A DNA stretch of 48,539 bases from Actinomycetota bacterium (GTDB lineage Bacteria > Actinomycetota > Geothermincolia > Geothermincolales > RBG-13-55-18). The notes below the pieces were generated by a model, which did no database searches, was not told the origin of the DNA, and saw only the letters and a list, made by a program, of their open reading frames with translations. The DNA lies in the NCBI GenBank assembly GCA_014360655.1, contig JACIXC010000019.1, forward strand, positions 1-48,539, in the 5' to 3' direction. The position numbers and the translations under genes were made by a program. Positions 1 through 48,539 of this stretch are shown piece by piece. The stretch's first letter is position 1, and each line of letters begins with the position of its first letter.

Positions 1-536
1 TGGATGAGGCACCCCGGGAAGGCCTTCCTCATCCAGCCCTCCGAGCGCAGGCGAGCCTTCCTCCTTTTGGCCGCCCGGCTCTTCTTTCTGGAGACCCTCT
101 TATCGTAGAGGCCCTTCCTTTTGAGAACCCTTCCCACGCTGGAGGAAGAAAGGCGGATGCCGTAGTCCCTCTTGAGTATCACCGCTATCTTGTGCTTGGA
201 CCAGGCGGGGTGCTCTCTCCTTAAGTCGCAGATGAGCTGGATCGTCTGCCAGGGGATCTCGGAGACCCTTTTCCTTTTCGGGGTGCGGGGGAGGTCCTCC
301 AGTCCCCTGAGCCCCCGTTTCAGGTACCTCTTCAGCCACTTGTAGAAGGTGGTGGGGGAGATGGCGAAGTGGCGGCAGGTCATCCTGGCATTTCCGCAGC
401 TGCGAAAGTGCTCTATCCAGCGCAGCCTCCTTCTGGCCTCCCTGGAGAGACCCTCGCCCATCATTCTCTCCAACTCCCATTGATGGGGAAGCCTGGTGTG
501 GTAGATACTAGTAGTGGTTCCAACTGAACCCTTCAT
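1..536 (-). CDS. IS transposase, N-terminal part (partial at window edge)
   Basis: This frame is open from ATG at 536 (leftward) to base 1 with no stop, giving about 178 residues. It starts MKGSVGTTTS and contains two helix-turn-helix blocks of the kind found before a DDE integrase core: one around residues 45-80 (motif RMTCRHFAISPTTFYKW) and one around 110-145 (KIAVILKRDYGIRL). An Arg/Lys-rich linker follows. The DDE catalytic part would lie beyond the edge. A strong AAGGAGG ribosome site precedes the ATG. The layout suggests the IS481/IS3-like group, which is inference from the HTH arrangement only. A second copy lies in inverted orientation at 48004-48539. Confidence 0.8.
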   Translation of the reverse strand, partial: MKGSVGTTTSIYHTRLPHQWELERMMGEGLSREARRRLRWIEHFRSCGNARMTCRHFAISPTTFYKWLKRYLKRGLRGLEDLPRTPKRKRVSEIPWQTIQLICDLRREHPAWSKHKIAVILKRDYGIRLSSSSVGRVLKRKGLYDKRVSRKKSRAAKRRKARLRSEGWMRKAFPGCLI

Positions 537-614
537 TTGGACACCTCCTTGCTCTGCTTCTTTTACTACAAAGCAAGTATAGGGGGTGTCCACCATGTTT
601 ATGAACCTGGGCAG
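1..614 (-). mobile_element. Insertion sequence copy, left, truncated by window edge
   Basis: The stretch from about 614 leftward is the reverse complement of 47926-48539. It includes the untranslated leader (about 78 bp) and the transposase 5' region. Sequence shared by the two copies begins at TGCCCAGG (about 613 here), which should be the IS terminus; the flanking bases beyond it differ. The copies are nearly but not fully identical: translating a parallel frame shows at least four substitutions. The IS 3' end lies outside the window, so length and target duplication cannot be read. Confidence 0.8.
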
Positions 615-1101
615 TCCCTGTCCCGGAAGACCGCCGCCCGGACACGTTATGGCCAGCGCAATGAACGATGCGCGCTTCCGGTATCCGTTGCCGGCAATCA
701 TGACGCGGCAAGAAGTTAATCTCCGGTAACCATTGATGAGGGAATCCGCTCTTTCTCGCGTTCCCACCGTTTACCGCCTCAGGTTTCCGCTGGCGGACCA
801 GCCTGCAAGCTTTGGCGCAAACTGTCGATATAGATATTGTTATTAGATGGGATCGCGCGGCAGGTAACGCCGTAGGGAAACCAGAATATTCGGATAGAGC
901 GCGGCACTGAACAGGATGGGTCCCGTATCCTGTTGAGAACCGTGCGACGAACAGAAAACGGATGCGCGCGAGAGGATCCGGCGGAAGGAAAAGAGGCGAG
1001 TGATCGGTTCAAAGGAAGCCCGTCCTGGTTGGCGATCTCGGCGCGTTGCCGGTGTTCCGGGGAGATCCTTGCGGTATCCCAATGGGCGAGGGAGTGACCA
1101 A
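615..1101. other. Intergenic region after the left IS, no gene seen
   Basis: About 490 bp between the IS end and the first secreted-protein gene. Short open frames occur on both strands but none has a convincing start site or recognisable product. An AT-rich patch around 825-850 could hold the promoter for the genes at 1102-3449, but I cannot place clear -35 and -10 boxes. The IS may have cut into an older gene; nothing recognisable remains. Confidence 0.5.
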
Positions 1102-1767
1102 TTGAGAACGAGAAGCTGGTTCGGGGAACCCCGTGCGCGGAAGGCGAGGAACCGGCCTTTCCTCCACCTCGTCACCTGCCTCTCTTTTTCCGCGATGCTG
1201 CTGCTTGCGTCCCCGGCCCACGGCGAAGCGGTCATATCGGTGACCCCTACCCGTATCCCGCTCTCCCTCGTCGCCGGTGAGAGGACATCCACCTCGCTTA
1301 CCCTCACCAACCTGGGAGAGGGCGCAATGCGCCTCCTGCCGCGGGTCCTGGCGGTCACGGAGGGCGAGGGCGGGAAGATAAACCTAGAGGAGGAAGAGGC
1401 CTGCGACTGGGTGATCCTTGAGCAAGGCGAGCTCCTGCTGGAGCCGTTGATGCAGCGGCAGGTGGAGGTCACCGTCGCGCCACCGGCGGACGCCGCTCCC
1501 GGCCTGCGCCGCCTCGCGCTCACCTTCATCCAGGCCCCGGAGGGAGGCGGCGATATAGGCGTGACCGGGGGGCTGGCGGTGTTGCTGGAGCTGGATGTCC
1601 TGGCCGCGGAAGGCGCCGCGGCGTCGTCCTTCCCCTTCTGGCTACCCGCGTTGTCGGTATCACTGCTGCTCCTGGCGATGGGAGCGCTACTGGCGCTGCA
1701 GAGGTTCAGGAAGCAGGGCGTGGCCGGCAAGGCCCTTCGGGATGACGGAGGAGGGGAGGGGAGATGA
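1102..1767 (+). CDS. Membrane-anchored extracytoplasmic Ig-like protein
   Basis: Predicted 221-residue protein. The N-terminus has a signal-peptide pattern (basic RARKARNRP, then a hydrophobic run ending LLLASPAHGEA). A beta-rich region beginning AVISVTPTRIPLSLVAGE recalls the extracellular domain of DUF916/WxL-binding type proteins. A C-terminal transmembrane helix (about residues 170-195) is followed by a short basic tail. The frame opens further upstream at GTG 1000, but that extension is Arg-rich and unlikely. I chose TTG 1102, preceded by GGGAG, because it puts the signal peptide near the start. The stop overlaps the next start by four bases (ATGA), so the pair is translationally coupled. 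Role inferred: a surface-anchored partner of the secreted protein encoded next. Confidence 0.65.
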   Translation: MRTRSWFGEPRARKARNRPFLHLVTCLSFSAMLLLASPAHGEAVISVTPTRIPLSLVAGERTSTSLTLTNLGEGAMRLLPRVLAVTEGEGGKINLEEEEACDWVILEQGELLLEPLMQRQVEVTVAPPADAAPGLRRLALTFIQAPEGGGDIGVTGGLAVLLELDVLAAEGAAASSFPFWLPALSVSLLLLAMGALLALQRFRKQGVAGKALRDDGGGEGR

Positions 1768-3449
1768 AGGCGAAGCGAACGGGCGGTGTCATGCCCCGTT
1801 TCCTCCTCGCGCTCCTCCTCCTCGCGGCCTGGTGGACCTGCCCCGCCGCGCAACAGGATTGCGTCGCGGATTCCGCCTACAAGGTCATCACCGCCAATCC
1901 CACGTTCACCGTGGGAACCTTGCAAAGCGGCAACTACACTAACACGCAGACCGCCGACAACACCTACATGCAGGTAAGAGAGGGCTGGACTTTTATAGGC
2001 ATACAACTTGTCGCCTGCCTGGACATGCAGCTCAACAGGTGGCAGACCTTCAACGAGGCCCCGCGCAACAAGCTGCTGGACATCGCCATCGAGCTGGAAG
2101 GTTACCAGAACAACGCCGCCGACAGCTGGTACGTGCAGTTCTACAACTACGACGCGGGAGCCTGGGACACTTCCTGGTATTTCCTGGGAAGCCTTCCCAC
2201 CACGCCGGACGGGACCCTGCGGGTGGCCGTGGGGAATGCCGTCCTGGCCCGCCGGTTCGTGAGCGCCGCGGGCGAGTTCCAGCTGCGCTTCGTCGACAAC
2301 AACACCGTGAGCGGGGGCACGGACTCGACGCGCACCCGCCTCTATATCGACCTGTTGCGGGCCCGCTTCGTCTACGACATCACCCCGCCCGCCTCCACCA
2401 TCTCAGCGCCCGCGGACATGGAGTACACCAACGCCCATTCCTACACGGTACGGGGCGTTTCCGGCGATCCCGGGCAGGATCCCAGCGGCGTTTCCCTGGT
2501 GGAGGTCTCCACCGATGGCGGCGGCAGCTGGAACGCGGCGACGCCCGCGGCGCCCGGCGATTACTCCTCCTGGTCCTACAACTGGACGATCCCGGGGGAG
2601 GGGACCTACACCGTGCGCAGCCGCGCCACGGACCGAGTGAACAACGTGGAGACGCCGGGGGCGGGGGTCAGGGTGGTGGTGGACTGGACCCCGCCGCAGG
2701 TCTACTCGGTCACCCCTCCCGGCGGGAGCATCAACGTGGGCGTCGGCACATTGGTCACCGCGAGGTTCAGCGAGGCCAACGGCATAAAAGCTGGGACCGT
2801 CAATGCCTCCACCTTCACCCTCACGGACGAGGAGGGGACCCCTATCGCGGGTTCCGTCACCTACGATCCCGGCACCATGACGGCCACCTTCGATCCCGCG
2901 AACGACCTCTTCTACGGTTATGTCTACACAGCCCGCCTCACCACGGGAATAACCGACGTGGCGGGAAACCCGCTGCCCGCCGATTATTCCTGGTCCTTCC
3001 GCACCGCGGACATCCTCACCATGAGCCTGGTGGACACCTACAACCGCGACGGCACCCCGGGCGGCGGGGCGGTGGATTTCGGCTCCATGAACCCGGAGGG
3101 CTCCCCTTACGTGGTGGGAGGGGGGACCCCACCCTACGCCGTGAAGCTGCGGGTACTCAGCTCCACCGGCTGGAACCTCTTCACCAACGCCATCTCCGAC
3201 CTCACGGACGCCTCCCAGGCCCCCCCGGCCGTCATCCCCATCTCGCAGCTGCAGTGGATGCTCAGCGGGGGAGGTTCCTGGACCCCCTTCACGCTGCTCG
3301 CGTCCCAGGTTTATCCCGCCGCACGGAACAGGACACCGCAACCGGGAGGAAGCGAGCTCCCCTTCCACCTCAGGCTCGACCTTACCTGGGAAGACCTTCC
3401 AGGTAACTACTCCACCACCATCGTCTTCCTCGCCATGGTCCAACCCTGA
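1764..3449 (+). CDS. Secreted multidomain Ig-like protein (Big_5-type domain)
   Basis: 561 residues. A signal peptide is visible (MPRFLLALLLLAAWW, cleavage after about residue 29). Residues about 40-200 form a beta-rich N-terminal domain of unknown family. About 205-310 is an Ig-like domain with Bacterial-Ig wording (SYTVRGVSGDP, VRSRATDRVNNVE). About 312-415 matches the SbsA/Big_5 style (PPQVYSVTPPGG, then TDVAGNPLP and SWSFRT). The C-terminal 140 residues are Gly/Pro-rich and beta-like. No sortase or other anchor is seen, so it is probably secreted or held by the membrane-anchored protein encoded just upstream. Start at 1764 follows a GGAGGGGAG purine run; the ATG at 1791 is the alternative. 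Function unknown; adhesion or envelope role is inference. Confidence 0.75.
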   Translation: MKAKRTGGVMPRFLLALLLLAAWWTCPAAQQDCVADSAYKVITANPTFTVGTLQSGNYTNTQTADNTYMQVREGWTFIGIQLVACLDMQLNRWQTFNEAPRNKLLDIAIELEGYQNNAADSWYVQFYNYDAGAWDTSWYFLGSLPTTPDGTLRVAVGNAVLARRFVSAAGEFQLRFVDNNTVSGGTDSTRTRLYIDLLRARFVYDITPPASTISAPADMEYTNAHSYTVRGVSGDPGQDPSGVSLVEVSTDGGGSWNAATPAAPGDYSSWSYNWTIPGEGTYTVRSRATDRVNNVETPGAGVRVVVDWTPPQVYSVTPPGGSINVGVGTLVTARFSEANGIKAGTVNASTFTLTDEEGTPIAGSVTYDPGTMTATFDPANDLFYGYVYTARLTTGITDVAGNPLPADYSWSFRTADILTMSLVDTYNRDGTPGGGAVDFGSMNPEGSPYVVGGGTPPYAVKLRVLSSTGWNLFTNAISDLTDASQAPPAVIPISQLQWMLSGGGSWTPFTLLASQVYPAARNRTPQPGGSELPFHLRLDLTWEDLPGNYSTTIVFLAMVQP

Positions 3450-3477
3450 CGGGTATCAATCCGCGATTTTCCTTCCT

Positions 3478-4383
3478 CCTGTCATTGCGAGGAGGCGCGC
3501 AAGCGTTCTTTTCCTGTCATTGCGAGGAGGCGCGCAAGCGTTCTTTTCCTGTCATTGCGAGGAGGCGCGCAAGCGCCCTTTTCCTGTCATTGCGAGGAGG
3601 CGCGCAAGCGCCGACGAAGCAATCCCGCCGGGAGTACGGAAAGGGCGCGGGTGCCGGGAGGGGCGGCAACGACCGGAGGGGATCGCTTCGTCGCTCCGCT
3701 CCTCCCGATGACGTTTCCGGGGGTCCCTCGCGATGACGGAGAATCACGCTTCCGGAGGAGATCGCTTCGTCGCTCCGCTCCTCGCGATGACGTTTTCATG
3801 GGCTGCCTGCGATGGCGTTTCCGGGGGTTACTCGCGATGACGTTTCCGGGGGTTACTCGCGATGACGTTTCCGGGGGTTACTCGCGATGACGTTTCCGGG
3901 CCCCTGTCATTGCGAGGAGGCGCGTAAGCGTTCTTTTAATGTCATTGCGAGGAGGCGCGCAAGCGCCGACGAAGCAATCCCGCCGGGAGTATGGAAAGGG
4001 CGCGGGTGCCGGGAGGGGCGGCAACGACCGGAGGGGATCGCTTCGTCGCTCCGCTCCTCGCGATGACGTTTCCGGGGGACCCTCGCGATGACGGAGAATC
4101 ACGCTTCCGGAGGAGATCGCTTCGTCGCTCCGCTCCTCGCGATGACGTTTTCATGGGCTGCCTGCGATGGCGTTTCCGGGGGTTCCTGTCATTGCGAGGA
4201 GGCGCGCAAGCGTTCTTTTCCTGTCATTGCGAGGAGGCGCGCAAGCGCCGACGAAGCAATCCCGCCGGGAGTACGGAGAGGGCGCGGGTGCCGGGAGGGG
4301 CGGCAACGACCGGAGGAGATCGCTTCGTCGCTCCGCTCCTCGCGATGACGTTTCCGGGGGTTCCTCGCGAAGACGTTTTGAGG
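3478..4383. repeat. Block of REP/BIME-like dispersed repeats
   Basis: This stretch has no gene. It is built from variants of a short element, GTCATTGCGAGGAGGCGCGC in one orientation and GATCGCTTCGTCG/CTCCTCGCGATGACG in the other. Around 3589-3720, 3942-4070 and 4219-4350 the two orientations flank a conserved centre (CGCCGGGAGTACGGA...GGCAACGACCGGAG), forming long imperfect palindromes of about 150 bp. Extra head-only copies lie at 3480-3560, and CGTTTCCGGGGGTTACTCGCGATGA units are repeated at 3820-3895. The same elements recur at 8090-8475 and in altered form at 47040-47920. Open frames across the block are repeat artefacts. Confidence 0.9.
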
Positions 4384-4385
4384 GA

Positions 4386-7300
4386 TCAGACGGGTATGGT
4401 GAAGCGGAAGGCGGAACCGCCCCCCTCGCGGGGCTCGTGCCATATCCTGCCGCCGTGACTGTCCACGATGCTCTTCCCGATGTACAACCCCAGGCCGAGG
4501 CCGGGGCCGGCGTGGTGCAGCACGTCCCCCACCTGGTAGAAACGCTCGAAGACACGCTCGCGCTCCTCCTCGGGGACGCCCACGCCGCGGTCCAGCACGG
4601 AAAAGACGACCGTCCCTTCGCCCCTCTCCGCCGTCACCTCGATGGGCGAGCCCGGCGGGGAATACCTCACCGCGTTGTCCAGGAGGATGATCAGCAGGCG
4701 CACCAGTTTCTCGGCATCCACGAAAGCCGTGCCCGGGTCGCCGGGGGGGCGGAAGGATATCTCCCTGTCCACCCCCTTCGCCCGCATCTCCTCCAGTGCC
4801 CTCTCGACCAAGGGAGCCAATGCCGCTTCCTTCTTCTCCAGCACCACGCGGCCGCGCTCAATGCGGGAGACCTCCAGGAGCTCCTCCACAATGCCCACCA
4901 GCCGGTCGGACCCCCTCTGGATGGCTCGCAGGGCCTCCTCCCGGTCCGCGGCGTCCATTTCCTCACCGTGCTTCTCCAGGGTCATGGCGTATCCCTTGAG
5001 CAGGGTGGCGGGATGCCTTAGCTCGTGGGCCGCGATGTCGAGGAAGTCGCGCATCTGCTCCGCCCGCCTCTCCAGCTCGTTCTCGTATGCCCTCTTGTCC
5101 GAGATGTCCAAGAGCGAGATGACGCTTTCGCCTATCCCGGGGAGCATGGACACGGTGATGATGGCGGGGATGGGACGGCCGGACCTGTGCCTGGCCACTA
5201 TCTCGTACCGGATGGGGCCCTCTATCTCCCCGTGCAGCAGCTTGCGGGAATAGTCCTTGACCCTCTCCACCTCCTCGGGCACGAGCAGTTCCATGTAGCG
5301 CATCTTGCCCACCATCTCCTCGCGCGTGTATCCGAAGATCCTCTCCGCCTCAAGGTTCACGTCCGAGATGGTGGCGTCCCGCAACACGTGGAACATGGCG
5401 GTGCCGGTGGCCTCGAAGGTGACGCGGTAGCGCTCCGCGCTTTCCCGCAGGGCCTGCTCGACCAGCCTGCGCTCGGTCACGTCGCGGGCTATGTTGGATA
5501 TCTCCACCAGGCGACCCTGCTCGTCCCGGATGGCGGCGCCGGTCATCTCGGTGACGATGACCGACCCGTCGCGACGCACCAGCCTGATCTCCTCGGTGTA
5601 CAGATCCTCCCCCGCGAAGAGGGCGCCCATGCCCGCGATGACCTTGTCCAGGTCCTCGGGGTGGATGATACCCAGCTCCAGCACGCTTTTTCCCAGCAGC
5701 TCTTCCTTATCGTACCCGACGGCCTCGCAGGCCCTGCGGTTGATGCTCACCAGCCTGAACTCGCGGTCGTATCCGAAGATGGCCTCGCCGGCGAAATCGT
5801 GGAGCAGGCGGTACCTGCCCTCCGACTCCCGCAGGGCGTCGAGGAGACGGCGATGTCGGAGGGCCTGCTCGATCTGGGCGCAGGAGAGCTCGAGGAAATC
5901 CCTCATCCAGCGGGGGACCTCTTCCATGCGCCGGGAAGAGACGACGAGGCAGCCCGCAGTTTCGCCCCGGAAGCGAATGGGAACGAAGGCCGCGCTTCTG
6001 GCGTCCTCCGGCACCGGCAATTCCCCGCTTCGCTCCGTCCCGGGAAAAGCCGCTCCCTCGAAGAAGAGCGATCTACCCTCAAGCATAGACAGGAAAACGG
6101 GGTTCTCCGGCTTGAGGTAATCCGTCAGGAGGGCCATCTCCTCGCCGATGCCCCGGTGGAAGCGCATCCTCAGCCCGCCCGTTTCCTCTTCCACCAGATA
6201 TATGGCAATACTTTCCATGCCGGTGGCGTGAAGTATCCCCTCCGCGGCCCTCTCCAGCACTTCCCGCAGGGAATAGTCACCGGCCACCATCCAGGCAAGG
6301 TCGCGCTGCACGCGCGTCATCCTCTCCGCCATCATGCGCTCGGTGAAATCGGTGATGAAACCCTCCAGGTAGGGCAGGTTTCCCTCCTCGTCCGGGATGC
6401 CCCTTCCCTGTTCCCATACCCACTTGAGCTCCCCGGAGGCATGGTGGATGCGGTAGATGAGCCGGAAGGGCTCCCCCCTTGCCAGTGCCTCCTGGACCTC
6501 CTCCCAGATCCTTTCCCGGTCGTCCGGGTGGACCAGGTCGGCGTAGGAAAGCACGGCGTTTCCCACCAGGTCGGAGGGGTCGTGCCCGGTGAGCTCGCGG
6601 CATCCTTCGCTGACGAAGAGCATGGTCCATTGTGGATCGTTGCGGCAGCGGTAGGCCATGCCGGGTAGGTTGCTCAACAGGACGGCCAGCTCGCGGCGGC
6701 TCTCCTCCAGCTCCTTTTCCATCCTTTTCCGCGCGGTGACGTCGCGGGCGATGCCCTCCAGGGCCACCAGCTCACCCTTTTCGTCGTAGACGGGGGTGTT
6801 CCTCTGCTCCGTCCAGATAACCGAGCCGTCCTTGCGGATCCAGCGCAGCACCACTTCCCTTCTGGGCTCGCCGCCCGCCCCGGCGGCTTCTTCCAGGATC
6901 TTCCTATCCTCGGGATGCACGATCTTGTAACCGAGCCAGGGATCCGCGTAATGCTCCTCCGGGGTATACCCGGTGATGGCGGTGGCCGAGGGGCTCACGT
7001 ACTCGAACCTCTGTTCCGGCTTCAGCCTGATGCGGTAGACGAGATCCTCGGCGTGCTCGGCTAAAAGGCGGAATTTCTCCTCCGATTCTTTCAGGGCGGC
7101 GGTGATCTTCGCCTGCGCGATGGCCCTCGCCAGCTGCGAAGCCAGCACCTCCATGACCTCCCTGGCCGGGGCGGGCACGGCGGCATCGCGGTGAGAAGCC
7201 GCGTTGAGGCATCCCAGCAGACGGCCCTCGTGGAACAGGGGGATCACCGCCAGGGACTTGAGCCCCTCCGCCTCTTTCGCCTCCGTCTTGGGAACCGGGA

Positions 7301-7985
7301 AGTCCCTGTATTCCACGTAAACCGGTTTCCCCTCGCGCACGATGCGGTGGTTGGCGGAGCCTTCGGCATAACGGTCCACCTCGGCAAGAAAAGCTTCCGA
7401 TAGCCCCCGGCTGCACCCCAGCACCAGGTCCCCGCTTTCCTCCTCCACCAGGTAGATCGCCCCCGCGTCAAGGTCGGCGGCATCGAGCACCGCCTCCAGG
7501 GCGAGGTCGAGGACTTCCTCGAGTTCCCGCGCCTCCCCCACCTTGAGCGCGAAATCCCTCTGTGCCCTGGTCATCCTCGCCGCCATCTCGCGCTCGGTGA
7601 CATCCCGGGAATTCACCACCAGTCCCTTCACCACGGGGTGGTCGAGGAGGTTCAGGGCCGTGGCCTCGTGCCAGCGCCAGGTGCCGTCCCTGTGCCTTAT
7701 CCTCTGCAGGGAATACCGGGCCACGCCGGGGCGCTCGATAGCGATGGCGAGATTGCGCCTGCTCTCCGCGAGGTCCTCGGGGTGGATGTACTCGAAGATG
7801 CTCCGCCTCTGAAATTCCTCGGGGGTGTACCCGAGGAGGCGCTGCACGGAGGGGCTCACGAAGGACACCCGGCCTTCTCCGTCAAGGACGACGATGAGGT
7901 CCAGCGCGTTCTCCACCAGGAGGCGGAAGTATTCCTCCCCGCCTCCGCTAACCTTCTTCCCCTTCCATCCCATGTCCATCCCCAT
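4386..7985 (-). CDS. Soluble multi-PAS/GAF sensor histidine kinase
   Basis: 1199 residues with no transmembrane segment. Domain order by eye: PAS (about 17-133), GAF (150-295), PAS (305-420), PAS (425-555), GAF (570-715), PAS (720-845), PAS (845-960), HisKA and HATPase_c. The phospho-accepting His is near residue 987 in AAHELRHP. The ATPase N box is LLDNAVRYSPP, G1 is DRGVGVP and G2 is GLGLGLYI. There is no receiver domain, so phosphate must pass to a separate regulator; the single-domain receiver at 14211 is one candidate. Five PAS and two GAF domains imply cytoplasmic small-molecule or redox sensing, ligand unknown. The gene is alone on its strand, bounded on both sides by REP-like blocks. 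Its catalytic end closely resembles the kinase at 16733. Confidence 0.9.
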   Translation of the reverse strand: MGMDMGWKGKKVSGGGEEYFRLLVENALDLIVVLDGEGRVSFVSPSVQRLLGYTPEEFQRRSIFEYIHPEDLAESRRNLAIAIERPGVARYSLQRIRHRDGTWRWHEATALNLLDHPVVKGLVVNSRDVTEREMAARMTRAQRDFALKVGEARELEEVLDLALEAVLDAADLDAGAIYLVEEESGDLVLGCSRGLSEAFLAEVDRYAEGSANHRIVREGKPVYVEYRDFPVPKTEAKEAEGLKSLAVIPLFHEGRLLGCLNAASHRDAAVPAPAREVMEVLASQLARAIAQAKITAALKESEEKFRLLAEHAEDLVYRIRLKPEQRFEYVSPSATAITGYTPEEHYADPWLGYKIVHPEDRKILEEAAGAGGEPRREVVLRWIRKDGSVIWTEQRNTPVYDEKGELVALEGIARDVTARKRMEKELEESRRELAVLLSNLPGMAYRCRNDPQWTMLFVSEGCRELTGHDPSDLVGNAVLSYADLVHPDDRERIWEEVQEALARGEPFRLIYRIHHASGELKWVWEQGRGIPDEEGNLPYLEGFITDFTERMMAERMTRVQRDLAWMVAGDYSLREVLERAAEGILHATGMESIAIYLVEEETGGLRMRFHRGIGEEMALLTDYLKPENPVFLSMLEGRSLFFEGAAFPGTERSGELPVPEDARSAAFVPIRFRGETAGCLVVSSRRMEEVPRWMRDFLELSCAQIEQALRHRRLLDALRESEGRYRLLHDFAGEAIFGYDREFRLVSINRRACEAVGYDKEELLGKSVLELGIIHPEDLDKVIAGMGALFAGEDLYTEEIRLVRRDGSVIVTEMTGAAIRDEQGRLVEISNIARDVTERRLVEQALRESAERYRVTFEATGTAMFHVLRDATISDVNLEAERIFGYTREEMVGKMRYMELLVPEEVERVKDYSRKLLHGEIEGPIRYEIVARHRSGRPIPAIITVSMLPGIGESVISLLDISDKRAYENELERRAEQMRDFLDIAAHELRHPATLLKGYAMTLEKHGEEMDAADREEALRAIQRGSDRLVGIVEELLEVSRIERGRVVLEKKEAALAPLVERALEEMRAKGVDREISFRPPGDPGTAFVDAEKLVRLLIILLDNAVRYSPPGSPIEVTAERGEGTVVFSVLDRGVGVPEEERERVFERFYQVGDVLHHAGPGLGLGLYIGKSIVDSHGGRIWHEPREGGGSAFRFTIPV

Positions 7986-8089
7986 GCGCGAGAGCGATCC
8001 CTCCGACGCCTCTCCTTCCCTTCTTTTAAAAGATTTTACTCCCCCATTTTCATGAAATCACGCTGCCTATCTCACTCATTGCAGAAAAT

Positions 8090-8475
8090 GCCCGGAGGCG
8101 CGGGTGCCGGGAGGGGCGGCAACGACCGGAGGGGATCGCTTCGTCGCTCCGCTCCTCGCGATGACGTTTCCGGGAGTCCCTCGCGATGACGGAGAATCAC
8201 GCTTCCGGAGGGGATCGCTTCGTCGCTACGCTCCTCGCGATGACGTTTCCGGGGGTTCCTCGCGATGACGTTTCCGGGCCCCTGTCATTGCGAGGAGGCG
8301 CGTAAGCGCCCTTTTCCTGTCATTGCGAGGAGGCGCGCAAGCGCCGACGAAGCAATCCCGCCGGGAGTACGGAGAGGGCGCGGGTGCCGGGAGGGGCGGC
8401 AACGACCGGAGGAGATCGCTTCGTCGCTACGCTCCTCGCGATGACGTTTCCGGGGGTTCCTCGCGATGACGTTAA
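8090..8475. repeat. Second REP/BIME-like repeat block
   Basis: Contains one full copy of the palindromic repeat seen at 3478-4383 (about 8283-8450) plus partial and inverted fragments starting near 8093. It lies between the divergently transcribed kinase (start 7985) and the gene at 8564. The rest of the 578-bp gap holds only a short AT-rich stretch next to the kinase start and the promoter of the rightward operon. Confidence 0.88.
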
Positions 8476-8518
8476 AAAACTCTCGGGACATTAAAAGGGC
8501 CTTTCCCCCGCTTGTGTT

Positions 8519-8524
8519 TATAAT
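8519..8524 (+). promoter_or_regulatory. Perfect -10 box upstream of the radical SAM operon
   Basis: TATAAT lies 40 bases before the ATG at 8564, just outside the repeat block. No good -35 box is visible at the usual distance, so activator help or a weak promoter is possible. Confidence 0.5.
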
Positions 8525-8563
8525 GGGGATGGAGGCCGACGGAGGTGAAGGGAGGTGGCGGGT

Positions 8564-8779
8564 ATGTTTCCATCTTATGCCAGGAAGGCACGGGAAGTGC
8601 TGGAGGGGGTCTCCGGACTCGCGGAGGAGGAGGATTTCCGCGAGCTGCTCTGCGGGGACTGCCCCTTCTACCATCACGGGGAGGAGGAAAACGAGGAATG
8701 CGGCAGTTACCGCATCCTCAAGACCCTGCTCCTGAAAGGGGCCCTCGACCTGGAGGCCACCCTCGATGCGCTCGACTGA
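8564..8779 (+). CDS. Small Cys-containing protein coupled to radical SAM gene
   Basis: 71 residues, MFPSYARKAREVL to LEATLDALD. It has a Cys cluster in the middle (C-x2-C-PFYHHGEEENEE-C) with two His between the second and third Cys, which could bind a metal or Fe-S cluster, and a predicted helical C-terminus. Start ATG 8564 has AGGGAGG nine bases upstream; an in-frame GTG lies at 8555. Its end overlaps the radical SAM gene by 14 bases, so the two are co-translated. No family recognised. By position it may be a partner or electron-transfer protein of the maturase (inference). It is too acidic and too long to be an obvious peptide substrate, though that is not excluded. Confidence 0.7.
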   Translation: MFPSYARKAREVLEGVSGLAEEEDFRELLCGDCPFYHHGEEENEECGSYRILKTLLLKGALDLEATLDALD

Positions 8780-9941
8780 GGCTTACCCCGTCCTCGCCCC
8801 CGGCGTCTTCCTCAAGCAACTGGAAACGGACTGCGTCTACAACGCGGGAAACGACGAGCTTTACGAGCTTTCCCCCGAAGCCTTCCATTTCCTCGCGCGC
8901 TGCGATGGGACCAGGGCCCTCGGGGATATGGATGTGGAGGTGGAAGAGGAGTTCCTCTCCTACTGCCTGGAGGAGGGCATCCTGGAGCTCGCCCACGAGC
9001 CCACCCCCCGCCCGGTGAGATGCGGCGTCAACGAGAGGCCCTCCCTGCGTTACCTCATGGTGGAGGTGACCGACCGCTGCAACCTGCGCTGCCGCCACTG
9101 CTACCTGGGGGACGCGGGACGCGACGACCTGGCTTGGGACACCCTGTACGGGCTCCTCGACGATTTCGACGACCTCGGGGGCCTGCGCCTGATGATCACC
9201 GGCGGTGAGCCCCTCCTCTATCCTCACTTCGCGGCCCTCAACGATGCGCTGGCCGGCCGCACCTACCGCGCCGTGCTCATAACCAACGGAACCCTGCTCA
9301 AGGACACCGACCTGCGTTACCTGCGCTTCCACGAGATCCAGTTCTCGCTGGACGGGCTGCAGGAAGGGCACGAGGTCCTGCGCGGCAAGGGGACCTTCCG
9401 CCCCGCCATGGCGGCGCTGGAGGAAGCCCTCGCGCAGGGCATCGACGTCTCGGTGGCCACGGTGATGCACCGGCGCAACCTCCATGAACTGGAAGACCTG
9501 GGCGAGTTGCTCTCCGGGCTGGGAGTGTCATCCTGGACCCTGGAGTTCCCCGTCCCCTCCGGGCGCATGGCGGAGCACCGCGACCTGATGCCCGGCGTGG
9601 AGGAATCCCTTGCCTACTTCGACCTGGAATGGGGATCCGGTCCCCACGAGGGCGCCGAGGGATACGCCTGCGGTGCGCACCTGGCTGCCGTGGACACCGG
9701 CGGCAGGCTCATCAAGTGCGGCTATTACCGGAACCCGAGCGGGGGCGCGGTGAGCGCCGGCCTGCGCCCGGCCTGGCGGAATCTCCCCAGGATGAGGCCG
9801 GAGGGCGCCTGCGCCGCCTGCCCCCTGCTAAGTGAATGCGGCGGGGGGTGCCGTTTCCGCGCCGAACTCCTTGAAGGGCCCGGGGGCCGCGACCCCCTCA
9901 TGTGCGCCCGCATGGGCCTCCTCCCCGGCAAACGCCCCTGA
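8766..9941 (+). CDS. Radical SAM/SPASM maturase with PqqD-like N-terminal domain
   Basis: 391 residues. Residues about 8-80 look like a PqqD/RiPP recognition element (GVFLKQLETDCVYNAGNDELYELSP has the fold's wording). The radical SAM motif is C105-x3-C109-x2-C112 (CNLRCRHC), with a glycine-rich GGEPLL SAM-binding motif after it. The C-terminus carries a complete seven-Cys SPASM pattern: C-x-G-x4-C, then C-x2-C-x5-C-x3-C, then a final C (LMC). SPASM enzymes of this type modify ribosomal peptides, often making thioether or C-C links, using auxiliary 4Fe-4S clusters. The start at 8766 overlaps the upstream small gene. A 21-residue Cys peptide gene lies 120 bp downstream, a likely substrate. Other maturation roles (anSME- or heme-biosynthesis-type) cannot be ruled out. 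Confidence 0.88.
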   Translation: MRSTEAYPVLAPGVFLKQLETDCVYNAGNDELYELSPEAFHFLARCDGTRALGDMDVEVEEEFLSYCLEEGILELAHEPTPRPVRCGVNERPSLRYLMVEVTDRCNLRCRHCYLGDAGRDDLAWDTLYGLLDDFDDLGGLRLMITGGEPLLYPHFAALNDALAGRTYRAVLITNGTLLKDTDLRYLRFHEIQFSLDGLQEGHEVLRGKGTFRPAMAALEEALAQGIDVSVATVMHRRNLHELEDLGELLSGLGVSSWTLEFPVPSGRMAEHRDLMPGVEESLAYFDLEWGSGPHEGAEGYACGAHLAAVDTGGRLIKCGYYRNPSGGAVSAGLRPAWRNLPRMRPEGACAACPLLSECGGGCRFRAELLEGPGGRDPLMCARMGLLPGKRP

Positions 9942-10006
9942 AAGACGGCTGCACGCGACCCCGGGGGCGGCGACACGAAAAAGTTCCGGAACGCGTGCTT
10001 TCGTCA

Positions 10007-10035
10007 TTGACACGGGGGTATAATAGAAATGTAAC
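10007..10035 (+). promoter_or_regulatory. Promoter of the small Cys peptide gene
   Basis: A perfect TTGACA (10007-10012) is followed after 17 bp by TGTAAC (10030-10035). A perfect TATAAT also lies at 10019-10024. Either could be used. Both place the start of transcription a short distance before the ribosome site at 10047, so the peptide has its own promoter separate from the maturase operon. Confidence 0.6.
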
Positions 10036-10060
10036 GACACACTACCAAGGAGGTGGTGAG

Positions 10061-10126
10061 ATGAGGATCACGAAGATCCCGAGAAGGAAGGGCGGAACCT
10101 GCAAGTGCAATAAGAGCTGCGGCTAG
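10061..10126 (+). CDS. 21-residue Cys-rich peptide, candidate RiPP precursor
   Basis: ATG 10061 to TAG 10126. The peptide has a basic N-terminal half (MRITKIPRRK), then a Gly-Gly, then TCKCNKSCG with three Cys. A near-perfect ribosome site AAGGAGGTG sits five bases before the ATG. A promoter-like region lies upstream and a strong hairpin terminator directly downstream, so it is a complete single-gene transcription unit; this is why I accept such a short frame. It lies 120 bp downstream of a PqqD-like/radical SAM/SPASM gene on the same strand. The double-Gly before the Cys segment resembles leader-core boundaries, though the leader would be very short. Inference: substrate of the maturase, giving a cross-linked small peptide. 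Alternative: a metal-binding micropeptide. Confidence 0.6.
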   Translation: MRITKIPRRKGGTCKCNKSCG

Positions 10127-10137
10127 CACGCCCTGCA

Positions 10138-10167
10138 GGGAGGGGGCCAACACGGCTCCCTCCCTTT
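10138..10167 (+). terminator. Rho-independent terminator after the Cys peptide
   Basis: An 11-bp GC-rich stem (GGGAGGGGGCC with GGCTCCCTCCC, one G-T pair), loop AACAC, then TTT. It begins 12 bases after the peptide stop codon. Confidence 0.8.
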
Positions 10168-10281
10168 ACGTCGCCCGCCGACCGGCGTTGTTTTCCATTA
10201 CTTGCCATACGCTCCCGCTGCTTTCCCGCGAACATCAACCACCCACCCCAGGGGCTGCCATAATATACCATCATTTACCAT

Positions 10282-11340
10282 TCACTCCCGCTGCAGCGAG
10301 GACATGAACTCCTCCAGAGTGGGAACGCCGCTCCTCTTCTCCCGCCGCCGCAGGGAGATAGCCCCGCCGGTGCAGTTGGGGACGCACACCCCGCATCCCA
10401 GGCACTCCTCGCGGTCCACCCTGGCCAGCTCGTGTTCGTCCAGCCTCACCGCCCCTACCGGGCAGCGCTCCTCGCACTCGCCGCAGCCCACGCACAGCTC
10501 GCGGTCCACCCGGGCCACGTAACTCGAGGGGTTCACCGCGTTCTCGAACCCCAGCTCCCTGCGGCTGTGCAGGAAAACGCAACAGCAGGAGCAGCAGCAG
10601 CACAGGGTGGATATCTTTCCCTGGTGATTGTCGACGGTGAAGACCAGGCCGGCCTCGTGCGCCTCTTCCAGCTTGCGCACCGCTTCCTCCAGGGTCACGG
10701 GCTTCCCCATGCCCTGCTCGACGATGTACCTCCCCATGGACCCGAAGTGAAAGCAGTTCTCCCTCTCGTGCTCGCAGCCCTCCCCCACGTAGGCCTTCAT
10801 CTGCCTGCAGGGGCAGTATGCGACTGCACGGAAGGAAGCCCCCTCCACAAGCTCCTTGGCCGTCTCGAAGGGGAGCACCTCCGACGTCTCGTTCACGTCC
10901 TCCTCCACCGGCACCACCCTGACCAGCGGCAGCTCGCGGTCGGCGATCTCCCTTCCCCAGGCGTTTGCCAGGTACCTGATCCACAGGGGGGCCAGCCTGC
11001 GCGCCCTCTCGTCGTCCCTGCCCGGCCAGAAAGGCGTTTCGGAGAAACCCACCAGGGTGGGCAGCAGGCGGTACCTGGCGACGCCGTCCTTGACGCTGCG
11101 GAACACCGTGCCCTTGGAGGCCATGGCATCGAGCATGCCGCGCAGCTCATCCTCCCGCATGCCGGTTGCCCTCGCGATCTCCGGAAGCGGGGTGTTGAAG
11201 AAGGGCAGCCTCACCGCCAGGCGCGCCTCCTCCGGCGTGAAGAGAACACGCAATATCTCGAGGAGCTCCTCGCTCATGGGCGCCCCGACCGGCATCCTGT
11301 CCAGGTGTTCGGCAAGGGCGCGATAGACCTCGTCCTTCAT
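10282..11340 (-). CDS. 4Fe-4S ferredoxin-domain protein with winged-helix-like N-terminus
   Basis: 352 residues from ATG 11340, which follows GGGGTGA; an in-frame extension reaches 11382. Residues about 25-95 read as a winged-helix region (LPEIARATGMREDELRGML). A Cys-rich middle follows: CPCRQM (176-179), GC and NC (189, 196), and an unusual CCCC-S-CCC run at about 247-254. Two standard 4Fe-4S motifs close the protein: C283-x2-C286-x2-C289-x3-C293 and C313-x2-C316-x2-C319-x3-C323. Soluble, probably a redox protein. The combination is seen in anaerobe proteins annotated as 4Fe-4S binding or DNA-binding ferredoxin-like, but the reaction is unknown. It is convergent with the peptide unit and stands alone. 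Confidence 0.8.
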   Translation of the reverse strand: MKDEVYRALAEHLDRMPVGAPMSEELLEILRVLFTPEEARLAVRLPFFNTPLPEIARATGMREDELRGMLDAMASKGTVFRSVKDGVARYRLLPTLVGFSETPFWPGRDDERARRLAPLWIRYLANAWGREIADRELPLVRVVPVEEDVNETSEVLPFETAKELVEGASFRAVAYCPCRQMKAYVGEGCEHERENCFHFGSMGRYIVEQGMGKPVTLEEAVRKLEEAHEAGLVFTVDNHQGKISTLCCCCSCCCVFLHSRRELGFENAVNPSSYVARVDRELCVGCGECEERCPVGAVRLDEHELARVDREECLGCGVCVPNCTGGAISLRRREKRSGVPTLEEFMSSLQRE

Positions 11341-11555
11341 ACCCGTCACCCCTGAGAGATGGATTCCCCTCAATTTTATCATTTCCGGGATAACGTCAAG
11401 CAGAGCGACACGGGCCCGTTTTTCTTACGCCCGCGCTCATGGCGCGCGACCCCGCCCTTAAGGGCGGACGGCCCGTGCCAAGAAAGGGAAGCGCCCGGCG
11501 ACAAGCACGCTCGTCATGCCCACGCAACCGCGCCCGATGCCTTTCGCCCGCCTAG

Positions 11556-12929
11556 CTAAAGCTCTCCGCTGGCGCTGGTGAGGGCATCCTCCGGGGAAAG
11601 CAGTGACCCGGCTCGTTCTCCATCGCCGCCATGCGGCAAAGTGCCTCCCGGGACGACCCGCGGTCGGCGGGTCTCGCAGTCCTTGAACAGGGATATCTGG
11701 CCTCCGCGGCCGTCGCCTCCCTCCCCCGGATCGAAGCAGGCACGGATGTGTCGGCGGATGTCCTCCTCGCCGAAGCGGGGGCTATAGTACCGCCCGTTGC
11801 AGGTCACGAAATATCGGGCGCGCCTGCATGCCACGCCCAGCTTGGAGAGGGCTGCAAGATCGAGCGAATGCACGCGACGCGCGGCTACGATCCTGCGCGC
11901 CGACTTCGTGCCGATACCGGGCACCCGCAACAGTTCCTCGTAAGAGGCGCGGTTGACCTCCACTGGAAAATAATGGAGATTGCGCAGCGCCCACGCGGAC
12001 TTGGGATCCAGGTCCCCATCCAGGTCGGGATGTTCCTCGTCCACCAGCTCCCGGGCCGTGAAGCCGTAGCGGCGCAGCAACCAGTCCGCCTGGTAGAGGC
12101 GGTGTTCCCGCAGGAGGGGAGGCTCCAGGAGCGGCGGGAGCCTGGGGTCCTCCGAAACGGGCACGAAGGCCGAATAATATATCCTGCGCAGCCCGTATTC
12201 ACGGTAGAGCCCCTCGGCCAGGGTGATGATCTCCAGGTCGCTCTCCGGGGTGGCTCCCACTATGAGCTGCGTCGTCTGTCCCGCACGCACCAGGGGTGCC
12301 GCACGAGGCGAGGCCCTCCTCTCCTCCCGGTCTGCCTCCACGAGACGGCTTACCTCCCCCATGGGACGCAGGATGTCCTCGCGCTTCTTGTCGGGCGCAA
12401 GGAAGCGCAGGCTGCCCTCGGATGGGAGCTCTATGTTCACGCTGAGGCGGTCGGCCAGGAGTCCCGCTTCCCGTATCAGTTCCGGAGACGAGCCCGGGAT
12501 GACCTTCAGGTGGATATAGCCGCGGAAGCCCTCCTCCCACCGCAGGATCTTCGCGGTGAGGACCAGCCTCTCCATGGTGTGATCGGGACTCACCCACACG
12601 CCGGAGCTCAGGAAAAGCCCCCGCACGAGGCGGCGCCGGTAATAGTGCATGGCGAGGGCGGCCACTTCCCGAGGCGTGAAGGAGGCGCGGCGACGGCGGG
12701 CGGAAGCGCGGTTCACGCAATACGCGCAGTCGTAGACGCAGCGGTTGCTGAAGAGCACCTTCAGGAGGGGAACGCATCGCCCGTCGTCCGACCTGCTGTA
12801 ATAGATCCCCGGCAGGGAGGCGCTCGTGTCGTCCCGCTCCCAGCGCATCCTCGCCGAACCCGCGGAGGAACAGGTCACGTCGTAACGCGCCGCGGCTCCC
12901 AGTATGCGGAGTTTTTCCTCCAGGTCCAC
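11556..12929 (-). CDS. Radical SAM protein with helix-hairpin-helix (DNA modification/repair type)
   Basis: 457 residues. The radical SAM motif is C64-x3-C68-x2-C71 (CVYDCAYC), followed by GLFLSSGVW and a typical TIM-barrel pattern. A helix-hairpin-helix DNA-binding motif lies near residues 330-350 (LLRVPGIGTKSARRIVAAR). This layout matches the 'putative DNA modification/repair radical SAM protein' family, which in many genomes sits next to a gene for a uracil-DNA-glycosylase-like partner. No such partner is visible beside it here, which is unusual. The last 50 residues are low-complexity and may be a species-specific tail. Reaction not established; role in DNA repair is inferred from the family. 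Confidence 0.85.
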   Translation of the reverse strand: MDLEEKLRILGAAARYDVTCSSAGSARMRWERDDTSASLPGIYYSRSDDGRCVPLLKVLFSNRCVYDCAYCVNRASARRRRASFTPREVAALAMHYYRRRLVRGLFLSSGVWVSPDHTMERLVLTAKILRWEEGFRGYIHLKVIPGSSPELIREAGLLADRLSVNIELPSEGSLRFLAPDKKREDILRPMGEVSRLVEADREERRASPRAAPLVRAGQTTQLIVGATPESDLEIITLAEGLYREYGLRRIYYSAFVPVSEDPRLPPLLEPPLLREHRLYQADWLLRRYGFTARELVDEEHPDLDGDLDPKSAWALRNLHYFPVEVNRASYEELLRVPGIGTKSARRIVAARRVHSLDLAALSKLGVACRRARYFVTCNGRYYSPRFGEEDIRRHIRACFDPGEGGDGRGGQISLFKDCETRRPRVVPGGTLPHGGDGERAGSLLSPEDALTSASGEL

Positions 12930-12986
12930 TTGCCACCGCCTTCTCCGGCCAGAACCGCCTCACCGTAAACATTATGAACGCCGGCG

Positions 12987-13095
12987 ATGACATGGGGTCC
13001 GGGGAGGGGAAGGGCCTGACCAGTTTATAGATCCTCGTGTTTCCGGGTAACCTGATGAAATGACATGGGGTCCGGGGAGGGGGGAGGGCCCGACC
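12987..13095. repeat. Pair of 35-36 bp direct repeats
   Basis: ATGACATGGGGTCCGGGGAG begins copies at 12987-13021 and 13060-13095, 73 bp apart, differing at a few bases near their ends. The repeats lie in the 273-bp gap between two leftward genes and contain no gene. They are unrelated to the REP-like elements elsewhere in the window. Confidence 0.75.
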
Positions 13096-13202
13096 GGGGC
13101 TCCCGCCGCTCTTTTACCGACCCCGATCTCAACCCCGGTTATCTCGAGACGGGACCATGCATGCCCGCGGGACGCCCGCCGGAATCCCCGGCGCGGCCGC
13201 AC

Positions 13203-13971
13203 TCAGGTGACCACGGCGGAAGCCTCGGGATCCAGGGGGTTCATGCGCACCGCGAGGGAGAAGAGGTACGGGTAGTTCGCCTTGAGATGCTCCAAGTAGG
13301 CCAGCCACTCGCGCAGCAGCAGGCTATAGGCGCGCGCGATGTCGCTGCACAGGTGTTCGTGGTCGGATTCCGGCAACCCCTCCAGGAGGTACCGGTACTT
13401 CAGCTCCTCGGCAAGATGGAATACCGCCCACAGCAGGTCGGTGAAGGTCTCGTGCTCGAGCAGCGTGGGGTTCTCCAGCAAGGTGAGGAGGAAATCGCGC
13501 TTGGAAAGGAGGAATTCACGCATATCCTCGAGGAGCCGGTCGTCCCTGCCGATGGCGCACTCGTAATCCTCGAGCTTCCGCCTCGCCTCCCGGAAGTCGG
13601 CCTCGCCCCAGTCCGGCTCCGCGGAAAAACATTCCCTGATCTCCCTGCAGGCGGCGTCGAAGCGGGAGAAGGAGCGCAGGAGCTGCATGCCCATCTCGCT
13701 GAAGAAGGCGCCGATGACCATGTTCAGCTTCTCCATCCTGGTCTTCTTCTCGCGCGCGTCGAGCACGCGGTGCACGATGATGGCGACCAGCAGCACCTCT
13801 ATGGGCATGAAGGCTATGTCGCCGAGCATGTAGATGAAGATATGGTGGGCATCCCGGAAAATGGCGTAGTGTACAAGATAGAGGACGGCCGAGAGGAACA
13901 GCAGGCCGGCGCCCAGCACCGCGTACCAGCTCAAGTACCATTTTCTTCCACGTGCGTCGTCGATAAGCCAT
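13203..13971 (-). CDS. Two-TM membrane protein with helical cytoplasmic domain; apparent frameshift near start
   Basis: The main frame encodes two transmembrane helices (AVLGAGLLFLSAVLYLVHY, then a second around IEVLLVAIIVHRVL) and about 190 residues of charged helices. It has no good start of its own. A perfect GGAGGAGGTGA ribosome site is instead followed by ATG 13971 in another frame, which reads MAYRRRTWKK up to an A-run (T4 on the plus strand, 13941-13944). Dropping one A joins it to the main frame as ...RTWKKWYLSWYAVLG, a sensible N-terminus. So the gene is probably 13203-13971 with a one-base homopolymer difference, either a sequencing error or a real mutation. The in-frame alternative start is TTG 13934. 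No family recognised; function unknown. Confidence 0.65.
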
Positions 13972-14210
13972 TCACCTCCTCCGGTCGCTCGCCGCCGACC
14001 TCGCCGCTTTCCCGACCCGTGGCGGCTGCGGCTTCTTCCAACTGATTTTACAACACGCAACTCCGCGGCGGGCTAAGCGGCGTCATGATAAAACGAGGAA
14101 ATGCGTGGGCGTGTCGGTGGGGGAAGGAAAGGCGCGGGCACATGGATCGGGTTGGGGATAGGGCTGCGCAAAGGAGCAGGAACGGCGGTTTGCGATAGAG
14201 GAACCGCCCT

Positions 14211-14573
14211 TCAGGCGAGGACCTTCTGCACGACCTCCATCACCTTGGAGGGTTGGAAGGGCTTGGTGATGAAGTCCTTTACCCCCACCTCGAGGGCCTC
14301 CAGCATGAGCTGCCTCTCCCCCAGGGCGCTGCAGATGACGATCCGGGCCTTCGGGTCGAGGGCCAGGATGTTGCGCACCGCGGTCATCCCGTCCATCTCC
14401 GGCATGTTGATGTCCATGATCACCAGGTCGGGCTTCCAGCGCTCGTAGGCCCAGATGGCGTCAGCGCCCGTTTCCGCCTCCACCACCGCGCCGTAGCCGT
14501 TCTCGTTCAAGATGTTGCGCAGCATCATGCGCGTGAAGAGCGCGTCGTCCACGATCAATATGGTCTTCGTCAT
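14211..14573 (-). CDS. Single-domain CheY-like response regulator
   Basis: 120 residues, entirely a receiver domain. The acidic pair is D9-D10, the phospho-accepting Asp is D54 in IMDINMPEMDG, the switch Ser is S82 (ICSALGE), and the invariant Lys is K104 in TKPFQ. There is no output domain, so it acts by protein-protein contact or as a phosphorelay intermediate. It lies 175 bp downstream of a run of histidine kinases on the same strand, none of which carries its own receiver, so it is a plausible shared target (inference). Start ATG 14573 is preceded by GAGGTGAGAC. Confidence 0.93.
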   Translation of the reverse strand: MTKTILIVDDALFTRMMLRNILNENGYGAVVEAETGADAIWAYERWKPDLVIMDINMPEMDGMTAVRNILALDPKARIVICSALGERQLMLEALEVGVKDFITKPFQPSKVMEVVQKVLA

Positions 14574-14748
14574 GTCTCACCTCGACCTCCGCGGGCCGCG
14601 TTCCTTCGCCCGCGCCCACAGCGTTCGCCACAGCATCCTTCCTCCATACATCATTCCGCCATTCATGTATCGGTAAATGCGGTGAGCACTTTAAGGAGCC
14701 GGCCAGCGTGGTGACCTCAGGCTGATCGCGTCATGCGGCGGGGCGGCG

Positions 14749-16743
14749 TCACCCGCGGGGGCGCAGGGTGAATTCGAAACAGGCCCCTCCGTCGTTATAA
14801 GCCCGGATGTCGCCCCCGTAGGCCTCCACCAGCAGCTTCACCGTGGCCAGCCCCACGCCCGTCACGCCCTCTTCCCCGCGCGAGAAGGGCTCGAAGGCGT
14901 CTTCCAGGCGGCCGGGCTCGATACCGGGGCCGTTATCCCGCACCAGGTAACGCAGGGTTCCGTCCCTCTCCCGGGCCAGCTTCCGTATCTCCACCAAGCC
15001 GCTCCCGGTAAGGACGAACCTGATGGCGTTATCCAGCAGGTTGGAGAATATCCTGTACATGTCCACGCGGTGGGCGGGAAGGCGCCCGAGGTCCTCGTCC
15101 GTTTCAACCCTTACGCCCTTTTCCCGCAAGACCCCTTCCCTTTCCTTCACCACCTCGGCGACTAAGGCGTTAAGGTCCACTTCCCCCACGACAGGCGAGA
15201 GTGCCCGATCGCGGGAGATGCGCAAGGTCTCCTCGATGAGGTAAATGGCCTGCCGCGACGAGGAGATGATGGAGGAGATGACCTCGCCTACCTCCTCCCT
15301 GCCGGCCCCGGGGACGGCAAGCAACCTCCGCAGCGTCTCCGCCGCGGCCGTGATATTGGCGATGGGCGCCCTGAGGTCGTGCGACACCGCGTGCGCGTAG
15401 GCCTCGAGTTCCTCGTTTATCCTGCGCATCATCTCCTCGCTCCGCACCCTTGCGGTGATATCCACCCCCAGCCCGTAGAAGAAATCCAGCGCGCCGCCGT
15501 CGCGAAGGACCGGTTTCCCGTGCCACTCCACGACGATCTCGCGCCCGTCCTTCGCCCTGACACGGTTGATGTTGACCCTCGGAGTGCCGGATTTCACCAG
15601 GGCCTCGAATACCTTCGCCAGCCCCGCCCTGTCCCCGGGAGGCACGAACTCGCGCAGGTACTCCTTCCCCACCACCTCCTCCCTGGTGTAGCCCAATTCC
15701 CTGAGCATCATCTCGTTCATGTTCAAGGTCTTTCCCCGCGGGTCAATGGCCACGAAAAAGACGGGGAGGGAGTCGATGAGCTCGCTGCTGAAGTGCCTCT
15801 CCCACAGCAGGTCCTCCCGCAACCCGCGCTCAACCTCCAGGTTGTTCAGCCAGCGTTCCAGCTTCGCCTCCGCCACGTTCCCGCCCAGGTACTCCTCGGG
15901 AGGCAGGTAATAGAAGTTCTCGTACAGGCGGCCGCCCACCACCACCAGGGGGTGGGTGGTGACCACCTCGAGCAGAAGATCGGCGCCGAAAGCCCTGCGG
16001 TCGTACTGGCATATGGCGAGGCACATGCTGCCCGGGAAGAAGCGGTTCAGCTTGGCCTCGTATTCCATGAGCCTACGAGAGCCGGGCAATCCCCTGAGCG
16101 CCCAGCTCATCTCCCCGCTCACCCGCAGGGCGGCGTAGCCTTCCTCGAGGGCCCTTTCCGTCTCGGCGCGCAGGAGCTCGATCATGCGGTCGGGGTCGAA
16201 GGTCCCTCCCCTCGTGTACGCCTCGGAGGAGGTTTGCACGACCAGCTGCCCGCGCTCCAGGAAGGGGGCAGGGTCGACCCCCTCTTCACGCAGGTAAGCC
16301 AGGATGGTGGAGGCCGTGTTCTCATCCGTGATGCAGAGGACCTTGTGCCCCTGCTCAAGGCCCCGGCGCAGGAAGGGGGTCAGCAGTGAGCGGTGTTCCT
16401 CCTCGCTTTCATAGATGCAGCACAGGTGTTCTCCGGGCTCCAGGTGCTCCGGGCTTCGCAGCTCCCGACGCCGCGTGTCCGCTCTCTTTACGCCTTTCCC
16501 CGCCTTCCTGCCTCTCCTTGGCCCGTTCCGCCCGTTCTTGCTTCGCATCATCCGCTTCTCGCCTTGTCCGGTCCTGCCTCGTCCCGTCCCCGTTCCTTCT
16601 CTCCCGACTCTTCCTTCCTTTTCTCCCCAGCCCTTTCGCCCTTCCTTTCCTCTTCCCTCGCCTGCCCCGTCTCCAACCCCCTTTTTCTCTCGCCCATCCT
16701 TCCGCCCGCGCCTCCCTCGCCCCCTCACGACCTCAGGCTTCAT
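14749..16743 (-). CDS. MEDS-PAS sensor histidine kinase
   Basis: The core begins with a MEDS (DcmR-type sensory) domain of about 190 residues (HLCCIYESEEEHRSLLTPF onward), then a PAS domain (SLPVFFVAIDPRGK), HisKA with phospho-His in AVSHDLRAP, and HATPase_c with N box LLDNAIRF, G1 DNGPGIEPG and G2 GVTGVGLATVK. MEDS domains are associated with methanogen/methylotroph sensing proteins; ligand unknown. No membrane segment. Start is uncertain: ATG 16743 overlaps the end of the upstream kinase gene by 11 bases, but it adds about 65 residues made almost only of Gly, Arg, Lys and Glu. ATG 16551 (MMRSKNGRNG) would remove most of it. The two kinases are probably co-transcribed. Confidence 0.87.
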   Translation of the reverse strand: MKPEVVRGRGRRGRKDGREKKGVGDGAGEGRGKEGRKGWGEKEGRVGREGTGTGRGRTGQGEKRMMRSKNGRNGPRRGRKAGKGVKRADTRRRELRSPEHLEPGEHLCCIYESEEEHRSLLTPFLRRGLEQGHKVLCITDENTASTILAYLREEGVDPAPFLERGQLVVQTSSEAYTRGGTFDPDRMIELLRAETERALEEGYAALRVSGEMSWALRGLPGSRRLMEYEAKLNRFFPGSMCLAICQYDRRAFGADLLLEVVTTHPLVVVGGRLYENFYYLPPEEYLGGNVAEAKLERWLNNLEVERGLREDLLWERHFSSELIDSLPVFFVAIDPRGKTLNMNEMMLRELGYTREEVVGKEYLREFVPPGDRAGLAKVFEALVKSGTPRVNINRVRAKDGREIVVEWHGKPVLRDGGALDFFYGLGVDITARVRSEEMMRRINEELEAYAHAVSHDLRAPIANITAAAETLRRLLAVPGAGREEVGEVISSIISSSRQAIYLIEETLRISRDRALSPVVGEVDLNALVAEVVKEREGVLREKGVRVETDEDLGRLPAHRVDMYRIFSNLLDNAIRFVLTGSGLVEIRKLARERDGTLRYLVRDNGPGIEPGRLEDAFEPFSRGEEGVTGVGLATVKLLVEAYGGDIRAYNDGGACFEFTLRPRG

Positions 16744-18802
16744 CCTCCGAAGAGACGCCACCTCCCCCCTCGGCCGGCGTCAGGGGGAGGGTGAAGGAGA
16801 AGACGGTCCCGCCCCCCTCCCTGGGTTCATTCCATATCCTCCCACCGTGTCTTTCCACGATCTCGCGCGCTATGAAAAGCCCCATGCCCATTCCCGGGGT
16901 GGAGTGGTGCAGGGCGTCCTCGACCTGGTAGAAGCGCCGGAAGACCTTTTCCCTCTCCCCTTCCGGGATCCCCACACCGCGGTCGCGGACGGAGAGGAGA
17001 AAGGCCGTGCCGTCTTTCCCGGCCTCGATCTCCACCACGGAACGGGGCGGCGAGAAGGAAACCGCGTTCTCCAGGAGGATGAGCAGGACCTCCAGCAGCC
17101 TGTCCGTATCCGCCTCCAGTACCGTCTCTTCCCGGGGCAGGCGGAGCTCGAAATCGTTGTCGAAGCCTCGCCGGCGCATCTCCCGCACCGCTTCCGTCAC
17201 GACGGCCCGCACATCCGTGGGGCGTTTCTTGATCGTGAAGCGGCCTCTCTCGATTCGCGCTATGTCCAGGAGCTCGGAGACCAGGCGCGTTAGGCGGTCC
17301 ACGCCCCGCCCTATGGCCTGCATGAACTCCTCCCGTTGCTCGTCTCCCAGCTCCTTCCAGCGCTCGCTCAGGCTGGTCACGTAACCCTTGATGACGGTGA
17401 TGGGGTGGCGCATCTCGTGGGAGGCAACGTCCACGAAATCCTTGAGCTCATCCTCGTGGCGCAGCCTCTCGAGCTCCACGGATATCACCCGGGCCAGCGT
17501 CCCCGCCGTCTCGACGTCCCCGGCGCTCCATTCGCGAGGCTCCCGGTCATAGGCGGCGAGGTGCCCCGCCGCCTCCCCTTCCGCCGGCACCGGCACAAGC
17601 AGGCAGGAGCGGAAAGCGAAGCGGGATACCAGGGGATCCCGGTGCGAGCCGGGAACCAGGGAGAGATCGGGGAAAGCCGCGTAACCTTTTTCCCGCAACT
17701 CGTTCCAGGTGCGAAGCACCCCCTCCGCCTCTCCGTCGGGCAGGGCGAGGAACCTCTCCTCTCCCGCCAGGGTGGTTATGAGCGTGTGCCGTCCTCTCGC
17801 GAAAAGGTACAGGGCCGCGAGTTCACAACCCAGTGTCTCCCGCGCTCCCTCGAGCAGGGAAAAGATGTTTTCCATGGCGTCCGTGCCCAGGCCGAGGATC
17901 ACGCGGCTCACCTTGTCCCGGTGTTCGCGGGACCTCTTCGACTCCGTGATGTCGAGGGCGGTAAACACGGTCCCGGCGGAAAGGTCGCGGGGGTCCAGGA
18001 AGGTCGAGCTCAGGATGACGTCTATGATCCGCCCGTCCTTGCGCCTCCACCTGGTCTCCAAGGAACCCACGCCCCTCTCGGCGATATCCCGGTACTTCAC
18101 CTCTCCCACGCGCCTGTATTCCTCCTCGTCGGGGTAGAGGATCCTGGCGCTCCTTCCCACCAGCTCCTCTTCGCGGTAGCCGAGCATCTCGCAGAACCTT
18201 CCGTTCACCTGGAGGATGGTCCTCTCCGGGTAAGAGACCATGCCGATGCCGACCGGGGCGGCTCGGAAGATGCCGGCCAGCTCCGATTCCCTCTCCTGCA
18301 ACGCCCTCTCCGCCCGCCTGCGCTCGGTGATGTCGATGGCCAGCTCGAAGCGCGCGTCGCGCCCGTCCGGCCAGCGGATGAGGCGGTCAACGATGAGGTA
18401 ATCCCGGTCCAGCACCGGGTTGTGGTATTCCCAGTGGTGAGCCCGACCTGGGTTTGCCAGGAGGATGGGGTTGGTGCAGAAGGAGCAGGGCTCATCGAAA
18501 CCCTGGAACTCACGGTAGCAGATGCCTCCCGTGGGGTCCTTCCCGAACCTCTCCTTCAGCGCCCGGTTACAGAAGAGTATCTCGTGGCTCTCGGGATCGG
18601 ACACGTAGATGATCTCGTCGATGCTGTCGAAGATGGAGAGGAGCTGTTCCCTCTCGAGGTCGGCATCCTCCACCGCCGCGCTCAACCTGGAAAAAGAGTG
18701 CTCCAGCTCCTCCACGCGTTTCCGCAGGGCAGCGATCTCGGCGAGGAGCTCCTCCCGGCTCTTTTCTGCCTCCCCGCCCGTCCCGTTCTCCAGCATCGCC
18801 AT
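16733..18802 (-). CDS. PAS-PAS-GAF sensor histidine kinase
   Basis: 689 residues, cytosolic. A short coiled coil (about 12-45) is followed by a PAS domain (50-165) that contains a CxxC (EPCSFCTNP), a second PAS (170-295), a GAF domain (305-445), HisKA with phospho-His near 462 (VASHEMRHP) and HATPase_c. The N box is LLENAVSFSPP, with Glu where Asp is common before Asn. G1 is DRGVGIP and G2 is GMGMGLFI. The catalytic half closely resembles the 1199-residue kinase (FYQVEDALHHSTPG against FYQVGDVLHHAGPG), so these are paralogues with different sensory parts. The CxxC in the first PAS hints at redox or metal sensing (inference). Its end overlaps the MEDS kinase start. Confidence 0.9.
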   Translation of the reverse strand: MAMLENGTGGEAEKSREELLAEIAALRKRVEELEHSFSRLSAAVEDADLEREQLLSIFDSIDEIIYVSDPESHEILFCNRALKERFGKDPTGGICYREFQGFDEPCSFCTNPILLANPGRAHHWEYHNPVLDRDYLIVDRLIRWPDGRDARFELAIDITERRRAERALQERESELAGIFRAAPVGIGMVSYPERTILQVNGRFCEMLGYREEELVGRSARILYPDEEEYRRVGEVKYRDIAERGVGSLETRWRRKDGRIIDVILSSTFLDPRDLSAGTVFTALDITESKRSREHRDKVSRVILGLGTDAMENIFSLLEGARETLGCELAALYLFARGRHTLITTLAGEERFLALPDGEAEGVLRTWNELREKGYAAFPDLSLVPGSHRDPLVSRFAFRSCLLVPVPAEGEAAGHLAAYDREPREWSAGDVETAGTLARVISVELERLRHEDELKDFVDVASHEMRHPITVIKGYVTSLSERWKELGDEQREEFMQAIGRGVDRLTRLVSELLDIARIERGRFTIKKRPTDVRAVVTEAVREMRRRGFDNDFELRLPREETVLEADTDRLLEVLLILLENAVSFSPPRSVVEIEAGKDGTAFLLSVRDRGVGIPEGEREKVFRRFYQVEDALHHSTPGMGMGLFIAREIVERHGGRIWNEPREGGGTVFSFTLPLTPAEGGGGVSSEDEA

Positions 18803-19460
18803 CCACCCCAGACTCTCCCCGAGGGTGAAACCGCCGTTCCCGTATCCCCCTTCTGTTTTCGTCTTCCCCTTGGATATATTTTACCCGCCGACCTGACCGA
18901 ATGGCCAGGAAGCGGCCATTTCCTCCTTAGCCTCGTCGAGGTTTTCGCTTCCTCGACCGACCCGGGCATTGGGGAGGGTGGGTTGAGCGTCCTTGAACAC
19001 TTGAGATATCCGCCCTTTCTTCCTCGCTCAGCTGTTCTTGTCGGGATGACATGATGGTCTCTCAACCTTTTCAACCAACAGCGCCTGCCGAAACGTTACA
19101 GGATCGCGTCCTTTCCGGCGGCAGGTTGACCGTGGGTCAACGGGACGGCCGCGCAAGGCGGCCGTGCATGCGGCCCTTGCGGGCGTTTACGGGTTTTTGC
19201 GCGGGCTTTCCTGCTTCTTACGGGCTCCGTTGCGCTACTTTACATGCTCTGCCGACTTTTGTGCGGGCTTTACGGGCTTTTGCCCGCATTATTCATATTG
19301 TCACCGTGATGCGCGATAATCAATGTAGCCGAGTTTGACGCAGCCGGGTTCGCAAGAGCGCGTCCCGGGAAGGAGCCCCCAGGGACATGCGGGGCGCGCG
19401 GCCATGGCGGGTCATGGTAGGTAAAGGACGCGCGGGAAAGGGGGTGCCGCTGCCGGGAAG
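18803..19460. other. 658-bp divergent intergenic region with inverted repeats
   Basis: Separates the leftward kinase pair from the rightward kinase. No coding frame is convincing. It contains a 7-bp inverted repeat GTTGACC-GTG-GGTCAAC (19125-19141), a nearby GC-rich hairpin (GGCCGC-GCAA-GGCGGCC area, about 19147-19165), and a run of GGGCTTT/CGGGTTTTTGC-like words at 19180-19285. These look regulatory or like decayed sequence. Confidence 0.55.
19125..19141. promoter_or_regulatory. Perfect 7-bp inverted repeat, candidate operator
   Basis: GTTGACC and GGTCAAC are separated by three bases (GTG). Two-fold symmetry with a 10-bp centre-to-centre spacing fits a dimeric HTH regulator. It lies about 320 bp before the kinase start at 19461. 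No regulator gene is adjacent, so its partner is unknown. Confidence 0.4.
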
Positions 19461-20927
19461 ATGGCGGAAGAAGGATCGAGGGTCGCTTCCGGGGACTATT
19501 TCCGACGCCTCATAGATTACGCCCTGGACGTCATAACCGTGCTCGACGGGGAGGGCAGGGTTATGTACAATAGTCCCTCCCTCAAGCGGATCCTGGGTTA
19601 CGAGCAGGATGAGCTGAACGGCAGGTCGTGCTTCGATTTCGTGCACCCCGAGGATGCGCCTGAGGTGCTGAAAGCCTTCTATGAGAGCAGGGAGAAGCCC
19701 GGCGTTTCGGAGACGGTGGAATACCGCTTCCGGCACAAGGACGGGAGCTGGCGCTACCTGGAATCGGTGGCCAGCAACCTCATCCAGGACCAGGTGGTGC
19801 GGGGACTGGTGGTCAGCTCCCGCGACGTGACCGACCGCAAGCGGATGGAGATGGGGCTTCGCGAGTCCGAGTTGATGCACCGTGGCCTGATCAGCATATC
19901 CCCGGACGCCGTGACCGTCTCGGACCTCGAGGGCAACATAACCTACGTATCGCCCCAGACGCTGAAGCTGCACGGCTTCAAGCGCGAGGAGGAGATGCTG
20001 GGGATGAACGCCATACGCCTGGCGGCCCCCGAGGACCGCGAGAAGGCCCTGGCCATATACCAGATGACCCTGGAGGAAGGGGCGGTGAAGGGCGCCGAGC
20101 TCGCCGCCCTGCGCCGTGACGGCAGCCGCATCATGGTGGAGATGAACATCACCCTCGTCCGCGATGCCCATGGAGAGCCCCGGGCCCTGGTGGCCTTCAC
20201 GCGCGACATCACCGATAGGAAAAGAATGGAAATGGAGCTCCAGAACCGCAACGAGGAGCTGGAGGCCTTCGCCCACACCATATCCCACGACCTCCTCACC
20301 CCGGTGGCCATCGTGGAGGGTTACGCCAAGGCGGCCCTGGAGGCGGACGCAGAAGGCCGCGCGGAAGCGGAGAGGGAGTGCCTGGAGGCCATCGCGCGGG
20401 GGGCGAAGCGCATGAGCGAGCTCATCACCTCCCTCCTGCAGTACGCGCAGGCCGGCCACGCGGACCTGGAATCGCTGAGTGTGGATTGCGAGGAAATTCT
20501 CCTGGAAGTGCTCATGGACCTCGAGGAGGAGATCAGGAAGGCCGGCGTTTCCATCTCCATCCAGGACCACCTGCCCGCGGTGAAGGCGGAGCCGGTGAAG
20601 CTGCGGCAGGTCTTCTCCAACCTCATAGGTAACGCCCTGAAGCACATGGGCGCGGTGAAAAACCCGCGCGTAGAGGTGGGAGCCGCGCGGCGGAAAGGGC
20701 TGGTGACCTTCCACGTGCGTGACAACGGCGTGGGTATCCCCCCCTCCATCCAGCGGCAGATCTTCGAGCCCTTCAAGCGTTTTTCCCTGGAGGGGACCCC
20801 CGGCCTGGGGATCGGCCTCTCCACCGTGAAACGCGCGGTGAGGACCTGGGGCGGGGACACCTGGGTGGAATCCACGCCCGGGGAGGGGACCACCTTCTAC
20901 TTCACCGTCCCCGCCGCGGAGGATTGA
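19461..20927 (+). CDS. PAS-PAS sensor histidine kinase
   Basis: 488 residues, cytosolic. PAS 1 (about 11-128) closely resembles the first PAS of the 1199-residue kinase (YFRRLIDYALDVITVLDGEG against YFRLLVENALDLIVVLDGEG). PAS 2 spans about 138-256. HisKA has the phospho-His at residue 276 (TISHDLLTP). HATPase_c has N box IGNALKHMG, G1 DNGVGIPP and G2 GLGIGLSTVK. No receiver or membrane segment. The HDLLTP variant and the 'EELEAFAHTISHDL' lead-in are typical of phytochrome-like/PAS kinases. Start ATG 19461 has only a weak GGGAAG upstream. Transcribed away from the kinase pair; partner regulator unknown, with the CheY at 14211 possible. Confidence 0.9.
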   Translation: MAEEGSRVASGDYFRRLIDYALDVITVLDGEGRVMYNSPSLKRILGYEQDELNGRSCFDFVHPEDAPEVLKAFYESREKPGVSETVEYRFRHKDGSWRYLESVASNLIQDQVVRGLVVSSRDVTDRKRMEMGLRESELMHRGLISISPDAVTVSDLEGNITYVSPQTLKLHGFKREEEMLGMNAIRLAAPEDREKALAIYQMTLEEGAVKGAELAALRRDGSRIMVEMNITLVRDAHGEPRALVAFTRDITDRKRMEMELQNRNEELEAFAHTISHDLLTPVAIVEGYAKAALEADAEGRAEAERECLEAIARGAKRMSELITSLLQYAQAGHADLESLSVDCEEILLEVLMDLEEEIRKAGVSISIQDHLPAVKAEPVKLRQVFSNLIGNALKHMGAVKNPRVEVGAARRKGLVTFHVRDNGVGIPPSIQRQIFEPFKRFSLEGTPGLGIGLSTVKRAVRTWGGDTWVESTPGEGTTFYFTVPAAED

Positions 20928-21322
20928 CCCACGGCGCACATCGCGCCGCGCGGGACCGCGGGCGTCTCTCCCGGCGGGTTGTTTCGAGAAAACGAAGAAA
21001 AGAGATGATGCGCCGTCGCCTGGAGGGCTCGCGGCGGCAGAGGACATCTTGCCAGGCGGGTGTGGCGTCCGCGTGTGAGCCGCTTACGGGTGTGCCGCCT
21101 GGCAGCCGGTCCCGCAAGGGACTCGAAGGGTAGGGTGACGATCCGGGACGGGGCGGTGCCGCAACGGAGCGAGGCCGCCGGGGGATCTTTCACTGCTTGC
21201 GTCGTATACTTTATGGGAACCCGGGATGGGAACCCGGAGAGGCGCGGCGAGACAAGGGAAGGTTGTCGCGGCCGTTCCCGCGCATGGCGCCACGCACACG
21301 AAAAAAAGGAGAGCGAGGAGAA
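20928..21322. other. Structured intergenic region, possible RNA leader or terminators
   Basis: A 395-bp gap between a kinase and the Cys-cluster gene on the same strand. It has a perfect 10-bp stem TGCCAGGCGG/CCGCCTGGCA (21050-21059 with 21095-21104) enclosing 35 bases, then a second hairpin GGCGG...CCGCC around 21150-21180. No T-run follows the first, so it is not a standard terminator. No coding frame is convincing. A structured leader RNA is possible; I recognise no known riboswitch consensus. Confidence 0.4.
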
Positions 21323-21820
21323 GTGGAAACGGACCTCAAAAAGATACGCAGGATGGCAAGGGAACGCGAGGCGGAAGTCGACGCGTTCATCGAGGAGCTG
21401 AAAAGCAGGCGCGTATCCAAGCGCAGGCTGGACGCAGCACTGAAGCGCTTCATGAAGGAAGCCATGCCCGCCTTCGACTGCACCAGGTGCGCCGCCTGCT
21501 GCAAGGAGGCTTACGTGGTGGTGGAAACGCCGGACATCGCCCGCCTCGCCTCGGCCGCGGGCATGAAGAGGTCGGAGTTCCGCGCCGCTTACGTGGGCAG
21601 GAACGAGGACCGCGACACCTGCCTTAACCGCCGCCCCTGCCCCTTCCTGAAGCGCAACCTCTGCGTCCACTACGAGGCGCGCCCGGACTGCTGCCGCGAG
21701 TACCCGTTCTCCCTGGCCGTGGACAGCACCGATAAGCTCGACAACCTCTCGGCCAACTACCTAGTGTGCCCCGTGGTCTTTCATGCCGTGGAAAGGTTGC
21801 GCGCCGAGTTCTCCGCTTGA
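21323..21820 (+). CDS. YkgJ-type Cys-cluster protein (CxxCxxCC family)
   Basis: 165 residues from GTG 21323, preceded by AAGGAG; upstream in-frame codons look non-coding. A helical N-terminus (about 1-50) is followed by the cluster C53-x2-C56-x2-CC59-60 and then the downstream Cys of the family (DTCLNRRPCPFLKRNLC, YEARPDCCREYP). This pattern defines the YkgJ/UPF0153 family, presumed Fe-S or zinc binding, of unknown reaction. It stands 258 bp before the DUF134 gene, which has its own promoter, so the two are probably separate units. Confidence 0.85.
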   Translation: METDLKKIRRMAREREAEVDAFIEELKSRRVSKRRLDAALKRFMKEAMPAFDCTRCAACCKEAYVVVETPDIARLASAAGMKRSEFRAAYVGRNEDRDTCLNRRPCPFLKRNLCVHYEARPDCCREYPFSLAVDSTDKLDNLSANYLVCPVVFHAVERLRAEFSA

Positions 21821-22004
21821 CCGCGTTCGCGATCTAACCGTTCCGGGACCGCGGGAGGCCAAGTTCCGGGGGAATATACCGGGCATGAGGATCCAGTATG
21901 TGTGCCGTGCCGTTGCGCCTGACGTGCGGCAATGAGTTGTGCCGGAAAAGCGCGTGTTTCCACGAAAGGGAAGGCGGCACCCCAGGGGCATCGTGGCGCC
22001 CCGG

Positions 22005-22033
22005 TTGTTTCCTGCCGCGCTTGCATTTAGAAT
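22005..22033 (+). promoter_or_regulatory. Promoter of the DUF134 gene
   Basis: TTGTTT (22005-22010), a 17-bp spacer, and TAGAAT (22028-22033), 46 bp before the TTG start codon at 22079. Spacing is optimal and both boxes match consensus at most positions. Confidence 0.55.
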
Positions 22034-22078
22034 ACCCTTAACGAGCATAAGCACACATCTACTGGATGGAGGTATATT

Positions 22079-22471
22079 TTGCCAAGACCGATCAAGCCCA
22101 AGCTGGTGAAGGAAGCGCCCAAGGCGGATTACTACAAGCCGCGCGGGATCCCCCTGGGGCAACTGGATGAAACCCTCATGCGGTTAGAGGAGCTGGAGGC
22201 GCTGCGCCTGGTGGACCTGGAGGGAATGTACCAGGAGGATGCCGCGCGGGAGATGGGCATCTCCCGCCAGACCCTGCAGCGCATGGTCACCGAGGCGCGC
22301 GCCAAGCTCATCGACGCCATCTACGCGGGCAAGGCGGTGCGCATCGAGGGGGGGACCTACATCATGCAGGAAGGGGCCGGCCGTTACCGCTGCGGAAGGT
22401 GCGGCGACATCATAGCGCCCGGGTACGGCAGGCGCAGGAAGGGATGGAAGTGCCCCTCGTGTGACGGTTAG
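22079..22471 (+). CDS. DUF134/UPF0251 family DNA-binding protein
   Basis: 130 residues. The N-terminal PRP-x-KPK-x5-AP wording and the central helix-turn-helix (EDAAREMGISRQTLQRMVTEA, about 53-73) fit the DUF134 family. A C-terminal zinc ribbon is clear: C105-x2-C108 and C125-x2-C128. The start is TTG 22079 with GGAGG six bases upstream (GGAGGTATATTTTG); no ATG is better placed. Presumed transcriptional regulator, often found beside metal or redox genes; its target here is unknown. It is 61 bp upstream of the acyl-CoA synthetase gene on the same strand, so it may be co-transcribed with it or control it (inference). Confidence 0.88.
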   Translation: MPRPIKPKLVKEAPKADYYKPRGIPLGQLDETLMRLEELEALRLVDLEGMYQEDAAREMGISRQTLQRMVTEARAKLIDAIYAGKAVRIEGGTYIMQEGAGRYRCGRCGDIIAPGYGRRRKGWKCPSCDG

Positions 22472-22532
22472 ATCCCGGCGGCAGGCCTTGTCGACAGTCC
22501 GAGTTCCACGTTCAGCAGGGGAGGGGATACCG

Positions 22533-24344
22533 ATGACCGATTTTGCCGGCTTTTACCGGGATATCCTGGCTTCTTTCGCCGCCTACCCGGCCATCATCCA
22601 CGGGGACCGCACCATCACCTACCGTGAGCTGGACGAGCGGACCAACCAGCTGGCCCGTGCCCTGCTGGGGCTGGGAGTGAAGCGCGACGAGAACATCGGC
22701 ATAGCCGAGTACAACACGCCGGCCTTCCTGGAGACGGTGGCGGCGGCATGGAAGATAACCGCCCGCGCGGTCACCTTGAATTTCAAGTTCAAGGAATGGG
22801 AGTTGAAGCACGTGATCGAGGACGCGGAGATGCACACCGTGATCTTCAACGAGGACATCGCCGACCGCATGGCGAATCTGAGGCCCGAGCTTCCGGGCGT
22901 GAAGAATTACGTGATCATCGGTGACCGCCGCGTGGAAGGCATGCTCAACTACGAGGAGCTGGTGGAGAAGGAGCCCCGCAGCCGCCCTACCCCTCCCTGG
23001 GAGGGCTTCCGGGACGACGACATCGTGGTCATCATGTACACGGGAGGGACGACGGGTTATCCCAAGGGCGTCATCTACACGCACGACCAGGTCCTCAGTG
23101 CCCCCCTGGAGGCGATGATACGCAACCTCGCGGGGGGTTTGTCAGACCTTTCCAGGGCGCCGCGCCAGGTCTTCGAGGGCATCGAGAAGACCCTGCACAT
23201 CCCGGGCACCGCCCGCGCCCTTCCCTGGCTGCTCTCCCGCAACGCCACCCGCAAGGCCCTTGTGGTGGCGGGGAAAAAGGCGGGGCCCTTCATCAAGTGG
23301 GCCCCCGACCCGGTGATGCGGGCCTCGCTATGGCTCATGGCCAGGCTGACGGGGGGAAAGGTAAGGATGGTCCTTGCCAGCCCCATGATGCACGCCTGGG
23401 CCTACAACCACGCCCTCATCGGGATGATCGGGGGGTTCACGAGCATCATGCTCCCCTCCAAGGGCTTCGACGTGCAGGAGATGCTGCAGGCCATCGAGAA
23501 GCACCGCGCCAACGTGCTGGTGGCGGTGGGCGACGGGCAGTGCCGCCCCTTCGCCGACGAGCTCGACCGGGCGGCCGCCGGGGGGCGCAGGTACGACCTC
23601 TCCTCCCTACTGGTAATCCTTTCCAGTGGCATGGCGCTATCCGTGGACGTGAAGCGACGCCTCCTCGACCACCTGCCACAGCTGATCATCCTGGACGTGC
23701 TCGCCTCCACGGAGGGTCACTACATCTCCGTCACCCCCTACACCGCGGCCGACCGCGAGCTGGAGAAGACGGTCTTCCGGGTGAGCGACATGGTCAAAGT
23801 GATAACCGAGGACGGGGCGGAAGCCCGCCCCGGGGAGATCGGCGAGGTGGCGGTGGCCCGGGAGCACCAGGGGTCCTCCGGGTATTACCGCGACGCGGAG
23901 AAGACGGCCCGCACCTACCGCCGGGTGGGTGGCAAGACCTACATCTTCACGGGCGACATGGCCATGGTGGACGAGAGGGGGCATATCCACCTCATCGGGA
24001 GGGGATCCGGGTGCATCAACACCGGCGGGGAGAAGGTGTTTCCCGAGGAGGTGGAGGAAGTGATCAACCGCCACCCGGCGGTGGAGCTCTCCGGGGTGAC
24101 TTCCGTCCCCCACCCCCGCTGGGGGGAGGCGGTGACCGCGGTCATCCAGCCCAAGCCGGGGGCTTCGCTCACGGATGAGGAGATCATTTCCTGGTGCAAA
24201 CAGCACCTGGCCGATTACAAGGCCCCCAAGTACGTGCTCTTCGTGGACGAGCTCCCACGCCTCATAACCGGCAAGGTCCATTACCGGGAGATAAAGAAGC
24301 TGGTGAGCGAGAAATACGAGCGGGGCGAGATGGCCGTCGATTAG
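22533..24344 (+). CDS. AMP-binding acyl-CoA synthetase (FadD-like)
   Basis: 603 residues from ATG 22533 (GGGGAGGGG upstream; the 24-residue extension is unlikely). Class I adenylate-forming enzyme: P-loop YTGGTTGYPKGV (about 169-180), A5-type ASTEGHY, A7 GDMAMVDERG, A8 GSGCINTGGEKVFPEEVEEV, and the C-terminal catalytic Lys in LITGKVHYR. It activates a carboxylic acid with ATP and joins it to CoA, in the cytoplasm. It is about 80 residues longer than typical medium-chain members because of an extra helical segment after the P-loop (about 200-265). Substrate not readable; fatty or aromatic acid. Ends 13 bp from the convergent Pup-ligase-like gene. Confidence 0.9.
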   Translation: MTDFAGFYRDILASFAAYPAIIHGDRTITYRELDERTNQLARALLGLGVKRDENIGIAEYNTPAFLETVAAAWKITARAVTLNFKFKEWELKHVIEDAEMHTVIFNEDIADRMANLRPELPGVKNYVIIGDRRVEGMLNYEELVEKEPRSRPTPPWEGFRDDDIVVIMYTGGTTGYPKGVIYTHDQVLSAPLEAMIRNLAGGLSDLSRAPRQVFEGIEKTLHIPGTARALPWLLSRNATRKALVVAGKKAGPFIKWAPDPVMRASLWLMARLTGGKVRMVLASPMMHAWAYNHALIGMIGGFTSIMLPSKGFDVQEMLQAIEKHRANVLVAVGDGQCRPFADELDRAAAGGRRYDLSSLLVILSSGMALSVDVKRRLLDHLPQLIILDVLASTEGHYISVTPYTAADRELEKTVFRVSDMVKVITEDGAEARPGEIGEVAVAREHQGSSGYYRDAEKTARTYRRVGGKTYIFTGDMAMVDERGHIHLIGRGSGCINTGGEKVFPEEVEEVINRHPAVELSGVTSVPHPRWGEAVTAVIQPKPGASLTDEEIISWCKQHLADYKAPKYVLFVDELPRLITGKVHYREIKKLVSEKYERGEMAVD

Positions 24345-24357
24345 GCGCGACCGGGTT

Positions 24358-26241
24358 TCAGAAGAGGCGGAGTTGCCCCCTGGGGATACCGTGAAGATGC
24401 CGGGGAACGGCGGCCTCTTCCCCATCCTCCCAGAGTGGAAGCTGCCCCGGCGTCACCCCGAATCTGAGGGCATCAAGCATGGTCTGGCCGCCCGGCAGGT
24501 GGGGCAAGGACCCCCCCGCGGCGACACCGTTTGCCCCCACGTCGGCATAGAGGATGTAACGGTTGGCCTCCAGGTCGGTGAGGAGACCGCCGCCCATGAC
24601 GTGCTCCTCCGACGCGGGTATCTCGATCCAACTGAAGCAGGCCTGCGGCCGGTGGGGATCGGGAAGCGAGAAGGCCCCGACCATCTCGTGGGGAGCCAGG
24701 ACGTAGAGGCCGGACCAATCCGCGCGGCAGCTGCACTCCTGCGAGTACGCCAACGCGGACACCAGCTTCCCCCTCATCTCCGCCCTGGTCGGCGGCGCAT
24801 CCGGGGCCGGTTCCATGCCTTCCAGGCAATCGGACCACAGCTCGCACTCGTAGTCCACGAGCGGCGAGGGCTCGGGGTGGAGCTGGTGCAACCTTATCTC
24901 CAGGGTCAACACCCTCTGCACCAGGCGCGCGAGGGAGGGGACCTCCCGCGGTGAGACCCTCTGGGCGCATAGCAGGGAGGCCAGCTCGCGCCTGCTCCTC
25001 TCGTCGGCGGACCTCCCGCGCAAGAGCTTTTCCGCCTCCCCGGGCGAGAAGGAGGCCAGCTCCGGGAGGCCCGAACAGAGCCGGGAGGCATGCCAGGAGA
25101 CAGGCACCGCCACGCGGTTGAAAAAGGAGAGCGTGACCCCCTCGTTGGCCAGGAGTTCGCGGTAGATCTTCTTCCTCAGGTACCCGTCGAAGTGGAGCGA
25201 GAGCTCCTCCTCGTCCCCTCGCCGGAAGGCGCGCAGGCCGAGGATGAGGGCTTCGAGGACCCTTTCCTGCGCGGGCTTGAGCGAGCATTCCGTGAGCGCT
25301 CTCTCCAGGCCGCGGCGCATGGCCTCGTGCAGCCCGCGGAGATCGGTGGTGCCCCCACCCCTCAACCCGAAACGCCTGTGGTGCTCGTCGCCCGCGATGG
25401 CCGCGCAGGCTCTTTCGGGGCGCGCCAGCCTCCTGCCCCCCAGGGGGCCGCGCCCGTAAAGGATCAGCGTCACCAGGAACCGGCAGGCCTCGAAGAGGAA
25501 GGCGGCCGTCCTCCGCGTAAGGGGGCTGTCCAGGCAGGAGACGTGCAGGCGGCTTCCCCTCACTATCTCCGGCCCGCCGCTCGCCACCGCCTCGGTCCCG
25601 TAAAGCCTGACCATGTCGTCGTTCAAGAAGGTGGTCCCGTCTTCGCAGATGGGACGGCGCACCATGAACCCCCGCGGAGAGCATGAGAAACCCCGCAGGG
25701 TGAGACCGCCGCAGCCCAGGAGGGGCATGAGGGCCGCCAGCACGGTGCAGAACTCGAGCCCCTGTTCCCGCGTGAGCTCCGCGGAGTAATTCAGGTGGAA
25801 GGCGAGGGCGAAACGGCGTTCCTCGCCCGGCTCGAAGCGGGGCAATTCCGCCGGGCCCTCCGTCATGATCGACCCCTCGGGCGCTTCCGAGCAAGCGCCC
25901 ACCACGCGGGACAGCAATCCCCCGTATTCATCCAGGTAAGCAAGGCAGGCGAGCGCGTCGTAGGCCTCCGGCGTGGAGACCTCCAGCACGTTCAGGTCCT
26001 CGATGGCGAGGCACCCGCCGTCGTGAAGCACGTACTTGGCAAGGCCGCTTCTCGTGCTCACCAGGTACCGCACCCATCCTCCCCTGGCCGAGAGGACCCT
26101 TTCCAGGTCATAGGCCAGGCAGTCCATCAACCACCAGGCGAATTCCCCGTGTTCTTCAGCGGGCGGGGGATAGATGAGGGCGTACTCCCTCTCCATCCCG
26201 CCCAGCAGGAGGGGAAGCGCCGGCTTCGCTCTCACATGCAT
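24358..26241 (-). CDS. Divergent Pup ligase/depupylase (PafA/Dop)-like protein
   Basis: 627 residues. It opens with GMEREYALIYP (15-25), the counterpart of the GxExEYG start of PafA and Dop. It also has GGCLAIEDLNVLEVSTPE (75-92, matching the 'ARLYxDxxHxEYSTPE' strand), AFHLNYSAE (148-155, for the HENY loop) and GSRLHVSCLD (229-238, for RLHVIxGDxN). These are ordered as in the glutamine-synthetase-fold Pup enzymes. The length is longer than the usual 480-510, with extra C-terminal sequence. Several positions differ from active enzymes (HLN for HEN; ED instead of the Asp motif), so activity may differ. No Pup, proteasome or Mpa gene is in the window. A YbdK/GCS2-like ligase is the main alternative. 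Start ATG 26241, with GTG two codons on possible. Confidence 0.6.
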   Translation of the reverse strand: MHVRAKPALPLLLGGMEREYALIYPPPAEEHGEFAWWLMDCLAYDLERVLSARGGWVRYLVSTRSGLAKYVLHDGGCLAIEDLNVLEVSTPEAYDALACLAYLDEYGGLLSRVVGACSEAPEGSIMTEGPAELPRFEPGEERRFALAFHLNYSAELTREQGLEFCTVLAALMPLLGCGGLTLRGFSCSPRGFMVRRPICEDGTTFLNDDMVRLYGTEAVASGGPEIVRGSRLHVSCLDSPLTRRTAAFLFEACRFLVTLILYGRGPLGGRRLARPERACAAIAGDEHHRRFGLRGGGTTDLRGLHEAMRRGLERALTECSLKPAQERVLEALILGLRAFRRGDEEELSLHFDGYLRKKIYRELLANEGVTLSFFNRVAVPVSWHASRLCSGLPELASFSPGEAEKLLRGRSADERSRRELASLLCAQRVSPREVPSLARLVQRVLTLEIRLHQLHPEPSPLVDYECELWSDCLEGMEPAPDAPPTRAEMRGKLVSALAYSQECSCRADWSGLYVLAPHEMVGAFSLPDPHRPQACFSWIEIPASEEHVMGGGLLTDLEANRYILYADVGANGVAAGGSLPHLPGGQTMLDALRFGVTPGQLPLWEDGEEAAVPRHLHGIPRGQLRLF

Positions 26242-27184
26242 CTCCCGTCGCCGTCTCCCTCAGCCATGGAAGGCTCCCATCGAAAACTGTCCCCTTTCTT
26301 GAGAGCCTCCTCAGCGCGGCGCGGCCGGAAAGCGGGCCATGGAACGCCCGCCTTGAAAACCAGCCCCTTCGCTGCCGGTCTTCCTACGTTCACCCACGCG
26401 TTCACCCACGCGAGCCGTCGCTCACGGAGGCGCCGCTTCAATCCCCGTGGACATCCGGCAGGGTATAATCTATAGCATTACCCGTCGCCAGACGGATCCT
26501 CAACAGGTGGGGTTCTCCGAGGGGAATCCCATGAAGCGGCCTTTTCCGCTCTGTCTTCCCATCCTCCGGGGCAAGCGGAAGCGCTTTCTCGGTTACTTTT
26601 GCTTCCCTTGCTTCTCTTGCTACCTTTGCTTCCCATTTTTTCATTGTCTCCATTGTCTCCATTACCTCCATTGCTTCACTTACTTTTCTTATTTCCCATG
26701 CATCAACCGCATCAATTGCTTCCATTGATCTTCCTGTTTCCATCGCTTCCATCGCTTCCTTTACTTCTCCCGTTTCCTCCAGCGCCTCTTTTCTCATTCT
26801 CCGCTCCCTTCCTTGCCGATCATCTCCGCCGGTACCGCCGGGTGGTGCCACTCACGTAACCCACCTACATGCATGCCATACTCCCCAGCCGCGGGAACCC
26901 GGTCCCGTTCCCATGTCATAAACACAACCCGGCGTTGATAATATTAAGCGGAGGGAACGACAATTGCTTGATGACCGTTAGCAGGCCATGGCGGCCAGAC
27001 ACTCATCTCGCCCTCCCGCCTACCCGGATAGCGCGAATATCCGCGAGGCGCGGGTTTTTCCGGACACCTTTCCTGCCCTATACCCTCGGTGTCCCGGCGT
27101 GCCCTCTCCGGTCATCGAGGATACGCACCCGGGTAATCCCTAAGGCTCTAGTAATCGTAGATCGAAGATGTGACCCCATACCCC
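26242..27184. other. 943-bp gap with a low-complexity pyrimidine tract
   Basis: Between two leftward genes. The segment 26596-26790 is made of loosely repeated TTGCTTCC/CCATTG words. On the minus strand it reads as a charged helix rich in MEAMET, on the plus strand as a Cys/Phe-rich string. Neither has codon use or a start that persuades me, though a TATAAT-like box at 26463 and GAGGGG before ATG 26531 exist on the plus strand. The rest shows no gene or clear terminator. Confidence 0.5.
26596..26790. repeat. Degenerate short tandem repeat, pyrimidine-rich on plus strand
   Basis: Runs of TTGCTTCCA/TTGTCTCCA-type words of roughly nine bases repeat imperfectly about twenty times, an old microsatellite or minisatellite. 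Strand asymmetry is strong (C/T on the plus strand). Confidence 0.6.
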
Positions 27185-29839
27185 TCAGGGGACGGTGAAG
27201 CCGACCGAGTCGTGTGCCCAGGTCCTCGCCCGGTTGTACATGGCCCGCTCGCAGATGACCGGCCCTCCCGAGGTCACCCGCACCTTGGTGGAGATGCGCT
27301 CGCAGGTCAGCTGGTCGTGCAGGGGGAAGTTGGCGCGGGAGTTGCCGGGGATGACCGCGGCGTCCCAGGCGGGCACGTTCTTCTCCCCCTCCTCGGTCAT
27401 GAAGGTGAGGTCCACCGTGACCGGGCCCGGGTTGGGGTTCTGCACGCAGATCCAGGTCTGGAAGTCGCCCTTGGTGCAGCCCTCGGCCAGGTACCAGATG
27501 TCGCTCGGGGAGGTCACCCCGACGGAGTCGTGGGCCCAGGTCCTCGCCCGGTTGTACATGGCCCGCTCGCAGATGACCGGCCCTCCCGAGGTCACCCGCA
27601 CCTTGGTGGAGATGCGCTCGCATACGAGCTGGTCGTGCAGGGGGAAGTTGGCGCGGGAGTTGCCGGGGATGACCGCGGCGTCCCAGGCGGGGACGTTCTT
27701 CTCCCCCTCCTCGGTCATGAAGGTGAGGTCCACCGTGACCGGGCCCGGGTTGGGGTTCTGCACGCAGATCCAGGTCTGGAAGTCGCCCTTGGTGCAGCCC
27801 TCGGCCAGGTACCAGATGTCGCTCGGGGAGGTCACCCCGACGGAGTCGTGGGCCCAGGTCCTCGCCCGGTTGTACATGGCCCGCTCGCAGATGACCGGCC
27901 CTCCCGTGGAGACCACCTTGGTGGAGATGCGCTCGCATACGAGCTGGTCGTGCAGGGGGAAGTTGGCGCGGGAGTTGCCGGGGATGACCGCGGCGTCCCA
28001 GGCGGGGACGTTCTTCTCCCCCTCCTCGGTCATGAAGGTGAGGTCCACCGTGACCGGGCCCGGGTTGGGGTTCTGCACGCAGATCCAGGTCTGGAAGTCG
28101 CCTTGCGTGCAGCCCTCGGCCAGGTACCAGGTGTCGCTCGGGGAGGTCACCCCGACGGAGTCGTGGGCCCAGGTCCTCGCCCGGTTGTACATGGCCCGCT
28201 CGCAGATGACCGGCCCTCCCGTGGAGACCACCTTGGTGGAGATGCGCTCGCATACGAGCTGGTCGTGCAGGGGGAAGTTGGCGCGGGAGTTGCCGGGGAT
28301 GACCGCGGCGTCCCAGGCGGGGACGTTCTTCTCCCCCTCCTCGGTCATGAAGGTGAGGTCCACCGTGACCGGGTCCGGGTTGGGGTTCTGCACGCAGATC
28401 CAGGTCTGGAAGTCGCCTTGCGTGCAGCCCTCGGCCAGGTACCAGGTGTACGGGAGGTCCGAGATCCGCTGGGCGTAGATGTCGGGATATGCTGCGGCGT
28501 TGCGCTTGTCTTGCCAGGTGATGACGGCGCCGCCGCTACCGTCCGGGGCTATCTGCGGTTCTTCGGCGTCGCCCGGCGATCTTGTGCGCACGGCCAGCCC
28601 GTTCGCGGCCCAGAGGGCACGCCCCGATGAGTCCAGCTTCTGGGCGTAGATGTCCCATTTGCCGCTGCGGCGGTCCTGCCAGGTGATCTTTGCCCCTCCG
28701 CCTATATCCGGCGTCATCTGCAGGTTTATGGCGTCACCGGCCGGGCCGCTGCGCACGGCCACCCCGTTGGCGGTCCAGAGGGCACGCCCCGAGGAGTCCA
28801 GCTTCTGGGCGTAGATGTCCTTTACAGCGTTGCGGGTATCCTGCCAGGCGATAACGCAACCGCCGCCCACTCCCGGCGTGATGCGGGGCTCTTCGGCGTA
28901 ACCGGCCGGGCCGCTGCGCACGGCCACCCCGTTCGCGGTCCAGAGGGCACGCCCCGTGGAGTCGACTCTCTGGGCGTAGACGTCCGGCGTTTCCACCCAG
29001 GTGATGATGGCGCCGCCGCTACCGTCGGGCGTGATCCGGGGGTCCTCGGCTTGCGTCGTGCCGGTGCGCACGACTATCCCCGATGGACACCAGAGGATGT
29101 TCCCCGCGGAATTGATCCTCTGGGCTTTTATGTCTCTGTCGCTTTCACACCAGGTGATGATGGCGCCGCCGCTGCCGTCGGGGGTGATCTGGGGTTTCAT
29201 GGCGCCGCCCCCGCTCAAGCACACCCCGTTCGCGGTCCAGAGGGCACGCCCCGCGTAGTCGATCATCTGGGCGTAGACCTTGAAAGTGGCATCGCGCCAG
29301 TCGTACCAGGTGATGATGGCGCCGCCGCTGCCATCGGGGGTGATCTGGGGCAGGTAAGCGTTGTCCGCCGGGCCGCTGCGCACGGCCACCCCGTTGGCGG
29401 TCCAGTAGACGCCCCCCGAGGGGTTGACCCTCTGGGCGTAGATGTCGCTTACGTCGTCGCGGTAATCCTGCCAGGTGATGACGGCGCCGCCGCTCCCGTC
29501 GGGCGTTATGCGGGGATTGCGGGCATCACCGTCCGGGCTGAGGCGTACGCCCACCCCGCTCGCATTCCAGAGGACGCGTCCTGCGTAGTCGACCCTCTGG
29601 GCGCATATCTGGGAATGGCCGCCCCTCATCTCCTGCCAGGCGATGATGGCTCCCCCGGCCTGGTCCGAGGCCGGTTGTGGATGGAAGGCGCCGCCGGAAT
29701 CGGTGCGTACGCCCACCCCCTCATCCGTCCACCGCGGCTCGGCAGCGTCGGCCGGGGCCACGCCGAGGCAGAGCATGGCGAGCAGCAGGCAGGCTGGGAG
29801 GGCCCTCCACATCGCACGACTCCTCACGAGAACCTCCAT
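27185..29839 (-). CDS. Secreted repeat protein: propeller-like repeats plus four WYLAEGCT domains
   Basis: 884 residues from ATG 29839, preceded by AAGGAGG; a further 33-residue in-frame extension is Arg-rich and unlikely. Signal peptide: MWRALPACLLLAMLCLGVAPADAAEP. The N-terminal half has about nine repeats of roughly 45-48 residues with the motif ITPDGSGGAIITWQD...YAQ, which suggests a beta-propeller. The C-terminal 420 residues are four nearly identical 105-106 residue units beginning WYLAEGCT (DUF5719-like wording), each with ICVQNPNP and ICERAMYN. The gene ends within the last unit and no anchor is seen. Extracellular; possibly adhesion or polysaccharide-binding (inference). It is a single-gene unit on its strand. 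Confidence 0.85.
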   Translation of the reverse strand: MEVLVRSRAMWRALPACLLLAMLCLGVAPADAAEPRWTDEGVGVRTDSGGAFHPQPASDQAGGAIIAWQEMRGGHSQICAQRVDYAGRVLWNASGVGVRLSPDGDARNPRITPDGSGGAVITWQDYRDDVSDIYAQRVNPSGGVYWTANGVAVRSGPADNAYLPQITPDGSGGAIITWYDWRDATFKVYAQMIDYAGRALWTANGVCLSGGGAMKPQITPDGSGGAIITWCESDRDIKAQRINSAGNILWCPSGIVVRTGTTQAEDPRITPDGSGGAIITWVETPDVYAQRVDSTGRALWTANGVAVRSGPAGYAEEPRITPGVGGGCVIAWQDTRNAVKDIYAQKLDSSGRALWTANGVAVRSGPAGDAINLQMTPDIGGGAKITWQDRRSGKWDIYAQKLDSSGRALWAANGLAVRTRSPGDAEEPQIAPDGSGGAVITWQDKRNAAAYPDIYAQRISDLPYTWYLAEGCTQGDFQTWICVQNPNPDPVTVDLTFMTEEGEKNVPAWDAAVIPGNSRANFPLHDQLVCERISTKVVSTGGPVICERAMYNRARTWAHDSVGVTSPSDTWYLAEGCTQGDFQTWICVQNPNPGPVTVDLTFMTEEGEKNVPAWDAAVIPGNSRANFPLHDQLVCERISTKVVSTGGPVICERAMYNRARTWAHDSVGVTSPSDIWYLAEGCTKGDFQTWICVQNPNPGPVTVDLTFMTEEGEKNVPAWDAAVIPGNSRANFPLHDQLVCERISTKVRVTSGGPVICERAMYNRARTWAHDSVGVTSPSDIWYLAEGCTKGDFQTWICVQNPNPGPVTVDLTFMTEEGEKNVPAWDAAVIPGNSRANFPLHDQLTCERISTKVRVTSGGPVICERAMYNRARTWAHDSVGFTVP
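27188..28451 (-). repeat. Four tandem 315-318 bp coding repeats
   Basis: Units start at about 27201, 27519, 27837 and 28152 (read on the plus strand), nearly identical in DNA. Units differ by one in-frame codon: two encode KVRVTSGG (318 bp) and two KVVSTGG (315 bp). The two types are grouped, the shorter type nearer the N-terminus. Such identity indicates recent amplification or gene conversion. Confidence 0.9.
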
Positions 29840-30287
29840 GAGAACCTCCTTCCTTCCCTCTCGCGGGGCTCTCTTCCCCAAAGGCCTCGTCGGCGCTCTC
29901 CGTTTTCCGCGTATCGTCCTTCGTCCCTCTCTCTTCAACGTCCGGACTCATCCCTTCTTTCCACCCACGGCAACCCTTCCTCCCACCTCTTCACGCGTAG
30001 CCCCCCTTGCTCTCCTACGGGGTCTCCGGACGCTAAATGCGTGGAGGTCTCCCCTCGTTTCCGGGCGCGCCAGGCGGCGTGCTCCCGCCTCGAAAAAGAA
30101 CGGCAAAGGCGCCGCCCGGACACCGGGTTCACGGCAGAGCCCCAACGATTTGGTCTTGTGGTGATACGCCGACCGCCGTGTCATGGTTCCCCTGTATCCA
30201 TGTAATATTATACCATTTTGTATGCTCCACTCTACACCTCTTGTTACCATATATTACCATATTTTAAGAAGGTCGCCATGGTGCCCT
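29840..30287. other. Upstream region of the secreted repeat protein, no gene seen
   Basis: GC-rich to about 30180, then AT-rich with several TACCAT/ATATTA words (30200-30265). The promoter for the leftward secreted protein should lie here but no clear boxes can be named. No supported coding frame. Confidence 0.4.
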
Positions 30288-30456
30288 TGAACCCTGCCCC
30301 TGAACCCTGTCCTTGATCCCTGCCCCTGAACCCTGTCCCCGAACCCTGTCCTTGAACCCTGCCCCTGAACCCTGTCCCAGAACCCTGTCCTTGATCCTTG
30401 CCCTTGATCCTTGCCCTTGATCCCTGCCCTTGATCCCTGCCCTTGAATCCTGTCCC
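30288..30456. repeat. Minisatellite: 13 tandem copies of a 13-bp unit
   Basis: Units of the type TGAACCCTGTCCT/TGATCCCTGCCCC repeat exactly every 13 bp, thirteen times. A 13-bp period breaks the reading frame each unit, so open frames over it (Gly/Gln/Arg-rich on the minus strand) are artefacts. It lies 250 bp left of the integrated element. Confidence 0.9.
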
Positions 30457-30699
30457 CTCTTCCTCACGCAGCCTTTCCCTCCCTGGACGCCTCCGCGTGC
30501 GGCGGAAACTTTCGCGCCGCCTCGGGAGGAGAACGTCGCCGCCGGCAAGGCGGCGGGATCCCCGCCGCGGAAGGGGGCCCCTTTTTCCCCGCCGCGACCC
30601 GTCCCCGGGCGGCGCGGACAAACGGGCCGGGTCCCGGCACCCGGTACGATCCGGTCGCGGCTTTTCCTTTGCCGCTCCTCTCCCGGAAGCAAGAAAAAA

Positions 30700-30735
30700 A
30701 CAGGCCAGGCCCAGGGACATGCCCTCTGACCTGGT
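30700..30735 (-). terminator. Displaced tRNA-Phe terminator
   Basis: On the minus strand a CCAGGTC...GGGCCTGG hairpin ends in a run of T (AAAAAAA at 30694-30700 on the plus strand). Duplicate of the terminator beside the intact tRNA-Phe. Confidence 0.65.
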
Positions 30736-30790
30736 CTTTTACTGGTGGCGAGAGGCGGAATCGAACCGCCGACGCCAGGATTTTCAGTCC
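30705..30790. repeat. attL: 86-bp direct repeat with displaced tRNA-Phe 3' half
   Basis: Matches 38782-38867 in 84 of 86 positions (differences at 30729 and 30741). Bases 30743-30790 equal the 3' 48 nt of tRNA-Phe including CCA, anticodon-stem side and T arm; the 5' half is absent. The left part (30705-30735) is the hairpin that follows the tRNA. This is the original 3' end of the tRNA gene, displaced by integration. Confidence 0.92.
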
Positions 30791-31140
30791 GATAAGCGGG
30801 TTTTTCTCCTATTTTTACCATTTTCTTTTTTTCTCTTACAATCCTTATTCTTCGCATGGTTAAGCCATAAATGGAGGGGTAGTTTTCCTTTTACCTGTTT
30901 TTCCCTCTCTTCTCGTGCGTCCCGTTCTTCGGGAGCATTTCGGGAGCGCGGCTTCGAGGAGAAGGGAGGAATCGGAGTTTGGACGTTTCGGATTGCCCGA
31001 TAGATGGTAAAATAACAGCGCCGTGAGGCGTATAAGGGAAAATATCGGTTTCCACATTGTTCTCAGTCAGCCTGTCGAGGCCTGAGCCCGAAACTAGGGT
31101 CCAGGCTTAAAGTGGTCGGGGAAGCGAAGGGGAGGAGACC
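30791..31140. other. Element left end, noncoding
   Basis: 350 bp between attL and the membrane-protein gene. The first 80 bp are T-rich (TTTTCTTTTTTTCTC area) and the rest shows no supported gene. It probably holds the promoter of the gene at 31141; integrase arm sites may also lie here but I cannot define them. Confidence 0.4.
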
Positions 31141-31470
31141 ATGAGCAGCGCGAATTATTTCGCTATCGGGGTGGCGTTGCTGGTTGCCTGCGCCGTGAGC
31201 CTGGGGGTGTTCATCTACATGTATGCGGCGGGGGAAGGCTCTTCGTATGGCAAGCCGCCGAAGCGGAAGACCAGCGCCCTTCCACTACAGCAGAAGGAAT
31301 ACGACGCCGAATACGAAGTAGCCCTCAAGAAGTACGAGGACGCAAAGGCCACAGCTTCTGCGGAGCGTAGCCTGTGGCTGATACTCATAATCGCCGTGGG
31401 AGCCCCGCTGTTCATCCTGGCCTCGCTTTTCTTCATACTTTCAGCGGTCGCTAAGCCGCGTGAGGGTTAG
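31141..31470 (+). CDS. Small two-TM membrane protein, candidate satellite cargo
   Basis: 109 residues. One transmembrane helix near the N-terminus (about 7-30, IGVALLVACAVSLGVFIYMY), a charged helical segment (about 45-75, KEYDAEYEVALKKYEDAK) likely to form a coiled coil, and a second transmembrane helix (about 79-103, LWLILIIAVGAPLFILASLFF). AGGAG lies before the ATG. It is the only gene between the terminase end and attL and faces the leftward operon, the place where PICIs carry accessory genes. No family recognised. A role in phage exclusion or host fitness is speculation from position. Confidence 0.7.
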   Translation: MSSANYFAIGVALLVACAVSLGVFIYMYAAGEGSSYGKPPKRKTSALPLQQKEYDAEYEVALKKYEDAKATASAERSLWLILIIAVGAPLFILASLFFILSAVAKPREG

Positions 31471-31534
31471 TCCGGTTGTGACGAGAGTGTAGGTGTAGTG
31501 ACGCACCTGCTCCGGGTGAGCCGGGGCCCCACCT

Positions 31535-31864
31535 TCAGGTGCCCGACCCCTTGCGGAGCTCCTCCATCACCTTCAGCTGTGCTTCCTCCTCCGGGGAGAG
31601 CAGCCCGTGCTTGCGGAGGAAAGCGATCTCTGCGGCGGGATTGCAGTGCTTAGGGGGATCCCCATATTCTGGCGCCTCGAATTCCCACCATGCGGCGGGG
31701 CGGAGGCCGGGCGCGCACGCCGCCATGAGCTCCTCCCGGTGTTCCTTCCAGGCGGCACGCTTGAGGAAGGGCGTTTCAAAGGCGGACCTCCCGGCTTTCC
31801 CGATCCACAACTCGAAGAATTCAGCATCGGAAAGTTCGTTCCGTCTCTTGCGTCGCTTCGGCAT
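31535..31864 (-). CDS. Phage-associated small protein beside small terminase
   Basis: 109 residues. The basic start MPKRRKRRNELSDAEF is followed by the wording RPAAWWEFEAPEY and EIAFLRKHGLLSPEEEAQL. That pattern (RP-x-AWW-x-FEAPE ... LRRHGLL-x-EE) recurs in small phage proteins encoded beside terminase genes, so I read it as phage-derived; the function is not established. Its ribosome site GGGGAGGTG overlaps the last codons of the terminase gene, five bases apart, so it is translated from the same message. It is the last gene of the leftward operon; a GCACCTG...CAGGTGC hairpin (about 31503-31541) lies at its end. Confidence 0.75.
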   Translation of the reverse strand: MPKRRKRRNELSDAEFFELWIGKAGRSAFETPFLKRAAWKEHREELMAACAPGLRPAAWWEFEAPEYGDPPKHCNPAAEIAFLRKHGLLSPEEEAQLKVMEELRKGSGT

Positions 31865-31868
31865 ACGA

Positions 31869-32177
31869 TCACCTCCCCGGGGGCCGCCCCAGCGGGCCGG
31901 GCGGCTCCTCGTTGAAGCCTAACTGTTTCCAGGCCCGAAAGAAGGCGAGCCGGGCTTCTTTCTCCACCTGCAGGAGGGGGTTAGCCCGCTGGCGCCCGGA
32001 AGGGTCGGTGACGACGAGGCCTTCTTCTTGTATCGCCTCCCACGCCTCCCGGTATCGGTCGTAGGCCTCCAGGGCCACCTGCAACAAGACCAGGTCGGAC
32101 GGCTCCAACATCCACGTGGCGTTTAGCGCCGCCCAGATCTCCTTCGATTCCTTACTCAATTTTCGTGGTGCTTTCAT
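31869..32177 (-). CDS. terS: Phage terminase small subunit, P27 family
   Basis: 102 residues, the normal size for this family. The protein begins with a basic helix (MKAPRKLSKESKEIWAAL), then an LLLQVALEAYDRYREAWEAI helix and the hallmark segment EGLVVTDPSGRQRANPLLQVEKEARLAFFRAWKQLG. In phages it recognises pac or cos DNA and recruits the large subunit to the procapsid. No large subunit is encoded anywhere in the window. In phage islands a lone TerS redirects packaging by a helper phage, and that is the reading I favour here. It follows the HNH remnant by about 90 bp, as in many phage packaging modules. Confidence 0.85.
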   Translation of the reverse strand: MKAPRKLSKESKEIWAALNATWMLEPSDLVLLQVALEAYDRYREAWEAIQEEGLVVTDPSGRQRANPLLQVEKEARLAFFRAWKQLGFNEEPPGPLGRPPGR

Positions 32178-32266
32178 CGTTCAGCTCCCCAATTCCTCAT
32201 ATGCGGTTACGAGTTTCTCTCGCAGAAAGGTAAGCGTCGGTCTGCCGAGATGATTCGCCAGACTTT

Positions 32267-32434
32267 TTACCTACCCCTACCATGAATTCTCTCATGACAC
32301 TCACGGCATAGTGCCGTAAGATTATCCAGGGCGTCCCTTCCTCCTTTTCTCTTTCTTGAGGCGCTTTGGGGCTTAAATCGTCCGCCTTTGAGCGCCTTTC
32401 CCAAAAAACAGCCGCAAACAAGCGCCGCTTTCAT
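32267..32434 (-). CDS. HNH endonuclease remnant or minimal HNH-like protein
   Basis: 55 residues from ATG 32434 to TAA 32267. The C-terminal half carries the clear HNH signature RDALDNLTALCRECHERIHGR (final His-Asn-type helix with C-x2-CH), and an upstream Cys pair is present (VCGC). The first His-His/Asp-His beta-hairpin motif normally between them is missing, replaced by a basic stretch (RFKPQSASRKRKGG), and an in-frame stop lies just before the ATG. It is therefore probably a decayed copy. HNH nucleases sit next to terminase genes in many phages and aid packaging, which fits its place before terS. Confidence 0.5.
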   Translation of the reverse strand: MKAALVCGCFLGKALKGGRFKPQSASRKRKGGRDALDNLTALCRECHERIHGRGR

Positions 32435-32577
32435 CGCCGCCGCCTATCCCCGCATCCCCGCCCCGCGCTCCCGGGGCGGGAGGAATAAACCCTCTTATGC
32501 GCATTGCAACGCCGGCCTTTTGTTGACCCTGGACGTCCTGGATGCGCGCGTGACTTCACCGCCTTATGCAACACGGC

Positions 32578-33216
32578 CTATCCCTTCCCTTGTTGGGCAA
32601 ACCCCACCCCCGCATCCTCCGGGGGGCTATCCCCCCGCGCTCGACCGGATCCCCCACCCTTGAGGGCGCACAGGGCCCGCTTCCTCCAGGCCGCAAGGCC
32701 CGACACATACGCCTTAAGGGTCAGGGGGTCCTCCACCCACTCGGCCCCACGGTCCAGCTTGTCCTTGGTTTCATATATCAGGTCGAAGGCGGCCAGGTCC
32801 TCCGGCTTCCGGGGCTTTGGCAACCCTCTTTCGGCCTCGAGGGAAGCCTTGCGCGCGAGCTCCCTGCAACGCCTTCTCTCCTTTTTCGCCTCCTCCTCCC
32901 GGCGCAGGCAATCCCGCTCCTCCCGGGAAAGGGGACGGTCCAGGGGAACCCCGGCCAGGTCGGCGGTATACTCCAGCGCCCGCTTGAAGTCCCAGCCGTT
33001 GACGGCCTGGAGAAAATCGATCGCATCTCCATGCGCGCCGCAGCCGTAGCAGTTGAAGCGCTGCCCTTTGGGGTCCACCACGAAGGAGGGGGTCTTCTCG
33101 TCGTGGAAGGGACAGAGGCCCCGGTAGAGCCGCCCCGCCTTCTTCAGTTGCACGTAGCCCGAGACGACCTCGACGATGTCCAAGCGAGCCTTAACGGCTC
33201 CGATGACGCTATCCAT
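32578..33216 (-). CDS. CHC2 zinc-finger primase-like protein (no TOPRIM)
   Basis: 212 residues from ATG 33216; a longer in-frame start at 33270 is unlikely. Residues 1-75 match the DnaG N-terminal CHC2 zinc domain: LYRGLCPFHDEKTPSF with C35 and H38, then NCYGCGAHG with C56 and C59, and DAIDFL. The rest is a charged helical region and a basic tail; no TOPRIM catalytic domain is present, so it cannot prime on its own in the DnaG way. It may load or assist another primase, or be DNA-binding only. It overlaps the preceding nuclease-like gene by eight bases (ATGGATAG), a sign of tight coupling. Part of the element's replication module. Confidence 0.8.
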   Translation of the reverse strand: MDSVIGAVKARLDIVEVVSGYVQLKKAGRLYRGLCPFHDEKTPSFVVDPKGQRFNCYGCGAHGDAIDFLQAVNGWDFKRALEYTADLAGVPLDRPLSREERDCLRREEEAKKERRRCRELARKASLEAERGLPKPRKPEDLAAFDLIYETKDKLDRGAEWVEDPLTLKAYVSGLAAWRKRALCALKGGGSGRARGDSPPEDAGVGFAQQGKG

Positions 33217-33592
33217 CCTCCACCTCCCCGAAAACGGCTTTCGGAGAGGCCTCAGGAGGCGCGACCTCAACCCGGCAAGGGGTTTTATATGCGCCAGTTT
33301 CCTCCAGGAGCCCGTTCGTGACCAGGGGGAGCCAGTCGCGGAAGTCCATCACCACCAAAGCCCCGCGCCTCCCGGCTTCCTTGATCACCAAGACCACCGG
33401 CTTCCCGTCCGCGCTGTATTTTCTCTGCGTCTCCCGGAAAAGCGACCATATGGCGAACCGTTTGCGCACTTTGCAGTCTATGTGCATGGGCCCGAAGGTT
33501 ATATCGTCAACGCTCCGGCCCAGGCCCACGCGGCGCTCGCACCCCAGGGCTTGAGCCACGCTCCGCTCAAACTTTTTCCACGCTTTGTCCAT
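33209..33592 (-). CDS. PD-(D/E)XK nuclease-fold protein
   Basis: 127 residues from ATG 33592 (GGGGTGAT upstream); a longer frame opens at 33616. The arrangement suggests a small PD-(D/E)XK enzyme of Holliday-junction-resolvase or VRR-like type: an N-terminal helix with E9 (KKFERSVAQALG), S28-VDD (D29/D30), then the core H38-D39-C40-K41 (D-x-K) and a strand VVLVIKEAGRRGALVVM. The residues fit the catalytic plan, but the assignment is by pattern only. It sits between the unknown 184-residue gene and the CHC2 primase gene, overlapping the latter, which fits recombination or replication-intermediate processing. Confidence 0.6.
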   Translation of the reverse strand: MDKAWKKFERSVAQALGCERRVGLGRSVDDITFGPMHIDCKVRKRFAIWSLFRETQRKYSADGKPVVLVIKEAGRRGALVVMDFRDWLPLVTNGLLEETGAYKTPCRVEVAPPEASPKAVFGEVEDG

Positions 33593-33655
33593 CGTCCGAT
33601 CACCCCCACAACACACCGCATAAAACCCACATTATACCCCGCATAAAACAAGCCC

Positions 33656-34210
33656 TCATACGCCCTGACCTGCACTTTTAAAAAAGGGTGGGTTAACCCT
33701 GGGGTTAAGGGGAGGGTTAACCCCCCGCTTAACCCCGCCAGGTTCATGGCCCTCCATAACTTCCGCACTTTTCCAATATCCGGCCTCCAGGGTCAGGAAG
33801 GAGCCCCGCCTGTCCTGGCCGCGCCGGCCGTGCTTCCACAGGGTGGTAGGGTGGGTGTAGAAGGTTCCCCTTTCGGTCCGAACCAGAATATACGCAGGTT
33901 TATACTCCTCCAGCCAGGCCACGTATATGCGTAGCCTTCCCGATGAGGCGGCATGACCCTCAATGCTCCATCTATCCCCCAAGGGAAGCACCTCCAGGCG
34001 GTCGGTCGCGGTGTTCTCGATGACCCTCCCGGAGTAGAGCCGGGAAATACGGATAGCCCTCTCCGCATCCGAGAGACCGGGAAGGTCGGGATCCCGGTCG
34101 GGAGGAAGCTTGGCTGGAGGGACGGCGTGCTCGGAGATGACCCTCTCCAGCTCCTCCCACATCTCTTTTTCCACGACCACCCGCTTGGCCTTATCGAGGT
34201 AGTAGCCCAT
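33656..34210 (-). CDS. Unknown element protein, 184 residues
   Basis: Begins MGYYLDKAKRVVVEKEMWEELERVI, followed by a Pro/Asp-rich stretch and a beta-rich core (RLRIYVAWLEEYKPAYILVRTERGTFYTHP). It ends in a proline-rich tail with a repeated NPP/LNP motif coded by GGGTTAAC boxes. No family recognised. It lies between the DUF3987 gene with its iterons and the nuclease-like gene, all on one strand, so it is probably part of the replication operon. The ATG 34210 has a GGGGTGAT ribosome site. Confidence 0.65.
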   Translation of the reverse strand: MGYYLDKAKRVVVEKEMWEELERVISEHAVPPAKLPPDRDPDLPGLSDAERAIRISRLYSGRVIENTATDRLEVLPLGDRWSIEGHAASSGRLRIYVAWLEEYKPAYILVRTERGTFYTHPTTLWKHGRRGQDRRGSFLTLEAGYWKSAEVMEGHEPGGVKRGVNPPLNPRVNPPFFKSAGQGV

Positions 34211-34229
34211 ATGATCACCCCTTTACGTA

Positions 34230-35582
34230 TTACGAAATAAACGAATTAAACGAATTAAGCCCCGTCATTCCCCCCTTATTTCGTTTTTTTCGTTTATTTC
34301 GTATGCCCGCATATCGGAAGAGCTCCGCAGGTCGACCGTCTGTCTCCACCCGTTCGTAAGTAATAAGCCCGACCGCCATGAGGCCAGCGAGCGCACGCCT
34401 GATCCTTTCGCTGGAAATGTTGCGAGACAGAAAGGCCGAAATCCCGGTCCGGGTCATCCCCTCGGGGTATGCCCCCCCGAGGGCGGCCAGAATGTCATCG
34501 GCTACAGGATCCCCGAAGCGGTCACCGAAGACGTATCTCGCCGACGCTTCGGCGTAATCCCATAACGAGAGGGCCGCGTGCAGGTGGATGCGGCGGATGA
34601 CCGGCGAGCAGTCTAGGAGCGCGTACAGGGTGGCGAGGCGCATCACTTGCGCCTCCGACCGGGCGATCATGGCCCCCAGCAGGCCGGGTTTCCCCTCGGA
34701 AAGTTCGGGGTATACCTCAGCCCACACCTGACGAGCCTCATCGTCCCGGCGAACCTCGGCCGTGTCCCGCGCGAAGTCGACGGCATCCTTGAGGCGACGG
34801 AGGAGAGGCGCGAAGTCCACTTGGGACAGATTGCCACCCTCTGGGAGACACTTGGAGCGACGCACGCACAGCCAAATAAACCGGTTGCCGAAGCCATTGC
34901 CCGCTTCCGTCTCTGTTAGGTGGCGCAACACCTCGTCTCTCGTGACATGGCCGACGACAGAAACGTGGGCGTCGGTGGCTTTCAGTGGGTCACGCCGGGT
35001 CAGCACCCGCAGATCCCCACGATCCCAGGCGTTGCGAATTACCACGGAGAGGGTGTTCCCCTCGCGGCGCATAACCTTCAACGGGGAAGCGAATTCGCTC
35101 TCGATGACGAAGAGGCGCTTATCTCCAACGCCGAGGTCATCGTCGCCGTTGCCGTCTCGCACCGTGTGGATGAGCCCCTCCCCGGAGGAAAGGCCGTGGA
35201 CCACCCGGTCCTTCCATGTGGGGTCTACTGTTTCCAGGAGACGGAGGACCTGGCCCCGTGCGCTGTCCTTCCGCCCCTTGGCGGTCTCTCCGACGAGGAC
35301 GAAGAACAGGTTAGTATGGTGGCGGTCGGCTTCCGCCACGAAATGTGGCCCCCGGCCTGTTAGGTTCCCAAAACCTGCCAGCAAGTAGGCCAACAGCGCC
35401 ACGGGGTCGGCCTCGGTGTGGGGCTCTATAACCCGCACGATGTCCCCGGCCAGGCCGTGATATGCATCCTCTGCCAGGGGCTCAGGCCAGGAGGGCACGG
35501 AGGGAAGATCAAATTCTTTCTCCTCGCTGCCAAAAACGATCTCAGAGATGGGATCACGCACCCTTATCGCCTCCCCTTCCAT
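34230..35582 (-). CDS. DUF3987-type replication ATPase/helicase with C-terminal winged helix
   Basis: 450 residues from ATG 35582; TTG 35588 is an alternative. A helical region (about 38-75) precedes the variant P-loop VGETAKGRKDS (numbered 99-109 from 35588), the G-x-T-x-K-x-RK form found in DUF3987 proteins of actinobacterial phages. Walker B-like RLFVIESEF and a sensor-type VVGHVTRDE follow. Residues about 375-430 form a winged helix (GMTRTGISAFLSRNISSERIRRALAGL) suited to DNA binding. The predicted role is element replication initiator/helicase. Its final codons are also the iterons at 34232-34302, so protein and candidate binding site are encoded together. It overlaps the 35554 gene by 29 bases. 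Confidence 0.78.
   Translation of the reverse strand: MEGEAIRVRDPISEIVFGSEEKEFDLPSVPSWPEPLAEDAYHGLAGDIVRVIEPHTEADPVALLAYLLAGFGNLTGRGPHFVAEADRHHTNLFFVLVGETAKGRKDSARGQVLRLLETVDPTWKDRVVHGLSSGEGLIHTVRDGNGDDDLGVGDKRLFVIESEFASPLKVMRREGNTLSVVIRNAWDRGDLRVLTRRDPLKATDAHVSVVGHVTRDEVLRHLTETEAGNGFGNRFIWLCVRRSKCLPEGGNLSQVDFAPLLRRLKDAVDFARDTAEVRRDDEARQVWAEVYPELSEGKPGLLGAMIARSEAQVMRLATLYALLDCSPVIRRIHLHAALSLWDYAEASARYVFGDRFGDPVADDILAALGGAYPEGMTRTGISAFLSRNISSERIRRALAGLMAVGLITYERVETDGRPAELFRYAGIRNKRKKRNKGGMTGLNSFNSFIS
34232..34302. other. Candidate replication origin: six 9-bp iterons as an inverted set
   Basis: Three 9-bp units (ACGAAATAA, ACGAATTAA, ACGAATTAA; 34232-34258) and three inverted units (TTATTTCGT, TTTTTTCGT, TTATTTCGT; 34276-34302) flank a 17-bp GC-rich centre. 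The set lies within the last codons of the DUF3987 ATPase gene. The AT-rich iterons stand out strongly from the high-GC surroundings. In staphylococcal islands the origin is an iteron array beside or downstream of rep, which supports an origin. The alternative is a transcription terminator or a cruciform. Confidence 0.6.
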
Positions 35583-35820
35583 ACCCAAGTCCTCGGTGAA
35601 GTGCCCCCTCGATGAGCTCGCGCATCTTCCATGGCGCGACCTCGAGGACGCCCCTCTCCCTGAGCCGATCGGAAACCCAGAGCGCCGCTCCGACCTCTTC
35701 GAGCGAGAGCGTGCCCGGGTCGAGGCCGCCGTAGCGCTGCCGCTCGGCCTTTCGCACCTCCGCCCGGGGGTCGGCGATAATAGCGTTGACGTCCCGGACC
35801 CAAAAATTAGGCTTTCTCAT
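35554..35820 (-). CDS. Small unknown element protein, 88 residues
   Basis: From ATG 35820 (MRKPNFWVRDVNAIIAD), which overlaps the end of the excisionase-like gene; a slightly longer frame opens at 35832. Helical and charged, with no motif recognised beyond VGAALWVSDRL. It overlaps the DUF3987 gene start by 29 bases. The chain of overlaps from 36025 to 34230 shows a single translationally coupled operon. Possibly an early control or replication accessory protein; function unknown. Confidence 0.65.
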   Translation of the reverse strand: MRKPNFWVRDVNAIIADPRAEVRKAERQRYGGLDPGTLSLEEVGAALWVSDRLRERGVLEVAPWKMRELIEGALHRGLGYGRGGDKGA

Positions 35821-36025
35821 CGCCCCCTCCACCTCCTCCCTCGCGGATTAGCCTCCCTACGATGTCGGGCGGAATTCTCCAATAACGGCCAAGCCGGATG
35901 GCCGGAATTTCCCCGCGCTGGAGCAACCTGTAAACCTCCCCCACCGGCACGTTGAGGGCCTGGGCGGCCTGTTCAACCGTGAGCAACCCGCCACCCTTTA
36001 CCGACGACCTTCTCTTCCCACTCAT
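35807..36025 (-). CDS. Excisionase-like small HTH protein
   Basis: 72 residues from ATG 36025, which has AGGAGG nine bases upstream; an in-frame extension to 36091 is unlikely. Residues 15-60 form a MerR/excisionase-type helix-turn-helix (LLTVEQAAQALNVPVGEVYRLLQRGEIPAIRLGRYWRI, split over the two helices and wing). A short acidic Gly-rich tail ends it. First gene of the leftward operon, transcribed away from the integrase side. By family and position it is the likely directionality factor (Xis) and may also act as a regulator at the adjacent repeats. It could equally be a plain transcriptional regulator. Confidence 0.78.
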   Translation of the reverse strand: MSGKRRSSVKGGGLLTVEQAAQALNVPVGEVYRLLQRGEIPAIRLGRYWRIPPDIVGRLIREGGGGGGDEKA

Positions 36026-36113
36026 CTCGCTGTTCCTCCTTTCGCTTCTCGCCCCGTTCTCGGGGCTTTGACATCCCTTCTCGTCCAACATATCATGAGG
36101 GCCATCTATAAAA

Positions 36114-36223
36114 CGCTTACAATACGCTTACATTCGCCTGCCCCCTTTCATACGCGCTTCACTTGACTTCTCCCCCTTAATGTAGTATTAAGGTTATAGA
36201 TATAACGCTTACCAAGCGCTTAC
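36114..36223. promoter_or_regulatory. Divergent control region with two pairs of 11-bp operator repeats
   Basis: CGCTTAC occurs four times as two pairs, each exactly 11 bp apart: 36114/36125 and 36206/36217. All have the same orientation and similar flanks (ACGCTTACAAT, ACGCTTACATT, ACGCTTACCAA, GCGCTTACATT). One pair lies just upstream of the excisionase operon, the other between the rightward promoter and its first gene. An 11-bp period places the sites on one DNA face, fitting cooperative binding of a regulator to both promoters. Confidence 0.7.
36163..36191 (+). promoter_or_regulatory. Rightward promoter of the element's regulator gene
   Basis: TTGACT (36163-36168), 17-bp spacer, TATTAA (36186-36191). 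The predicted transcript start is near 36198, just upstream of the second operator pair (36206-36223), so a bound regulator would block transcription. AGGAG (36228-36232) precedes ATG 36238. Confidence 0.65.
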
Positions 36224-36237
36224 ATTTAGGAGCCCGG

Positions 36238-37440
36238 ATGAATGGTGAGGCGATAATCGAGGAATATGTGGCCTTTGCCAGGGGCGCCGGCTTTCCGGCC
36301 CTCGACCCGGCGAAGCATCACGATGCCATAGAGGCGGCCCTGGCCTCCCGGGAGGAGGATTTTTACAACACCGAAGAGGTGTGGGGAGAGCTCCTTCCCT
36401 TCACCAAGGAGCGGGGCAAGAAGTTTGTTGAAGCCCTCCGGGAATATGACCTTTCCCAGGCGCGCCCCCCGGACATACAATCTCCGGCCCTGGAGGGAAA
36501 ATGGTATCGGGCGCGCTCATACACCCTCACTTGCCGGGAGGGCCGGTTCCCACGGATCTATCCGCCACCCCCCGGGGAAACCCCGGAGATGGTCACTGTA
36601 AAGGAATGGTGGATCGAGGCGGCCTCAAAGCAGGTGGTGGAATACGCCCTGGAGGAGGGGGTCTTGGAGGAAGCGGTGAAAGCCCTTCTCGCGTTGACCC
36701 CGGAGCCGGAACGCCGCAGCGCCCGGAAAAGCCCGCCTATGCCGGAGGAGACCAAGGGCGAGGCCCTCGCCTTCGTCCGAAAATATGGGCCCTTAGGTTT
36801 GCTCTTCCGGGACATCTACGCCTTTACGACCCGCTTCTTAGGATCGTCCCCGCCGCGGGTGGAATTCCGGGTGACCTTAGGGGCGCAGTTCCAGCGCACG
36901 GAACCCCCCTCTTTACCCTTAAAGGAGCACTTTGGTTATCACCTGCGGAACCCGGAGGCGATCTACAAAGAGATCTTGGTAAAACCCCGTCTCTCCCTCC
37001 ATGACGTGCAGGGGTTGGTTATAAATAGGCGTGATCTTTTCCGGGAGTATCGGGAAGCGGTGCACGAGATATATTATGCGGCCCTGGATTTCAAGCGGGC
37101 CTGCTACACCCTCCAGGGCTTAATCGAAGACCCCTTCGGCTTGGAACTCCTGGAGCGGGCGCTCTCTCGATGCCCGCTACGGTTAAGCCGGGAGGGCGGG
37201 GTGCGCTTCGTATTGAAACCCCGCTGTCTTTTGGACGCCCTCTATTTGCACGTGGCCCAAGGGCACGCTTTAGGAGGCCTGGAGTGGCGCGAGTGTAGGG
37301 GCTGCGGCAGGAAGTTCATCCCCCAGGGTCGGGAAAAATACTGCACGCAACGGTGCCGCTCGAGGACCAACGTCCGCAAGTGGCGCGCAAGAAAAAACCC
37401 CCCGCCCGGGAGGGAGCCCGGTGAAGGGCGGAGGGCATGA
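36238..37440 (+). CDS. Element protein with C-terminal zinc ribbon (CGNR-like), candidate repressor
   Basis: 400 residues, MNGEAIIEEYVAFARGAGF onward. A helical body of about 340 residues has no recognised fold. Near the end is a CGNR-type zinc finger: ECRGCGRKFIPQ then YCTQRC, followed by a basic RSRTNVRKWRARK helix able to bind nucleic acid. It is the first gene of the rightward unit, preceded by AGGAG and the promoter at 36163, and directly precedes the integrase. In PICIs this slot holds the master repressor (Stl/Rpr). No HTH is obvious, so a repressor role is inference; it could instead be a recombination or accessory protein. Confidence 0.6.
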   Translation: MNGEAIIEEYVAFARGAGFPALDPAKHHDAIEAALASREEDFYNTEEVWGELLPFTKERGKKFVEALREYDLSQARPPDIQSPALEGKWYRARSYTLTCREGRFPRIYPPPPGETPEMVTVKEWWIEAASKQVVEYALEEGVLEEAVKALLALTPEPERRSARKSPPMPEETKGEALAFVRKYGPLGLLFRDIYAFTTRFLGSSPPRVEFRVTLGAQFQRTEPPSLPLKEHFGYHLRNPEAIYKEILVKPRLSLHDVQGLVINRRDLFREYREAVHEIYYAALDFKRACYTLQGLIEDPFGLELLERALSRCPLRLSREGGVRFVLKPRCLLDALYLHVAQGHALGGLEWRECRGCGRKFIPQGREKYCTQRCRSRTNVRKWRARKNPPPGREPGEGRRA

Positions 37441-37577
37441 TGGGCCGTGTGGCGGTTTCCTCGCGGCCCATGGTCTCCTCAAAGAAGGCCAACAAGTGAA
37501 GTGTAACATCCGGGGGTGACACTGCCAGGCGAGCTGTCAGCCTGGGGGGTTAGAATAGGCCGGGAAAGGAGGGAGCC

Positions 37578-38702
37578 GTGGCCTATATCAAAAAACGCGC
37601 CTGGCCGTCGGGGAAGATCTCCTACATCATCGGCTTCCGGGACCAGCACGGCCGCTGGAGGGAGAGGACGGCCGGGCCCCGGAGAAAGGACGCGGAGGCC
37701 CTCCTCGCGCGGGTTCAGCGGGAGATCGCCGCGGGGACCTACGGCCGGGAGGGGGACATCACCTTCGCGGAGTTTCTGGACGGCTACCTCCGGACGCGCG
37801 ACGACCTAAAGGAAAGCACCCTCGCCGACTATGAAAGGACGCTGCGCAAGCACGCCCTGGGAAGGATAGGCAAGCTCCCCTTGCGGGAAATAACCCCGCG
37901 GACGGTCCAGGCCCTCCTTTCCGACCTAGAGATGGACGGGGTGAGCCCGGCCTTGCGGGGGAAGGTGCTCCGTTACCTCAAGGCGGCCCTGCGCCATGCG
38001 GTCAGCCTGGAGCTCATCGACCGGGATCCCTGCCGCGCCATAAGGGCCCCAAGGGTGAAGACCAAAGAACAGCGCCACCTGGCTCCCGGGGAAGTGGAGG
38101 CCCTGATCCAGGCCGCGGAAGCCGAGGTCAAACCCATCATCGCCCTGGCGGCCTACGCCGGCCTCCGCCAAGGGGAGATCCTGGCCTTGACGGGGGCGGA
38201 TATAGACTTCGCCCGGGAGCACATAACCGTGAGGAGGACCTACCATTACGCCCACGGCTTCTCCGACCCCAAGACCCCGGCCTCCAGGCGCGTGGTGCCC
38301 ATGATCCCCACCCTTAAGGCCATTCTCCTCGAATATTACCGTTCCCGGGGGACGCCGCGCCCGGACGACCTGGTGTTCTCCAACCGGGCGGGGAAGCCCA
38401 TCGACCGGCGCAACCTGGTCAACCGGGGCTTCGAGCGCGCCCTGGAGGCTTCCGGGGTCCCAAGGATACGCTTTCACGACCTTCGCCATACTTACGCCAG
38501 CATGAATATTGAGGGCGGGGTGGACCCCAAGACCCTTCAAGCCATTATGGGCCACTCGAGTATCCGGGTGACCATGGACATATATGGCCACCTTTACCGG
38601 GAAGCCTTCCAGCGGGCCGCCAGGGCCCTGGAGGCGGTGGTGTCCGGCGGCCCCAAGGTCATCACCCTGCCCAAGAGGGAGGGGAAGGGGGATGGCCGAT
38701 AA
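37578..38702 (+). CDS. int: Tyrosine recombinase integrase
   Basis: 374 residues from GTG 37578 (AGGAGGG upstream). An N-terminal arm-binding domain (about 1-60) is followed by a SAM-like core-binding domain (62-155) and the catalytic domain. Catalytic residues are complete: R197 (AGLRQGE), K232 (SDPKTPAS), H300 and R303 (HDLRH), H326 (GHSS) and nucleophile Y336 (DIYGH). It lies 118 bp from tRNA-Phe, whose 3' half is the attachment site, so it very likely integrates and excises the element. The upstream gap has an inverted repeat CCAGGC/GCCTGG near 37526 that could be an arm site. TAGAAT just before the ribosome site gives it a possible promoter of its own. Confidence 0.95.
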   Translation: MAYIKKRAWPSGKISYIIGFRDQHGRWRERTAGPRRKDAEALLARVQREIAAGTYGREGDITFAEFLDGYLRTRDDLKESTLADYERTLRKHALGRIGKLPLREITPRTVQALLSDLEMDGVSPALRGKVLRYLKAALRHAVSLELIDRDPCRAIRAPRVKTKEQRHLAPGEVEALIQAAEAEVKPIIALAAYAGLRQGEILALTGADIDFAREHITVRRTYHYAHGFSDPKTPASRRVVPMIPTLKAILLEYYRSRGTPRPDDLVFSNRAGKPIDRRNLVNRGFERALEASGVPRIRFHDLRHTYASMNIEGGVDPKTLQAIMGHSSIRVTMDIYGHLYREAFQRAARALEAVVSGGPKVITLPKREGKGDGR

Positions 38703-38779
38703 CCCGCGGAAACCCATCCCGCGTCCCAAACTTCGGGAGTATTTCGGGAACGAAAACCTCCACCTGCCCGACAAAGGAA

Positions 38780-38812
38780 AACCAGGCCCAGGGACATGCC
38801 CTCTGGCCTGGT
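38780..38812 (-). terminator. Terminator of the tRNA operon
   Basis: Minus-strand hairpin ACCAGGCC...GGCCTGGT followed by TTTCC, eight bases beyond the tRNA-Phe CCA end. It is shared by both att copies. Confidence 0.7.
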
Positions 38813-38867
38813 CTTTTGCTGGTGGCGAGAGGCGGAATCGAACCGCCGACGCCAGGATTTTCAGTCC
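38782..38867. repeat. attR: 86-bp direct repeat completing tRNA-Phe
   Basis: Carries the element-borne tRNA-Phe 3' half and following hairpin. It differs from attL at two positions outside the tRNA; the tRNA part is identical, as needed to keep the tRNA functional. Crossover is probably in the anticodon-stem region, the end of the shared sequence. Confidence 0.92.
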
Positions 38868-38895
38868 TGCGCTCTACCGACTGAGCTATCTCGCC
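38820..38895 (-). tRNA. tRNA-Phe (GAA)
   Basis: 76 nt with encoded CCA. The acceptor stem is GGCGAGA/TCTCGCC, the anticodon stem is CAGGA/TCCTG and the loop is CTGAAAA with anticodon GAA. The T arm has GTTCGATTC. It is the insertion site of the element; its 3' half is the element's copy. Confidence 0.97.
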
Positions 38896-38929
38896 GCGCT
38901 ATATCGACTCCCAGCGGGAGCGAGTACTC

Positions 38930-39007
38930 TGGCGGAACCGACGGGATTTGAACCCGCGATCTCCGGCTTGACAGGCCGGCGTGTTAACCTGACTACACCA
39001 CGGCTCC
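38930..39007 (-). tRNA. tRNA-Asp (GTC)
   Basis: 78 nt, CCA encoded. The acceptor stem is GGAGCCG/CGGTTCC with one G-T pair. The anticodon loop is CTGTCAA within CCGGC/GCCGG, reading GTC. It lies between tRNA-Glu and tRNA-Phe, all on the minus strand. Confidence 0.97.
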
Positions 39008-39127
39008 GCTTCATCAAGAGAGCTCCGCGAGCGCTTCCTCGCCCACGAAAGGCCTCACCGGCCTCCATCCAAACGGGCCTTCACCTAAATAGTATCCGAA
39101 GTCATCCCCTCGGACAACGATATATGC

Positions 39128-39203
39128 TGGTGCCCCCAGCGGAATTCGAATCCGCGTCACCGCCTTGAAAGGGCGATATCCTAGGCCTCTAGACGATGGG
39201 GGC
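39128..39203 (-). tRNA. tRNA-Glu (TTC)
   Basis: 76 nt, CCA encoded. The acceptor stem is GCCCCCA/TGGGGGC. The anticodon loop is CTTTCAA with anticodon TTC. It is the first gene of a three-tRNA leftward operon (Glu, Asp, Phe). Confidence 0.96.
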
Positions 39204-39695
39204 ATTAAACCTTCCCGTCCGTTCCCGCCCCTCCGGCCTTCCGACAACAGCACAGCATCATCCGCGGTACGGCGTCCGGGGCGGCCCATAATGCGGACCA
39301 TAAAGATTTAAGCACCAAAACCGCCCGTTAGCAATCCCCGGCACGACCCGCCATGTGCCTGAAACGCGCACCTAAAGCATCCCGTCACGCCCCTCATGTA
39401 CCGGCGATTCCCCACGGTGAAACCCCGGCGTACCCACCCCTGGTCTCAACGTCAAGGTTCCCCCTGCAAGTTCCACTTGAAGTTCCCCAAACGTCCCCCT
39501 CTACCGACGCAAGGCATGCGAAAGCGGTAACGCCCGCCGCAAAAAGTGCCGATAAGGATAACGGTGCGGCCGTCGTCCGAGGGCGACCTTCCCCGGCTCG
39601 CTTGTACGGAGCGGGGAAAAGGGAAACGGTCGTGGAGTTCCTGCCGGGAGCAAGCGGAGGCCGTTCCAGCTTGCACGGACGGGGAGCAGTTGGGG
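39204..39695. other. Divergent gap between tRNA operon and HEAT gene
   Basis: 492 bp without a supported gene. It should hold the leftward tRNA promoter (AT-rich words TTTATGG and ATTATGG near 39285-39310) and the rightward promoter of the HEAT gene, but neither can be defined with confidence. A frame running in from 39546 is a 5' extension of the next gene and looks non-coding. Confidence 0.45.
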
Positions 39696-41903
39696 ATGAA
39701 CCCTGAAGTGAACCCGGAAAACCACGGGACCGACGAAACAACCTTGCAAACGGACGGAATACAGGGAAACAAAGAGGGCACGGTCGCGAAAGCGGCGCTG
39801 GACATCCTCGCGCGGCTGGCCGTCGCCTGCAAGTCGCGGCTCCTCTACCACGCGGATCACCCCGCGGTCAGGGACGCGATCGTCGTCCTCCATGCCGTCG
39901 CCGCCGACTGGCTGGCCCGTTTTCCCGAGATCAACCTGGGGGTGGAGCGCGACGGCTTCGTCTGCGGGGAAGAGAGGGTCGGCTGGGAAAGGGAGAGCCT
40001 GCGGCAACTCGCGTCCCGCGCCCGCGCGCATAACCTGCGGGCCGTATCCCTTTCCGCCGCTCTCGACCTCGCGGAGATGGAGGCGCTGGTGGAGATACTC
40101 GTCCTCCCCCCCGAGGAGTTGGAAGAGGCGGGGGGCGCCGAGGCCTTTCTCCTCGGCCGGGGCCTTCACGGCATAAGAGTTTTGGAGAGCGAGGCATGGC
40201 GCGCCGATGAGGAGGTCGCCGGCGGGGAGGAGGGCGCGACAAGGGAGGCGGTGAGCGCGGAGGAGCCTCCTCGGGAACCACAGGAGCTCCTCGCGGATGA
40301 GGAGCTCGAGGATTTCCTGGCCCTGGTCTTCGACCCCGAGAGGTTCGCCCAGGCTCTCGAGCGCCTGCGAGACGAGAGCGGGGAGACGCCGGACGGAGCC
40401 GCGTGGGCGGAAGCCGCGTTCTCCTCGTTCAAGCGCGCCGCAGACCTGGTGGCGGAGAGGCTCCCCGCAAAGAGGCCGGCACTGGGAAGGGCGCTGGCGG
40501 AAACCCTTCTCTTCCTGGAGAGAAACGACCGCAATCTCCTCCTTTCGCGCAAGATATTACCGGAACTGGCACGGGAGCCGGTGTGCGTCGAAACCCTCGG
40601 CGGCCTGAGCTCCGAGGAGATGGCGGGGGTGCTGGGATATTTCCTGCCCACCGCGGTGGAGTTCATCCCCGGCCTGAAAGAACTGCTCACAAACATCGGG
40701 TACAACCGGCGCGACGCGTTGACGACCATCGCCGCCCTGCGCGAGCGTCTCGTGGACCTGGGAGAGGTCCCCGCCGACCTCCTTTCCCCTCTCGACGAAA
40801 CCCTCCGCGACGCCGGGTTCGCCGACGCCGCCATGTCCATGCCCACCCTGCAGGAGATCTCGCTGCTCGCCGAAACCTACCAACCCCAGGAGATAGAGGA
40901 GATCCGGCGCATCGCGGACTGGGACCTGGCTCAGGAGACCTACGTAAGCGTCACCCCCATGCTACTCGACCTCTTGCAGTTGGGCGGGAGGGTGGACAAC
41001 CTGGGGAAAACGGTGGAGCTGCTGCTGGAGAGCTTCTGGGGCCTGCTCGCATCCTCGCGATTCGGCCTGGCCGCCGAGGTGCTGGAGAAGGCGGAGAGAG
41101 CGCTGCACAGCGGCGATCCCGCTTATGCTCCCTTCCGCGCGGAACTCGAGCGCCTGCTGGAGGAAGCCTCGGACAGGGACATACTCGACCGCCTCATCAA
41201 GGCGGCAAGCGCGGCGCGGCGCGATCCCGGGACGGTATGGGGGTTCACGCGCTTCATAGAACAACTCGGGGAACGCGGCATCCTGGCCATGATCGACACC
41301 CTGGGACGGGAAGAGAGCATGTCGGTGCGCAAGTTCATCATCGACGTGCTGGCCGTGGTCGCGAGGGACCGCCTCTCGCTCCTGGCCTCGTACCTCGACG
41401 ACCCCAGGTGGTACCTGGTGCGCAACATCGTCACCGTCATGGCCCGCGTACGCTCGCCCCTCGTCATGGAATACCTGGACCGCGCCCTGCAATATCCCAA
41501 CCCCAAGGTCAAGGCCGAGGCGGTGCGCGCCGCCGGCCTCACGGGCGGATACGAGGCGGAGCAACTGCTCATGAAGGGCCTGCAGGACGGCGAGGAGAAC
41601 GTACGTATCCTCTGCATAAGGTGGCTGGGGAGGCTGCAGGTCGCCCGGGCGGCGAACAGGCTCGTCGCCATGCTGGAAGACAAGGAGCCGGGTGGGGAGA
41701 GCCCGAGGGTCAAGAGGGAGATCATCGAATGCCTGGGAAAGATAGGAGGGCCGGAGGCATTCGACGAGATATCCAGGTACGCGGGGAGGCAGAGGTTCTT
41801 CTTCAGGGCGGAGTGGCAGGAGCTGAGCAAGGCCGCGCAGGAGGCCATGCGGCTCATGCAGGAGAGGTACCCGCACCTGGAGAAGAGGAAGGCGCCCAGA
41901 TAG
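39696..41903 (+). CDS. HEAT-repeat protein
   Basis: 735 residues from ATG 39696 (GGGGAG upstream); the extension to 39546 is compositionally unlike protein. The N-terminal third is a helical domain (LARLAVACKSRLLYHADHPAVRDAI) followed by a Glu-rich linker. The C-terminal third has clear HEAT repeats (VRKFIIDVLAVVARDRLSLLASYLDDPRWYLVRNIV, split here into helices A and B; VKAEAVRAAGLTGG; VRILCIRWLGRL; VKREIIECLGKIGG). Cytoplasmic scaffold type; partner unknown. The next gene is a dedicated HD-GYP protein 133 bp downstream on the same strand, so the two likely form a signalling pair. Its final codons are part of a direct repeat that recurs after the stop. Confidence 0.8.
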   Translation: MNPEVNPENHGTDETTLQTDGIQGNKEGTVAKAALDILARLAVACKSRLLYHADHPAVRDAIVVLHAVAADWLARFPEINLGVERDGFVCGEERVGWERESLRQLASRARAHNLRAVSLSAALDLAEMEALVEILVLPPEELEEAGGAEAFLLGRGLHGIRVLESEAWRADEEVAGGEEGATREAVSAEEPPREPQELLADEELEDFLALVFDPERFAQALERLRDESGETPDGAAWAEAAFSSFKRAADLVAERLPAKRPALGRALAETLLFLERNDRNLLLSRKILPELAREPVCVETLGGLSSEEMAGVLGYFLPTAVEFIPGLKELLTNIGYNRRDALTTIAALRERLVDLGEVPADLLSPLDETLRDAGFADAAMSMPTLQEISLLAETYQPQEIEEIRRIADWDLAQETYVSVTPMLLDLLQLGGRVDNLGKTVELLLESFWGLLASSRFGLAAEVLEKAERALHSGDPAYAPFRAELERLLEEASDRDILDRLIKAASAARRDPGTVWGFTRFIEQLGERGILAMIDTLGREESMSVRKFIIDVLAVVARDRLSLLASYLDDPRWYLVRNIVTVMARVRSPLVMEYLDRALQYPNPKVKAEAVRAAGLTGGYEAEQLLMKGLQDGEENVRILCIRWLGRLQVARAANRLVAMLEDKEPGGESPRVKREIIECLGKIGGPEAFDEISRYAGRQRFFFRAEWQELSKAAQEAMRLMQERYPHLEKRKAPR

Positions 41904-41985
41904 GCGACGACAGGTGGTGTCCACCTGCTCCAGGAGCTCGAGGGTCTCGCTGGAGAAGAGGAAGGCGCCCGGGTAGGCGACGACA
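41877..41985. repeat. 36-bp direct repeat across the HEAT gene end
   Basis: CTGGAGAAGAGGAAGGCGCC begins copies at 41877-41912 and 41950-41985. The first encodes the C-terminal residues LEKRKAPR and the stop codon; the second is noncoding and differs at three bases. This indicates a local duplication of the gene's 3' end. Confidence 0.8.
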
Positions 41986-42036
41986 AGAACGCCATAAGGG
42001 CGAACCGTGGGAGCGAAGCGCGCGGAGGAGCGGGAC

Positions 42037-43476
42037 ATGGCAAACCGTGATCTGTACGGCGGCGAGGACAGGAAGAGGTTGGCCCTCGATTACTTCCGCT
42101 CCAAGGGCATCACGGAGAGGGCGAGGGAAGTCCTGAAGCACCTGTCCGCCGCCAAGAAGACCTTCCTCATCTATCCGCCGCACCACGAGATGTGCCTGCA
42201 GGCGGTCGCCAACTTCATGGAGGCCTTCAACACCTACCTGCGCTGGGGGCAGGATTTCTCCCTCCGCGTCATCGGCGAGGAGTTCTTCTTCGCGGAGAAG
42301 CTGCTGGCGAGAGAGAGCGTCCTCTACTACCCCCTGCTGAAAGAACTGCGCGAAAAGGAGGTGGGGGGCATCAACCTGCTCCCCGGCCTCACCGCCTCGG
42401 AATTCGGCGAATTCATCCGCTTGCTGAACCTGGGGGAGGATGAGCTCGTGCAGGAAGGCGGCCTCCCAGCCCTGCTGGAGCAACGGGGGATCACCCACGT
42501 GCTCCTGGACGAACCCGGCACGTGGGAGGAGAAGCCGCGCCAGCTGCGGGAGCTGGCCTCTGCGCGCGAGGAATATTTCGAGGCGGTCGAGGTCATCAGG
42601 GAGCTGGCCGGGCAGGTCGTGAGCAGGAGGAGGCTTTCCCTGAACAAGGCAAACCGCGTGGTGGGGATGATCCTCAGCCGCGTCGGCGAGAACCGCTCCG
42701 CCGTGCTGGGCCTGGCGACCATCAAGAGCTACGACGAATACACCTCCTTCCACTCCGTCAACGTGCTCATCCTCTCCCTGGCGCTGGGCTCCATGCTTCC
42801 CCTGGACCGCAACGCCCTCATGATCCTGGGAACGGGGGCGCTCCTGCATGACCTGGGAAAAGTCACCATCCCGCAGAGCATCCTCAACAAGCAGGGGCCG
42901 CTCACCCGGAAAGAATGGGAGGTGATGAGGCAACATCCCGTGAAGGGGGCGGACATCCTGCTGGCCCAGCCCGGGGTGCACCCCCTTTCCGTCATGGTGG
43001 CCTACGAGCATCACGCCCGCTACGACCTCTCCGGTTATCCGGCCATCTCCGGCAAGGACCGCATCGGGCTCTTCAGCCGCATAGTGGGGGTGGTGGACGT
43101 CTTCGACGCCATGACCTCCGCTCGCCCCTACCAGGATGCGCGTACCCCGGACCACGCCATCCGCGTCCTGGTAAGGGGGATGGGGAAAGCCTTCGACCCC
43201 CTGCTGGTGAAGATCTTCGTGGACATGATGGGGCTGTACCCGGTGGGGACCCTGGTGCGGTTGCGCGGAGGAGAGATCGGCGTGGTCTACGAACAGTCCG
43301 GGGAAGACGCGGCCTCGCCCCGCGTCAAGGTCATCCGCGACCGCGAAGGAAGGGACGTGGAACCCTACCTGGTGGACGTGGCCGCGTTGCGCGAGGAAGC
43401 CGGCGGGGACGGGCACGAGGTCATGGAATCGCTGCTGCCGGAAAAGGTCGGCATCGACCCGCTGGACTACCTTTGA
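42037..43476 (+). CDS. HD-GYP domain protein
   Basis: 479 residues from ATG 42037 (GGAGGAGCGGG upstream). The N-terminal 190 residues are helical, of unknown fold (KKTFLIYPPHHEMCLQAV). The HD-GYP domain spans about 205-400: H271-D272 in HDLGKVTIP, H300 (RQHPVKG), H325-H326 and D330-LSGYP, then DVFDAMTSARPY. The usual HHE-x-DG-x-GYP reads HHA-x2-DLSGYP here, so a metal ligand or the signature Gly is altered; c-di-GMP phosphodiesterase activity is possible but not certain. A short beta domain ends the protein. Encoded just after the HEAT-repeat protein on the same strand. Confidence 0.87.
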   Translation: MANRDLYGGEDRKRLALDYFRSKGITERAREVLKHLSAAKKTFLIYPPHHEMCLQAVANFMEAFNTYLRWGQDFSLRVIGEEFFFAEKLLARESVLYYPLLKELREKEVGGINLLPGLTASEFGEFIRLLNLGEDELVQEGGLPALLEQRGITHVLLDEPGTWEEKPRQLRELASAREEYFEAVEVIRELAGQVVSRRRLSLNKANRVVGMILSRVGENRSAVLGLATIKSYDEYTSFHSVNVLILSLALGSMLPLDRNALMILGTGALLHDLGKVTIPQSILNKQGPLTRKEWEVMRQHPVKGADILLAQPGVHPLSVMVAYEHHARYDLSGYPAISGKDRIGLFSRIVGVVDVFDAMTSARPYQDARTPDHAIRVLVRGMGKAFDPLLVKIFVDMMGLYPVGTLVRLRGGEIGVVYEQSGEDAASPRVKVIRDREGRDVEPYLVDVAALREEAGGDGHEVMESLLPEKVGIDPLDYL

Positions 43477-43740
43477 TCGCCCGGGCGCGGGGGCCAGGGC
43501 GGGGACCAGGGCGGGGGTCAAGTCTGGTTCTGCGCCCGGGCGCGGGGGCCTGGCGCCGGGGGCAAGGCGCGGCGGTCCGGTCCCGTTCTATGCCCGGGAC
43601 CCAAGCCCGCGGCGGGCCCGTTTCGTCCCCTTCTCAACTTCACTCCTCCCGCGACGACATCCCTCCAAAGGCCCCCTGCAACGGCCTCTTTCCATTTATT
43701 ACCAGGTCTGCCACGGGGTGAGCGGGCTCTATTTCCCGCG
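43477..43740. other. GC-rich convergent gap
   Basis: 264 bp between the HD-GYP and MFS genes. It contains two copies of CGCCCGGGCGCGGGGGCC (near 43478 and 43533) and several GC hairpins, probably acting as a two-way terminator. No gene. Confidence 0.45.
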
Positions 43741-45276
43741 TTACCGCGAGGAGGCGCAGCTGAGGGCGTCGCCACGCGGCAACATGATGCGGACCCGCAT
43801 GAAGAGCAGGGTGGACACGACGACGCAGGCCAGCGCAAGTATCCAGGCACCCGTGTAGCTTCCCGTATGGTCGAAGATGAAACCGGTGATCACGGGGCCG
43901 GCCGCTCCCCCCAGGGCGCCACCGGTGGTCACCGCCCCGAAAATAGCGCCCATGTTCGCCTTGCCGAAGACCTCCGCGCACACCGCGGGTATGACAGGGC
44001 CATAGGCCGCGAAGCCGAACCCGTAGATGACGGCGAAGACCATGAGCGTCCACACGCTGCGCACGAAGAGGAGTAGCAGCACGCTGACCACGAGGATGAG
44101 GCAGGCCGGGTAAAGGGCGTTCTTCTTCTCGCGCGTTCTATCGGAAAGGCGTCCGAACAGCAACCTCCCCGCGATGGAGGTCGCACCGGAGACGGCGACG
44201 GCCCACTCGGCCCAGCTCTTCGTGATGCCGTGGTCGGTCAGATAGGGGACCTGGTGGACCATGATCCCGTAGAGCGCCACCACGATGAGCACGAAACCGG
44301 AGAAAAGGAGCCAGAAGGAAGCCGTTCTCAGCGCCTCCCGCAGGGTGAGCCCGGCGGGAAGGTCCTCACGGCAGGCCTCGCCTTCTCCCGGGCCGTTCTC
44401 CTCTCCACGGTCTCCCTTTTCCGCTCCTCGCCTCCCGGCACCCCATCCTCCACTTCCTCCCTCACCCGCCCCACGGGAAGCCGTTCCCTCGCCTACCCTT
44501 CCCGTGACTCCGCCGTGGTCCGCCTTCCCGGCCATCCCGGATGCTCCCTCTCCGGGTCGGCTCTCCCATGCATCACCCGCCACGTCCTCCCCCGCGCCTG
44601 AACCCCCGCAGCCCCATTCATCCCCATCCTTCTCGCCGCGCGGACCGCCTCCGCGCACGGAGCGCCGCACGGGTTCCTCGTCCCCGATCACTACTTCCCC
44701 CTTCCCCCGCAACAGGAACAGGGTCGGGATGGTGAGGGCGAAGGCCAGGTATCCGAGGAACTGGAAGGAAACCCGCCAGCCCCAGCGCGACTGCACCATG
44801 CCGGTGAGGCGCGGAAGGATCATGGTCCCGAAGCCTATGCCCATGGTGGCCAGCCCCAGGGCCGTCCCCAGGCGCCGCCGGAACCACACGGCCACGGAGG
44901 TGTTGGAGGGGACCAGGCCTATGCCGTTCCCCCCTACGCCGAAGACGATGCCGAAGAAGAAGACCAGGGCCGCCAGGCTGTTGGCGCGCGAGCACATCCA
45001 CAGTCCCACCCCGGAGAGGAAGGCCCCGCCGGCCATGACCCACCGCGGGCCGAAGCGGTCGATCAACCTGCCGGTGACCGGCGCCAGCAGCGCGTACGCC
45101 AGGATGCACACGGTGAAGGGAAGGGAGGCCGCGCCCCTGCCTATCCCCAGGTCCTCGGAGAAGCCCTTGATGAGGACGGTCTGGGTGCTGCGCACGCCGT
45201 AGTTGACGAACATGACCAGGAAGGCCACGGCTACCACGATCCAGCCGTAATAGACCGCCCTGCGGGTTCCGCTCAT
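43741..45276 (-). CDS. MFS transporter with a long Gly-rich central loop (OxlT-like)
   Basis: 511 residues from ATG 45276 (GGGGGAAGGG upstream); the frame extends to 45408 with a non-coding-like stretch. Twelve transmembrane helices can be picked out, with MFS signatures (GRLIDRFGPRWVMAGG after helix 2; GRLSDRTREKKNAL after helix 8). The pattern resembles the oxalate/formate antiporter and monocarboxylate group. The central cytoplasmic loop between helices 6 and 7 is expanded to about 125 residues, mostly Gly, Glu, Ala and Arg, very unlike the membrane parts. The substrate is likely an organic anion (inference). The gene may be co-transcribed with the acyl-CoA synthetase upstream (166 bp). 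Confidence 0.85.
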   Translation of the reverse strand: MSGTRRAVYYGWIVVAVAFLVMFVNYGVRSTQTVLIKGFSEDLGIGRGAASLPFTVCILAYALLAPVTGRLIDRFGPRWVMAGGAFLSGVGLWMCSRANSLAALVFFFGIVFGVGGNGIGLVPSNTSVAVWFRRRLGTALGLATMGIGFGTMILPRLTGMVQSRWGWRVSFQFLGYLAFALTIPTLFLLRGKGEVVIGDEEPVRRSVRGGGPRGEKDGDEWGCGGSGAGEDVAGDAWESRPGEGASGMAGKADHGGVTGRVGEGTASRGAGEGGSGGWGAGRRGAEKGDRGEENGPGEGEACREDLPAGLTLREALRTASFWLLFSGFVLIVVALYGIMVHQVPYLTDHGITKSWAEWAVAVSGATSIAGRLLFGRLSDRTREKKNALYPACLILVVSVLLLLFVRSVWTLMVFAVIYGFGFAAYGPVIPAVCAEVFGKANMGAIFGAVTTGGALGGAAGPVITGFIFDHTGSYTGAWILALACVVVSTLLFMRVRIMLPRGDALSCASSR

Positions 45277-45441
45277 CCCTTCCCCCTGCGGCCTCTTTCC
45301 CCGGCAAGCGGCCTCGCCCTTCCCGGGGGGTAGTTCTCCCGGCGCGACGCTCCCGCCTTCCCGAGTTTTAGGGGTGGCGCCGCGGGCGGAGCCTCTCCCC
45401 ATCGTCATTTCGAGTCATCTCCAGGGCAAGGGCGCGGCGCC

Positions 45442-46836
45442 TCAGGCGCACGTACGCCCGGCCCATCTGCGCATGCCGTAGTCCCTCAGGATGCCGGCGG
45501 CGTCCACCGCCTCCTCCGCGTCCTCGAATATGGGAAAATCCACCATGTAACGCGCCCTGGCGCGCACTTCACCCGTGGCCATGAGGCTGAAGATGATGGG
45601 CTTGTCATGCTTTTTCACCAGCTCGGCCAGGTCCGGGATGATGTTCCTGCGCAGGCCGTGGATGCCGCCGGTGATGACCTGCTCGGTGGAGAGGCGCGCG
45701 ATGAGCAGCATGATGATGCCGTCTATGAAATCCTGTTCCAGCAACCGGTCCACGATGTACAAACGCGCCTCCGCGTCGTGCACGTCGCCGAGGTCCACCG
45801 GGTTGGAGATGTTGATGACTCCCGCGCGCAGGCGCTCCCTGATGTCCCCGACCAGCGAGGGCGGCAACGGCGGGAACACGAAACCGCGCCGGGCGCACCG
45901 GTCGCTGGCCAGGACCAGAATGCCACCGGTGGGCGAGACCAGGGCTATGCGGTTTCCGCGCAGGGGCGGCAGCGAGAACACCTTGGCATGCCCCGCCAGT
46001 TCGGAGAGGCGCCGCACGCGGATGATGCCCGCCTGCCGGAAGGCGCCGTCGAGCACCTCGTCGTCGTTGGCCAGGGCCGCGGTGTGCGACCGGGCGCTCT
46101 GCCGCGCCAGCGGCTCCACGTTGGCCTTGTAGACCAGGATGGGCTTGTCCACCTTTCGCGCCGTTTCCAGGAATTCCCTCCCCCGCTGCACGTCCTCCAG
46201 GTACATGCAGATGACCTTTGTCTCCGGATCCCGGCCCAGGTAGGAAAGGAAATCCACCTCGTCCAGGTCGGTCTTGTTGCCCATGGATGCGAACTTGGAG
46301 AACCCCGTGTTCTCGTCCTTGAGCCGCGCCAGGAAATCCAGCCCTATGCCCCCGCTCTGGGCGACGATGCTCACCCCGCCGCGGGGGAGGTCGGGGGGCA
46401 CCGGCACGAAGGGGAGGCACAATCCGGTGTGCGCGTTGATCACGGTGAGGCAGTTGGGCCCCATGAAACGGATGCCGTGCCTCCGCGCGGCCTGGACGAG
46501 ACGGTCGCGGTGGCTGACCCCGTCGCCCCCGAACTCCTCGAAACCGCCCGCCGGGATGGCCACCCTGGTGATGCCCTTGCGGCCGCACTCCTCCACCGCG
46601 TCCGGCACGGCATGGGCGGGGATGATGAGCACCGCCAGGTCCACCGCTTGCGGGATCTCGCTTATGGAGGGGTAGAGCCTGTGCCCCAGGGCTTCCCCTC
46701 CCCTGGGGTTCACGCAGTAGACCGGGCCCTCGAACTTCCAGTCTATGAGGTTCTGGAGGATGTACCTTCCGAGGTTGTTCGGCTTCTCCGATACTCCGAC
46801 GACTGCGACGCTGCGTGCTCCGAATATCTTCTCCAT
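45442..46836 (-). CDS. ADP-forming acyl-CoA synthetase, alpha-type subunit
   Basis: 464 residues. It has a CoA-binding Rossmann domain (about 1-130; AVVGVSEKPNNLGR, MGPNCLTVIN), a succinyl-CoA-synthetase-like domain with IVAQSGGIG (about 157-165), and the phospho-His H251 in ARSHTAAL. It ends with a second ligase-CoA domain (ALVSPTGGILVLASDRC). This is the alpha (catalytic) part of acetyl/acyl-CoA synthetase (ADP-forming), which conserves energy by making ATP from acyl-CoA in anaerobes. The ATP-grasp beta part is neither fused nor nearby, so it must be encoded elsewhere. The start region ATGGAGAAGATATTC is repeated upstream (see 46847-46909). The downstream MFS carrier may export the organic acid (inference). 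Confidence 0.87.
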   Translation of the reverse strand: MEKIFGARSVAVVGVSEKPNNLGRYILQNLIDWKFEGPVYCVNPRGGEALGHRLYPSISEIPQAVDLAVLIIPAHAVPDAVEECGRKGITRVAIPAGGFEEFGGDGVSHRDRLVQAARRHGIRFMGPNCLTVINAHTGLCLPFVPVPPDLPRGGVSIVAQSGGIGLDFLARLKDENTGFSKFASMGNKTDLDEVDFLSYLGRDPETKVICMYLEDVQRGREFLETARKVDKPILVYKANVEPLARQSARSHTAALANDDEVLDGAFRQAGIIRVRRLSELAGHAKVFSLPPLRGNRIALVSPTGGILVLASDRCARRGFVFPPLPPSLVGDIRERLRAGVINISNPVDLGDVHDAEARLYIVDRLLEQDFIDGIIMLLIARLSTEQVITGGIHGLRRNIIPDLAELVKKHDKPIIFSLMATGEVRARARYMVDFPIFEDAEEAVDAAGILRDYGMRRWAGRTCA

Positions 46837-46846
46837 GACCTGAAGA

Positions 46847-46894
46847 TTACCTGCCTGCTTCGGATATCTTCTCCATGACCTGAATCTTCACCAT
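46847..46894 (-). CDS. Possible 15-residue leader peptide made from duplicated start region
   Basis: ATG 46894 to TAA 46847 encodes MVKIQVMEKISEAGR. It arose from repeats of the acyl-CoA synthetase's own start: TTCAGGTCATGG[A/T]GAAGAT occurs three times between 46823 and 46905. The -10-like TATAAT (46904-46909 on the minus strand) places transcription start about three bases before the first ATG, so this ORF would be almost leaderless. It may tune translation of the main gene, whose ATG is 10 bases after this stop. Small size makes it uncertain. Confidence 0.35.
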   Translation of the reverse strand: MVKIQVMEKISEAGR

Positions 46895-46903
46895 GACCTG
46901 AAG

Positions 46904-46909
46904 ATTATA
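46904..46909 (-). promoter_or_regulatory. -10 box of the acyl-CoA synthetase gene
   Basis: Perfect TATAAT on the minus strand, 68 bp before the main ATG. No convincing -35 box at the usual distance. Confidence 0.5.
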
Positions 46910-46985
46910 ACAGAACCGGCACGGGAACTATATCGGGGGTCGGCCCCGAAACCCACGACGACTATGTCGATACGTCATTCTGTCC

Positions 46986-47920
46986 CTCATATTGCCGTCA
47001 TCGCGTCCCTCTTATTACAGTCATCGCGTCCCTCTTGTTACAGTCATCGCGAGCGTAAGCGAAGCGATCTCCTCCGCCCCGAAAACGTCATCGCGAGGAG
47101 CAGAGCGACGAAGTGATCTCCTCCGCCCCGAAAACGTCATCGCGAGGAGCAGAGCGACGAAGCGATCTCCTCCGCCCCGAAAACGTCATCGTGAGGAGCA
47201 GAGCGACGAAGCGATCTCAACCGGAGCCCAGGCGAGATTGCTTCGTCGGCGCTATCACGCCTCCTCGCAATGACGTAAACACCGAGTGCTTGCGCGCTTC
47301 CTCGCCATGACGTAAACACCGGGTGCTTTCACGCCTTTTCGCCATGACGGAAGACCGGTGCCTTCACGCCTCCTCGCCATGACGTAAACACCGGGTGCTT
47401 GCGCGCTTCCTCGCCATGACGTAAACACCGGTGCTTTCACGCTTCCTCGCCATGACGTAAACACCGGTGCTTTCACGCTTCCTCGCAATGACGTAAACAC
47501 CGGGTGCTTGCGCGCTTCCTCGCCATGACGTAAACACCGGGTGCTTGCGCGCTTCCTCGCCATGACGTAAACACCGGGTTCTTTCACGCTTTTTCGCCAT
47601 GACGGAAGACCGGTGCCTTCACGCCTCCTCGCAATGACGTAAACACCGAGTGCTTGCGCGCTTCCTCGCCATGACGTAAACACCGGGTTCTTTCACGCTT
47701 TTTCGCCATGACGGAAGACCGGTGCCTTCACGCCTCCTCGCAATGACGTAAACACCGGGTGCTTTCACGCCCTTTCGCCATGACGGAACACCGGTGCTTT
47801 CACGCTTCCTCGCCATGACGTAAACACCGGGTTCTTTCACGCCTCCTCGCCATGACGGCACACCGGGTTCTTTCACGCCTCCTCGCCATGACGGAAGACC
47901 GAGCGCCGACCGCCGTGCCG
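46986..47920. repeat. REP fragments and a tandem array of 35-37 bp units
   Basis: 46986-47220 has GTCATCGCGT/GTCATCGCGAGGAGCAGAGCG-like repeats (five or six copies with ATCTCCTCCGCCCCGAAAAC between them). 47265-47905 is a run of about 18 head-to-tail units of the type ATGACGTAAACACCGGGTGC followed by TTGCGCGCTTCCTCGCC, varying at about one third of positions. Units abut with no unique spacers, so it is not CRISPR. The unit is related to the GCGAGGAGGCGCGCAAGCG element of the other repeat blocks. Frames across the array (REEARKHPVFT type) are artefacts. No gene. Confidence 0.9.
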
Positions 47921-47925
47921 GGTAC

Positions 47926-48539
47926 CTGCCCAGGTTCATAAACATGGTGGACACCCCCTATACTTGCTTTGTGATAAAAGAAGCAGAGCAAGGAGGTGTC
48001 CAAATGAAGGGTTCAGTTGGAACCACTACTAGTATCTACCACACCAGGCTTCCCCATCAATGGGAGTTGGAGAGAATGATGGGCGAGGTCCTCTCCAGGG
48101 AGGCCAGAAGGAGGCTGCGCTGGATAGAGCACTTTCGCCGCTGCGGAAATGCCAGGATGACCTGCCGCCACTTCGCCATCTCCCCCACCACCTTCTACAA
48201 GTGGCTGAAGAGGTACCTGAAACGGGGGCTCAGGGGACTGGAGGACCTCCCCCGCACCCCGAAAAGGAAAAGGGTCTCCGAGATCCCCTGGCAGACGATC
48301 CAGCTCATCTGCGACTTAAGGAGAGAGCACCCCGCCTGGTCCAAGCACAAGATAGCGGTGATCCTCAAGAGGGACTACGGCATCCGCCTTTCTTCCTCCA
48401 GCGTGGGAAGGGTCCTCAAAAGGAAGGGCCTCTACGATAAGAGGGTCTCCAGAAAGAAGAGCCGGGCGGCCAAAAGGAGGAAGGCTCGCCTGCGCTCGGA
48501 GGGCTGGATGAGGAAGGCCTTCCCGGGGTGCCTCATCCA
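47926..48539 (+). mobile_element. Insertion sequence copy, right, truncated by window edge
   Basis: Inverted counterpart of 1-614, from CTGCCCAGG to the window end. The last bases form a 9-bp inverted repeat, TGGATGAGG (48505-48513) with CCTCATCCA (48531-48539), and the left copy ends at the very same base. Both copies stop at the same internal IS position, which points to an assembly break in a repeat rather than a biological end. Confidence 0.8.
48004..48539 (+). CDS. IS transposase, N-terminal part (partial at window edge)
   Basis: ATG 48004, with AAGGAGGTG seven bases upstream, open to the window end: about 178 residues with the same two HTH blocks as the left copy. At least four nucleotide differences from that copy show they are independent insertions or diverged duplicates. 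The catalytic core would lie beyond the edge. No sign of disruption in the visible part, so it may be active. Confidence 0.82.
   Translation, partial: MKGSVGTTTSIYHTRLPHQWELERMMGEVLSREARRRLRWIEHFRRCGNARMTCRHFAISPTTFYKWLKRYLKRGLRGLEDLPRTPKRKRVSEIPWQTIQLICDLRREHPAWSKHKIAVILKRDYGIRLSSSSVGRVLKRKGLYDKRVSRKKSRAAKRRKARLRSEGWMRKAFPGCLI

Follow-up and report, generated by a model that had tools for sequence, protein, structure and literature searches.

Does the 21-residue cysteine peptide encoded downstream of a radical SAM/SPASM enzyme in an Actinomycetota genome serve as the substrate of that enzyme, and, if so, what might the product be for? The question arises from a contig of 48,539 nucleotides (JACIXC010000019.1; the whole of this stretch is called the window below), for which an earlier note, made without database searches, had proposed a candidate RiPP system. 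The three reading frames lie where that note had placed them (Table 1). The frame of a small three-Cys protein overlaps that of the enzyme by 14 nt, and 119 nt separate the end of the enzyme gene from the start of the peptide.

Table 1 Features of the cassette, with their coordinates in the window.
Feature	Position	Strand	Basis
Small three-Cys protein, 71 aa, proposed enzyme helper	8564..8779	+	Conservation of C30/C33/C46; co-occurrence with enzyme
Radical SAM/SPASM maturase, 391 aa	8766..9941	+	PF04055, E 2.6e-20; AlphaFold2 model pLDDT 93.4
Maturase N-terminal RRE-like domain, residues 1-88	8766..9029	+	Predicted fold; Pfam PqqD match weak
Radical SAM CxxxCxxC, residues 105-112	9078..9101	+	Invariant in 34/34
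SPASM region with seven Cys, residues 302-380	9669..9905	+	Six positions invariant in 34/34; the seventh moves by one
Putative -10 element TATAAT of the peptide's own promoter	10019..10024	+	ATAAT identical in 14/14 family loci; absent from the consensus-scan list
Hairpin CACTACC-AAGGA-GGTGGTG enclosing the Shine-Dalgarno	10040..10058	+	Near-invariant in 14 loci; fold z -2.4 (10024-10075)
Precursor peptide MRITKIPRRKGGTCKCNKSCG, 21 aa	10061..10126	+	Co-occurrence with enzyme; pN/pS
GC-rich terminator-like hairpin	10137..10165	+	12-pair stem; z -3.75 (10124-10175); similar hairpins in family relatives

We surveyed 216 genomes from three classes of Actinomycetota: 31 from the class of the window, a sample of 149 from the class of G058 and 36 from the class of G330. 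The enzyme was present in 41 of them, namely 22/31 at an orthologue threshold of E ≤ 1e-40 in the window's class, 17/149 at E ≤ 1e-70 in the second class (37/149 at E ≤ 1e-25, other radical SAM families included) and 2/36 in the third. Named records matched by sequence include Candidatus Solincola and Candidatus Geohydrothermomicrobium, for which NCBI taxonomy gives the class Candidatus Geothermincolia; we infer that this is probably the class of the window too. A complete peptide reading frame was found in 39 of the 41 enzyme-bearing genomes (21/22, 16/17 and 2/2 by class). In G029, an AAAGGAG site is present together with the first 11 codons (MHIKKVAKKAA) of the divergent peptide, whose frame is then cut by the contig end; in the 74% complete genome G130 the enzyme is present and the peptide was not found, its contig also having been scanned. 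The search of related genomes for tiny reading frames near the enzyme, which the earlier note had called for, placed the peptide on the enzyme's own contig in 34 of the 39 genomes. In 31 of these it lies downstream on the same strand, at a distance of -13 to +378 nt; in the other three it is divergent and upstream of the small-protein gene. Five genomes (G007, G012, G015, G026 and G111) carry it on another contig, and in G012 its orientation is opposite to that in the sister genome, with no copy in the ~0.9 kb examined 3' of the enzyme.

Specificity was assessed in a sample of 396 Actinomycetota genomes, 28 of them enzyme-bearing. The pattern TCKC..SC was matched in 27/28 enzyme-bearing versus 10/368 other genomes (Fisher p 2e-32, uncorrected for kinship). 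The matches judged in eight of the ten enzyme-less genomes (G221, G326, G495, G474, G453, G391, G347 and G079) included no like peptide; those of G214, G253 and one of the two in G474 are outside this judgement. In another scan for the peptide, both extra pattern matches (G079, G107) proved spurious, and no peptide without the enzyme was found among the matches checked. Viral contigs gave two matches to a peptide pattern, both due to chance as judged by translation. The presence of the peptide tracks that of the enzyme, and the three genes are conserved together. Two results had been named in advance as refuting the proposal, and neither materialized: the enzyme is not widespread without the peptide, and the C-terminal Cys pattern is conserved, with CKC..SC retained across three classes even where enzyme identity falls to 32%.

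The peptides are 20-21 residues long and carry three or four Cys each. They share one layout: a start with I-x-K (I-K-K in families f2 and f3), a mostly basic stretch, and C-K-C-x-x-S-C, after which the chain ends or continues by one Gly. The residue ahead of the first Cys is Thr, except for Leu in G137 and Phe in G101. The earlier note had described an ending CKCNKSCG after Gly-Gly; the core motif is indeed conserved, but the Gly-Gly is confined to the window's order, Ser-Ser or other residues standing in its place elsewhere, and we dropped it as a cleavage mark for that reason. In the window's family (14 loci), pN/pS comes to 0.08 overall and to 0.03 over the last ten residues compared; the corresponding values for 13 loci of family f27 are 0.21 and 0.06 (the test omits L155, a near-copy that is cut). 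The peptide is under strong constraint at the protein level. It has no match in NCBIfam at E values up to 1 and none in Pfam, and a full-text literature search for the exact core strings (CKCNKSC, CKCSSSC and related) returned no paper. A thiopeptide precursor was set aside on score alone, one member reaching 15 bits where the cut-off is 25. An RNA element in place of a peptide was also rejected because the core varies at synonymous sites, with the caveat that, in the window's family, the hairpin around the ribosome site is conserved too. Rfam, applied to the window at gathering scores, reported three tRNAs only and nothing at the peptide; three tRNA genes are found at 38823-39203 on the minus strand.

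The peptide had been credited with a promoter of its own, an optimal ribosome site and a strong terminator. The ribosome site stands: in the 14 family loci the Shine-Dalgarno is strong and near-invariant and is set in a hairpin downstream of the -10 element. The promoter is supported by the identity of ATAAT in every one of these loci, amid otherwise variable DNA, but not by consensus scans of the plus strand, which list neither a sigma-70 promoter nor a terminator at the peptide. Likewise, the GC-rich hairpin that follows the peptide stop is real as judged by its folding score, but its T-run is short in the window. We infer, in the absence of expression data, that in the window's family the peptide would be transcribed as a unit of its own. 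At 10040-10075, the loop of the hairpin holds the ribosome site, and across the 14 loci the first codons show no change, synonymous sites included; this arrangement may point to translational control.

The maturase gave one further, insignificant Pfam match in addition to its radical SAM domain, and no NCBIfam model listed for it reaches its cut-off. The complete CxxxCxxC and seven-Cys SPASM that had been claimed for it are borne out by conservation in the 34 homologues: C105, C109 and C112 never vary, nor do SPASM Cys 302, 318, 352, 358, 362 and 380, the exception being Cys 349, which in other families is shifted by one position, giving a CxC spacing. An RRE/PqqD-like domain is common, though not universal, in radical SAM/SPASM RiPP systems. 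Here, the description "PqqD-like" rests on the predicted fold, strands followed by helices, and finds little support in Pfam, where PqqD is matched in only 2/34 members and weakly (best E 0.038). The closest solved structures are SkfB (Z 26.7), SuiB (26.1), anSME (23.4), CteB (22.7), ChlB (21.3) and PqqE (20.5). The SkfB and SuiB alignments extend across nearly the whole chain and begin at model residues 7-12, thus including the RRE-like N-terminal part; identity to the enzyme, however, is just 15-18%. The substrates of SkfB and SuiB have different cores.

In a tree of 34 enzymes, the classes separate and families f27, f4/f5 and f58 each remain whole, while f1 and f3 are intermixed at a single weak fork. 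Enzyme alignment A1 was built without L021, L030 (stop reported inside), L034 and L035 (partial), and alignment A3 additionally without L025 (masked letters), L142 and L144 (partial). Because relatives such as G013 and G063 are without the enzyme and the tree is mostly taxonomic, the data would fit a mainly vertical inheritance with losses. No second copy was seen in the scanned genomes; the enzyme profile had no match among viral contigs, and the enzyme had none among plasmids. One rival reading makes the product a sactipeptide-like bacteriocin, for which the nearness of the enzyme fold to the sactisynthase SkfB could be cited. A core that is near-invariant across classes, apparently vertical inheritance, and the lack of a recurrent immunity gene, exporter or protease all oppose it, and we regard a bacteriocin as highly improbable.

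How does the cassette compare with known systems? In ranthipeptides, which include the SCIFF peptides, the thioether is made to a non-alpha carbon; in sactipeptides, Cys is joined to the alpha-carbon. PQQ biosynthesis (PqqA/PqqD/PqqE) resembles the cassette in a precursor of ~20 residues and in the structural match to PqqE, but the enzyme scores only 56.1 bits against TIGR02109 (cut-off 381), the RRE-like part is fused to the enzyme, and the peptide core has no Glu/Tyr pair. Mycofactocin (MftA/MftC) likewise pairs a short precursor of near-invariant C-terminus with a radical SAM enzyme that always accompanies it, and similar evidence led to its recognition (PMC3023750). The cassette is set apart by a score of 76.2 bits against TIGR03962, for which the cut-off is 265 (93.2 bits for L143), by a Cys core in place of the mycofactocin C-terminus, and by the other maturation genes not recurring. 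Sactipeptide cores comprise 26-44 residues after a leader (PMC8326336), in contrast to a whole cassette precursor of only 20-21. The same source describes the SCIFF ranthipeptides (CteA/CteB, Tte1186), in which a lineage-wide conserved Cys precursor is paired with an RRE-bearing radical SAM/SPASM maturase, and holds that a distribution so wide within Clostridia speaks against an antimicrobial function (PMC8326336). In conservation, the SCIFFs come nearest to the cassette, and CteB is among the structural matches; unlike the cassette precursor, however, SCIFF has six Cys in ~45 residues, and the cassette belongs to another phylum and has an extra three-Cys protein. A 2022 survey reports 22 previously unreported radical SAM pathways (PMC9062424), and the cassette family may appear in its supplement.

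The 71-residue Cys protein had been put forward as a co-translated partner. It does constitute a third conserved part: in the phylum sample it occurs in 28/396 genomes, the identical set to the enzyme's 28, its gene lies upstream of the enzyme gene and often overlaps it, and C30, C33 and C46 are invariant in 33/33 relatives. It was not found, however, beside the enzymes of the most divergent members, G137, G130 and G101. The predicted model, at pLDDT 90, shows four helices and places the Cys within or beside a less certain loop. Searches of the PDB gave nothing by sequence and nothing by fold with E under 0.001; the window's copy has no NCBIfam match at E up to 1 and none in Pfam, and the weak matches of other members are inconsistent and never significant. 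On this basis, it would represent a protein family new to Pfam and NCBIfam. Its invariant Cys and its overlap with the enzyme gene could also mean that it is itself what the enzyme modifies, the tiny peptide being a separate metal- or thiol-binding peptide that is merely nearby. We consider this quite unlikely, given that the peptide tracks the enzyme even from other contigs and when divergent. Moreover, the peptide persists in G137 and G101, two of the three genomes in which the small protein was not found nearby, which makes the small protein more likely a helper than the substrate.

Taken together, two marks of a radical SAM/SPASM RiPP system are present: a short reading frame that tracks its maturase, and a maturase with CxxxCxxC and SPASM Cys. 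The observation of the earlier note is confirmed and its RiPP interpretation supported; with no product or binding data, we put the probability that this is a RiPP-type cassette with the peptide as substrate at about 0.9. The family is real and conserved and is probably new, no match having been found in NCBIfam, Pfam or the papers searched.

The genomic neighbourhoods bear on what the product might do. No transporter, protease or immunity gene recurs among the loci examined, in agreement with the earlier remark that no transporter or protease is adjacent; neighbourhood genes were taken as longest ORFs only, and because this calling is crude a small peptidase could be missed. In 11/14 loci of family f27, the cassette is divergent from an oxidoreductase set of cytochrome c, Fe-S, NrfD and PhsA-like molybdopterin genes; of the remaining loci, G105 and G156 end at the contig, and in G069 the oxidoreductase gene is ~10 kb off. 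Dependence of this molybdopterin operon on the cassette was considered and dropped, because the oxidoreductase, found in 18/149 genomes by its large subunit, is without the cassette in 4 of them. In G137, the cassette lies upstream of Fe-S, NrfD, ActD, cytochrome c and molybdopterin-type genes, and in family f58 a DUF255 thioredoxin-like gene precedes it. Such contexts, together with the near-invariant core and the mainly vertical descent, would suit a product that works in anaerobic metabolism as a redox or metal cofactor comparable to PQQ or mycofactocin, in which CKC..SC, once modified, would bind metal or cycle electrons for hypothetical partner enzymes. Against this count the four genomes that have the f27 oxidoreductase without the cassette and the neighbours in the window's own class, which are unrelated to respiration: PAS kinases, HGD-D, or a cluster of cell-division type, the last assigned by eye. 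The neighbourhoods lean toward redox metabolism, without proof, and since the contexts differ between families they name no function; we hold the cofactor reading only tentatively.

Alternatively, the product could be a secreted or surface signal, as has been suggested for the SCIFF peptides of Clostridia; PMC8326336 cites a 2020 paper that deals, by its title, with SCIFF and quorum sensing. A strongly conserved, lineage-wide Cys precursor is the SCIFF pattern too, and sensor kinases adjoin the cassette in the window's family. Other families do not retain these kinases beside the cassette, however, and no exporter or protease recurs, leaving a signal a doubtful proposition and a weaker one than the cofactor. 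Large ORFs resembling PAS-domain sensor kinases occupy 4386-7985, 14749-16761, 16733-18802 and 19461-20927 of the window; the PAS and kinase domains were demonstrated for the relative L066.

Several other elements were noted around the cassette. A convergent 366-aa protein at window 10282-11382, with two 4Fe-4S motifs and a CCCCCSCCC run, adjoins it in 4 of the clustered loci. REP-like repeat arrays (GGGATCGCTTCGTCGCT...) occur at 3476-4469, 8097-8471 and 47153-47218, with 10 matches at ≤1 mismatch and none expected. One array stops ~90 nt upstream of the small-protein gene, and the cassette of the relative L007 has a Y1 (REP-type) transposase nearby. Family f27 has a YlbF/YmcA-like protein convergent with the peptide (L134 5268-5657 and relatives), with Cys-rich tails. 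Its best NCBIfam match is HcsL (halo-CC-star), below cut-off, and a literature search on halo-CC-star returned no paper.

For the RiPP-type cassette with the peptide as substrate, a working model can be outlined. The precursor would be expressed strongly and apart from the other genes, on a transcript of its own, as inferred from the conserved promoter, ribosome site and hairpin. Its basic I-x-K start would act as the leader, docking as a strand on the RRE-like domain. A 5'-deoxyadenosyl radical, aided by the SPASM clusters, would then modify the C-K-C-x-x-S-C core, most likely by linking a Cys through a thioether to a nearby residue, for instance Thr, Lys or Ser, and the three-Cys protein could assist the enzyme by donating electrons or clusters or by acting as an adaptor. 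The product would be retained in the cell for a conserved cofactor-, metal-ligand- or signal-like role, as opposed to that of an arms-race antibiotic. That the cassette combines Cys chemistry with intracellular retention appears likely to us, though less assured than its RiPP nature, both the chemistry and the role being inferred.

What the mature peptide does in these deep-branching Actinomycetota can be proposed only as a possibility that falls short of even odds: it may be an undescribed housekeeping cofactor, in which a radical-modified CKC..SC core of about ten residues would bind metal or carry electrons for partner enzymes, with the three-Cys protein helping in its synthesis. To our knowledge, few peptide-derived molecules serve the cell rather than fight competitors (PQQ, mycofactocin and possibly SCIFF). 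The precursor described here is short enough to escape gene callers, and peptide and enzyme together are small enough for a single co-expression experiment; the cassette is a strong candidate to join this scarce group of cell-serving molecules.

Follow-up and report, generated by a model that had tools for sequence, protein, structure and literature searches.

A small element in a tRNA-Phe gene of an uncultured actinobacterium carries an integrase, a replication ATPase and a small terminase subunit (TerS), and it raises the question of what such an element is and how it travels: as a satellite of another virus, as the immobile remnant of a prophage, or as an integrative element whose movement does not depend on phages. 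It lies in a window of 48,539 nucleotides, which is the whole stretch of DNA analysed here, and a first-pass annotation had read it as a satellite of the phage-inducible chromosomal island (PICI) type.

Boundaries, target site and gene content

The limits of the element are given by an 86 bp att duplication, identified by repeat search, with two copies that are 98% identical and 8,077 bp apart; the unit bounded by them is 8,077 bp long with a coding density of 83% (Table 1). This agrees with the duplication in tRNA-Phe first proposed, except that the left edge had been placed at 30743, slightly inside the repeat. The copy at the integrase end has 48 bp within the tRNA-Phe gene. Few genomes inform on the occupancy of this tRNA-Phe by elements of this type. 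In a congener (G001) the gene lies near matches to both window flanks and is empty, indicating that the element was gained or lost after the two lineages split, and in a member of another genus of the same family (G009) it carries a related integrase fragment (69% identity to the window integrase); the remainder of the G009 element is not recoverable as the contig ends within the integrase.

Table 1. Features of the tRNA-Phe element and its target site, in window coordinates.
Feature	Coordinates	Strand	Basis and remarks
Distal att copy, tRNA-Phe 3' part and flank duplicated	30705..30790	.	98% identical to 38782-38867
Small membrane-type protein	31141..31470	+	ORF; no family above cut-off
orf109, adjoins TerS	31535..31864	-	ORF; no match in families or phage collection
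Short P27-type TerS	31869..32177	-	PF05119 3.9e-12; TIGR01558 above cut-off; groups with L042 and L106 TerS
HNH endonuclease remnant, second half only	32267..32434	-	PF01844 8.1e-7, profile 22-46 of 47
CHC2 zinc-finger primase-type protein	32578..33270	-	PF01807 4.7e-32; start codon uncertain, overlaps next gene
Holliday-junction-resolvase-like protein	33209..33616	-	phrog_244 1.1e-6, phrog_2002 1.1e-4
orf184, begins MGYYLDKAK	33656..34210	-	Such a start also follows the rep gene of related elements
Candidate replication origin: 3 direct and 3 inverted 9-bp iterons, core ACGAA	34231..34303	-	3' end of rep gene
Replication ATPase, DUF3987-type, MCM-like fold, C-terminal winged helix (modelled)	34230..35588	-	Relatives and model
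orf92	35554..35832	-	ORF call and family scan; no family named
HTH_17 excisionase/AlpA-like DNA-binding protein (predicted)	35807..36091	-	PF12728 7.3e-13; TIGR01764 4.1e-13
Divergent intergenic region, candidate operators: two CGCTTAC repeat pairs, 11-bp spacing	36095..36226	.	Repeat search
Putative regulator, C-terminal zinc-ribbon motif, upstream of int	36238..37440	+	Sequence; no Pfam family above cut-off
Tyrosine integrase	37578..38702	+	Family scan; L043 homologue 2.9e-56; G009 homologue 69%
att copy, integrase end; 48 bp in tRNA-Phe	38782..38867	.	Repeat and tRNA calls
tRNA-Phe (gaa), target gene	38820..38895	-	tRNA call

The genes form two divergent arms, with the integrase and putative regulator on one, and the excisionase-like gene (xis), the replication ATPase (rep), and the CHC2, resolvase-like and TerS genes on the other; the reading frames of int, xis, rep, CHC2 and TerS are all open. 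Every gene named in the first-pass annotation is present, and so are the divergent operator repeats that it described, with a candidate role in regulation. Its gene list did not contain the resolvase-like gene or the HNH remnant, the latter situated between the CHC2 and TerS genes. The CHC2 protein has no TOPRIM match in the family scan. None of the element's genes matches large terminase (TerL), portal, capsid, tail or lysis families in these scans, as had been claimed, so that TerS and the HNH remnant are the only packaging-related genes, and no relaxase or mobilisation gene is recognised. When viral contigs are scanned, the regulator has no relative and the integrase has relatives of at most 43% identity.

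A helper prophage with a matching large terminase had been suggested as something to look for, but the element's own genome has none of HK97 type: models for the HK97 capsid, the TerL nuclease and the TerL ATPase all find no match there. Packaging would therefore need a phage from outside.

The replication ATPase and its iterons

The replication ATPase has relatives at 46-59% identity in genomes that span several phyla, and at up to 61% in viral contigs. Its earlier naming as a DUF3987 protein holds by relatives and structure but not by Pfam, since PF13148 matches five of the 10 aligned members and not the window protein itself. An AlphaFold2 model built from 43 sequences is good (pLDDT 88, pTM 0.84) and replaces a first, poor model from nine sequences (pLDDT 58). 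The solved structures closest to it are MCM replicative helicases (E about 2e-8, TM about 0.45), and in a viral library it matches phage helicase, primase and DUF3987 proteins. The protein is thus modelled as an MCM-like AAA+ helicase, in which the last folded part (residues 361-426) is patterned like a winged helix. The model supports an earlier prediction that DUF3987 domains act as replicative helicases in mobile elements (PMC5862659).

The candidate iterons noted in the first reading are the element's strongest short-loop inverted repeat, with a score of 30/30. The same score is found in L008, L009/L022, L014, L016 and L034, and scores of 27-28 in L010, L011, L013 and L037; in the window element and in each of these loci none of 200 shuffles reaches the value observed (L022, from genome G354, is the base-for-base reverse complement of L009). 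The 9-bp array is absent from the distant members L036, L039 and L040, from phages P318 and Ibantik, and from viral contig L005. The iteron core varies between elements (ACGAA, GCGAA or ACGAC, and ACGCC in L101), while within an element the two arms agree at 132 of 135 core positions (98%) and at 76 of 117 spacer positions (65%), as counted in nine arrays chosen for having the pattern. A core that is constant within elements and variable between them is what is expected of iterons read by their own initiator. A hairpin is not favoured as an alternative, because the arms agree far less in the spacers than in the cores. We therefore regard the 3' end of the rep gene as a candidate replication origin, with an array that recurs across phyla, and the iterons and ATPase as a concrete candidate origin-initiator pair; the array itself is also a sequence marker by which such elements may be found. 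The small genes that follow the iterons in related elements have only an MxYLxxAK start in common, and we could not demonstrate that they form a homologous family.

Packaging genes and the origin of the element

The window TerS is 102 aa long and lacks the N-terminal extension of the phage-type P27 TerS proteins with which it was compared (142-212 aa). It aligns best with the TerS proteins of L106 (39%, 62 bits) and L042 (42%, 57 bits), with known phages and a local prophage scoring lower, and in a tree of eight short sequences these three group together with support of 97/99, apart from the phage TerS. A scan of viral contigs with the window TerS alone finds no relative, and one with the three-sequence alignment finds only L106. 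This locus spans 10.8 kb between 24-bp exact repeats, one of them at the end of a tmRNA gene, and encodes rep and int as well as an HNH protein, a short TerS, TerL and a protease-like protein. The grouping of the window TerS with the short TerS of L042 and L106, both satellite-like, supports a satellite reading. We do not use the short form as a general mark of satellites, however, as its restriction to them is not proven: in L165 a TerS-like match occurs close to ORFs that resemble capsid and tape-measure genes, and in L166 a TerS-like gene lies beside a tRNA-Met gene with no TerL-like ORF after it, on a contig that begins just upstream.

A TerS of this kind could also serve mainly to interfere with the helper, while a cos or pac site resembling the helper's would allow the satellite's own DNA to be packaged. 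There are known satellites that lack a TerS of their own and rely on helper-like cos sites for packaging (PMC6092414), and the shortness of the window TerS and its missing extension are compatible with such a role. We nonetheless think it most improbable, as neither a cos site, a pac site nor an interference gene was identified in the element.

The layout recurs at other tRNA genes in related genomes, as the first-pass annotation had suggested checking. L042, in a genome of the same order (G015), is 8.75 kb long with a 59-bp att repeat in tRNA-Leu, and carries int and a regulator together with orf106, a D5-type primase, a CHC2 protein, an HTH protein, a P27 TerS and an HK97 capsid. L043, in the same family (G011), is 7.5 kb long with an 85-bp repeat (88% identical) in tRNA-Ala, and has int and a regulator with an HTH protein, a DnaB-like helicase, an O-like initiator and a capsid. 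A further genome of the class (G020) carries two elements, L093 (8.4 kb; 43-bp exact repeat, tRNA-Pro) and L097 (9.1 kb; 45-bp exact repeat, tRNA-Cys), each encoding int, an HTH protein, a helicase-like protein, TerL and TerS. The packaging sets of these four compact class elements thus differ, with TerS and capsid in L042, capsid alone in L043, and TerL and TerS in L093 and L097. No portal, tail or lysis gene is recognised in any of the four, and most of their small proteins match nothing. Outside the class, a Nitrospirae genome has L014 (8.4 kb; 46-bp exact repeat, tRNA-Arg), in which the window-type ATPase occurs with int, an HK97 capsid and a zinc-finger regulator; among other loci with the ATPase, L034 and L037 have an HTH-type TerS and L038 a TerL. 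A different arrangement is seen in L044 of G019, also of this class, where a P27 TerS is accompanied by TerL, portal, capsid and tape-measure-like genes in what looks like an ordinary siphophage-type prophage.

Two ATPase loci, L008 (6.4 kb, at tRNA-Leu) and L016 (about 6.1 kb, at tRNA-Cys), share the chassis and have no recognised packaging gene. They would fit phage-independent movement of an integrative element, whether passive or by conjugative mobilisation, in which a TerS would be a passenger. We judge this very unlikely for the window element, in which no relaxase or mobilisation gene was recognised; the role of TerS is specific to packaging, and TerS, TerL or capsid genes are present in similarly built elements of the class.

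The replication module is also found in phage-sized viral contigs. Both L111 and L113, at 37-41 kb, contain rep, iterons and phage-type genes (the latter judged by eye), the 46-kb contig L137 has the ATPase together with a TerS-TerL-portal series, and L101, a 6.8-kb viral fragment, has the closest ATPase relative found (61%) in the order rep-iterons-HNH-TerS-TerL-portal. The module in phage-sized contigs and the order in L101 suggest that the window element could be a reduced phage, and its descent from a phage is possible as judged from gene order: rep, HNH remnant and TerS are the leftover expected if everything from TerL onward had been deleted. A decayed prophage, the immobile remnant of a phage that had these replication and packaging-start genes and has since lost its structural genes, would account for the decay of the HNH gene next to TerS, which counts against a satellite. 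Such a remnant would not readily explain two intact att copies only 8.1 kb apart, the open frames and the coding density of 83%, or the failure to find remnants of portal, capsid, tail or lysis genes within the element. The four class elements are equally compact (7.5-9.1 kb) with different replication and packaging genes, which is not expected from independent random decay, and the short-form TerS is common to L042 and L106. A full prophage with these genes at one of its ends, which the first-pass annotation had taken as the sign of decay, was not found among close relatives, with no sister prophage having the same left part in the related genomes searched; in the distant viral fragment L101, rep-HNH-TerS continues into TerL and portal. 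We consider a decayed prophage unlikely.

Taken together, the intact att repeats, the open frames, the lack of other remnants and the several elements of similar size with other genes favour a working satellite, as do the similar layout and paired att repeats of the four class elements with their differing packaging sets. We therefore think it likely that the window element is an integrated phage satellite that moves in particles seized from another virus. From its gene complement it is probably able to excise and replicate itself. In the integrated state it would be silent under its regulator and operators, with the zinc-ribbon regulator, the HTH_17 protein or both acting at the pairs of CGCTTAC repeats in the divergent intergenic region. 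Repression would be lifted on entry of a tailed phage whose packaging motor is of HK97/P27 type, and Int and the HTH_17 excisionase could then excise the element at the att repeats. The MCM-like ATPase would bind the iteron array within the 3' end of rep, the gene that encodes it, and start replication with the help of the CHC2 protein, and the short TerS would direct the helper TerL to satellite DNA for packaging into helper particles. The helper tail would provide entry to a new host, where the element would integrate at tRNA-Phe.

The best-studied integrated satellites are those of Firmicutes and Gammaproteobacteria. It seems to us an evenly balanced proposition that the elements described here make up a so far undescribed group of satellites, all very small and integrated in tRNA genes, that spans uncultured Actinomycetota and other phyla and shares a chassis of int-regulator and xis-replication arms carrying interchangeable minimal packaging genes (TerS, TerS and capsid, capsid, or TerL and TerS), with a 3+3 iteron origin inside an MCM-like helicase gene in many of them. 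The presence in one uncultured class of several compact elements with differing packaging sets of one or two genes suggests that satellites may arise when packaging modules are exchanged on an integration-replication chassis that stays in place, a point that bears both on the origin of satellites and on change of helper.

Comparison with known satellites

By its predicted genes, the window element is closest in build to PICIs and PICMIs. PICIs are typically around 12-15 kb, with an integrase, a replicating module and a master regulator in conserved order and no structural or lytic genes; they occupy unique att sites never used by prophages and are induced and packaged by a helper phage (PMC6092414). 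The window element has this order of integrase, replicating module and regulator, taking the zinc-ribbon protein to be the master regulator, and likewise has an xis-type HTH protein, att repeats, a replication module with a candidate iteron origin, a TerS (optional in PICIs) and no structural or lytic genes. It differs in its length of 8.1 kb, its MCM-like DUF3987-type ATPase with a separate CHC2 protein, its zinc-ribbon regulator and its uncultured actinobacterial host, and in having relatives with capsid or TerL genes. What stands of the PICI-type satellite first proposed is thus a compact, satellite-type element with a TerS; at this size, membership of the PICIs in the strict sense is not established.

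PICMIs, described from Vibrionaceae and integrated at fis, are modelled as having int, AlpA or HTH_17, and a DUF3987- or DUF5906-type primase (PMC10803314). The window element resembles them in its very small size and in its int, HTH_17/AlpA-type protein (PF12728) and replication protein, the last of DUF3987 type by relatives and structure with PF13148 unmatched, but its site is the tRNA-Phe gene of an actinobacterium, and it also encodes TerS, a CHC2 protein and a resolvase-like protein. In the open-access literature, a text search for satellites together with DUF3987 returned the PICMI paper alone (PMC10803314), which is not proof of novelty.

The cf-PICIs, as described in PMC10690885, have a full head module of capsid, protease, portal, connectors, TerL, TerS and HNH. 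Measured against that description, the window element shares a TerS with an HNH neighbour, here broken, and L042, L043 and L014 share an HK97 capsid gene; the head and packaging set of the window element is limited to TerS and the HNH remnant, and that of these relatives to capsid or TerS and capsid. The Streptomyces satellites MulchRoom and MiniFlayer encode terminases, portal, capsid and scaffold and have no known integrase (PMC10690885). Like them, the window element is probably a satellite of Actinomycetota phages, but it is integrated, with an integrase and with TerS only. We class it as a probable phage satellite that differs from those described, rather than as a PICI.

DNA outside the distal att

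Between the conserved flank region and the tRNA-Phe gene of the window lies a stretch at ~26400-30700 that includes the gene for a 917-aa repetitive protein. In the same-genus genome G001, which has a tRNA-Phe gene without the element, the flank region is within ~500 bp of the tRNA gene, and because of this the stretch is, on sequence comparison, a difference from G001 that is separate from the element. A 13-bp tandem repeat (~12 copies) is located immediately outside the distal att of the element.

Coordinates of features in the window and in related elements
Location	Feature	Coordinates	Strand
Window	917-aa repetitive protein	27185-29938	-
Window	13-bp tandem repeat	30256-30460	
Window	ACGCTTAC	32230-32237	
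Window	GGGTTAACCC-type cluster	33602-33736	
L093	Element in tRNA-Pro, 8.4 kb	3265-11696	
L097	Element in tRNA-Cys, 9.1 kb	2886-12070	
L042	HK97 major capsid gene	3453-4727	
L043	HK97 major capsid gene	8709-10148	

Repeats within the element

The divergent repeats have ACGCTTAC as their motif, and an additional copy is present ~55 bp upstream of the small terminase gene terS and on its coding strand; this copy may couple terS to the regulator of those repeats, or may be a chance occurrence. A second cluster of repeats and palindromes, of the GGGTTAACCC type, covers the end of orf184 and the DNA after it.

Packaging and capsid genes in other elements

Two compact elements of a genome of the same class, L093 and L097, share one contig and each contain both TerL and TerS, with no capsid, portal or tail genes recognised in either; each thus has a packaging motor without a head. 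The compact tRNA-integrated elements L042 and L043 each have an HK97 major capsid gene, beside which no portal, protease or TerL was recognised. The viral contig L140 (8583 bp) encodes an ATPase of the DUF3987 type together with a serine-recombinase-like protein. It also has a capsid-like gene, which spans the contig ends. Because it has a 122-bp terminal repeat it is perhaps complete and circular, and it is possibly another satellite.
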